37,887 nt of DNA from positions 1-37,887 of the forward strand of contig JACPYM010000102.1 in the NCBI GenBank assembly GCA_016196035.1, read 5' to 3'. The notes under the pieces are model-generated. The model made no database searches, was not told the origin of the DNA, and saw only the letters and a list, made by a program, of their open reading frames with translations. Within the stretch, counting starts at the first letter, position 1; each line of letters begins with the position of its first letter. The position numbers were made by a program, and so were the translations under genes. Positions 1 to 37,887 of the stretch are shown in pieces. This DNA is from Acidobacteriota bacterium (lineage in GTDB: Bacteria; Acidobacteriota; Blastocatellia; RBC074).

Positions 1-80
1 GGCCCCTGCAGGGCCGTAGAACCTGCTGACGGCCTACCGTGGGCGTTGCCCACGGCTATTGAATGCTGCCCTTGCAGGGC
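1..80. repeat. REP-like palindrome cluster (cut by window edge)
   Basis: Three short GC-rich palindromes follow each other: a GCCCCTGCAGGGC type (1-15), CCGTGGGCGTTGCCCACGG (37-55) and GCCCTTGCAGGGC (68-80). The same style of palindrome recurs at 19.7-19.9 kb and 37.77-37.85 kb. No plausible coding frame was found; the short frame at 63-266 has no ribosome binding site and runs through the repeats. Role unknown; REP/BIME-like by form only. Confidence 0.6.
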
Positions 81-117
81 AAAGACACAGAGCGTCAGAC
101 TTGTGTAGAAACGAATG

Positions 118-185
118 CTGCCGAGGTTGCGTTGTGCCGCCAGTGGAGCCTTAGCCATAGCCGTGACACCGCGCAACCTCGGCAG
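118..185. repeat. 14-bp inverted repeat
   Basis: CTGCCGAGGTTGCG (118-131) is matched exactly in inverted orientation at 172-185, with about 40 nt between the arms. Together with the palindromes at 1-80 it fills most of the space before the first gene. It could be an RNA hairpin or a decayed mobile repeat. Confidence 0.55.
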
Positions 186-328
186 GTTGCGCCACGCACA
201 CCGCAGCCGCCCGGCTTGCCTTTGTGCATAAGTTTGACGCACACCCCGCACCCAGGTCAGAGTTGAATTCGCTAAACCGATTGGCTAAATTGCCAGCCGT
301 CAACGCACTCAACTTCGAGATCACCCCA

Positions 329-826
329 ATGAAGCTGCACCGCCGTCAATTCGTTAGCATTGCCCCCTGCGCGCTGGGCGCGGCAGCTTTTGGCACAGCA
401 ACTGGCACCAGCGCGCAAACCGCTGACGCCAACGCCGCGCGCGATGTCAAAGTGCGCGGGCGCATCGTCTGCCTGACCGAAGAGTTGCAACGCCAATACC
501 AGGTGCAACCCGATTGCGAGACGCGCGGCCATGTTTATGCGCTCAAAACCGCTGACGGCAAATTATATCCAATCCTGCCGACTGACAGCGCCGCCGCCGT
601 CTGGCTTGACCCGCGCTACCGCGAGCGCGAACTACAAATCACGGCGCGCCTCTTTCCCCAAACAGCTTACCTGGAAGTCATCCGCTATCAGTCCTGGCGC
701 GACGGCAAGCTGTACGATCTGGATTATTACTGCGCGGTCTGCAACATCACCGAGCATAAACCGGGGCCATGCGTGTGCTGCCAGGACCCGGTTGAATTCC
801 GCGAGTATCCAGCCACGGAGGGCTAG
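329..826 (+). CDS. Small TAT-signal protein with C-terminal Cys cluster, unknown function
   Basis: 165 residues. The ATG at 329 is preferred over upstream in-frame starts because it places a twin-arginine signal at the extreme N-terminus (RRQF at residues 5-8, then a hydrophobic Ala/Gly-rich stretch ending near residue 30). The mature part contains a Cys cluster near the C-terminus: C135-x2-C138-x9-C148-x-C150-C151. That pattern suggests metal or cluster binding, or disulfides. The gene sits upstream of a molybdenum hydroxylase operon in the same direction but is separated by 207 nt with its own promoter-like sequence, so co-transcription is not required. I do not recognise the family; the export signal is fairly sure and the function is unknown. 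Confidence 0.7.
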   Translation: MKLHRRQFVSIAPCALGAAAFGTATGTSAQTADANAARDVKVRGRIVCLTEELQRQYQVQPDCETRGHVYALKTADGKLYPILPTDSAAAVWLDPRYRERELQITARLFPQTAYLEVIRYQSWRDGKLYDLDYYCAVCNITEHKPGPCVCCQDPVEFREYPATEG

Positions 827-829
827 CGC

Positions 830-859
830 TTGTCGCAGTCTTCCGCTCGTTGGTATACT
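830..859 (+). promoter_or_regulatory. Candidate sigma-70 promoter for the molybdenum hydroxylase operon
   Basis: TTGTCG (830-835), an 18-nt spacer and TATACT (854-859) lie just after the stop of the preceding gene. Transcription would start near 866, leaving a leader of about 170 nt before the ATG at 1034. The leader contains a weak CTTCG/CGAAG stem around 923-957, but I see no known riboswitch consensus in it. Confidence 0.45.
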
Positions 860-1033
860 GCGTCGCGTTCAAATCACTTTCGCTGTCTCAATACACTCGT
901 AACCAAAATTCAAACGGCTTCGTCTGAGGCTTTCTCCCAACAGACTCTCTCTGGCGAAGTTCCCTCGACAAGTTTTGCCGTGCCCGGTTTGCGGGCGCGG
1001 CGCTGACCGAAAATTCCCTTACGGAGGTAGCCG

Positions 1034-1693
1034 ATGAGCAAATCCGATGAGCGGCCCGACCAGCCCGGCAATGATCCGGCAGTGTCGCGTCGTAGCTTTC
1101 TAAAAGGCTCCGGCCTCGCGCTTTCCATCCCGCTACTCGCGGGCGAAACTGTCGAAGCCAAAGCCGCTGCCGAACCTGCCGTGCCGATTCTGGGGCCGAA
1201 CAAGGTAGACATCACCTTGACGATCAATGGTAAGCCGGTCAAGGCCAGCGTCGAACCGCGCGTGACCTTGCTGGATTGCCTGCGCAACGACCTGGACACG
1301 ACGGGCGCCAAGCGCGTCTGTGATCGCGGCACCTGCGGCGCATGCACGATGCAGATGGACGGCAAGCCGGTTTATTCCTGCACGGTGCTCGCCATCGAAG
1401 CGCAGGGTCACAAGATCACCACCGTCGAGAGCCTGGCCGTGGGCGACAAACTGCACCCGGTACAGCAGGCCTTCTGGGACAACGATGCGCAGCAATGCGG
1501 TTTCTGCACGCCCGGCTTTGTGATGGCGTGCAAATCGCTGCTCGACAAACATCCCACGCCGAACGACGAACAGATGCGGCTCGGGCTGGGCGGCAATCTC
1601 TGCCGTTGCGGCACGTACCAGGGCATCAAGGCCGCCGTGGCGCAGGCTTCGGCGGGCGTGAAAGCAATGAAAGGAGGCAAGCGCAATGGCTGA
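1034..1693 (+). CDS. Molybdenum hydroxylase, [2Fe-2S] subunit (YagT/PaoA-like), TAT-exported
   Basis: 219 residues, start fixed by ACGGAGGT at 1021-1028. It is the electron-transfer subunit of a xanthine dehydrogenase/aldehyde oxidoreductase-family enzyme. A twin-arginine signal (SRRSFLKG, residues 18-25, plus hydrophobic segment) implies export of the folded complex to the periplasm, as in E. coli PaoABC. Both cluster sites are complete: plant-ferredoxin-type C96-x4-C101-x2-C104-x11-C116, and the helical-domain site C155-x2-C158 with C190-x-C192. The stop overlaps the next gene by 8 nt, so translation is probably coupled. Substrate cannot be read from sequence; aldehydes or N-heterocycles are typical for the family. 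Confidence 0.93.
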   Translation: MSKSDERPDQPGNDPAVSRRSFLKGSGLALSIPLLAGETVEAKAAAEPAVPILGPNKVDITLTINGKPVKASVEPRVTLLDCLRNDLDTTGAKRVCDRGTCGACTMQMDGKPVYSCTVLAIEAQGHKITTVESLAVGDKLHPVQQAFWDNDAQQCGFCTPGFVMACKSLLDKHPTPNDEQMRLGLGGNLCRCGTYQGIKAAVAQASAGVKAMKGGKRNG

Positions 1694-3848
1694 GTACAAA
1701 TGGCCCGACGCCGAAAAACGCCAATACATCGGCAAGCGCATCTCGCGCATTGACGGCCCGGACAAAGTCAGTGGCCGGGCGAAATACAGCTACGACATCA
1801 ACCGGCCCGGCATGCTCTTTGGCAAGATTCTGCGCTCGCCGCACGCGCACGCCAAGGTCGTCAGCATTGACACATCCGTCGCCGAAAAAATGCCGGGCGT
1901 GAAGACGGTCAAAGTCATCAACGGCCCTGGCTATGAACTGCAATGGGCCGGGCAGGAAATCGTGGCGCTTGCGGCTGAAACCGAATCACAAGCCGAAGAC
2001 GCCGTGCGCGCGATCAAGGTGCAGTACGAAAAACTGCCGCATTTCGTCAACGAAGCGGATCGGTCGAAAGCGCCCGAAAGCTATCTGCGCAAACCGAACG
2101 AGAACGCCACCGGCGATGTCAGCAAGGGTTTTGCCGAAGCGGATGTCACGGTCGAAGGCTTTTATGGCAACGACGTCATCACGCATTGCTGTCTGGAAGC
2201 GCACGGCTTGGTGACCGAATGGGCCGATGACAAGAACGTCCTGATTCACCCTTCGACGCAATCGGTTTCGCCCATTGGCCCGGAACTGGCTCGCGCGTTG
2301 GAAATGCCGGCCAGCAGCGTCCGCGTCAAGATGGATCACATCGGCGGCGGCTTTGGTAGCAAGTTCCCGATTGACATCTGGGGCATCGAGATGACCAAGG
2401 CTTCCAAACAAGCGGGCGGCAAGCCGATCAAGTACTTCCTCGACCGCGATGCCGAATTGGCCGTGGCGGGCACGCGCCCGTCGCTTTACGCCAAGGTCAA
2501 AGTCGCGGCCAAGAAAGACGGCACGATCACCGCGTGGGAAAGCGACGCCTGGGGCAGCGGCGGCATGGGCAACATCAACGGGCCGTTGCCGTATGTGTTC
2601 AGCCGTATTCCGAACACGAAGACCAAGCATCAAACCGTCGCGACCAACGTCGGCCCGCAACGCGCCTGGCGCGCACCCAATCATCCGCAATTAGCCCTCG
2701 TCACCATGAGCGCAATGGAAGATTTGGCCGCCAAGCTCAACATGGACCCGCTCGACTTCTTCCTGAAAAATATCGAACTGACCGGCGCGCGGGCGGTCAC
2801 TTACAAAGACGAATTGATGAAGGCCGCCGAGATGATTGATTGGAAGAAGACCTGGCGTCCGCGCGGCGAAGGCGGTTTGGGCAGCACCAAGACGGTCAAA
2901 CGCGGCTTGGGGCTTTCGATTCACACCTGGCAGGGCGGCCCGCACAACAGCGATTGCGACATCATCATCAATCCTGACGGCACGGCTGAAATCCGCATCG
3001 GCACGCAAGACCTGGGCGTCGGCGTGCGCACCGTGCTCAACATCGTCGTGGCGGAAACCTTCGGCATCCCGCTGGATTGGGTCAAGGTCAGCATCGGCGA
3101 CAATCGCTATCCGGTTTCGGGCGGTTCTGGCGGTTCGACCACCACGGGCGGCATCAGTTCGTCGTCGCGGCGCGGTTCGGTGGATGCGCTGAATCTGTTG
3201 TTTGAAAAAGTCGCGCCTACGCTGGGCACGGCGGCGGACAAGCTGGAAGCCGTCGGCGGCAAGATTCAAGTCATCGGCGACCCCACCAAGAGCATGCCCT
3301 GGAAACAGGCTTGCGCGAAAATCGGCGTGCAACCGTTGGTCGCGCGTGGCAAACATCCCGGTCAGGGCACGCTGGCTTCGGCGGGCGTGGGCGGCTGCCA
3401 AATGGCGGACGTTTCGGTGGACATCGAAACCGGCATCGTCAAGATGAACAAATTCGTCGCGGTGCAGGATTGCGGCCTGGTCATGGATCTGAAGACGGCG
3501 GAAAGCCAAGTCTTTGGCGCGATGATCATGGGCGTGACCTATGCGCTTTACGAAGAGAAAATCATGGACGATCACTCCGGGCGCATGCTCAACGGCAACA
3601 TGGAGTTTTATAAACTCGCTGGTCTGCGCGACATCGGCGAATTCAAAGTCCACATGATGACCGGCCCCGGCTATGACGAACGCGGCCCCATCGGACTGGG
3701 CGAACCGCCGACCAATTCGCCCGGCGCGGCGATCTCCAACGCTGTCGCCAACGCCATCGGCGTGCGCGTGCCAACCATTCCACTAACGCCCGACCGCGTC
3801 CTAGCAGCTTTATCCCAAGCTGGGGCGAAAAAAGAAGGGAGGGGCTAA
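1686..3848 (+). CDS. Molybdenum hydroxylase, molybdopterin-binding catalytic subunit (YagR/PaoC-like)
   Basis: 720 residues, the usual length for the YagR/PaoC type, which lacks the fused Fe-S and FAD domains of eukaryotic xanthine dehydrogenase. Family marks seen: a GGGFGSK cofactor loop near residue 220, the QRAWRAP segment near residue 323, a Gly-rich GGSGGSTTTGG cofactor segment near residue 480, and the conserved GLGEPP motif whose Glu673 aligns with the catalytic base. No own signal peptide is seen, so it should be carried out by the TAT signal on the small subunit. It overlaps both neighbours (8 nt upstream; TAATG overlap downstream), a tight operon. Gene order is small-large-medium, unlike small-medium-large in E. 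coli paoABC. Confidence 0.93.
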   Translation: MAEYKWPDAEKRQYIGKRISRIDGPDKVSGRAKYSYDINRPGMLFGKILRSPHAHAKVVSIDTSVAEKMPGVKTVKVINGPGYELQWAGQEIVALAAETESQAEDAVRAIKVQYEKLPHFVNEADRSKAPESYLRKPNENATGDVSKGFAEADVTVEGFYGNDVITHCCLEAHGLVTEWADDKNVLIHPSTQSVSPIGPELARALEMPASSVRVKMDHIGGGFGSKFPIDIWGIEMTKASKQAGGKPIKYFLDRDAELAVAGTRPSLYAKVKVAAKKDGTITAWESDAWGSGGMGNINGPLPYVFSRIPNTKTKHQTVATNVGPQRAWRAPNHPQLALVTMSAMEDLAAKLNMDPLDFFLKNIELTGARAVTYKDELMKAAEMIDWKKTWRPRGEGGLGSTKTVKRGLGLSIHTWQGGPHNSDCDIIINPDGTAEIRIGTQDLGVGVRTVLNIVVAETFGIPLDWVKVSIGDNRYPVSGGSGGSTTTGGISSSSRRGSVDALNLLFEKVAPTLGTAADKLEAVGGKIQVIGDPTKSMPWKQACAKIGVQPLVARGKHPGQGTLASAGVGGCQMADVSVDIETGIVKMNKFVAVQDCGLVMDLKTAESQVFGAMIMGVTYALYEEKIMDDHSGRMLNGNMEFYKLAGLRDIGEFKVHMMTGPGYDERGPIGLGEPPTNSPGAAISNAVANAIGVRVPTIPLTPDRVLAALSQAGAKKEGRG

Positions 3849-4831
3849 TGCATAACTTTGAATACGCCAGCCCGACCACCAAAGAACAAGCCGTCGCGGC
3901 GCTCGGCGCGGCGTGGGGCGAAACGGAAGCATTGGCCGGCGGCACTGACCTGCTGGCCCTGCTCAAAGATTACGTCGTCACGCCCAAGCGCGTCGTCAAC
4001 CTGAAAGGCATCAAGGAACTCGGCGGCATCACTTACACCGCCGCCAAGGGCCTGCGCCTGGGCGCGCTCGTCACGCTCGAAGAAGTGCTCGACAACGCGG
4101 CGGTCAAACGCAGCTACCCGGCCATCTGGCAAGCCGTCGCCGGCATCACCAGCCCGCAGATTCGCAACATGGGCACGGTGGGCGGTGATCTGTGCCAGCG
4201 CCCGCGTTGCTGGTTTTACCGCTCAGGCTTCGGCTTGCTGCCGCGCACTGAGGACGGCCAGCCGATGGTGGCGACGGGCGACAACCGCTATCACGCGATT
4301 CTGGGCAACAGCGGCGAGGCAAAATTCGTCAACCCGTCATCGCTCGCTCCGGCGCTGGTCGCACTGGGCGCGAAGATCAAAATCTTCGGCCCCGGCGGCG
4401 CGCGCGAAGTGGACGCTGACAAATTCTTCGTCACGCCCAAATCGTCCAGCGAACGCGAGTACGCGCTGCAACCGAACGAGATCGTCACCGACATTCTCGT
4501 CCCGGCCAGCGTCAGCGGGATGAAGAGCGCGACTTACGAGGTGCGCCAGAAAGAGGCGCTGGATTGGCCGCTCGCGGCTGCCGCAGTCGCCTTGACACTG
4601 GACGCCGCCAAGAAGGTCAAGGCCGCGCGCATCACGCTCGGCCACGTCGCGCCGGTGCCCTGGGCTGCGGAGGAAGCCGCCAAATCGCTGCTGGGCAAAA
4701 CCATCAGCGAAGACGCCGCCGCCGCCGCCGGCAAACTCGCCGTCGCCAACGCGCAGGCGCTCTCGCGCAATGCCTACAAAATCCAGCTCGCCAGCGTCGC
4801 GGTCAAACGCGCGTTGTTGCAAGCGGTTTAG
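3848..4831 (+). CDS. Molybdenum hydroxylase, FAD-binding subunit (YagS/PaoB-like)
   Basis: 327 residues. FAD-binding marks include AGGTDLL near residue 30 and the RNMGTVGG segment near residue 107. It passes electrons from the 2Fe-2S subunit to an acceptor. In PaoB-type subunits an insert after this point carries four Cys that bind an extra [4Fe-4S] cluster. Here only C116 and C121 (in LCQRPRCW) remain; the next 40 residues have no Cys, so that cluster is probably absent. The ATG overlaps the stop of the previous gene (TAATG), showing translational coupling. An inverted repeat follows the stop directly. Confidence 0.92.
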   Translation: MHNFEYASPTTKEQAVAALGAAWGETEALAGGTDLLALLKDYVVTPKRVVNLKGIKELGGITYTAAKGLRLGALVTLEEVLDNAAVKRSYPAIWQAVAGITSPQIRNMGTVGGDLCQRPRCWFYRSGFGLLPRTEDGQPMVATGDNRYHAILGNSGEAKFVNPSSLAPALVALGAKIKIFGPGGAREVDADKFFVTPKSSSEREYALQPNEIVTDILVPASVSGMKSATYEVRQKEALDWPLAAAAVALTLDAAKKVKAARITLGHVAPVPWAAEEAAKSLLGKTISEDAAAAAGKLAVANAQALSRNAYKIQLASVAVKRALLQAV

Positions 4832-4895
4832 GGAATAGGGACGAGGGACTAGAGACTAGAAAATACTAGCCCCTAGTCCCTAACTTCTAGCCCCT
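4830..4895. repeat. Heptamer-built inverted repeat (AGGGACTAG type)
   Basis: Degenerate 7-nt units of the form ACTAGGG/GACTAGA run into their inverted counterparts (CTAGCCCCTAGTCCCT) after a very short centre near 4864. It can form a long imperfect hairpin in the transcript between the FAD subunit gene and the next small gene, and ends just before the latter's CTGAGGAG ribosome binding site. Same architecture as the repeats at 5944, 14514, 23517 and 32346 but with a different unit. Confidence 0.65.
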
Positions 4896-4907
4896 GAGGA
4901 GAAAACG

Positions 4908-5144
4908 ATGCCAGAACTCGACAACTTAAATCCGAATCGCCCGAACCTGTGCTCGTCGCTGCGCTGGAAGGGGCTGTTTTACACCGCGACCGAAAAAGAC
5001 CCGGACGTGCAGCCCTCGAATAGTGGCTATTTCTGGTGCCTGCATTCGCAAACCTGCCTGGGGCCGGATGGCGGCTTGGCCGAACCGGGCGAATGCGACA
5101 AACCCACACGCGGCTGCCATAAAGGCGAAGTGCCACTCGCTTGA
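4908..5144 (+). CDS. Small Cys-rich protein linked to the molybdenum hydroxylase operon
   Basis: 78 residues with a good ribosome binding site (GAGGAGAA, 9 nt before the ATG). Five Cys at 15, 44, 50, 63 and 70 and His46/His71 give spacing compatible with metal binding or disulfides (C44-x5-C50, C63-x6-C70). No signal peptide or membrane segment is seen. It follows the FAD subunit by 76 nt in the same direction, so it may be an accessory or electron-transfer factor of that enzyme. I do not recognise the family. Reality as a gene is supported by the ribosome binding site, codon use like its neighbours and the non-random Cys spacing. Confidence 0.65.
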   Translation: MPELDNLNPNRPNLCSSLRWKGLFYTATEKDPDVQPSNSGYFWCLHSQTCLGPDGGLAEPGECDKPTRGCHKGEVPLA

Positions 5145-5271
5145 CGCAGGACACACCCCGGCGCGAACATAGCGCATCGCAGGCCGCGCTTTTCTCCCTT
5201 CAAACATTGGACGGCGAAAAGCGCGGCTGTCATTAACGCCGCTTGTTTTTCAGTTGTAAGGAGAACCGCAA

Positions 5272-5943
5272 ATGAAGAAGCTTTCGTTATTGGTTGCAGC
5301 TAGCGTGTTGAGCCTGTGCGCCACGGCAGCACGCGCCCAGCAAATCACGGGCGAATATGTCGAAACCCGCAACATGGATGTCTATTCGGGCCAATGCTTC
5401 GCCAATTCAGAATCGGGGTTGGTGGGCGATCAAGCGATCATGGCTTGGCGCGTCTCGAAGGGCGAATGGAACGGCGTCAAATTGGACGGCCTGAGCATCG
5501 TCGGCATCACGCGCGGCGCTGAAACGCTCGGCTATCAATTCACCAATCCCTATCCGGCCAAGGCCGTGCTGATTGTGGATGAAAAAGCCAACGCCGAACA
5601 ACGCGAGGCTCTGACCGCCTTTGCCCACACGATGGGTGGCAGATTGTTTGAGACGGTCACGCGCACCGAAACCGCGCCCATCTCATTGCAGATGGAATTC
5701 GAAGGCGAACACCCGACCTACGCGCGCGTCAAGGCGGGCAACCTCGCCGCCATCAGCACGCGCCCCATCACCGACAAAGACAAAATCTGCGGCCACGAAG
5801 AAACACTCTTCAAGCCGCTGACCCCGACCGCGCACGTCATGCCCGCCGTTGCCACGCAGGACGAATTCGGCGGCACGGGCCTCGGCGTCACCTGGTCGCT
5901 GAGCGGCAGACGCAGCGCTTACATCGGGCACTTTGTGAAGTGA
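5272..5943 (+). CDS. Secreted DUF1326-like protein
   Basis: 223 residues, start set by AAGGAGAA 8 nt upstream of the ATG. Residues 1-22 form a Sec signal peptide (KK, hydrophobic core, A-R-A before QQ). The mature N-terminus GEYVETRNMDVYSGQCFANSE resembles DUF1326 proteins, which start with a short strand and a Cys-containing loop. Two Cys in the mature part (near residues 42 and 172) could pair. It may be the last gene of the molybdenum hydroxylase operon (127 nt after the small Cys-rich gene), but that is only inferred from direction and spacing. Function unknown; the family assignment is from memory of its N-terminal pattern. Confidence 0.65.
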   Translation: MKKLSLLVAASVLSLCATAARAQQITGEYVETRNMDVYSGQCFANSESGLVGDQAIMAWRVSKGEWNGVKLDGLSIVGITRGAETLGYQFTNPYPAKAVLIVDEKANAEQREALTAFAHTMGGRLFETVTRTETAPISLQMEFEGEHPTYARVKAGNLAAISTRPITDKDKICGHEETLFKPLTPTAHVMPAVATQDEFGGTGLGVTWSLSGRRSAYIGHFVK

Positions 5944-6049
5944 GACCTCAGACCTCAGACTTCAGACCTCAGACCTATGACCTATGACTCGATCCCATAG
6001 GTCTGAAGTCTGAAGTCATAGGTCTGAGGTCTGAAGTCTGAGGTCTGAA
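5944..6049. repeat. Heptamer array palindrome (CAGACCT / AGGTCTG)
   Basis: About seven tandem copies of a 7-nt unit (AGACCTC and variants AGACTTC, TGACCTA) are followed, after a short centre near 5990-5997, by about eight copies of the reverse complement (GTCTGAR). The whole gap between two genes is this structure. The right arm runs up to base 6049, directly against the ATG at 6050, and includes GAGG at 6040-6043. Tandem 7-mers are prone to copy-number change. Confidence 0.85.
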
Positions 6050-6712
6050 ATGATTCGACAGTTCTGTTTTGCATTGCTGCTCTTTGCGTTCGCGCCGTTG
6101 GCTCTGGCGAAAGGCGGCAACGAGTTCAAACTCGAACCCATCGGCGCACTTACCGAAACCAAAATCGCCGAAGCCGTGCGCTCGACGCTCAATGACAAAG
6201 GCTGGCGCATCAGCGGCAAAGACGGCAAGGTGGTTTGCGAACTCTGGTTCCGCAAAGAGATTCCCAGCCACGAAGGCGGCGTTGACGGCGCCAACTTCGG
6301 CAAGATCAACGAAGGCGCGCTTGTCGGCGTCATCAACTTCCCCAACAAAACGCATGACTTCCGCGATCAGGGCGTCAAGGCGGGCTGGTACACGCTGCGC
6401 TACGGCTTGAGCATGCAGGACGGCGCACATCTGGGCGTCTCGCCCTCGCGCGATTTCTTCCTGCTCTGCCCGCCGGACACTGACACCGACATCAAAGACA
6501 TCCCCGGCCCCGAACTCATCAAACTGAGCCGTGCCGCCATCGGCACCGGCCACCCGGCCCCACTCGCCCTGAATTTCCCGACGCTGAATGAGAAAGATAT
6601 GCCGAAGGTTGTCACCAATGAATCGGAGCACATCATTCTGGAAATCAAGTTGAAGCTGAAGACAGGCGAGTTGGCGATTGGTTTTATTGTGGTGGGCAAA
6701 ACGTCTGAATAA
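6050..6712 (+). CDS. Secreted protein of unknown function
   Basis: 220 residues with a clear Sec signal peptide (residues 1-20, ending A-L-A before KGG). The mature protein is mixed alpha/beta without obvious repeats or catalytic motifs; a hydrophobic patch (LAIGFIVVG) lies at the C-terminus. The only Shine-Dalgarno candidate, GAGG 6 nt before the ATG, is inside the right arm of the heptamer palindrome, so expression may depend on that repeat's state or folding. Same direction as the genes upstream. Family not recognised. Confidence 0.65.
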   Translation: MIRQFCFALLLFAFAPLALAKGGNEFKLEPIGALTETKIAEAVRSTLNDKGWRISGKDGKVVCELWFRKEIPSHEGGVDGANFGKINEGALVGVINFPNKTHDFRDQGVKAGWYTLRYGLSMQDGAHLGVSPSRDFFLLCPPDTDTDIKDIPGPELIKLSRAAIGTGHPAPLALNFPTLNEKDMPKVVTNESEHIILEIKLKLKTGELAIGFIVVGKTSE

Positions 6713-6726
6713 CGTGATTGGACGTT

Positions 6727-7041
6727 ATGAACGCAGTGCAACATCAGTTCAGTATTGTGGTCAGTGAGCAAAGGTGTATCGCAACAGCTTGGCGCAATGA
6801 CCGTGTCTGGGGGCATGCAATTGATATTGAGATTGCTGACAAGGCTGGACGCTTACTAAATCGTGTTGTCTTTGCCTGTCACCCGGAATTCGGCGAGTTT
6901 GACTTATTCCAAGCAAAAACAACCACACAGCTAATCGGTATTGCACGTGAGATGCTCGAATCGGGCCGTTATGAGGAGGAGCTTTTGAAAGCTAGCGCAA
7001 ATCACTTAGAGCTGCTGATAAGGTTAAACAACTCCGACTAA
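6727..7041 (+). CDS. Orphan hypothetical protein
   Basis: 104 residues from the ATG at 6727; a TTG at 6718 is an alternative start three codons earlier. Neither has a convincing ribosome binding site. No signal peptide or membrane segment is seen. Codon use and base composition are visibly more AT-rich than the flanking genes (many TTG, AAA and TTT codons), suggesting recent acquisition. It sits between a secreted unknown and the selenoprotein candidate. I do not recognise it. Confidence 0.5.
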   Translation: MNAVQHQFSIVVSEQRCIATAWRNDRVWGHAIDIEIADKAGRLLNRVVFACHPEFGEFDLFQAKTTTQLIGIAREMLESGRYEEELLKASANHLELLIRLNNSD

Positions 7042-7080
7042 CGAGTGAATGATCCACTTATAGCTAACAACCCACCGCCT

Positions 7081-7431
7081 ATGAAAATCCACTTCTGGCA
7101 AAAAAGCACCTGAACCACCTGCCGCAACGCGCGGAGTTTCCTGCGCGAGAACTTCCAGCAAGAAGACCTGGTCGAACGCGATTACGCCAAACAGCCGCTG
7201 ACCGCCGCCGAGGTCGAAGCGATCTTTGGCGACGACGAGCTTGCGCCGTTTCTGAATACGCGCCACGCCGTTTACAAAGAGCGCAACTTCGCTGCCAAGC
7301 TGCCGCCGCGTGCTGAACTGATCCAACTCATCAGCGCCGAGCCGAACCTGTTGCGCCGCCCCATCGTGCGTCAGGGAAAGCGCGTCATCATCGGCTTCAA
7401 CCAAACGGAATTGAAAAAACTGAGCGGCTGA
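7081..7431 (+). CDS. ArsC/Spx-family selenoprotein (in-frame UGA = Sec11)
   Basis: 116 codons reading through one in-frame TGA at 7111-7113. The translation starts MKIHFWQKST-(U11)-TTC14-RNARSFL, matching the ArsC/Spx/YffB family start where a Cys stands in place of the UGA (K-x-T-C-x-x-C). The rest fits the family: Leu-rich helices, the conserved RRPI segment near residue 96, and a VIIGFN tail. The frame has no further stop until TGA at 7429-7431. A U-x-x-C pair would give a redox-active selenenylsulfide; activity could be arsenate-reductase-like or thiol-redox. No strong ribosome binding site is visible. Conventional annotation would stop after 10 codons. Alternative: a pseudogene with TGC changed to TGA, made less likely by the SECIS-like hairpin and by selA in the same window. 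Confidence 0.8.
7128..7147 (+). promoter_or_regulatory. Bacterial SECIS-like hairpin
   Basis: Inside the selenoprotein frame: CGCGC (7128-7132) pairs with GCGCG (7143-7147), a single U (7142) bulges out, GGA (7133-7135) pairs with UCC (7139-7141), and the apical loop is G7136-U7137-U7138. The loop begins 22 nt after the UGA. Known SelB-binding hairpins (E. coli fdhF) have a small apical loop with G-U and a bulged U in the stem. Here the bulged U is on the 3' side, whereas in fdhF it is on the 5' side. Spacing and loop fit published bacterial SECIS models. Confidence 0.65.
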
Positions 7432-7459
7432 GTGCGTCACCGCTTGTCCAAACGCCGAG

Positions 7460-7504
7460 GACGCCCAGCGCGCCAAGTCAGAATCACTTGGCGCGCTGGG
7501 CGTC
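7460..7504. terminator. Perfect 19-bp stem-loop between convergent genes
   Basis: GACGCCCAGCGCGCCAAGT (7460-7478) and its exact inverted copy (7486-7504) enclose a 7-nt loop. It starts 28 nt after the selenoprotein stop and lies between convergent genes, so it probably ends or protects transcripts. There is no clear U-tract, so it may be a repeat rather than a classic intrinsic terminator. Confidence 0.5.
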
Positions 7505-7571
7505 TTCGCTTTCCGATTAGCTCGGCGCTTGGATCAGTTTGTAATTGAATGTACGGGCGGCACGGTGGGGG

Positions 7572-7659
7572 CAGTACCGCGCGCGTGAGCAAGCGGGGCG
7601 TCAACGCTGGCGGCTTATGGCATAGCCAGAGTCTCCGCTTACTGACGCGCGCGGTACTG
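7572..7659. repeat. 25-bp inverted repeat between convergent genes
   Basis: A left arm beginning CAGTACCGCGCGCGT (7572-7596) is repeated in inverted form at 7635-7659 with two mismatches. A smaller imperfect palindrome (GGCTTATG/CATAGCC) sits in the centre. It has the look of a small non-autonomous repeat; no second copy is in the window. Confidence 0.6.
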
Positions 7660-7702
7660 ACCGGGCGCGCGCCTTTCCCCGTACACCGCTCTGCAATCCA
7701 AT

Positions 7703-9031
7703 CTAAGCCTCGCTGTAACTTTCGCGCACCGCACACGACGGCACGCTGAACTGTTTCAGCCACATCGCCAGCAGCCAAACCAGTCCCGGACTCGCGGACA
7801 ACAACCCTGACACCATCATCATCTGGCGCGGCGTGAAGTAACGCAGCAACAGCCCGCCCGCCAGCATCGAGAGCGTCATCGTCGTCAGTTCCAGCGCCCG
7901 GTCGGTGGTGAAGACGCGCCCGCGATACTCTTCGGCGACCACACGCATCACCAGCGTTTCCTGCACGCCGAATTCCGCGCCCAGAATCGTGCGGCTCGCC
8001 ATCACCGCCAGCGCCATTGTCCACAACGATGGCATCAGCCCAGCACTGGCCCACAAGATGCCGTGCGCCAGCAAGGCCCAGCCGATCAACAGGCCCGCGC
8101 GTTTCTCTTCGGCAGCCCAGGCCCCGGCGCGCCGCGCCAGCATCATCCCAATGAACAAGCCCGCGCCCGCCGCCGTCCAAAGAACCGCCAAGCCCGTATC
8201 ACCGCGATCCCCGACACCGTGCGCAAACTCGTGTCCGGCCATGCGATCAAACAGCAGGTTATTCATCCCGCCGCCCGTCGCCCAACCGACATTCACCAGG
8301 ATGATGCCGCGCACAAAGGGCATGGCCCAGATGTAGCCGAAACCTTCGCGCACATCGCGCCAGAACTTGTTTGCGGCTTTCTCCGGCAAAGCGGCTTCAC
8401 CCTGCGGCGTTTCTGCCTGTCCTATTTCTATTTGTTGTGGCTCCAACGCCGCGCCCGGAATCTGCCAGATGAAATAGGCCGAGGCCACGAACGACAGCGC
8501 ATTGATGACGAACGCGACGTTGTAGCCGAACTTGGCCGCCGTCAATCCGCCCAGCGCCGCGCCCAGCGTGAGTTGCAAAAACCGCGTGCCGAACATCAGC
8601 ACGTTGGCCGTCAACATCTCTTGCCGCGTAGTCACGTTGGCAATCGTGGCGTTCTTGGCCGCCTCGAAAAACGTACCTGTCGAAGTCATCAGCGCCGTAA
8701 TCAGCACGACCGTCCAGGCCGGTGCGCCCACGTTCGTCGTCAGATAGCCCAACGCCAGCACGGCGCGCAGCAAATCCGCCGCGATCAAAATCCGCTTGCG
8801 GTTGCCGCGATCCACCGCCACACCGGCTAGCGGCGAGACCAGTAAAAACGGCAGCGTCCGCGCCACCAGCAAGGCCGCCGTCATCATCGTCGAACCGGAA
8901 AGCAGGCGCATCAAGCCCAATTCGGCAATCGCGGAAAACCACGTGCCCAATTCGCTAATGACCTGCCCAGTCCACAACCGGCGAAAGTTTTTGTTGTTGC
9001 GCAATAGCTCGCTGTATGTCGCGGAATTCAT
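7703..9031 (-). CDS. MFS transporter (EntS/MFS_3-like exporter)
   Basis: 442 residues; the ATG at 9031 is preceded by AGGAGAGGG at good spacing. Hydrophobic segments alternate through the full length, consistent with 12 membrane helices. The N-terminal pattern (N-x-x-F-R-R-L-W-x-G-Q-x-I-S) and the AVDRGNRKRIL loop between helices 2 and 3 are typical of the MFS_3/EntS branch, often exporters of small molecules or siderophores. No siderophore genes are near, so substrate is unknown. A central loop (around residues 195-220) is long and charged. Convergent with the selenoprotein gene. Confidence 0.88.
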   Translation of the reverse strand: MNSATYSELLRNNKNFRRLWTGQVISELGTWFSAIAELGLMRLLSGSTMMTAALLVARTLPFLLVSPLAGVAVDRGNRKRILIAADLLRAVLALGYLTTNVGAPAWTVVLITALMTSTGTFFEAAKNATIANVTTRQEMLTANVLMFGTRFLQLTLGAALGGLTAAKFGYNVAFVINALSFVASAYFIWQIPGAALEPQQIEIGQAETPQGEAALPEKAANKFWRDVREGFGYIWAMPFVRGIILVNVGWATGGGMNNLLFDRMAGHEFAHGVGDRGDTGLAVLWTAAGAGLFIGMMLARRAGAWAAEEKRAGLLIGWALLAHGILWASAGLMPSLWTMALAVMASRTILGAEFGVQETLVMRVVAEEYRGRVFTTDRALELTTMTLSMLAGGLLLRYFTPRQMMMVSGLLSASPGLVWLLAMWLKQFSVPSCAVRESYSEA

Positions 9032-9052
9032 TTCCCTCTCCTGCTTGATTCC

Positions 9053-9174
9053 CCTGGGTACGCACGCATCCTTGCGTGCAGTCGTGGCGGCAGACCGAAG
9101 AATGCCGGAGGGTGCCTTTCAGCATTTGTCCGTCTTATGCCACGCGGCACGCTCGCGAAGCGTGCGTACCCAGG
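9053..9174. repeat. Dispersed ~122-bp inverted-repeat element, family A copy 1
   Basis: Ends are CCTGGGTACGCACGC (9053 on) and GCGTGCGTACCCAGG (to 9174). The interior (agaccga..aatgccg..aggg..ctttcagcat) matches the interior of the copy at 25427-25548 in reverse orientation, so the two are full-length relatives of about 122 bp. It lies between the start of the MFS gene and the end of the next minus-strand gene. Confidence 0.8.
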
Positions 9175-9177
9175 TTT

Positions 9178-9630
9178 TTATGGTAAAGCTTTCAAATCCG
9201 GTTCCAACCAATGCTGACGCGCCTCCCACGAAAGCAGGCGGTCACGGCTGTAATACGCAAACGGCAACTGGCGGTCATAACGGCGCAACATTTCGTTGAG
9301 CAGCACGACCAGATGGCCTTCGAGCGTGGCGGTCGTCAGGTAATGCCGCACCAGGCGAATCCAAAAGAGTGTGATGGTTTCATGGTAGCCACCATCTTTC
9401 GTCTGTTTGATTCCTTGCGCTTCGTTGTATCGCTGAATGCCTGCGCGAATCTTGGCCGCCGCTTCCGGCAACGGGTAACAAACCAGATACCAGAACGCGA
9501 TGGTCAGATGCGCGGCATGCGTCCATTGGGCGCGTGGTAAGGTACAACTCTCAAAAGCGGCGACGACCTTTTTGATTTCGTCAAAGCTTGTATAACCTTC
9601 CAATTTCGGCTTCACGGCAACTGCACTCAT
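9178..9630 (-). CDS. Conserved-looking hypothetical protein
   Basis: 150 residues. The ATG at 9630 is chosen because GGGAGAAA lies just upstream; a longer reading from 9657 lacks such a site. The protein is soluble and helical, with Trp/His-rich segments (AQWTHAAHLTIAFWYLVCYP and HETITLFWIRLVRHYL). The regularly placed His residues could bind metal, but this is a guess. The stop lies 4 nt inside of the family A repeat end. Family not recognised. Confidence 0.6.
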   Translation of the reverse strand: MSAVAVKPKLEGYTSFDEIKKVVAAFESCTLPRAQWTHAAHLTIAFWYLVCYPLPEAAAKIRAGIQRYNEAQGIKQTKDGGYHETITLFWIRLVRHYLTTATLEGHLVVLLNEMLRRYDRQLPFAYYSRDRLLSWEARQHWLEPDLKALP

Positions 9631-9799
9631 AAAATTTCTCCCGAAATTCACTAACAAGCGAGTTACAGGTACACCTCACCTTGGCACGATAGTTACTCAC
9701 ACGAATAACAGCACCGCGCTTGGCGTTATTTTTAAGTTATAAATGATTCCCGGTTGTGCCTAGCAACCGGCTTTCCCCCAGCGTGTTTCCGAATGTAGA

Positions 9800-9939
9800 A
9801 AAGACGGCGGCTGGACTCTCACCAGCTACTGGCGGGTACTGCTTGGAAGCCCGTGCCGCGGATGCTTTGGCTTCACCGTCTTTGTGATTAACGAGGCTGG
9901 CGTGGCAATAAACGCCAACCCGATTGCGCCGGTGAAGCC
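9800..9939 (+). ncRNA. Candidate structured RNA upstream of a strong terminator
   Basis: This intergenic stretch has no good coding frame but many complementary segments. AAAGACGG (9800-9807) pairs with CCGTCTTT (9876-9883), enclosing GCTGG/CCAGC (9810-9826) and a GGC-GGG/CCC-GCC stem (9831-9857). A second 10-bp pairing, GGCTTCACCG (9869-9878) with CGGTGAAGCC (9930-9939), shares bases 9876-9878 with the first, so the two exclude each other. A 13-bp terminator follows at 9974. A possible promoter (TTGGCA at 9681, AT-rich segment near 9704) is upstream. No plus-strand gene follows, so a free-standing small RNA is more likely than a leader. Known class not recognised. Confidence 0.35.
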
Positions 9940-9973
9940 GCCCCAGGTACCGAGACTGCGTACCTAAAAGCGA

Positions 9974-10010
9974 AAACCCCGCCCGGCATCTTGGATACCG
10001 GGCGGGGTTT
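9974..10010. terminator. Strong intrinsic terminator (probably bidirectional)
   Basis: AAACCCCGCCCGG (9974-9986) pairs perfectly with 9998-10010 around an 11-nt loop. The plus strand continues TTTCTTTC, and the minus strand continues TTTTCGCTTTT. It can end the candidate small RNA on the plus strand and the small gene at 10040-10243 on the minus strand. Confidence 0.8.
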
Positions 10011-10039
10011 CTTTCAAAACCGTTTGGCAGCCTGTTCAG

Positions 10040-10243
10040 CTAACCAACTACTCGCTTCCGGTATCCGTAATCGGACTTATTATCAAAGTTAGCAAGGGTG
10101 CTGATGCGCTCGGTGTTCGGGTCAATACCTACTTCAACGAATGCTGGCCACCCTTTGGCAGACAGGCAAGGCACAACTTGACGGCGCGGCGAACCATTCG
10201 CCTCGCGCGCGGCCATCAAATTTTCTTGATAACGGAAGTTCAT
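10040..10243 (-). CDS. Small hypothetical protein
   Basis: 67 residues, starting at the ATG at 10243 with GAGG 9 nt upstream; a TTG at 10258 would add five residues but lacks a site. Basic and soluble, with one Cys (VPCLSAKGW). The C-terminal half (FVEVGIDPNTERISTLANFD) looks like a folded beta domain. More AT-rich than neighbours and flanked by a strong terminator, so it is probably its own transcription unit. Not recognised. Confidence 0.5.
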   Translation of the reverse strand: MNFRYQENLMAAREANGSPRRQVVPCLSAKGWPAFVEVGIDPNTERISTLANFDNKSDYGYRKRVVG

Positions 10244-10379
10244 CTTAACTTGCCTCAAGTCCTCTAGCTTTTCCTTGCCCAGGAAAATTAGTTACGAGTT
10301 ACATTTGAAATTGGTACTGCAAAAACGAAGCCGCAATTTACACGCTCAACTTCTATCCGTCAACTTAATTCTGCGTGAA

Positions 10380-10400
10380 CAAGTAACGAAATGTTACTTG
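10380..10400. terminator. Short AT-rich hairpin after the aldo/keto reductase gene
   Basis: CAAGTAAC (10380-10387) and GTTACTTG (10393-10400) form an 8-bp stem with a 5-nt loop, 14 nt past the minus-strand stop at 10414. There is no U-run. It could equally be an operator for the small minus-strand gene that follows. The remaining bases 10259-10379 are AT-rich and show nothing else. Confidence 0.35.
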
Positions 10401-10413
10401 CCCGTGTTCCAAT

Positions 10414-11529
10414 TCAATTCTTGCTGAATAACTTCAGGTACTCAGCCGTTGCCGCGGGCGGTATTTTTGCCAACGCCAGATTCTCCGCCACGTGTTCGAC
10501 CTGGCTCATGCCGACCAAGGCCGTCGTGACACCCGGCGTCGAGCGCACAAATTGAAGCGCGCGTTGCGCATCGGTGCGCAGTCCGGGAAAAGCCTCGTTC
10601 ACAATCGGCGGCAACCCGGACGCCAAACGTGATTGCAAGATCGAACCGCTGGTCATTACGGTAATCCCCAACTCAGCCGCCGCTTCCAGGAATGTTACCG
10701 GCTGACCGTTCAACATCTGGTTGGCGTGCGTAAAGGCTTCGGTCATGGCCAGGTTGATGGGCAGTTGCACGACTTTGAAATGATGCCGGTCGCCCGCCAC
10801 CGCGCGCGCCGTTTGCACCACACGTTCGAGCGAAAGGTATTCGGTGCTGTTCAGCGGCACACGATAGCCGTTCCAGGTTGCCGTGCCATACATTGCCAGC
10901 TTGCCCGCCGCGACTGCTTCTTCCAGAAATTCAAACGCCGTCTGCAAGCGCGCATAGAAATCATCCGGGGCAACTTCAGCCAATTGCGACTCGGGGTTGT
11001 GCAGGTAGTAAACATCCACCGCTTCGAGTTGCAGGTTGCGCAGGCTTTGCTCCAACTGATGCGCCAGATACTTCGGCGTCATGCAATGTTGCCCCTGCAC
11101 GAAATCTTCCCAAGCACAGATGCCTGTGTTGATAAACGTTTCTTCCAGGTAACGTCGAAAATCGCTCTGCGAACGCGGCGGCACGCCATCGAACGGGACG
11201 AAGCCGCCTTTGGTCGTCACCACCAGTTCTGCGCGCGCTGTTGCCCCTTCAGCGAACAAGCTAGTAAACGCCTCGCCCAAACAGCGCTCGCTGCGTTGAA
11301 AGCGGTAGTTGGACGCCGTATCAATCACGTTGCAACCCAACGCCACCGCACGTTTAACGGCAGACTGGTAAGCGGCGTCGGTGCGTTCATCGGGTTGGCC
11401 CAAATAAGTGCCAAGGCCAATGGAGGAAAGCCAGAGACCTTGCGCTTGGCGAAAGTGCGCGGCGGCGAGCTCGCCAGCAAAACGTTGACAATAATTGCGT
11501 GTGCCAGCGGGCGTGGCGTGTTTGGCCAT
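10414..11529 (-). CDS. Aldo/keto reductase family protein
   Basis: 371 residues; ATG at 11529 has GGAG 9 nt upstream. NADPH-dependent oxidoreductase of the TIM-barrel AKR type. The catalytic tetrad can be traced: Asp70 and Tyr75 (NVIDTASNY), Lys107 (VTTKGGF) and the His of YYLHNPE near residue 178. The GTATWNGYR strand and the C-terminal VRSTPGVTTALVGMSQVEHV cofactor segment are typical. A roughly 35-residue insert after Lys107 (FINTGICAWEDFVQGQHCM) makes it longer than the usual 320-330 residues. It is divergent from the CysQ-like gene across a 91-nt gap. Substrate unknown. Confidence 0.88.
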   Translation of the reverse strand: MAKHATPAGTRNYCQRFAGELAAAHFRQAQGLWLSSIGLGTYLGQPDERTDAAYQSAVKRAVALGCNVIDTASNYRFQRSERCLGEAFTSLFAEGATARAELVVTTKGGFVPFDGVPPRSQSDFRRYLEETFINTGICAWEDFVQGQHCMTPKYLAHQLEQSLRNLQLEAVDVYYLHNPESQLAEVAPDDFYARLQTAFEFLEEAVAAGKLAMYGTATWNGYRVPLNSTEYLSLERVVQTARAVAGDRHHFKVVQLPINLAMTEAFTHANQMLNGQPVTFLEAAAELGITVMTSGSILQSRLASGLPPIVNEAFPGLRTDAQRALQFVRSTPGVTTALVGMSQVEHVAENLALAKIPPAATAEYLKLFSKN

Positions 11530-11620
11530 CTATGCTCCAATCCCATTCGATTTGGTGAAATACGCGGTGGTTGTTAAAGTGCAGCTTAACACGCAACCAA
11601 AGAGGAAGCCCGAGGGAAGT

Positions 11621-12439
11621 ATGGAGAAAGAATTAGAGATCGTCCGGCAAGTGGCCCGCGCGGCTGGCAAAATTTTGATGGACTTTTATGCCACCGAGAC
11701 CGAGGTGCAATGGAAGGGATACGACGACCCTGTCACAGCGGCGGACAAAGCGGCCAACGAAATGATCGTGCGTGAATTGCAAAAGCACTTCCCCCATGAC
11801 GCCATCCTGTCTGAAGAAGCACCCGATGACAAAATCCGGTTGCAACACGAGCGCGTTTGGATGGTGGACCCGATGGATGGCACCAAACAGTTCATCGAAC
11901 GGCTGGATGAATTTGCCGTGATGATTGGCTTGGCGATCAAGGGCGAGCCGCAAGTCGGTGTGGTGTACAACCCAGCCGTTGACCGGATGTTTTACGCGGC
12001 GACTGGCCTGGGCGCATTTGTCGAAGAGAAATGGTCTACAAAACGCTTGCATGTCGCGCCACAAAGCGACACCAAGCAGATGACTGCCGCGATGAGCCGT
12101 TCGCATCACAGCCCCGTTGTTGATCGCATTCGTGCGATGTTGGGCATTAAAGGTGAGTTGCGTTCGGGCAGCGTTGGGCTGAAGTTCGGCTTGATCGCCG
12201 ATGGTCAGGCACACGTATACATCCATCCAGGTTCGCGCACCAATCAATGGGACACCTGCGGGCCGGTTGCCATCTTGCGCGAAGCCGGCGGCACCGTCAC
12301 CGACCGCAATGGCGCACCGCTCACTTTCAATACGCCGGAAGTGCGCAATATGACCGGCATCGTCGCCAGCAATGGCACACAGCACGAGCAGATTTTGGCT
12401 GTGATTGCGCAGGTGCTGGCACAAGACCAAAACACCTAA
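11621..12439 (+). CDS. Inositol monophosphatase family protein (CysQ/BPNTase-like)
   Basis: 272 residues; start at 11621 set by GAGGGAAG directly upstream. Mg-dependent phosphatase of the IMPase fold. Metal-site motifs: Glu65-Glu66 (LSEEAPDD), Asp83-Pro-Met-Asp86-Gly-Thr88, and Trp210-Asp211 in QWDTCGP. The WDTC form is closer to 3'(2'),5'-bisphosphate nucleotidase (CysQ), which clears PAP during sulfate assimilation, than to inositol phosphatase. The gene ends 17 nt before selA in the same direction, so the two are probably co-transcribed. Exact substrate unproven. Confidence 0.87.
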   Translation: MEKELEIVRQVARAAGKILMDFYATETEVQWKGYDDPVTAADKAANEMIVRELQKHFPHDAILSEEAPDDKIRLQHERVWMVDPMDGTKQFIERLDEFAVMIGLAIKGEPQVGVVYNPAVDRMFYAATGLGAFVEEKWSTKRLHVAPQSDTKQMTAAMSRSHHSPVVDRIRAMLGIKGELRSGSVGLKFGLIADGQAHVYIHPGSRTNQWDTCGPVAILREAGGTVTDRNGAPLTFNTPEVRNMTGIVASNGTQHEQILAVIAQVLAQDQNT

Positions 12440-12456
12440 ACGGCATCATTCAAGCT

Positions 12457-13851
12457 ATGTCTCAAGAGTTGCTGCGCCAACTACCCGCGATTGACGTCTT
12501 GCTCAACCACGCGGGGTTGCAAACCTTGATCGAAGCGGCGGGCCGCGACACCGTGCGCGACCGTTTGCGCGAAGTCTTGCAGGAATTGCGGCAGGAGTTA
12601 TTGCAAGACAACGGCCACCCATCAATGCCTGCCGACCTCACGTTCGAAATCGAGCGCCGCGTGCAAACCCGCTTCGCCCAACGCCAGCAAACCCGCACAC
12701 AGCGCGTCATCAATGCCACGGGCGTCGTGTTGCACACGAACCTGGGCCGTGCGCCGCTGAGCGCGCCCGCGCTTGCCGCCCTTCACGAAGCCGCGCGCGA
12801 GTATTGCAATTTGGAATACGACCTGGCGACCGGCCAGCGCGGCAAACGCGGCACGGGTTTGGAAGCGAGGCTGCGCGAACTGACTGGCTGCGCGGCGGCG
12901 GCAGTCGTCAACAACTGCGCGGCGGCGGTGCTGCTCACGCTCAACACTTTGGCCGAAGGCGGCGAGGTCATCGTCTCGCGCGGCGAATTGATTGAGATCG
13001 GCGGCTCCTTCCGCATCCCCGATGTGATCGCCAAATCGGGCGCGCGTCTGCGCGAAGTCGGCACCACCAATCGCACGCGGCTCAGCGATTACGAAAACGC
13101 CATCAACGAAAACACGCGCGTTATCCTGCGCGCGCATCCATCCAATTACCGCATCGTCGGCTTCACTGAAAAACCGGCGTTGGATGAATTGGCCGCACTG
13201 GCGCGCGCGCACAACCTGCCACTGTTTGAAGACCTGGGCAGCGGCTGTCTGGTTGATTTGAACGCCATCGGCATTCACGATGAACCGACTGTCAGTCAAT
13301 CGCTGGCGGCGGGCGCTTCGGTTGTGGCCTTCAGCGGCGACAAACTGCTCGGTGGCCCGCAAGCCGGTCTCATTCTGGGCGAAGCCGAGCTGATCCAACG
13401 CATCAAACGCAACCCGCTGATGCGCGCCTTGCGTGTGGATAAACTGATTTTCGCCGCGCTCGAAGCCACTGTAGCGGCGTATGCTAAGGGTCGCGCGACA
13501 ACTGAAATCCCTACGCTAGCCGCTTTGCATGCACCAAAAGATGTGCTCACCCAGCGTGCCCGCGCGTTCGTGCGACAGGCGCGCAAGTCATTGCCTAACC
13601 TCGAACTGCAATTGCTCGACGGCGACTCTGTCATCGGCGGCGGCTCTGCTCCGGAAATGCGCTTGCCGACGACGCTCATCAGCGTGACCAGTTCACAATG
13701 GCGGGCGGTTGAATTGGAGGAACGGTTGCGCAGCCGGCAGCCGCCCGTTATCGCCCGCATCGAAGATGATCAGCTGGTGCTGGATTTGCGCACGGTCAGT
13801 GCGGCGAGCGAACACGAGTTGTTGCAGGCGTTGACAGACATTGGCAATTGA
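12457..13851 (+). CDS. selA: L-seryl-tRNA(Sec) selenium transferase
   Basis: 464 residues, full length. SelA is the PLP enzyme that converts Ser-tRNA(Sec) to Sec-tRNA(Sec) using selenophosphate. Signature segments are present: the RVINATGVVLHTNLGRAPL block near residue 90, the PLP lysine Lys296 in FSGDKLLGGPQAG, the GGGSAPE(M) segment near residue 395, and the C-terminal ARIEDDQLVLDLRTV. Start is the ATG at 12457, 17 nt after the CysQ-like gene; no strong ribosome binding site, so coupling is likely. No selB, selC or selD is in the window. Its presence shows the organism can make selenocysteine, which supports reading the UGA at 7111 as Sec. Confidence 0.97.
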   Translation: MSQELLRQLPAIDVLLNHAGLQTLIEAAGRDTVRDRLREVLQELRQELLQDNGHPSMPADLTFEIERRVQTRFAQRQQTRTQRVINATGVVLHTNLGRAPLSAPALAALHEAAREYCNLEYDLATGQRGKRGTGLEARLRELTGCAAAAVVNNCAAAVLLTLNTLAEGGEVIVSRGELIEIGGSFRIPDVIAKSGARLREVGTTNRTRLSDYENAINENTRVILRAHPSNYRIVGFTEKPALDELAALARAHNLPLFEDLGSGCLVDLNAIGIHDEPTVSQSLAAGASVVAFSGDKLLGGPQAGLILGEAELIQRIKRNPLMRALRVDKLIFAALEATVAAYAKGRATTEIPTLAALHAPKDVLTQRARAFVRQARKSLPNLELQLLDGDSVIGGGSAPEMRLPTTLISVTSSQWRAVELEERLRSRQPPVIARIEDDQLVLDLRTVSAASEHELLQALTDIGN

Positions 13852-13892
13852 GCGCGTGCCGCCTGCTGATTCAACCTGTCCCCTGCTTATTT

Positions 13893-13920
13893 TTGCAATG
13901 CTCCGACTGGATGCTAGAAT
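13893..13920 (+). promoter_or_regulatory. Candidate sigma-70 promoter for the Fur-family gene
   Basis: TTGCAA (13893-13898), a 16-nt spacer and TAGAAT (13915-13920). Transcription would start about 13927, roughly 57 nt before the annotated ATG of the Fur-family gene. Confidence 0.5.
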
Positions 13921-13933
13921 CGGCTACCGATTC
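13917..13933. promoter_or_regulatory. Operator-like palindrome over the -10 box
   Basis: GAATCGGCTACCGATTC is a perfect 7-3-7 palindrome that overlaps the -10 hexamer and start site of the promoter for a Fur-family regulator. Its placement suits autorepression. It does not look like the AT-rich E. coli Fur box; Fur-family members (Zur, PerR, Nur) use different sites. Confidence 0.45.
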
Positions 13934-13983
13934 AAAAACAGCACAAAGCGGACGTCCCTACAGACGCAGCACTGGTCAAGGAG

Positions 13984-14496
13984 ATGAATTGCTTGAAGCA
14001 AGCGAGCGAAGAAATTAATGACACAACAGAAGAGATGTCCGAAGAGAAAGCCATTTTCTTTGCGCATCTCAAAACGGCCGGATTCAAGCGCACGGGCCAA
14101 CGCGAATTGATCCTGGAAGTCTTCCTGCGCACCGAAGGCCACATGAGCGCCGAAGACCTTTACGGTCTGGTCAAGGCTGAAGACCCCAGCGTCGGCTTCA
14201 CGACGGTTTACCGCACCTTGAAATTGCTGGCCGAATGCCAATTGGCCCGCGAAGAGCGGCTGGGCGATGGCCGCCGCCGTTACGAACACCAATACAAACA
14301 TCCCCATCACGACCATCTGATCTGCACCGAATGCGGCGAGTTGATCGAGTTTTACAGCGAAGTCATCGAAAAGAAACAGGACGAAATCGCCGCGCAATAC
14401 GGCTTCCAACCCACGCGCCACAGCTTGCGCATCTTTGGCATTTGCGCGGCCTGCCAAGCTAAAAGCAACAAGTTGGCGGCGGCGGCGCGGCGTTAA
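13984..14496 (+). CDS. Fur-family transcriptional regulator
   Basis: 170 residues from ATG 13984. AAGGAG abuts that ATG, which is too close; a TTG at 13993 (9-nt spacing) or ATG at 14035 may be the true start, so the first 3-17 residues are uncertain. The winged helix carries the family recognition segment [14 protein letters not shown]. The dimerisation domain has the HHDHLIC metal motif and two structural-zinc pairs, C114-x2-C117 and C154-x2-C157. It is a metal- or redox-sensing DNA-binding protein; whether it senses Fe, Zn or peroxide cannot be decided. It is followed 8 nt later by a cytochrome c lipoprotein gene. Confidence 0.92.
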
Positions 14497-14504
14497 GAGC
14501 ACAC

Positions 14505-14969
14505 ATGGCTTTCACCACGAAGAGACGCAGAGCACAAAGAGTTTTCCAAAACATACTTCGTGCCCTGCGTCTCTTCGTGGTATCACTCGCCAGTTGCTGT
14601 CTCTTGGCTTGTGTCAAAAATCCACCGGCCTCTCAGTCTGAACCGGCTTCAGCATTCGCCCCGGAGTTGACCCAAAGCGTCGAACCTGTCCGGTCAGAAA
14701 CCGTCAATCGCATCTTCACGCGCACGTGCAGCGCCTGCCACGGCCCAGATGGTCGCGGCATCGCGGCGGTCGCGCCCGATTTGCGCCGCGCCAAAGCGCG
14801 CAGCTTCGCCCAATGGCAACAATATCTCGGCAATACCGCCGGACATCCGGGCACGCAAATGCCGCCGCCGACGTGGTTGAATGTGGACGAGATTGACGTG
14901 ATGGCGAATTATCTGTTCACTCTGACGCAGCCGAACGCGACATCTACGCCAGAATCAGGCACGCGCTAG
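14505..14969 (+). CDS. c-type cytochrome lipoprotein
   Basis: 154 residues. A hydrophobic signal ends in lipobox LLAC with Cys36, so the protein should be anchored in a membrane and face the periplasm. One heme site is present, C75-S-A-C78-H79, with Met119 (GTQMPPPT) as likely second axial ligand; the fold is a small class I cytochrome domain, ending in a VMANYLFTL helix. The first 25 or so codons, including the basic n-region, lie inside an inverted repeat (14514-14581), so the N-terminus seems to be repeat-derived. Close to the Fur-family gene (8 nt) and probably co-transcribed. Confidence 0.82.
   Translation: MAFTTKRRRAQRVFQNILRALRLFVVSLASCCLLACVKNPPASQSEPASAFAPELTQSVEPVRSETVNRIFTRTCSACHGPDGRGIAAVAPDLRRAKARSFAQWQQYLGNTAGHPGTQMPPPTWLNVDEIDVMANYLFTLTQPNATSTPESGTR
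14514..14581. repeat. Inverted repeat (ACCACGAAGAGACGCAG type) inside a signal-peptide region
   Basis: ACCACGAAGAGACGCAG (14514-14530) is exactly inverted at 14565-14581, extending to about 23 bp per arm with one mismatch. The units are loosely 7-nt periodic. The element is inside the reading frame of the cytochrome c gene, between its ATG and lipobox. Confidence 0.8.
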
Positions 14970-15006
14970 CCCGCCGCAAAGCACTTGTGTTAGCCTGCCG
15001 CCCGCA

Positions 15007-15126
15007 ATGAAACTCCAAGTTCAATCCAAGTTGCGCCGCGCCTGGCAAATCCTGCGCGCCGTCTTGCGCGGCTATTGCGCCGGGCAACCGCTCAATGAGG
15101 CGCGCCCGCGCAAGGTTTGTTGCTGA
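15007..15126 (+). CDS. Possible small basic protein (39 aa)
   Basis: A short frame from ATG 15007 to TGA 15124-15126, encoding a basic, helix-prone peptide ([17 protein letters not shown]) with a C-terminal Cys pair. There is no clear ribosome binding site. It sits between the cytochrome gene and deoC. Its composition is protein-like but the evidence is thin; it may be chance. Confidence 0.3.
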
Positions 15127-15136
15127 AAGCAAAACC

Positions 15137-15157
15137 CCAAGACCCAAGACCCAAGAT
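15137..15157 (+). repeat. Tandem heptamer CCAAGAC x3
   Basis: Three copies of CCAAGAC (last one CCAAGAT) end at the start codon of the deoC gene; the A and T of the ATG belong to the third copy. There is no inverted partner here, unlike the other heptamer loci. Confidence 0.7.
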
Positions 15158-16037
15158 GATGAATCCCGAACTCGAAAAACTGATCGAACAGATCACCGAT
15201 CAAATTCTCGCGCGGCTGGGCGCGGGCGGCGAGCTGCATTCAGCCAATGGTCTGGAAAGCTGTAGCCCGCACCACATCGCTTGCGCCATCCAAGCAGGCG
15301 CGACGCGCATCGGCTTATCCGCCGGGCAGGCAAACGCGGGCAGCGGCGATGTCGCGCGCTTCATTGATCACACGCTGCTCAAACCCGAAGCCACGCGCGC
15401 CGAGATCGAAACGCTTTGCCAGGAAGCGCGCCAGAACAGCTTTGCCTCGGTCTGCGTCAATCCGTATTGGGTCAAAGAGTGCGCCTTTCTACTGCACGGT
15501 TCGCCGGTCAAGGTTTGCACCGTCGTCGGCTTCCCGCTGGGCGCCACGACGGCGGATGTGAAGGCGTATGAAACCCGCCGCGCCATCTTTGACGGCGCGA
15601 CCGAAATTGACATGGTCATCAACATCGGCGCGCTCAGATCGGGCGATGACGAAACGGTCAAACGCGACATGCGCGCCGTCGTCGAGGCTGCGCACGAAGC
15701 CTGCGCCATCGTCAAAACGATTCTCGAAACGGCGCTGCTCACCGATGACGAAAAAGTGCGCGCCTGTGTGCTGGCGAAAGAAGCTGGGGCCGATTTCGTC
15801 AAGACTTCGACTGGCTTCAGCAAAGGCGGCGCGACGGTGGCCGACATCGAATTGATGCGCCGCGCGGTGGGCGCCAACATCGGTGTCAAAGCGGCGGGCG
15901 GCGTGCGCGATCTGGCTTCGGCTAAAGAGATGATCGCCGCCGGAGCCACGCGCATCGGGGCCAGCGCGGGCGTGAAAATCGTGCAGGAAGCCCAAGGCAA
16001 ACAAGTCGCGACGGCGCAACCGGCGGGCAGTTATTGA
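15156..16037 (+). CDS. deoC: Deoxyribose-phosphate aldolase
   Basis: 293 residues from ATG 15156 (ATG 15159 is equally possible; neither has a ribosome binding site because a heptamer repeat fills the space). It cleaves 2-deoxyribose-5-phosphate to glyceraldehyde-3-phosphate and acetaldehyde. Family marks: FIDHTLLKP (near residue 69), the Schiff-base lysine Lys216 in DFVKTSTGF, and Lys245 in GVKAAGG, the proton-relay lysine. About 65 extra residues precede the barrel (helical [16 protein letters not shown]), longer than E. coli DeoC but seen in other DeoC subgroups. It stands alone; no other nucleoside-salvage gene is near. Confidence 0.93.
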
Positions 16038-16040
16038 AAA

Positions 16041-16143
16041 CCTGGGTACGCACCGCTTCCAGCGTGCAGGACTGATTACAAGATGCAATGAAGATCGTTG
16101 TTACACCAACCGAGCCGCACGCTGTAAGCGATGCGTGCCCAGG
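16041..16143. repeat. Dispersed inverted-repeat element, family A copy 2
   Basis: The left arm begins CCTGGGTACGCACCGCTTCC (16041 on) and the right arm ends ATGCGTGCCCAGG (to 16143); arms match over 27 bp with three mismatches. Interior differs from copies 1 and 3 and the element is shorter (103 bp). It begins 3 nt after the deoC stop and ends at the -35 box of the tRNA promoter. Confidence 0.75.
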
Positions 16144-16173
16144 TTGACGCTCGCGCAAATCGTTTGCTAGTAT
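16144..16173 (+). promoter_or_regulatory. Promoter of tRNA-Val
   Basis: TTGACG (16144-16149), an 18-nt spacer and TAGTAT (16168-16173), about 38 nt before the mature tRNA 5' end. The -35 box starts at the first base after repeat family A copy 2. Confidence 0.6.
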
Positions 16174-16210
16174 CGCCGCGCTTTCAACCAAGCACTTTTT
16201 GACAACCAAC

Positions 16211-16282
<72 letters not shown>

Positions 16283-16301
16283 TCAGCAAGAGCCTATTGC
16301 C

Positions 16302-16337
16302 AAAAGCCGTCAGCGAACCAGGTTGCTGACGGCTTTT
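16302..16337 (+). terminator. Intrinsic terminator of tRNA-Val
   Basis: AAAAGCCGTCAGC (16302-16314) pairs perfectly with GCTGACGGCTTTT (16325-16337) around a 10-nt loop, followed by ATCTTTT, 20 nt after the tRNA. Confidence 0.85.
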
Positions 16338-16354
16338 ATCTTTTCAGTACGAGC

Positions 16355-17206
16355 ATGGTCATTACGAGCATGGCGGAACCCCTCAAACCAATTTTCACCG
16401 CGCGGCTTTACCCGCAACTCGAACAGTTGTTGCTTGAACTGCTGCGTTCGCTCAATGCCGACGAATGGGAGTTGCCCACGTTGGCCCCGGCCTGGCGCGT
16501 CAAGGATGTGGCCGCGCATCTATTAGACACTGCCTTGCGCCGCCTTTCATTAGCCCGCGATGGGTATGCGCCGGAAGCACCGCAGATCAGCTCGCAGGCA
16601 GACCTGGTGGCCTTTATCAACCGTTTGAATCAGGACGGCGTGACGCACTATCGGCGGCTCAGCCCGCGCGTGTTGATCTCTTTGCTGGAACTCGCCGCGC
16701 GCGAATGTGCCGCGCACTTTCAAGCGCTGGCGCCTTATGCCAAGGCGGCCTTTGCGGTCAGTTGGGCGGGCGAGCCGGAATCGGAAAACTGGTTCGACAT
16801 TGCGCGCGAATACACCGAACGCTGGCACCATCAGCAACAAATCCGACTGGCGGTGAATAAGCCCGGCATTATGACGCGCACGCTTTACCATCCCGTGCTG
16901 GACACGTTTATGCGCGCGTTGCCCTTTCATTATCGCCAAATCGAACGGGCCACCGGCGCGTTGGCGCAATTCGATGTGACGGGCGATTGCGGCGGCACCT
17001 GGTATTTGTTCCACGAAGCGGAAGGCTGGCAACTCGCGGCTGAGCCGGCGCGCGAACGGCTGACGCACGTCAGCATCCCGCAGGAAATCGCCTGGCGCAT
17101 CTTCACCAAAGGCATTGACCGGCAAGCCGCCAGCGCACAAATCAGCGTCAACGGCGACCGTGAACTGGGACTGCACGTACTGAGCATGTTGTCCATAATT
17201 GGATGA
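16355..17206 (+). CDS. DinB/maleylpyruvate isomerase-like (MDMPI_N) protein
   Basis: 283 residues from ATG 16355 (ATG 16370 also possible; both follow TACGAGC and neither has a strong site). A four-helix-bundle protein of the DinB/mycothiol-dependent maleylpyruvate isomerase group. Marks: the PAWRVKDVAAHLLD segment near residue 44, whose His belongs to the usual metal triad, and the E-x-W-H-H-Q-Q-I-R segment near residue 160 that supplies the other ligands. Such proteins are thiol-dependent transferases or of unknown role. The substrate cannot be assigned. The next gene starts 18 nt after its stop. Confidence 0.8.
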   Translation: MVITSMAEPLKPIFTARLYPQLEQLLLELLRSLNADEWELPTLAPAWRVKDVAAHLLDTALRRLSLARDGYAPEAPQISSQADLVAFINRLNQDGVTHYRRLSPRVLISLLELAARECAAHFQALAPYAKAAFAVSWAGEPESENWFDIAREYTERWHHQQQIRLAVNKPGIMTRTLYHPVLDTFMRALPFHYRQIERATGALAQFDVTGDCGGTWYLFHEAEGWQLAAEPARERLTHVSIPQEIAWRIFTKGIDRQAASAQISVNGDRELGLHVLSMLSIIG

Positions 17207-17224
17207 GGCATCGGGTAACGCAGC

Positions 17225-17860
17225 ATGGAAATTCTCGCCCGCTTTTCACCAACCCCGCCGCCGCTCGCCGCCGATTTCACACATCCAATTTGGCAAACCG
17301 CCGCGTCCTTGCCGCTGGCATACAACTGGCGTGGGGACGCGGCTCCAAGCGAATTGCACACAACGGTGCGTTTGATCTGGACGCCGGAACACCTCTGGTT
17401 TGGCTTTGAATGCAGCTACACCGAGTTGGATGTGGATGAGCAATTCGAGGTGCGGCAGGAACGCTATGCGTTGTGGGAACGCGATGTATGCGAGGCCTTC
17501 ATCCGCTCGCCGTTGGAACCGCGAGCGGATAGTTACAAGGAATTTGAGGTCGCGCCTACGGGCCAGTGGTGCGATCTACTGATTCATCGCCCGCGCGTGG
17601 ATTTCGATTGGGAATGGCAGAGCGGGATGCAAACTGCGGCTGAGATTGACGCTACACCACAAATCTTTCGCGCTGTGATGGCGCTTCCCTTTGCCGCCTT
17701 TGGCAGCACGCCGCAAGCCGGCGACCGCTGGCACGGCAATCTATATCGCATCAGCCGTCTCAACGGCGCGCGCCAGTTCCTCGCCTTTGCGCCGACGCTG
17801 ACAGCAACACCGGATTTTCACGTGCCGGAAAAATTCGTGCCGCTCATCTTCACCGCCTAA
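17225..17860 (+). CDS. CBM9-like (carbohydrate-binding family 9 fold) protein
   Basis: 211 residues. The segment order HLWFGFECSYTELDV, then LWERDVCEAFI, YKEFEVAPTGQWCDL and WHGNLYRISR follows the CBM9-like domain of stand-alone bacterial proteins, a beta-sandwich that binds sugars at chain ends in xylanases. No signal peptide is seen, so it may act in the cytoplasm or be exported another way. It lies 18 nt after the DinB-like gene and is probably co-transcribed with it. Binding target unknown. The 265 nt that follow (17861-18125) hold only a weak GCCACGCT/AGCGTGTGGC hairpin near 18090. Confidence 0.82.
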   Translation: MEILARFSPTPPPLAADFTHPIWQTAASLPLAYNWRGDAAPSELHTTVRLIWTPEHLWFGFECSYTELDVDEQFEVRQERYALWERDVCEAFIRSPLEPRADSYKEFEVAPTGQWCDLLIHRPRVDFDWEWQSGMQTAAEIDATPQIFRAVMALPFAAFGSTPQAGDRWHGNLYRISRLNGARQFLAFAPTLTATPDFHVPEKFVPLIFTA

Positions 17861-18125
17861 ACCTGGCCTAACATCCCGCCCTACAATTCCGTCAACCACG
17901 CCAGGCAGGCAAACAGAATTGTCGTCTGCTTTTTGGCGAAAGCGACAATGCTGTGGGGTTATGAATACGCGACAGCAAGCCGCTCAAAATACTGCTTCTC
18001 ACCATCCGCTTGTGACACAAGGCCTTCAGCCGTTTTGACGCTTCCGCGCTGGCACGCGGCACAGGGCTTGCCAAACAAGTGGGCGACGCCACGCTGGTTT
18101 TAGCGTGTGGCGCAAGAGAAGCATT

Positions 18126-18503
18126 ATGACGAACAACACGACAAAAGGCCGCGCCGCACCGCTCAAGCGTGCGGTTAAGAAGGCCAAGCTTTCTGCTGGG
18201 ATTGATTTATCGGACAACCCGCCGTTGTCCGCCGCTGAACTGCAAGCGCAAATTCGCCGCCGTGCCTACGAACTATTTTTGCAACGCCGCCCTGAAGCGG
18301 GCAGCGCCGAAGCAGACTGGTTGCAGGCCGAAGACGAAGTAGCAGCGGCGCTGAACGCAACGACCGCCGCACCTAGCGCCGCGCCTGCCCAGGCCAAAGC
18401 GCCGCGTGCGGTGCGACCTCGGTCAAACACTCGAGCAGGCTCGACGACCACAACTCCGACACGCACGCGCCGCAAACAGCCGCCTGCGACATCCAAAAGT
18501 TAA
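18126..18503 (+). CDS. DUF2934 domain protein
   Basis: 125 residues; the ATG at 18126 has AAGAGAAG just upstream and is preferred over a start at 18105. The middle (residues 48-78, IRRRAYELFLQRR ... EADWLQAEDEV) is a DUF2934 domain, a short helical hairpin common in Acidobacteria and Proteobacteria. Both ends are low-complexity: Lys/Arg-rich at the N-terminus, and Ala/Pro/Thr/Arg-rich after residue 80. The basic tails suggest nucleic-acid contact, which is inference. Function unknown. Confidence 0.78.
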   Translation: MTNNTTKGRAAPLKRAVKKAKLSAGIDLSDNPPLSAAELQAQIRRRAYELFLQRRPEAGSAEADWLQAEDEVAAALNATTAAPSAAPAQAKAPRAVRPRSNTRAGSTTTTPTRTRRKQPPATSKS

Positions 18504-18691
18504 AGCATCTACGCCAGGAAGCAGGCCAGACCAACACTCTGCACAATGGACGGCTGGCACTGCACTGAATACCGATTTAGGACAAACCGCAGGCTGATTT
18601 TGAGCAGGGCTGAAATAGACCTGACATCAGACCTGTATCTTGAGCGAGCTGACAGATAGTGAAGTCAGCCAGGTAATGAGAAGGAGGGAAA

Positions 18692-19528
18692 ATGTCACGC
18701 AGAAAGGCGAGCTTGCTCGCACTGGTGGTGGTGTGTCTGTGCAACCTATGCCACGCAACGCTAGCCGCCGGAAAGTTACAGTATCCGACTACGCCTGGCA
18801 TCTGGCTGAGCCAGGAACCCGGGCGCGCGTGCAACACGGAATGCCAGGCGCGCTTGCTGGCTAGTTTGCGCCGCCTGACGGGTTGGCAACAGATGAGTTT
18901 TACCGCCACGGGCTGGCTCGAAATCGGAAATTGCGCCCCCGTTGAGGCACCGCAAGCAGGTTCGCCCAGTGCCCGCGCGGTGCTGACGCGCGTTCAGCAA
19001 AGCCAGCACGTCTTTATTGTCGAAGCGCATACGGGGTCGCCCGAAGTCAGCTTCGGCCAGTTGGATGAAGGCATGGTTTTTGAGGACGATTTGCGGCATT
19101 TGCGCTTGAAAATTTGGCGGCTGCGGCTTGACCTGGCCGATTTCAAACGCATCGCGGCGCCCGCGCGTGTGCTGGCCGCCTTCGATCCGGGCTTTGTTTT
19201 CCTGCACGAATTGTTGCACGGCTTGGGCTATGCCGACCCGGAACGTTTCGGCGAGGTGGGCGCGTGTGAGGCGCAGGTCAACCAAATGCGCGCCGAGTTG
19301 GGGTTGCCATTGCGCACGCAATACTTCGCCACTTCCCATCAACTCAATCAGCTCGCCGTCACGGTGCGCTTGGGTTTTCAGGAAGCCCCTCGCCCGGCAA
19401 GGTTGCCAGGCGATTCTGGTAAAGCAGCAAAACTACGGCAATACCAACTGATTTTCATGCCGGAATTCAGCAGTTCAGCGCAACGCGCAGAAGCCGAATC
19501 CGTGCAAAGTTACGTGCGCCGGCGTTAA
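18692..19528 (+). CDS. Secreted putative metzincin-like metalloprotease
   Basis: 278 residues; AAGGAGGGAAAA just before the ATG fixes the start. Signal peptide residues 1-26. The zinc motif is HELLHGLGYAD (His172, Glu173, His176, Gly179, Asp182), i.e. HExxHxxGxxD. In metzincins the third ligand is usually His; Asp is known in the snapalysin group. Cys residues at the mature N-terminus (ACNTEC) probably pair. The Met-turn cannot be picked with confidence; it may be in the FMPEF segment near residue 257. No known cleavage target. It may be a catalytically active protease or a degenerate relative. A terminator follows about 100 nt after the stop. Confidence 0.7.
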   Translation: MSRRKASLLALVVVCLCNLCHATLAAGKLQYPTTPGIWLSQEPGRACNTECQARLLASLRRLTGWQQMSFTATGWLEIGNCAPVEAPQAGSPSARAVLTRVQQSQHVFIVEAHTGSPEVSFGQLDEGMVFEDDLRHLRLKIWRLRLDLADFKRIAAPARVLAAFDPGFVFLHELLHGLGYADPERFGEVGACEAQVNQMRAELGLPLRTQYFATSHQLNQLAVTVRLGFQEAPRPARLPGDSGKAAKLRQYQLIFMPEFSSSAQRAEAESVQSYVRRR

Positions 19529-19629
19529 CACCGGCACTCGTGTTCTGCCAGCAAGGCGTATCGCTCCCCAGCAAAGCGAAAGATAGAGCGTGCGTCTTGT
19601 ATACGGTTCCTCAGCCACCTTCATTTCCA

Positions 19630-19656
19630 GGCGCGCTTCAGTGAAGCGCGCCTTTT
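19630..19656 (+). terminator. Intrinsic terminator after the metalloprotease-like gene
   Basis: GGCGCGCTTCA and TGAAGCGCGCC (19630-19652) form a near-perfect hairpin, followed by TTTTCACTTT. Confidence 0.7.
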
Positions 19657-19677
19657 CACTTTACGCAGGTCATTCAT

Positions 19678-19998
19678 CGTCCGCCGCATTCTGTAGATTT
19701 CAAGAAAAAGAGTTTCCGAATTGAACCCGCGAAGCGGGTGGCCAGAGTGTAGCCCAGGGTGAAGGCGTAGCCGCAACCCTGGGTAGCGGTGCAGTGAATT
19801 ACAAGCCCATGAAGTGGGCGACAGACAATGGTCTGCCGCCCGTTTCACGGGCTTAATAACTGACGCCATCGCTACTACCCAGGGCTAACGCCCTGGGCTT
19901 TATGCTGCCGCCCGCCTTCGCGGGCTTGCTGCGGAAAAGCATTTTCTTGAAATCTATGGCTTCGTCCGCCGCATTCTGGCGTCGTCCGCCGCATTCTG
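19678..19998. repeat. Composite repeat island with terminal inverted and flanking direct repeats
   Basis: The 568-nt gap between genes (19530-20097) holds no gene. Its core is bounded by a 15-bp inverted repeat, TAGATTTCAAGAAAA at 19694-19708 and its complement at 19942-19956. Outside these lie direct copies of CGTCCGCCGCATTCTG: one on the left (19678-19693) and two on the right (19963-19978, 19983-19998). Inside are REP-like palindromes: CCCGCGAAGCGGG, CCCAGGGTT.. and its partner, GCCCATGAAGTGGGC, CCCGTTTCACGGG, CCCAGGGCTAACGCCCTGGG and GCCCGCCTTCGCGGGC. Confidence 0.75.
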
Positions 19999-20097
19999 GA
20001 CAAGCTTCCGCAACTCAGGCAGGATACGCGCGTTTTTCCTGACAGCGTTTTCCCAAAATCAACAATTCCCTTCCGCCCAGAAAGGCTTGACCGCGTT

Positions 20098-21501
20098 ATG
20101 AGTGCTGCTTTGCCAGAAACCGCGCTGCCTGTTGCGTCCGCCGACACCGAGGCGAACGACCCGTATCAACTGCGGCCCGAAGATGTCGCCGAGCCACCGC
20201 AATCGCTGTGGGCCGCCTTCCGCCGCATCGGGCCGGGCATGGTGCTGGCCGCCTCGATTGTCGGGTCGGGCGAACTGATCGCCACCACCACGCTGGGCGC
20301 GCAAGTCGGCTATGCCGCGCTTTGGATCATCGTGCTGAGTTGCCTGATCAAACCTGTCGTGCAGGCCGAAATGGGCCGTTACATCATCGCCAGCGGCGAA
20401 ACGGGCCTCGCCAGTTTCAACCACGTGCCGGGGCCACGGCTGAAAGTGAATTGGGTGGTGTGGCTGTGGGCGCTGATGGTGCTCTTCACGATGATGCAGG
20501 TCGGCGCAATGTTCGGCGGCGTCTCACAGGTCATGAACCTGTTGATCCCGGCCCTCTCCGTCAAACTCTGGGTGCTGATCTTTGCCGCGATCACGCTGGC
20601 GTTGTTGTTGGGCGGCGGCTATGACCGCATCGAGAAGTTTGCAATGTTGAAGGTCGGCCTCTTCACGATGCTGACGCTGATGTCAGCCGTGCTGCTGATG
20701 CGCATGCCGCAATACTTTTCGTGGGCGGCTTGCGTACAGGGCTTGCGACCGAGCATGCCGCGCGGCGGATTCTCGACCGCCGTCGCCGTCTTTGGCATCA
20801 CCGGCGTCGGCGCGAGCGAACTGTTCATGTATCCGTACTGGTGCGTCGAGAAAGGCTACGCGCGCTTCACCGGCGTGCGTGATGATTCGGCGGGTTGGGT
20901 GGGACGCGCGCGCGGCTGGATACGCGTGATGCATCTGGACATTATGTCTTCGATGGTGATTTACACCGTGGCGACGCTGGCGTTTTACCTGCTGGGCGCG
21001 GGCGTCTTGCATGGAATGGGCTTGGTGCCTTCTTCAAACGATATGATTCCGGTGCTGTCGAACATCTACACGCAAACGCTGGGCGGCTGGGCGTTGTGGC
21101 TGTTTTATCTGGGCGCGGTGGTGACGCTGTACGGGACGATCTTCGCTTCGATTGCCGCGCAATCACGGATGTATTCTGATATGGCGCGGCTGATGGGGGC
21201 GTTCGCCAGCGACGATTACGCGGCGCGAGTGCGCTTCCGCAACACGTTTATCTGGATTTTGACGGCGCTGCCGGTCTGCCTGTTTCTGTTTTTCACCTCG
21301 CCGGTTTGGATGGTGAAAGTCGGCGGCATCGCGCAAGCGGCGATGTTGCCCATCATCGGCGCGGCAACGCTTTATCTGCGCCATCGCCGCCTGCCCCGCG
21401 CCATCGCGCCAACGTCTTTGACGACCTTTGCCCTCTGGCTGTCAGCCGGGTTGATGGCGTTGATGATGGGCTATTCGATTTTGGAAGCCTTGAAAAAATA
21501 G
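20098..21501 (+). CDS. Divergent Nramp-family transporter
   Basis: 467 residues, about 11-12 hydrophobic helices, Nramp (SLC11) fold by overall pattern (GPGMVLAASIVGSGELIATTT in helix 1; ITGVGASELFMYPYW in helix 6). In true metal transporters helix 1 carries DPGN and helix 6 carries M-P-H, which bind Mn or Fe. Here the equivalent places read G56-S57-G58-E59 and G238-A239-S240-E241, so the standard metal ligands are absent and a Glu stands in each. This matches a branch often annotated as Nramp but of unproven substrate. A soluble N-terminal tail of about 40 residues precedes helix 1. No ribosome binding site is obvious. Confidence 0.85.
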   Translation: MSAALPETALPVASADTEANDPYQLRPEDVAEPPQSLWAAFRRIGPGMVLAASIVGSGELIATTTLGAQVGYAALWIIVLSCLIKPVVQAEMGRYIIASGETGLASFNHVPGPRLKVNWVVWLWALMVLFTMMQVGAMFGGVSQVMNLLIPALSVKLWVLIFAAITLALLLGGGYDRIEKFAMLKVGLFTMLTLMSAVLLMRMPQYFSWAACVQGLRPSMPRGGFSTAVAVFGITGVGASELFMYPYWCVEKGYARFTGVRDDSAGWVGRARGWIRVMHLDIMSSMVIYTVATLAFYLLGAGVLHGMGLVPSSNDMIPVLSNIYTQTLGGWALWLFYLGAVVTLYGTIFASIAAQSRMYSDMARLMGAFASDDYAARVRFRNTFIWILTALPVCLFLFFTSPVWMVKVGGIAQAAMLPIIGAATLYLRHRRLPRAIAPTSLTTFALWLSAGLMALMMGYSILEALKK

Positions 21502-21520
21502 CACGAACGTGGCGAACGAT

Positions 21521-21708
21521 GCGGTACGGAGTGCGGTAGCGACCGGATTGTTCGACAAGCTGCCAGCTTGTCGAAGCGTGGCCGTTAGTCCATTGGGTTG
21601 ACAGCCGGAACTTCGACAAGCTGGCAGCTTGTCGGACATACAAAGCGACCTGATGCAGCCTGGCTATGCACACGCGGGACGCCAGGTCGCTACCGCTCCT
21701 TGTACCGC
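21521..21708. repeat. Family B inverted-repeat element, copy 1, with nested palindromes
   Basis: Outer arms GCGGTACGG...GCGACC (21521-21544) and GGTCGC...GTACCGC (21685-21708) match over 24 bp with about four differences. Nested inside are two copies of a 25-nt palindrome built on TTCGACAAGCTG (21551-21575 and 21612-21636). The element ends 22 nt before the ATG of the next gene. A shorter copy is at 34981-35060. Confidence 0.78.
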
Positions 21709-21730
21709 ACCGCTGCACTCCCACGGGATT

Positions 21731-22570
21731 ATGAGCAACGAACGACGACGCCCCAACGACAACGAATTCCAAATGCCCAGCCTGCGTCTGGATGGCCGCA
21801 CTGCGCTGGTCACTGGCGGCAGCCGTGGCTTAGGACTGGGTATCGCGCTGGCCCTGGCACACGCGGGCGCGGACATCGCCATCGCCGCGCGCACTGAAAG
21901 CGAAATCGCCACGGCCTGCGAGTTAATCGAAGCCACCGGGCGCAAAACGCTGAACGTGCCGACCGACATCGCTAATGTCGCCGCCGTGCGCGCGATGGTG
22001 CAACAAACGCACGCGCATTTCGGGCGGCTGGACATTCTGGTCAATGCCGCCGGTATGAACATCCGCCAGCCGTATGACACCTTCACTGAAGACGATTGGG
22101 AACGGCTGATGGGCATTAACTTGAAAGGCGCCTTCTTTGCCGCGCAAGCCGCCGCTGGCGTGATGCGCGCGCAAGCCAAAGGCCGAGGCGAAAGCCGGAA
22201 TAACGGAAAGATCATCAACATCACTTCGCTCGCCACGCAGGTCGCCCTGCCCAACGTCGCGCTATATGGCATCAGCAAAAGCGGCTTGTTGCAGATGACG
22301 CGCGCACTGGCGTTGGAACTCGCGCCCGCTCGCATCAACGTCAACGCCATCGGGCCGGGCCGATTCTGGACAGCGATGACGGACAAGCTGTTTGCCGATC
22401 CGGCGTTGTATGACAACAACGTCAGCATGATCCCGCTCGGACGCCCCGGTATTGCCACAGACCTGGCGGGCGCGGCGTTGTTGCTGGCTTCGGACGCGGG
22501 CGATTACATCACCGGCCAAACGATTTATGTGGATGGCGGCTGGCTGGCGAATGGTGGTGCAAAGGCCTGA
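21731..22570 (+). CDS. SDR-family oxidoreductase
   Basis: 279 residues from ATG 21731; ATG 21773 (MPSLRLDG) would give a start more typical of the family. Classical short-chain dehydrogenase: cofactor motif TGGSRGLG, NAAG, catalytic Ser in NITSLATQ and Y179-GIS-K183. Resembles gluconate 5-dehydrogenase/3-oxoacyl-ACP reductase types, with the C-terminal ITGQTIYVDGGW. Substrate not assignable. The next gene starts 1 nt after its stop, so the SDR, DUF1905 and DUF1569 genes form one operon. Confidence 0.9.
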   Translation: MSNERRRPNDNEFQMPSLRLDGRTALVTGGSRGLGLGIALALAHAGADIAIAARTESEIATACELIEATGRKTLNVPTDIANVAAVRAMVQQTHAHFGRLDILVNAAGMNIRQPYDTFTEDDWERLMGINLKGAFFAAQAAAGVMRAQAKGRGESRNNGKIINITSLATQVALPNVALYGISKSGLLQMTRALALELAPARINVNAIGPGRFWTAMTDKLFADPALYDNNVSMIPLGRPGIATDLAGAALLLASDAGDYITGQTIYVDGGWLANGGAKA

Positions 22571-22571
22571 G

Positions 22572-23048
22572 ATGAGTTACCGGTTCATTGCCACGATCTA
22601 CAAATTCAGCAGCAACCCCAGCTTCTGTTGCGTAGACGTGCCTGCGGAACTCAGCGCCGCCGTTGGCAAAAAAGGCGCGGCATCAGTTGTCGGCACCGTC
22701 AACGGCCTTGAATGGCGCGGCAACTTATTGCCGAATGGCAAAGGCGGCCACCGCATGATTCTCAATGGACAAATTCGCAAGCAGGCGCGCGCTGGCGTGG
22801 GCGACGCCGTTGAAATCAGTTTGCAAGCGGATGAAGCTGCGCGCGCACTGCAACTGCCGGAAGAACTCGCTGAAGCCCTGCGCGAAAACGACTTGCTCGA
22901 CAAATTCAACGCCCTGCCGCCCAGTCATCAGCGGCACACCTTGCAATGGCTGCAATCCGCCAAAACGCGCCCCACGTGGGAACGGCGCGTCGAAACGCTG
23001 GTGATGCGGCTGACGACGAATAACTGGCGGCAAAAGGAGACTCCATGA
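22572..23048 (+). CDS. DUF1905 / YdeI-OmpD-associated protein
   Basis: 158 residues, ATG 22572 in GAGATGAG just after the SDR stop. The N-terminal two-thirds (residues 4-85) is a DUF1905 beta-barrel domain with the GTVNGLEWRGNLLPNGKGGHRM pattern. The C-terminal part (residues 95-150, LPPSHQRHTLQWLQSAKTRPTWERRVETL) is the YdeI/OmpD-associated helical segment. Function of the family unknown; cytoplasmic. It overlaps the next gene by ATGA, a sign of translational coupling. Confidence 0.88.
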   Translation: MSYRFIATIYKFSSNPSFCCVDVPAELSAAVGKKGAASVVGTVNGLEWRGNLLPNGKGGHRMILNGQIRKQARAGVGDAVEISLQADEAARALQLPEELAEALRENDLLDKFNALPPSHQRHTLQWLQSAKTRPTWERRVETLVMRLTTNNWRQKETP

Positions 23049-23488
23049 AAACCATTTGGCAAACCACCGACAAACAGGAATTGCTGGCGCGACTGGCAAA
23101 ACTCAATTCCGCCGCTACCCCGCAATGGGGCAAACTGAATTGTCCGCAGATGCTGGCGCACGTCGCCGACGGCATGCGCATGACGCTGGGCGATTTGCAG
23201 TGCCAACCCAAACGTGGGCCGTTGCGCTTTGGGCCGTTGAAGAAACTCATCATTTACTGGCTGCCCTTTCCGAAAGGCGCGCCGACCGCGCCGGAACTGA
23301 TTGCGCGCGCCGCCGAGGGCATCGAACCGGAGCGCGCGGCGGTCGTCGCCTTGCTCGAACGCATGGCCGCCGACCACACGCGGCAGGATTGGCCGGAGCA
23401 TCCGGCCTTCGGTAAACTGTCGGCGCAGGATTGGGGCGCGCTGGTTTATAAACATCTGGATCATCATCTGCGCCAGTTCGGCGTCTGA
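23045..23488 (+). CDS. DUF1569 / DinB-like protein
   Basis: 147 residues; AAGGAG lies 5 nt before the ATG that overlaps the previous stop. A DinB-superfamily four-helix bundle. The WGKLNCPQMLAHVADGMRMTLGD segment near residue 28 and KHLDHHLRQFG at the C-terminus place His residues where the family binds a metal (H39, H138, H142 region). Role unknown; co-expressed with SDR and DUF1905 proteins. Confidence 0.85.
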   Translation: MKTIWQTTDKQELLARLAKLNSAATPQWGKLNCPQMLAHVADGMRMTLGDLQCQPKRGPLRFGPLKKLIIYWLPFPKGAPTAPELIARAAEGIEPERAAVVALLERMAADHTRQDWPEHPAFGKLSAQDWGALVYKHLDHHLRQFGV

Positions 23489-23516
23489 TGTTTTTGAAAG
23501 GGCTTGCGCAGAATCG

Positions 23517-23604
23517 TTGCCACAGAGGCACGGAGCCACAGAGGAAAGGCTTGGAACGCCAGAACCCATCTCGCTTGCTCTGTGGCTCCGTGCCTCTGTG
23601 GCAA
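23517..23604. repeat. Perfect 27-bp inverted repeat (CACAGAG type)
   Basis: The left arm at 23517-23543, built from TTGCCACAGAG and GCACGGAGCCACAGAG, is exactly inverted at 23578-23604 with 34 nt between. It has roughly 7-nt periodicity and lies between a stop at 23488 and a start at 23648. Likely forms a strong RNA hairpin. Confidence 0.85.
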
Positions 23605-23647
23605 AATTTTCAGCTTTGCCTGAGTTCTATTTGAAAGGAAGTGCAGA

Positions 23648-24472
23648 GTGAGCAAAGTACGTTTGTGCGGATTGGGGTTGTTATTGGCGCTGGGCGTGCT
23701 CACGTCAGGCTGTATCAGCATCGAGCAGGAAATCTTTTTGCAGCCGGACGGCAGCGGCGATTTGCTGTTATTGATCACGCTGCCCGATTTTCCCGCTGAC
23801 ATGAAAAGCGGCGGCATGAGCGCGGGCGATCCGGCGGAGGCAATGCAAAAATTCAAAACCGAAATCGCGACCAAATTGCCGCCGACGATCAAGCTGAAAG
23901 AGGCCAAAGAATTGAAGCAGAACGGCACGCTGGGCTTTTACGCGCTCTTTCAATTCAAAGACATCAACGAAGTCCGCACCGTAATGACCAACGTTATGAA
24001 AGAGAGCGCCCAGGGCATGTCCGGCGGCAGCGCCAGCCCAACAAAGCCTGCGGAATGGAACGTCAAGCTGGTCAAACAAGGCGTGGCAACGAACTTCACC
24101 CAAACGTTTTACACCGACATGGCCGAAGCCAAAGTCGAGACCAGCGGCAATGTCGAAGTCAGCGTCAAACCGCCACCCAAACCCGCGCCCGCCCCCAGCA
24201 CGGCCCGCGCAGGCCGCCGTCCGGCAAGCAAAGCGGCAACCAAACCAGCCGCCGCTGACGAAGCCAGCGGCGGAATGAAAATGGAAGGCATGGAAGGGCT
24301 GGCGCAAATGATGCTGGGCGCGATCAAGTTCCGCTTCACTTTGCATACGCCGACGCCGATTACTTCTTCCAATGCCGATCTGGTCTTGGGCGGCAAAACG
24401 GCGCTCTGGAACTGCTCGCTGGCGGCGTTCGCCAAAGAGAAAAGGCCGATTGAGATGAAAGCGAGTTATTGA
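23648..24472 (+). CDS. LppM-like lipoprotein
   Basis: 274 residues from GTG 23648, with AAGGAAG at good spacing. The signal peptide ends in lipobox LTSGC (Cys22). The mature start ISIEQEIFLQPDGSGDLLLLITLP matches the LppM-type domain found in cyanobacterial and actinobacterial lipoproteins. Residues 175-215 are a Pro/Ala/Lys-rich linker, followed by a short C-terminal beta domain. Probably anchored on the outer face of the inner membrane or in the outer membrane; function unknown. An inverted repeat lies on each side of the gene. Confidence 0.8.
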   Translation: MSKVRLCGLGLLLALGVLTSGCISIEQEIFLQPDGSGDLLLLITLPDFPADMKSGGMSAGDPAEAMQKFKTEIATKLPPTIKLKEAKELKQNGTLGFYALFQFKDINEVRTVMTNVMKESAQGMSGGSASPTKPAEWNVKLVKQGVATNFTQTFYTDMAEAKVETSGNVEVSVKPPPKPAPAPSTARAGRRPASKAATKPAAADEASGGMKMEGMEGLAQMMLGAIKFRFTLHTPTPITSSNADLVLGGKTALWNCSLAAFAKEKRPIEMKASY

Positions 24473-24514
24473 TGCGTGCGTCACTGGCAGCGACCTGAAC
24501 GCCACGGTGCAGAC

Positions 24515-24587
24515 GTTTAGAGTTCAAGCTTTAGCTTGTCAGCGCGCGTGCAGCACGCCAAAACAAACTAAAGTTTGAACTCTAAAC
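24515..24587. repeat. 20-bp inverted repeat
   Basis: GTTTAGAGTTCAAGCTTTAG (24515-24534) is inverted at 24568-24587 with one mismatch; the 33-nt interior is GC-rich with GCGTG/CACGC. It is downstream of the LppM-like gene and has no U-tract. Only copy in the window. Confidence 0.75.
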
Positions 24588-24648
24588 GCCTGCGCCGGAT
24601 GGCTTCGGCTACTGCCAATGACCCGCCTAACCAAGGGCTGTGAAGTTG

Positions 24649-25476
24649 ATGCTGATTACCAGTCCGGCCAATGAACGCCTTAAACACGCGCGCCGCGTGC
24701 GTGAGGGACGCGAGCCGGAATTGATCTTTGTCGAAGGCGAGCGGCTGGTCGAAGAGTGTTTGCAGGCCCAGTTGCCGCTGCTGGCCTGCTTTCACGAAGC
24801 CGCACCAGCCGCGCGGACGCAAGCGATCCTGGCGGAATTACAGCGGCGCGGATGTCCGCTTTATCCGACCACAGCGGCAGTGCTGGCGACGCTCAGCGAT
24901 ACGGTGAATCCGCAAGGCGTCGTCGTGCTGGCGCAACGCCCAACAACTGGCTTGACCCAAATGCTGACAGCACCGCACCCGCTCATCGTTGCGCTGGATG
25001 CCGTGCAAGACCCCGGTAACTTCGGCACCATCGTGCGCACGGCTGAGGCCGCTGGGGCAAGCGGCGTCGTGGCGCTGAAAGGTTCCGTAGACGCTTTCGC
25101 CCCCAAAACCTTGCGTAGCGCGATGGGTTCGGCCTTTCGCTTGCCCATCGTAAGCGGCTTGACCGACGCCGCGTTGCTGGCACAAGCGCGCGCGGCTGGC
25201 TTGAAAGTGCTGGCGACCGCCGCGACCGCCGCAATGCGCTACGATCAATTCGACTGGCGGCAACCGGCGTTGCTCGTGTTTGGCAACGAGGCGCACGGCG
25301 TCAGCCAAGCGCTGCTGGATGCTTGCGATGCGCAGATCAGCATTCCGTTGCAAGCGCCGGTTGAATCGCTGAACGTGGCGGCGGCGGCGGCGGCAATTCT
25401 GTTTGAAGCCGCGCGGCAACGGCGTTCCTGGGTACGCACCGCTTCCAGCGTGCGGTCTTGGCAAGAAATAGAATGA
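24649..25476 (+). CDS. SpoU/TrmH-family RNA 2'-O-methyltransferase
   Basis: 275 residues from ATG 24649; a GTG at 24640 is too close to the AAGGG site (24633-24637). N-terminal RNA-binding domain (residues 1-90) and C-terminal SPOUT knot. Motif 1 [16 protein letters not shown] (near residue 122), motif 2 [11 protein letters not shown] (near 205) and motif 3 [20 protein letters not shown] (near 232) are all intact. It methylates 2'-OH in rRNA or tRNA; RlmB/TsnR-like by domain order. The last about 15 residues ([15 protein letters not shown]) are encoded by repeat family A and are not part of the family fold, so the original stop has been overwritten. Confidence 0.9.
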
Positions 25477-25548
25477 TGCTGAAAGGGTGCCCTTCGGCAT
25501 TATTCGGTCTCACTCGAAGACCGCACGCTGGAAGCGGTGCGCACCCAG
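25427..25548. repeat. Dispersed ~122-bp inverted-repeat element, family A copy 3
   Basis: Left arm from CCTGGGTACGCACCGCTTCC at 25427; right arm ending GGTGCGCACCCAG at 25548; the arms pair over 32 bp with one mismatch. The interior matches copy 1 (9053-9174) in reverse orientation. The first 50 bases are translated as the C-terminus of the methyltransferase. Confidence 0.85.
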
Positions 25549-25601
25549 AGACAACCTAACGCAACAAACTTACACGCGCTGCCGTATGATCCCGCGTGAA
25601 T

Positions 25602-26411
25602 ATGACCGTGCCCGAAAAAAACGAATTTCCCAATCGCATCGAATACTATTTGCGCCGCTTCTTTGAGCGCGTCGGCGGCGCGTTGGATTTCGCCTTGCGC
25701 CGTCCGCTGAACCCGCAAGCGCGCACGGACTTGTCTGCCCTTCTGCCACAGATCGAACAGGCCATCGAAGCCAAGTTGCGGCGCGAGGGCGCGCGTGTCA
25801 TTGCGCCCAACCTGATCGAGTTGCGCTACGACTATGAAACCTACGGCCAGATGACCGACGCGCGGCGCGAGTATTTGCAGAAAGAATTGCAGGCCAGCTT
25901 GTATGAATATGTCGTCAACCACCGCTACACGACGCTCGACAAGTTGCAGGTCAAACTGGCCTTCGATGTCTTCACGCGCAAGCTGACCATCAGCGCGACA
26001 TTTCCCGACGAAGCGGCTGCCGTGGCGACCAAACAAGCTTTGCCCGGCGCGGGACAAGTAGCATTGCCTGCCGCGCCGGCGAATGAACAAGCAAAAAGCT
26101 GCACGCTCACTTTGCGCGCCATTGACCGGCAATTCTTCGGCACGTTGCACACGCAACTGCACGGCAACGAAACGCGCGCGGGCCTTGGACGCAGCCACGA
26201 CAACCCGCTGTGCCTCAACGATTCGACCGTATCGAGCTTTCACGCGGCCTTCACGCTGACGCCCAACGGCACGCTCTGGCTGACCGATTTGGGCAGCAGC
26301 AACGGCACGTTCGTCAACGATGTCCGCCTGGGCGAAGGTGACAAAGTGATTGTGCGCGCAGGCGATAAATTGCGCTTTGGGGATATTGAAATAAAGCTGG
26401 AAGTACAATGA
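25602..26411 (+). CDS. FhaA-like protein: DUF3662 plus FHA domain
   Basis: 269 residues from ATG 25602 (GTG 25596 possible). The N-terminal domain (about residues 8-130: [15 protein letters not shown]...Y-E-T-Y-G) resembles DUF3662 of actinobacterial FhaA. After a linker, the FHA domain (about 165-265) carries the phosphothreonine-binding marks G-R-S, S-S-x-H (TVSSFHAAF) and SSNGTFVND. It should bind a phosphorylated partner at the membrane or cell-wall machinery. The next gene encodes a penicillin-binding protein, the same pairing as fhaA/pbpA in Actinobacteria, so a role in control of peptidoglycan synthesis is inferred. No Ser/Thr kinase is in the window. Confidence 0.87.
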
Positions 26412-26419
26412 TTCGATCT

Positions 26420-26473
26420 GGCGCAGCCTTTGGAGCGCGGCGGCCTGTGCCGCCGCGCTCCAAAGGCTGCGCC
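26420..26473. repeat. Perfect 25-bp hairpin between FHA and PBP genes
   Basis: Arms 26420-26444 and 26449-26473 (starting GGCGCAGCCTTTGGAGCGCG) are exactly complementary with a 4-nt CTGT loop. It fills the 73-nt gap, ending 11 nt before the next ATG. It may lower read-through or translation of the downstream gene. Confidence 0.88.
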
Positions 26474-26484
26474 GTTTCAATGTT

Positions 26485-28275
26485 ATGAGTTTTCCATTTA
26501 TTGCAACCTTGATTTTCCTCGGCGGCCTTGGGTTTCTGATCTGGTCGTTATGTCTATCGGCCTGGCGGTATCGTTCCAGCGCAGCCGAACCAGATGCCGC
26601 CGCCGTGCCGGATGATTTCGGCCCGCGGTTGACCAGCGCACGCTTGCGTTACGTGCGTTGGGCGTTTGCGTTGCTGGTGCTGGCGGCGTTCGGCTTTCAC
26701 GTGTATTGGGGCTTGTTCTCGACCGGGCCGTTCGGCGAGAACGCCGCCTTTGCCGCGCTCAAAAACAAACGCGACCAGCGCAACCGGCGCGACGAAGAGG
26801 CCAATTTGCGCGGCTGGATTTTTGACCGGCACCGCGATTACAAACGCACGCTGGCGAAATACCGCTTCATCAACGGCAAGATCGTGCGCGATTACCCGCT
26901 CGGTCAGGCATCAGCGCATTTGATTGGTTACGGCGGTCTATTGCGCGGCGATGCGGCGATGGAACGCGCCGTGGCGGCCCAACCACCACGCGCAGAGGAA
27001 AAAAGCTGGTGGCATAAACTCAGCGGCTTTTGGAGCGAAGAACAAAAGGTCGCCGTCGGGCCTGACCTGGTGCTGACGATTGATTACGACTTGCAGAAGG
27101 CGGCGTTTGAACAGTTGCAGAGCGTCTCTAAAGGCGGGCGCGGCGCGGTGGTCATGCTCAACCCGCAAACCGGTGAAGTGCTGGCGCTGGTGAGCACGCC
27201 CAGCTTCGATCCCGACGATGTGAACAACGATCCGACCTGGGCGAAAATTTTCAGCGATGTCAAAAACCGTCCGCTGCTCAATCGCGCGTTGAACGAATAC
27301 TACCTGCCCGGCTCGACCTTTAAGGCGCTGACCGCCGCCGCCGCCATCGAAGCGCGCAAAGACGATCTCTATTTCACCAGCGTCGCCGGCGGTTGGACGC
27401 CGCCCAATTCAGGCCGTCCCATCCGCGATGACGAAGGCGAGGCGCTGGGCCGCTTGAATCTGACCGAAGCGTTTGTGCATTCGTCGAATCAATACTTCGC
27501 GCAACTCGGCGTCGAGTTGGAGCGGCAACGCATGGGCGAAGCGGCGGCGCGCTTCGGCTTAAAAGTACACGCCACGCCCGGCGCTTCTATCGGCACCGGC
27601 GTTGAGCGCGGACTTTGGAACAGCGAGAACAAAGTGCTGTCAGACGTGTTTGCGCCGCTCAATTCGACCTTCGTCAACGGTAACAAGATCAGCAAGTACG
27701 ACATCGCGCTCGAATCCATCGGGCAGGGCTACGTGCAAATGACGCCCTTTCAGATGGCGCTGATCGCGGCGGGCGTGGCGCACAAACAGGGATTGGTGAT
27801 GCGGCCCAAACTGGAAATGGAACGCACGCCCGTCATGCTGAGCCAGGCGATGACCGCGCCCACGGCGGCGCGCGTGCGCGAATTGATGAAAGCCGTGGTT
27901 GAACGCGGCACGGCGGCGGGCGTTTTCAAACAGACGATCACAACCAAAGGCATCACGGCGGGCGGCAAAACGGGCACGGCGCAACGCGAAGTCACGGTGA
28001 TTGATCCGGCGACGGAAAAGCCGGTGATGATCCGTGATGAACGGGGCCGCACGCGCGTCAAAAAAGAGTTCCGCATTGATTCCTGCTTTATCGGCTTTGC
28101 GCCGTTCGATAATCCGCAGATCGCCTTTGCCGTCGTGGTCGAAGGCGGTGGTTATGGCGCGAAGACCGCCGCGCCGATTGCCGCGAATTTGCTGGTGAAA
28201 GCCAAAGACCTGGATTTGCTGAAAGCGCCGCCGCCCGTGTTGGCGAGTGGCAATGTGACCGCACCGCGCAATTAA
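26485..28275 (+). CDS. Penicillin-binding protein, class B-type transpeptidase (PbpA/FtsI-like)
   Basis: 596 residues. Two N-terminal hydrophobic segments (residues 5-27 and 57-75) anchor it, one more than the usual single anchor of class B PBPs. The short non-catalytic domain (residues 100-190, LRGWIFDR then [14 protein letters not shown]) is followed by the transpeptidase domain with all three active-site motifs: S277-T-F-K280, S333-S-N335 and K495-T-G497. It cross-links peptidoglycan in the periplasm. Linked to an FHA protein upstream, as PbpA is to FhaA in Actinobacteria; no rodA is adjacent. No ribosome binding site stands out after the hairpin. Confidence 0.92.
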
Positions 28276-28512
28276 CCCTGGGTTTTGTCCTTCCTTGATC
28301 GCGCCTGCCCGCGCTTCAGCCAAAGCGCGCACTTACTTGCTAAAAACTCGGCCCGCCATTCAGGCACAGCTTTTGAAGGTAATCCTACCGGACTGACGAA
28401 GCTCAGGTGTAAACCATCTATTCGTGTGTATTAGCGCCTGGGCCTGCAATCTGCGGATGACAAAAATGTTCTTCACCTCGACTATCTCTACATTTATGCG
28501 GGAATCGCCGGA

Positions 28513-30003
28513 ATGAGTGTCTTTCATCATCCTCAATTACTCAGCACGTTTTTGCGTGAGGTGCAGGCGCTGGCACTGACCTCGACAGCCTCGTTAGAGC
28601 AGCTCCTCGCTACCATCGCGCCGCAACTGGGCGCGCTGCGGGCGGGCATTTGGTCAAAGGAAGGAGGAAACGAATTGCTGTGCCGGACGTGGTATTTGCC
28701 CATGCATCCGGCCCGCCGGGCGGCGTTAAAAGCGCTCAAGCAATTGCCCGAACGCCGCCTGATCCAAGAGGCATTGCAGTGGCGCGCCACCAGCCCGTTG
28801 CAGCGCGGTTTGTTGCATGGCGCGCTGGCCGAATGGCTGGTGTTGGTGCCTGTGCACACAGGGCCACAAAGCGTGCTCGGCATGCTGAGCCTGGTTTTTC
28901 AGGAAACAGATCGCCTGGTGCCGGAATCCGTTTTGGCAGGCTTACAACTATTGGCCGCCTTGTTGGCCGAAAAACACTGGCCGCCAGAACCTGTGCTGGC
29001 ACCCGGCTTTGACAATGACACCTTGCGGGTCGAGTTGAGCCGCCACTATGACTTCAGCGGCTTGCTAGGGAACAGTCAGGGAATGCGGCAGGTTTATGAA
29101 CAGATCGCGCAAGTCGCATGCGCCAAAACAACGGTGCTCATTGGTGGTGAATCAGGTACAGGCAAAGAATTGGTGGCGCAAGCCTTGCACCGCAATTCGC
29201 CGCGGATAGACGGGCCTTATCTGAAGGTCAATTGCGGCGCGCTGAGCGACAACTTGATCGAAAGCGAGTTGTTCGGCCATGTGCGGGGCGCTTTTACCGA
29301 TGCCCACACTGACAAACCAGGCCGTTTTGAATTGGCGCACGGCGGCACGTTGTTGCTGGATGAAATCGGCGAACTGACAACCCATGCCCAAGTACGTTTG
29401 TTGCGCGTGCTGGAAAGCGGGGAATGCGAACGGCTGGGCGCGACGGACATCATCCAAACCGATGTGCGCGTGATTGCCGCGACCAACCGCGATTTGAGTG
29501 CTGAGGTCGCGGCTGGGCGCTTTCGCGCAGACCTGTTTTACCGGCTCAATCTCTTCCCGATCACAATTCCGCCTTTGCGGGAACGCAGCGAAGATATTCC
29601 GGTACTAGCCGCGCAGTTCCTCGGAGAGTTTGCGCGGCAACACAAGAAAGCCTTGAAGGGCTTTACGCCACACGCCTTGGAAATGTTGACCAGTTACGAT
29701 TGGCCGGGCAACGTGCGGGAGTTGCAGAACGCCGTTGAACGCGCGGTCGTCGTCGCCACTGGCAAGGCGATTCAACCGCACGAATTGCCCGCCGCCGTGC
29801 AAACCGCCAGCACCGCCGGCCTGACCGCCAATTACAACCTCACCGCTGCCGTCGAAGCTTACGAACGAGACCTGATTTGCGCCGCCCTTACCACCACACG
29901 GGGCAAACGCGCCCCCGCCGCCGAATTGCTGGGCATCAGCGAACGCCTGCTCGCTTACAAACTGAAAAAATATCTGATCAATCCGACGCTCTATAGCGGT
30001 TGA
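28513..30003 (+). CDS. Sigma-54-dependent transcriptional activator (GAF-AAA-HTH)
   Basis: 496 residues. Residues 1-165 form a GAF-like sensor domain with no phosphorylation site. The AAA+ domain has Walker A G212-E-S-G-T-G-K218-E, the sigma-54 contact loop G259-A-F-T-D263-A264 (consensus GAFTGA; the second Gly is Asp here), Walker B GTLLLDEIGEL, and the R-finger region. A Fis-type HTH closes the protein (LICAALTTTRGKRAPAAELLGISERLLAYKLKKY). Domain order matches NorR/FhlA-like activators that sense a small ligand. A sigma-54 promoter for the nitrate reductase gene lies just downstream, so it probably activates nitrate assimilation. Signal unknown. Confidence 0.92.
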   Translation: MSVFHHPQLLSTFLREVQALALTSTASLEQLLATIAPQLGALRAGIWSKEGGNELLCRTWYLPMHPARRAALKALKQLPERRLIQEALQWRATSPLQRGLLHGALAEWLVLVPVHTGPQSVLGMLSLVFQETDRLVPESVLAGLQLLAALLAEKHWPPEPVLAPGFDNDTLRVELSRHYDFSGLLGNSQGMRQVYEQIAQVACAKTTVLIGGESGTGKELVAQALHRNSPRIDGPYLKVNCGALSDNLIESELFGHVRGAFTDAHTDKPGRFELAHGGTLLLDEIGELTTHAQVRLLRVLESGECERLGATDIIQTDVRVIAATNRDLSAEVAAGRFRADLFYRLNLFPITIPPLRERSEDIPVLAAQFLGEFARQHKKALKGFTPHALEMLTSYDWPGNVRELQNAVERAVVVATGKAIQPHELPAAVQTASTAGLTANYNLTAAVEAYERDLICAALTTTRGKRAPAAELLGISERLLAYKLKKYLINPTLYSG

Positions 30004-30168
30004 CCACAGCGAAAAAGTTTTCCGAGCCGGAAGCGGTCTCCGACAATTTTGTTGAGGTCGTGCTAACCAGGCAAAACCTGCCGCTGTCCGCCAAGCTAGT
30101 TTTCTTCACCACTAACATCGTTGCCGCACAGCGAGATGCACTTTTCGACAAGCTTGCCAACTAGGTGC

Positions 30169-30184
30169 TGGCACAACCCTTGCC
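30169..30184 (+). promoter_or_regulatory. Sigma-54 promoter of the nitrate assimilation genes
   Basis: TGGCAC-AACCC-TTGCC at 30169-30184 matches the sigma-54 -24/-12 consensus (TGGCACN5TTGCW) at every position but the last. GG (30170-30171) and GC (30182-30183) are correctly spaced. The start would be near 30195, about 63 nt before the ATG at 30258. The activator gene ends 166 nt upstream, leaving room for enhancer sites; a CAGG-N5-CCTG near 30070 is one weak candidate. Confidence 0.8.
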
Positions 30185-30257
30185 AAGCTCACTGTCAGGC
30201 AACGCGAAAACTTGTTCGTAACGCCCGCAAATAACGACAACAAAACCACACGCGCCA

Positions 30258-32399
30258 ATGACTGCCGCCGCACAAAGCCAACCGAAACCGACCGCTACGC
30301 ATTGCCCATATTGCGCGCTGCAATGCGGTGTGTTGCTGACGGGCGCGCGCGCGGACATCGCGTTACACGGCAATGTGGCATTCCCGGTGAATCAGGGCGC
30401 GCTCTGCATCAAGGGTTGGACGGCCACCGAAGTGCTCAATCACGAAGAGCGCCTGTTGCGCCCGCTCAAACGCAACGCGCGCGGCGTGCTCGCGCCGGTC
30501 GAATGGGATGAAGCGCTCGACACGATTGCGGCGGCGTTCAAAGCCACACAGGCCAAGTACGGACGCGATGCCGTGGGCATGCTGGGCGGCGGTTCATTGA
30601 CGAACGAAAAAGCCTATCTGCTCGGCAAGTTCGCGCGCGTGGCTTTGCGCACGGCGAACGTGGATTACAACGGGCGCTTTTGCATGGCGAGCGCGGCAGC
30701 GGCGGCCAACCAAGCGTTTGGCATTGATCGCGGTCTGCCCTTCCCCGTCGCCGACATCGCAGGCGCGGAAGTGATTTTGCTGGTCGGCGCAAATCCGGCA
30801 GAGACGATGCCGCCCCTCATGCAGCACTTTGAAAAGCAGCGCGCGAATGGTGGCACGCTGATCGTCGTTGATCCGCGCCAGACATTAACGGCACAAGCCG
30901 CGCATGTGCATTTGCGCGGGATGCCCGGCAGCGATGCCGCGCTGGCGAATGGCCTGTTGCATTTGCTCATCCGCGAACAGTTGCTTGACGAAGCCTACAT
31001 TGCGGCGCGCACGGAAAACTTTGCGGCGGTCAAAGCCGTCGCGGCGACGTATTGGCCCGACCGCGTCGAACGGCTAACCGGTGTTAGCGAGTCACAATTG
31101 CTGCAAACGGCGCGGCTGCTCGGTCACGCCCGCAGCGCGATGATCCTGACCGCGCACGGCGCCGAACAGCACGCGCAAGGCGTCAACAACACGCTGGCCT
31201 TTATCAATCTGGCGCTGGCCTTGGGCCTGCCCGGCAAAGCGTGCAGCGGCTTTGGCACGATCACCGGCCAGGGCAACGGTCAGGGCGGACGCGAACACGG
31301 ACAGAAGGCCGATCAGTTGCCCGGCTATCGCAGCATTCACGACGCGGCTGCGCGCCAATACATCGCCGAGGTTTGGGGCATCAACGCGAGCGAACTGCCC
31401 GGCGCGGGCAAATCGGCTTACGAACTGCTGCAAGCCTTGGGCGGCGAGATCAAAGCGCTCTTTGCGCTGGGCTTCAACTTCATGGTTTCCGCGCCTGACG
31501 CCCATCAAATCAGCGCACGACTAAACCAACTCGATTTCTTCTGCACAGCGGATTTCTTTCTTTCAGAGACGGCGCGCGTGGCCGATGTCGTGCTGCCTTC
31601 GGCGCAATGGGCCGAAGAGGAAGGCACGCTGACCAATCTGGAAGGCCGCGTCATTCGCCGCCGCCGCGCGTTGTGGCCGCCGGAAGAAGCGCGCAGCGAC
31701 ATCGAGACGCTCTGCGCCTTGGCCGCGCGCTTGGGTTGCCGCGAACAGTTCAGCTACGCCGACAGCGAAGCGGTCTTCAACGAATTGCGCCGCGCCTCGG
31801 CGGGCGGTCTCGCCGATTACAGCGGCATTAGTTACGCACGACTGGACGCGGGCGAAGCCTTGCACTGGCCTTGCCCCGAAGGCAGCGAAGGTACGCCGCG
31901 CCTGTTCAGCGAAAGCTTCCCGACGCCGACCGGCAAGGCGCGCTTTCACGCCGTGCAGCATCAAGCCGCCGTCGAAGAGCCGGACGCGGAGTTCCCGCTT
32001 TACCTGACGACCGGGCGCGTGCTGGCGCAATACCAAACCGGCGCAATGACGCGGCGTATCGCCAAGCTGAATGCGGCCAGCGGTGAACCCTGCGCCGAAT
32101 TGCATCCGCAAGTCGCGCAACGTTACTGCCTGCAAGCGGGCGCGGCAATCACGTTGGTGACGCGGCGCGGGCGCGCGCAATTCAAAGTCAAACTCACACG
32201 CGGCATCCGGCCCGATACAATCTTCGTCCCGTTTCATTGGGGCGCGGAACAATCGGCGAATCACCTGACCATCGGCGCGCTCGATCCGGTCAGCCGCATG
32301 CCTGAATTCAAAGTCTGTGCGGTGCGGATCGAACCAGCACTTACACAGAATTCTCCATTCTTAACTCTCAATTCTCTGGCAGAGAGACAGCCTAACTGA
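30258..32399 (+). CDS. nasA: Assimilatory nitrate reductase catalytic subunit (NasA/NarB-like)
   Basis: 713 residues. Molybdopterin-guanine-dinucleotide enzyme of the DMSO reductase superfamily, reducing nitrate to nitrite in the cytoplasm; no signal peptide. The N-terminal [4Fe-4S] site is complete: C16-x2-C19-x3-C23-x26-C50. Cys142 in NGRFCMAS is the expected Mo ligand of assimilatory reductases. Later marks: GQGNGQGGREHGQKADQLPGYR (near 335) and the dinucleotide-binding C-terminal domain (LYLTTGRVLAQYQTGAMTRR near 580). It lacks the C-terminal BFD Fe-S domain of some NasA. The last 16 or so residues (QNSPFLTLNSLAERQPN) come from a heptamer repeat. Followed by nirB 76 nt later, confirming the assimilatory role. 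Confidence 0.92.
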   Translation: MTAAAQSQPKPTATHCPYCALQCGVLLTGARADIALHGNVAFPVNQGALCIKGWTATEVLNHEERLLRPLKRNARGVLAPVEWDEALDTIAAAFKATQAKYGRDAVGMLGGGSLTNEKAYLLGKFARVALRTANVDYNGRFCMASAAAAANQAFGIDRGLPFPVADIAGAEVILLVGANPAETMPPLMQHFEKQRANGGTLIVVDPRQTLTAQAAHVHLRGMPGSDAALANGLLHLLIREQLLDEAYIAARTENFAAVKAVAATYWPDRVERLTGVSESQLLQTARLLGHARSAMILTAHGAEQHAQGVNNTLAFINLALALGLPGKACSGFGTITGQGNGQGGREHGQKADQLPGYRSIHDAAARQYIAEVWGINASELPGAGKSAYELLQALGGEIKALFALGFNFMVSAPDAHQISARLNQLDFFCTADFFLSETARVADVVLPSAQWAEEEGTLTNLEGRVIRRRRALWPPEEARSDIETLCALAARLGCREQFSYADSEAVFNELRRASAGGLADYSGISYARLDAGEALHWPCPEGSEGTPRLFSESFPTPTGKARFHAVQHQAAVEEPDAEFPLYLTTGRVLAQYQTGAMTRRIAKLNAASGEPCAELHPQVAQRYCLQAGAAITLVTRRGRAQFKVKLTRGIRPDTIFVPFHWGAEQSANHLTIGALDPVSRMPEFKVCAVRIEPALTQNSPFLTLNSLAERQPN

Positions 32400-32445
32400 G
32401 GTTGCCCATCGCAAAAGAATTGAGAATGAAAAATTGAGAATGGAA
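32346..32445. repeat. Heptamer-built inverted repeat (AATTGAGAATG type)
   Basis: AT-rich units (TTCTCCATTC, CTCAATTCTC) at 32351-32376 are mirrored by GAATTGAGAATG and AAATTGAGAATGG at 32417-32442. The left arm lies inside the nasA frame, and the right arm lies in the gap before nirB. The composition contrasts sharply with the GC-rich genes around it. Confidence 0.75.
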
Positions 32446-32475
32446 AGTGATTTGTATTGAACAGAGGAAATGGCA

Positions 32476-34974
32476 ATGACTCGCAAACAAAAACTCGTCG
32501 TGATTGGCAATGGCATGGCCGGCGCGCGTTTGGTCGAAGACATCATTACGCGCGGCGGGGCCGATCAATTCGAGTTCGTGATGTTCGGCGATGAGCCGTA
32601 TGGCAACTACAACCGCATCTTATTGTCGGGCGTTTTGTCCGGCACCCACCAGGCGCAAGATATTTTTATTAACCCGCTGGCGTGGTACGAAACCAACAAC
32701 GTCAAGTTGCACGCGGGTGCGCGCGTCACCTCGATTGATCGCGTGAACAAAATTGTCATCGCTGCGGATGGGGTAACGACAGAAACGTATGACAAGCTGG
32801 TCATCGCCACCGGCAGTTCGGCGTTTCTGCCGCCGATGGAAGGTTTACGCACAACGACTGACGGATTCAAAGCTGGTGTTTTCGTCTTTCGCACGCTCGA
32901 CGATTGCGAAGCGATTACGCAATACGCTGAAGGCGGCAAGCGCGCCGCAGTGATTGGCGGCGGCTTGCTGGGCTTGGAAGCGGCACGCGGCCTGTTGAAT
33001 CTGGGCGCGGAAGTGCACGTCATTCACCTGATGCCGCATTTGATGGAAGTGCAACTCGACGCGATTGCGGGCGCGACGCTCCGACGTTCGATGGAAGCGC
33101 TGGGCGTGCAGGTGCATTTGAACAAAGCCACGACCGCGATTCTCGGTGATGAACACGTGACCGGCTTGCAATTCAAAGACGGCACGACGCTCGACTGCGA
33201 GATGGTTGTGATTTCGGCAGGCATTCGCCCGAACGTGCAACTGGCGCGTGACGCAGGGCTGACCGTCGAACGTGGCATTGTCGTCAACGATGGCATCACC
33301 TGCGTTGACGACCCGGATGTTTTCGCCGTTGGCGAATGCGCGCAGCACAACGGGATGGTTTACGGCTTGGTCGCGCCGCTCTGGGAACAGACGGCGGTGC
33401 TGGCGGATCGGCTGACCGGGCGCAAGCCGCAAGCGGAATACAAAGGCTCCAAGGTTTCGACCAAACTCAAAGTCATGGGCGTAGACCTCGCGGTGATGGG
33501 CGAGAAACAACCCCGCGATGAACACGACGAAGAGGTCGTTTACACCGAACCACTGCGCGGCATTTACAAGAAGCTGATCGTGCGCAACGGCAAGCTGGCC
33601 GGGGCGATTCTGTTGGGCGATACGGCGATGGCTCCGGCCTTGTTGCAAGCCTTTGATCGCGGCGTGCTCTTGCCGGAAAACCGCGCCGAATTGCTCTTCC
33701 CGTTGACCGATCAAGTCGCGGCCAAGTCCGCTGCCGAGTTGCCGGACGAAGCGCAAATCTGCAATTGCAACGGCATCGCGAAAGGCGCGATCGTCAAAGC
33801 AGCCAAAGGCGGTTGCCGTTCGCTGAAAGCGTTATGCGATGCGACGCGCGCGGGCACGGGCTGCGGCGCGTGCAAATCGCAGGTGCAGGAAATTTTTGAA
33901 GCGGCGGCGGGCGATACGATTGTCGAAGACCCCTCGATTCACTATTACGTGCCGGGCGTGCCGTTGCCCAAACCGGAGTTGATTGCCGCGATCAAAGAAC
34001 AGGAATTGAAAAGCGTCTCCGCCGTTTTCCGCGTGCTGGCTGTTGGAAAAGAAGATCCGGCGAGCAAAGCGGGGCTGGCTTCGCTGCTCAAAACGATTTG
34101 GCACGATGGGTATGAAGACGAACGCGATGCGCGCTTTATCAATGACCGCGTGCACGCGAACATTCAGAAAGACCGCACCTTCAGCGTCGTGCCACGCATT
34201 TATGGCGGCGTCACCACAGCGGCGGAACTAAAACGCATCGCCGAAGTCGCCGAACGCTACAACGTGCGCATGGTCAAATTCACCGGCGGCCAGCGCCTTG
34301 ATCTGCTGGGCATCAGCAAAGAAGACCTGCCCAATGTCTGGCGCGATTTGGGCATGCCCAGCGGCCACGCTTATACAAAAGCTTTTCGCACCTGCAAGAC
34401 CTGCGTCGGTACGGAGTTCTGCCGCTTTGGCGTCGGCGATGCGGTGGCGTTGGGCATCGCGATTGAAAAGAAATATCAAGGCATCGAGTTTCCTCACAAA
34501 GTGAAGCTGGCGACGACCGGCTGCCCGCGCAATTGCTCTGAGGCGACTACCAAAGACATCGGCGCTGTGGCGATTGAAGGCGGCAAATGGGAAGTCGTCA
34601 TCGGCGGCGCTGCCGGATCGAAAGTCCGCAAGGCCGATTTGCTGATCACGGTGGATACGCACGAAGAAGTGCTGCATTACATGGGCCGCTTTATGCAGTA
34701 TTACCGCGAACACGCCAAGTACCTGGAACGCACCTACGACATGGTCGAGCGCATGGGCATCGAGAAACTGCGCCGGGTGTTAGTTGATGATGAAGAAGGC
34801 ATCTGCGCGCGGCTGGACGCGGAAATCGAAGCGGCCGTCGCGGCGTATGTTGATCCTTGGCAAGAGGCTGCACAACCGCATCATCCATCGCAATTCGTCA
34901 ACATTCTGCCAAAGGCGGAAGCGGACGCGATGCTGAGTCAAATCAGCAAACAACCGGCGAATTATGGCGACTAG
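32476..34974 (+). CDS. nirB: NAD(P)H nitrite reductase, large subunit
   Basis: 832 residues from ATG 32476, chosen because GAGG is 8 nt upstream (an ATG at 32470 is too close). Reduces nitrite to ammonium with NAD(P)H in the cytoplasm. Domains: pyridine nucleotide-disulfide type FAD/NAD domain (1-400; IGNGMAG start, VIGGGLLGLEAARG near 158), BFD-like [2Fe-2S] domain (C429-x-C431, C463-x2-C466), and the siroheme/[4Fe-4S] reductase domain with C643-x5-C649 and C683-x3-C687. All cofactor ligands are present. The operon continues with nirD and hemD. Confidence 0.95.
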   Translation: MTRKQKLVVIGNGMAGARLVEDIITRGGADQFEFVMFGDEPYGNYNRILLSGVLSGTHQAQDIFINPLAWYETNNVKLHAGARVTSIDRVNKIVIAADGVTTETYDKLVIATGSSAFLPPMEGLRTTTDGFKAGVFVFRTLDDCEAITQYAEGGKRAAVIGGGLLGLEAARGLLNLGAEVHVIHLMPHLMEVQLDAIAGATLRRSMEALGVQVHLNKATTAILGDEHVTGLQFKDGTTLDCEMVVISAGIRPNVQLARDAGLTVERGIVVNDGITCVDDPDVFAVGECAQHNGMVYGLVAPLWEQTAVLADRLTGRKPQAEYKGSKVSTKLKVMGVDLAVMGEKQPRDEHDEEVVYTEPLRGIYKKLIVRNGKLAGAILLGDTAMAPALLQAFDRGVLLPENRAELLFPLTDQVAAKSAAELPDEAQICNCNGIAKGAIVKAAKGGCRSLKALCDATRAGTGCGACKSQVQEIFEAAAGDTIVEDPSIHYYVPGVPLPKPELIAAIKEQELKSVSAVFRVLAVGKEDPASKAGLASLLKTIWHDGYEDERDARFINDRVHANIQKDRTFSVVPRIYGGVTTAAELKRIAEVAERYNVRMVKFTGGQRLDLLGISKEDLPNVWRDLGMPSGHAYTKAFRTCKTCVGTEFCRFGVGDAVALGIAIEKKYQGIEFPHKVKLATTGCPRNCSEATTKDIGAVAIEGGKWEVVIGGAAGSKVRKADLLITVDTHEEVLHYMGRFMQYYREHAKYLERTYDMVERMGIEKLRRVLVDDEEGICARLDAEIEAAVAAYVDPWQEAAQPHHPSQFVNILPKAEADAMLSQISKQPANYGD

Positions 34975-34980
34975 AACAAT

Positions 34981-35060
34981 GCGGTACGGGGAGCGGTAAC
35001 GACCCGGTTCTGCGAGTGCTACCAAATCGAAGACCAGGTCGCCACCGCTCCCTGTACCGC
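34981..35060. repeat. Family B inverted-repeat element, copy 2
   Basis: GCGGTACGGGGAGCGGTAAC.. (34981-35004) and its inverted partner (35037-35060) match over 24 bp with three differences, enclosing 32 nt. It starts 6 nt after the nirB stop and ends 14 nt before the nirD ATG, so it occupies the whole gap. The arms are close relatives of 21521-21708. Confidence 0.85.
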
Positions 35061-35074
35061 ACCAGAAGATTATT

Positions 35075-35425
35075 ATGAGTACGACAACGACTACGACCAC
35101 CAAACTCGTTCCCACCGATCTGCACTTCAATCTTGGCGCGCTTGCACGCATTCCGCCGGGTGAAGGCAAGGAGTTTGAAATCGCGGGCGAATTGATCGCC
35201 GTCTTCCGTTTGCGCGACGGTCGTGTGTATGCTGTGCAGGCCAAATGCCCGCATCGTGAAGGCGCACTGGCCGACGGCATCACGGGCGGGGGCACGGTGG
35301 TTTGCCCCATGCACAGTTTCAAGTTCGATCTCGCGACGGGCGCGCCACTGGGCCACGATTGCGCGGCGCTGCGGACGTATGCCGTTAGCGTCAATGCTGT
35401 CGGCGAGATCATTCTGCAACTGTGA
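35075..35425 (+). CDS. nirD: Nitrite reductase small subunit, Rieske type
   Basis: 116 residues. Rieske-fold small subunit of NirBD. Unlike E. coli NirD, which has lost the cluster ligands, this one has a full Rieske site: C58-P-H60 and C77-P-M-H80, so it can hold a [2Fe-2S] cluster, as in several actinobacterial and plant-like forms. The start has a run of Thr codons (MSTTTTTTT). No ribosome binding site is visible; the preceding 80 nt is a repeat hairpin, so coupling to nirB would have to pass it. hemD follows after 9 nt. Confidence 0.93.
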   Translation: MSTTTTTTTKLVPTDLHFNLGALARIPPGEGKEFEIAGELIAVFRLRDGRVYAVQAKCPHREGALADGITGGGTVVCPMHSFKFDLATGAPLGHDCAALRTYAVSVNAVGEIILQL

Positions 35426-35434
35426 GCACGTTCA

Positions 35435-36250
35435 ATGAATGGATTAACCGGCAAGCGCGTCGCACTGCTCGAAGCCCGCATGGGCGGCGAGCTAGCAAAT
35501 CTGGTCAAACGGCATGGCGGCGCACCGCAAGTGTTCCCGGCCTTGCGCGAAACGACGCGTGAGGCTTCCGCCGAGACCACGGCGTTGATTGACAACCTGA
35601 CCCAAGGCCAATTGGGCTACATCGTGTTTCAGACCGGCGTCGGCGTGGCTGCACTCCTCGCTGAAGCCGAAAAACTGGGCCGCAAGGATGAACTGCTGAC
35701 GGCGCTGCACTCCGTCACCAAAATTTGTCGTGGGCCGAAACCGACAGCCGTATTGGCACGCAATGGCTTGAAACCCGACGTCAGCGCAGCCGAACCGTTC
35801 ACGACAACGGAGTTGCTGACGGCGTTGGAACCGTTCACGCTCGCCGGGCAACGGGTCGCGCTGTTGCATTACGGCGAACGCAATGCGGCGTTGACCGCAG
35901 CGTTGCAGGCACGCGGCGCGGCGCTTTACGAATTGACCTTGTACGAATGGGAACTGCCGGAAGACGTGACGCCACTGCAAACGCTGCTCGAACAATTGCC
36001 GCAAGGCGCGTTCGACGCGGTGGCCTTCACCAGTCAGATTCAGGCGCGGCATCTGTTCCAACTGGCCGATGTGCGCGGCCAGACGGAGCAATTGTGCGCG
36101 GCCTTGAACGAACGCACGGTGACGGCTTCCATCGGGCCGACGTGCAGCGCGGCGTTACGCGCGTTGGGCGTCGAACCACGGGTTGAACCCGAACACCCGA
36201 AGATGGGGCCGATGGTGTTGGCGCTAGGCAAATACTTCGATGAACACTGA
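35435..36250 (+). CDS. hemD: Uroporphyrinogen-III synthase
   Basis: 271 residues. Cyclises hydroxymethylbilane to uroporphyrinogen III, the branch point to heme and siroheme. The bilobed HemD pattern is visible: GKRVALLEARMGGELANLVKRHG at the N-terminus, the QTGVGVAALL segment (near 69), the second-lobe GQRVALLHYGERNAALTAALQARGA (near 145), and FDAVAFTSQIQARHLF with IGPTCSAALRALGVEP at the end. Lying 9 nt after nirD, it should supply siroheme for NirB; the methyltransferase/chelatase (CysG or equivalent) is not in the window and may be elsewhere. Confidence 0.9.
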   Translation: MNGLTGKRVALLEARMGGELANLVKRHGGAPQVFPALRETTREASAETTALIDNLTQGQLGYIVFQTGVGVAALLAEAEKLGRKDELLTALHSVTKICRGPKPTAVLARNGLKPDVSAAEPFTTTELLTALEPFTLAGQRVALLHYGERNAALTAALQARGAALYELTLYEWELPEDVTPLQTLLEQLPQGAFDAVAFTSQIQARHLFQLADVRGQTEQLCAALNERTVTASIGPTCSAALRALGVEPRVEPEHPKMGPMVLALGKYFDEH

Positions 36251-36301
36251 TGCAAACTAACTGATTCAACCGAACGAGCCTTCCATCAACCGACGATAGA
36301 A

Positions 36302-36333
36302 CCGCTCCGCCGTGTGACTTACGGACGGAGCGG
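36302..36333 (+). terminator. Hairpin after hemD
   Basis: CCGCTCCG (36302-36309) pairs with CGGAGCGG (36326-36333). It is 52 nt past the hemD stop and lacks a U-tract; it may end the nirBD-hemD transcript or be a repeat. The rest of 36251-36466 shows no gene or clear promoter. Confidence 0.35.
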
Positions 36334-36466
36334 CAGTGAGCGCAACCAATCCACGATCAATTGATAGCAAGCCGCTGGGCGTGCGTGGCCCTACCTGCTT
36401 GAGGTGTGCGCGGCAACAGTGTGTTACTGACAATCAAATCAACCAAACTGACAAGAGGATACCCCA

Positions 36467-37696
36467 ATGCAAAGACGAAATTTTTTGAAAGGTGCGCTGG
36501 CGGCTGGCTCGCTGGCGAGCAACACGACGTTGCTGAACGCGTGTTCGGCAGGAGGAGCGAAATCTGTGACCGCAACCAATAAAATCAAAATCGGGTTTAT
36601 CCCGCTGACCGATTGCGCCTCGGTCGTGATGGCGCACGAACTGGGCCTGTATAAAAAACACGGCCTTGATGTCGAAGTCACGCGCGAGGCTTCGTGGGCG
36701 ACGATCCGCGACAAAGTCTTGAGCGGCGACTTGCACGGCGCGCATTGTCTGTTCGGCATGCCGTTCTCGGTTTACACCGGCGTCGGCGGCGCGGCGGGCA
36801 GCGAGATGCACGTGGCGATGATCCTCAACAACAACGGCCAGGCGATCACGTTGGCGAAAGACTTTTGCCCGACCGTCGGTTTCCGCGAAGTCGGCAAGGT
36901 CAAGGCCACCGTCGAGGCCATGAAAGCCAAGAAGACCGTGACTTTTGCGATGACCTTTCCCGGCGGTACGCACGACCTGTGGTTGCGTTACTGGCTGGCC
37001 GCCGCTGGCGTAGATCAAAAGGCCGTCAAGGTCATCACCATCCCGCCGCCGCAAATGGTCGCCAATATGAAGGTCGGCAATATGGATGGGTATTGCGTCG
37101 GTGAACCCTGGAACGGCGTCGCCGTGCAGCAAGCCATCGGCACCACCCACATCGCTTCGCAGGACATTTGGAAGCATCATCCGGAAAAGGCGCTGGTCGT
37201 CAACAAGGCGTTCAGCACGACGCGCCGCGACGAACTGAAAGCCGTGATGAAAGCCGTGTTGGAAGCTTCGATTTGGCTCGATGATGTGAACAACCGCAAA
37301 CAGGCGGCGGCGGTCATCGGCAAGCCGTCTTACGTCAACGCCCCGCCCGAAGTCATCGAAGCGCGGTTGCGTGGCGAATACGACTTGGGCTGCGACCGCA
37401 AACACACTTACACCGACGATTACATGCTGTTCCATCGCGGCGGGCAGACGAATTTTCCGCGCAAGGCGCACGCGATCTGGTTCATGGCGCAATACAAACG
37501 CTTCGGCTATTTGACCGCCGCGCCTGATTATAAAGGCATCGCGGACAAGCTGATTTTGCAGGACGTTTACAGCGACGTGGCGAAATCCATGAACATCGCG
37601 TTGCCGGACGACGATATGAAACCGTTCACGCTGGCGCTGGACAACGTGACTTTCGATCCGGCGCAACCGGAAAAGGCGCTGCCCGCTGTGGCGTAA
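36467..37696 (+). CDS. Nitrate/nitrite ABC transporter substrate-binding protein (NrtA/CmpA-like)
   Basis: 409 residues; AAGAGGAT 6-13 nt upstream of the ATG. A twin-arginine start (MQRRNFLKG) is combined with a lipobox-like LLNAC (Cys26), giving a TAT-exported lipoprotein, as is known for cyanobacterial NrtA. The body is a type II periplasmic binding fold: KIGFIPLTDCASVVMAHELGLY, GLDVEV, then GKVKATVEAMKAK, and the conserved TFPGGTHDLWLRYWLAAAG and MDGYCVGEPWN blocks of the NrtA/CmpA group. It binds nitrate or nitrite for an ABC importer whose permease and ATPase should lie beyond the window. 216 nt after hemD, same direction. Confidence 0.92.
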   Translation: MQRRNFLKGALAAGSLASNTTLLNACSAGGAKSVTATNKIKIGFIPLTDCASVVMAHELGLYKKHGLDVEVTREASWATIRDKVLSGDLHGAHCLFGMPFSVYTGVGGAAGSEMHVAMILNNNGQAITLAKDFCPTVGFREVGKVKATVEAMKAKKTVTFAMTFPGGTHDLWLRYWLAAAGVDQKAVKVITIPPPQMVANMKVGNMDGYCVGEPWNGVAVQQAIGTTHIASQDIWKHHPEKALVVNKAFSTTRRDELKAVMKAVLEASIWLDDVNNRKQAAAVIGKPSYVNAPPEVIEARLRGEYDLGCDRKHTYTDDYMLFHRGGQTNFPRKAHAIWFMAQYKRFGYLTAAPDYKGIADKLILQDVYSDVAKSMNIALPDDDMKPFTLALDNVTFDPAQPEKALPAVA

Positions 37697-37708
37697 AGCT
37701 GACGCATT

Positions 37709-37734
37709 GTCCGACAAGCTGGCAGCCTTGTCAT
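37709..37734. repeat. CGACAAGCTGGCAG palindrome, third copy
   Basis: CCGACAAGCTGGCAG followed by CCTTGTC is the same palindrome found twice inside 21521-21708, here with one extra C that breaks symmetry. A further partial form (TTCGACAAGCTTGCCAACT) is near 30144. It starts 12 nt after the binding-protein stop. Confidence 0.65.
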
Positions 37735-37771
37735 TACCCACATCTTTCGTGTTTGGCGATTGTTGTCTTTT

Positions 37772-37852
37772 GCCCTGAAAGGGCTTTGGAGATTAGCCGG
37801 TGGTGAAACCACCGGAACCGAGCGCAGACAGTTCGCACCCCGGCAGGGGTGC
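37772..37852. repeat. REP-like palindrome cluster
   Basis: GCCCTGAAAGGGC (37772-37784), CCGGTGGTGAAACCACCGG (37797-37815) and GCACCCCGGCAGGGGTGC (37835-37852) follow each other, as in the clusters at 1-80 and 19.7-19.9 kb. No gene is seen from 37697 to the window end. Confidence 0.65.
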
Positions 37853-37887
37853 CGGACGGAACCTCGAAGGACGGAATTTTTCATCAC

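Follow-up and report, generated by a model that had tools for sequence, protein, structure and literature searches.

Selenoproteins of the ArsC family, UxxC forms included, are already catalogued, and this kind of protein is known: a UxxS selenoprotein of the family was described in 2005 (PMC1088965), ArsC-like selenoproteins of Desulfotalea and Desulfuromonas in 2006 (PMC1794560), and a UxxS form together with a UxxC form under cd03032 in 2008 (PMC2398784); ArsC-family selenoproteins are also present in PMC9312934, and UxxS and UxxC forms are given, with the model NF041106, in PMC13188914. Here we describe a putative member of this kind encoded at positions 7081–7431 (+ strand) of a 37,887-nt stretch of DNA from an Acidobacteriota soil bacterium (contig JACPYM010000102.1), which we call the window throughout. 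Likened to the window protein by description is 'Arsenate reductase 2' of the Global Ocean Sampling set (cd03032; PMC2398784), marine metagenome sequences of an ArsC-family protein with UxxC; a preliminary description of the locus, made from the sequence itself, had mentioned ArsC-like selenoproteins as known from metagenome surveys. The Desulfotalea and Desulfuromonas proteins (PMC1794560), again likened by description, are also bacterial and come from another phylum. NF041106 ArsC_rel_Se_1 (PMC13188914) shares with the window protein the ArsC-family (seleno)protein character and the UxxC motif, the window protein scoring under its cut-off. As for the phylum itself, three selenoprotein families were counted in Acidobacteria (PMC1794560) and three known selenoproteins in one Acidobacteriota genome (PMC12013277); since these counts stand without names in the passages concerned, the protein may have been noticed earlier. 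The open literature that we searched, passages of PMC12013277 included, mentions no ArsC/Spx selenoprotein in Acidobacteriota, a phylum across which we find that relatives of the protein recur.

The reading frame, its UGA codon and its relatives

The gene comprises 116 codons plus a stop and runs from ATG 7081 to a normal stop codon, UGA 7429–7431. As the preliminary description had it, a single TGA interrupts the frame, at codon 11 (7111–7113, + strand), the place of the family's first active-site Cys, and is followed by 105 sense codons; C14, RRPI and VIIGFN are all present in the translation. Residue 11, the presumptive Sec, would be the first residue of a UxxC motif completed by Cys14 (codon 7120–7122, + strand), which is invariant in two alignments (9 and 19 rows) and is likely the resolving cysteine. 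The expectation that gene callers would skip such a gene holds for the plain ORF list (80 aa or longer), which misses 7081–7431. An antisense ORF from the same list, 7024–7476, was taken as spurious. By eye, no ribosome-binding site is evident upstream of ATG 7081, and the predicted product shows no obvious export signal.

A stop at codon 11 could also mean a pseudogene or a sequencing error; gene finders would read it as a stop, and a degraded remnant of a related copy lies on contig C41 of the same genome. What speaks against this begins with the relatives. Our close-relative search covered 58 genomes, the window's own counted, and found a match to the gene in 31 of them, including 8 of the 11 genomes of the window's own family (own genome counted again; there was no match in G002, G004 and G009). 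The eighth family copy, in G010, is truncated at a contig end, and all seven full-length copies, spanning five genera, have UGA at the identical codon. The preliminary description had proposed looking for Cys or UGA at this codon in relatives and for stops elsewhere: codon 11 is UGA or Cys, and other in-frame stops are absent from the seven family copies. Downstream of the UGA, comparison of the window with six family copies gave dN of 0.18–0.31, with dS of 0.89–5.4 in five comparisons and undefined in the sixth; judged by these substitution rates, the post-UGA frame is under purifying selection.

In a sample of the phylum, 108 of 396 genomes had a match with an E value no higher than 1e-8. 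Our homologue set consists of 119 stretches, 110 from this search and 9 from the 58-genome search, the C41 fragment of the window's own genome and two short fragments (G045 C57 and G035 C38) having been omitted beforehand. The active site is readable in 114 of them, 55 with UGA and 59 with Cys, counts which, like the p-values derived from them, overstate independence because the rows are related and the active-site motif filter admitted U or Cys only. Five rows were excluded: L106, in which the start of the frame is disturbed and the hairpin described below can still be recognised; L017, truncated by the end of its contig; and L138, L152 and L159, in which the active-site motif is absent. No UGA row has more than the one UGA in its matched frame. 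One of the 55, L114 (G307), has an extra in-frame TAG nine codons past the conserved Cys, which may reflect a pseudogene, an error or recoding; the row was excluded from the hairpin score, which left 54 UGA rows.

The tree, the tally of C-terminal motifs and the test of the SECIS model used 113 rows (without L035; L118 and L131 on the wrong Cys). In a quick tree with the active-site column masked, we counted at least 12 Sec/Cys changes, a rough count because the columns are few and the search was quick; at least 6 changes are forced by starred branches, and the branches that the method marks as well supported deserve less trust. The rows fall into two large parts of the tree. One holds 51 rows (28 Sec, 23 Cys) that keep a C-terminal RP motif; the other, which includes the window with its C-terminal GFN in that place, holds 62 rows (27 Sec, 35 Cys) with GF, GY or similar. 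By this rough count, Acidobacteriota lineages would seem to swap repeatedly between Sec and Cys forms, and the close Sec/Cys pairs offer ready material for asking why some copies retain Sec and others abandon it.

Named genomes yielded 21 loci, 16 of which were read, the other five being repeats of family members; two of the 16 are repeats of Cys rows of family f8. Four of these 16 loci have UGA, 11 have Cys and one lacks the motif, a tally in which UGA forms are under-sampled because one of the two search patterns needed Cys codons. The UGA loci carry labels from outside the phylum: Proteobacteria (L054 and L057), Planctomycetota (L055) and Candidatus Binataceae (L060).

As for the machinery for Sec insertion, whose presence the preliminary description had made a test of its reading, selA, selB, selC and selD were all found in the genome. 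The window itself contains selA, encoding L-seryl-tRNA(Sec) selenium transferase (12457–13851, + strand; TIGR00474 582.5 bits vs. a cut-off of 267.9; PF03841), while selB is on contig C95 (363.7 bits vs. 242.25), a tRNA-SeC with anticodon tca on contig C60, and selD, which likewise has an in-frame UGA (motif CAGUA), on contig C88. This SelD (L044 1501–1700) is therefore a selenoprotein candidate itself. Across genomes, tRNA-Sec was detected in 50 of 55 with a UGA copy vs. 23 of 56 with Cys copies only (Fisher p 2e-8, kinship uncorrected), and in none of the 25 genomes of family f29, whose copies are all Cys. The five UGA genomes in which it went undetected at the threshold used (G081, G251, G264, G286 and G325) possibly reflect incompleteness or an unusual tRNA.

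The hairpin downstream of the UGA codon

The preliminary description had placed a SECIS-like hairpin at 7128–7147, its GUU loop 22 nt past the UGA codon, with a pairing of 5 + 3 bp around a bulged U. The hairpin (+ strand) and its GUU loop at 7136–7138 stand as described, and the bulged pairing turned out to be an alternative and not the RNAfold optimum, which for the 20-nt hairpin has a 7-bp stem and a 6-nt loop, AGUUUC, at −11.2 kcal/mol; the distance of the loop from the UGA is 21 nt in the RNAfold form and 22 nt in the GUU form. As set out in PMC13188914, the published SECIS model has a loop of 3–9 nt, a stem of 4–16 bp and a G in the first two loop positions, 16–37 nt after the UGA and at −7.5 kcal/mol or lower. 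The window hairpin and all 7 family rows agree with this model, which was passed by 41 of 55 UGA rows vs. 16 of 58 Cys rows; in its strict form it was failed by the other 14 UGA rows.

We then scored hairpins with 3–5-nt loops and an early G against synonymous recodings of the same peptide. This restriction was chosen after the hairpins had been seen, and a version without the G rule and a control stretch were added. The window hairpin scored above its synonymous recodings (p 0.006 and 0.005 in two runs). With the G rule, the mean z was 2.10 in the 54 UGA rows vs. −0.01 in the 59 Cys rows, with p < 0.05 in 23/54 and 4/59, respectively; without it, mean z was 1.61 for Sec vs. −0.04 for Cys, with p < 0.05 in 12 vs. 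3 rows, and the control stretch within the same genes gave −0.08 (UGA) and −0.15 (Cys). A rank test of the scores, UGA vs. Cys rows, returned p 4e-15, which is not an honest probability because the rows are related. The association between hairpin and UGA that had been proposed for checking is thus present: hairpins mark UGA homologues far more than Cys ones. The folding energy of the 45-nt stretch that follows the codon, again relative to synonymous recodings, left UGA and Cys rows unseparated (mean z −0.72 and −0.53), codon conservation within the hairpin across seven sequences was suggestive and not significant (p 0.10), and Rfam at gathering scores returned only tRNA in the window (tRNA-Val by ARAGORN).

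Loop registers differ among lineages, lying 17, 21, 22 and 28–31 nt after the UGA. In the 18 rows near the window's register, 4 of 7 stem pairs changed on both sides, with a covariation score of 0.224, compared with 0.098 for shuffles and no more than 0.156 for slid versions; the bulged form scored 0.262 vs. 0.156 for shuffles, and of its three upper pairs flanking GUU, two changed on both sides in relatives, from G-C to A-U. Further pair types in the 7-bp form were not above shuffles (373/500 reached the count), and for the bulged form further pair types were reached by 488/500 shuffles and both-side pair changes by 89/500. Three Cys rows, L018, L019 and L139, have apparent hairpin remnants at the spacing seen in their Sec relatives, with weak scores (p 0.10, 0.10 and 0.39), which may mark Sec-to-Cys changes; remnant SECIS structures in Cys homologues of other families, with Sec/Cys exchange, are described in PMC1794560. 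Strong hairpins in other places occur in a few Cys rows, e.g., L038 (3 or 4 rows with p < 0.05, depending on the run). The hairpin of L060, the locus labelled Candidatus Binataceae, is identical over 20 nt to those of family members G006 and G008, which could be due to transfer or to shared constraint.

Because the UGA/Cys comparison, the hairpin fitting the SECIS model and the Sec machinery in the genome point the same way, we regard 7081–7431 as a selenoprotein gene on comparative grounds, and the decoding of UGA codon 11 as Sec is strongly supported by sequence comparison. The preliminary description's functional selenoprotein gains support from the same three lines. Purifying selection past the UGA, the conserved hairpin and the Sec machinery add to the shared UGA codon in making a pseudogene or sequencing error hardly tenable. 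For a selenoprotein gene, the hairpin, with its loop 22 nt downstream, would recruit SelB carrying GTP and Sec-tRNA(Sec), and the ribosome would therefore insert Sec at the UGA and not stop.

Family, fold and predicted function

With U read as C, the product matches PF03960 ArsC at 62.6 bits vs. a gathering cut-off of 24. Its best NCBIfam matches are Spx and ArsC models, each scoring under its cut-off: the Spx models of the NF002459/TIGR01617 set (63.4 vs. 123 and 61.2 vs. 75.05), TIGR00014 arsC (44.6 vs. 106.05) and NF041106 (34.4 vs. 85). Among ten homologues compared with the last model, the window included, nine score 20.4–38.0 and one is unlisted. The subfamily cd03032, to which the marine sequences were assigned, is presumably an ArsC/Spx subfamily. 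An AlphaFold model built from 19 aligned sequences has a mean pLDDT of 94.2 and a pTM of 0.82; a Foldseek search with this model put Spx at the top (1z3e, E 6.1e-11), and VIA-align gave Z of 16.5 for both Spx 6gho_A and the ArsC-related protein 3gkx_B, against 13.6 for the arsenate reductase of E. coli. We consider it very probable that the gene encodes a small thioredoxin-fold oxidoreductase of the ArsC/Spx family with UGA codon 11 decoded as Sec. In such an enzyme, the selenolate of Sec11 would attack an oxidised substrate (a disulfide, sulfenic acid or similar), Cys14 would resolve the Sec11 intermediate as an Se–S bond, and thioredoxin or glutaredoxin would recycle the Se–S form, a cycle and a substrate class that we deduce from the family's UxxC site.

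A selenium-dependent arsenate reductase, in which Sec11 would attack arsenate and arsenite would be released for export, is suggested by PF03960, which is the ArsC family, and by the surveys, which use the name arsenate reductase for UxxS and UxxC selenoproteins. Several observations make this reading improbable. The arsC model TIGR00014 scores far under its cut-off, Spx structures outscore the E. coli enzyme, and the C-terminal RP motif is replaced by GFN in the window. In E. coli ArsC, Arg107, the arginine of the RP motif, binds arsenic, and the C-terminal arginine motif RPxE is part of the definition of glutaredoxin-type arsenate reductases. The E. coli enzyme (1i9d, 1jzw) shares with the window protein the fold, the position of the nucleophile and an RP segment, at 17–21% identity, and differs in that the window protein lacks the C-terminal arginine motif and has a second Cys. 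An arsenic exporter or regulator is absent among the window genes scanned nearby, and no arsenic gene appeared in the one downstream ORF taken from each of three relatives. Arsenate reduction is therefore unlikely, and a thiol/selenol oxidoreductase is the likelier of the two; the preliminary description was right to leave an arsenate or general thiol-redox role open, and the evidence leans to thiol redox.

The fold brings in a second possibility, a selenium-containing regulator like Spx in which a Sec11–Cys14 redox switch would alter binding to RNA polymerase. By sequence, Spx proteins are the nearest relatives of solved structure, Spx chains including those in complexes with RNA polymerase are among the top fold matches, and the RRPI and GYN-like segments match Spx. 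Bacillus subtilis Spx (1z3e, 3gfk, 6gho, 7f75) shares the fold over the whole chain (Z 15.5–16.5, 31–32% identity) and has CxxC and a like RRPI segment, the window protein having Sec for the first Cys. Set against this, the Spx models stay under their cut-offs, the product has 116 residues and lacks the C-terminal extension that ends the 131–132-residue Spx chains, and a function does not follow from a shared fold, so that we hold a regulatory role of this kind doubtful. Still more speculative, and a little less probable, is the extended proposal that an Spx-like protein acts as a selenium redox switch on RNA polymerase, with the UGA tying its level to selenium and lineages toggling between Sec and Cys; were it true, the toggling would be a natural series on what selenium buys. 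Our preferred reading remains the oxidoreductase.

Gene neighbourhood and nearby repeats

Upstream of the gene and on the same strand, the window contains a cluster that starts with a molybdenum hydroxylase of three subunits (1034–4831; Fer2_2, MoCoBD_1/2 and FAD_binding_5), namely the 2Fe-2S (1034–1693), MoCo (1686–3848) and FAD (3848–4831) subunits. It continues with a 78-aa Cys-containing small protein (4908–5144; no Pfam match; syntenic in 4 relatives at 54–83% identity), a DUF1326 protein (5272–5943; PF07040, 55.9 bits; syntenic in 5 relatives) and a 220-aa protein (6050–6712; no Pfam match), the conserved upstream neighbour of the UGA gene; the last two have signal-peptide-like starts by eye. 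Synteny of the hydroxylase extends to 4 relatives, in a comparison that covered only the FAD gene and the final part of the MoCo gene. The conserved cluster corresponds to 1686–6712 of the window and to L049–L051 and L053 in relatives.

The 220-aa gene was detected in 7 of 14 genomes searched. Of the seven full-length family copies of the UGA gene, six have it upstream, at a distance of 5 to 368 nt. The UGA gene is preceded by the 220-aa gene and then the DUF1326 gene in the window and in G001, G003, G005, G006 and G008; four relatives with longer flanks have the 78-aa gene and the FAD and molybdopterin subunits farther upstream. Only 7 nt (G003) and 5 nt (G005) separate the stop of the 220-aa gene from the start of the UGA gene in two relatives, which suggests an operon; the gap is 70–151 nt in G006, G008 and G001, and 368 nt in the window, where it contains a 107-aa ORF. 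We did not find the 220-aa gene in G007; G004 has it, and tblastn of the fetched flank returned no copy of the UGA gene. This arrangement suggests that the gene is expressed together with a cluster whose products include exported proteins, and does not name a substrate.

At 7460–7504, 28 nt past the stop of the gene, lies a perfect inverted repeat (arms of 19 bp, loop of 7 nt) that may be a terminator. The decayed second copy in the same genome lies at 17052–17189 of contig C41 (L002 1504–1632) and is 56% identical over 43 residues, its C-terminal part alone being recognisable. A repeat of about 180 nt follows both the gene (about 7532–7709) and the C41 fragment (L002 about 1851–2029), in inverted orientation and with copies 72% alike, and is perhaps a mobile or REP-like element. 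Farther along the window, 30258–36250 resembles by eye what we take to be a nitrate assimilation cluster, with genes that are presumably nitrate reductase-like, nitrite reductase-like, Rieske-like and uroporphyrinogen synthase-like.
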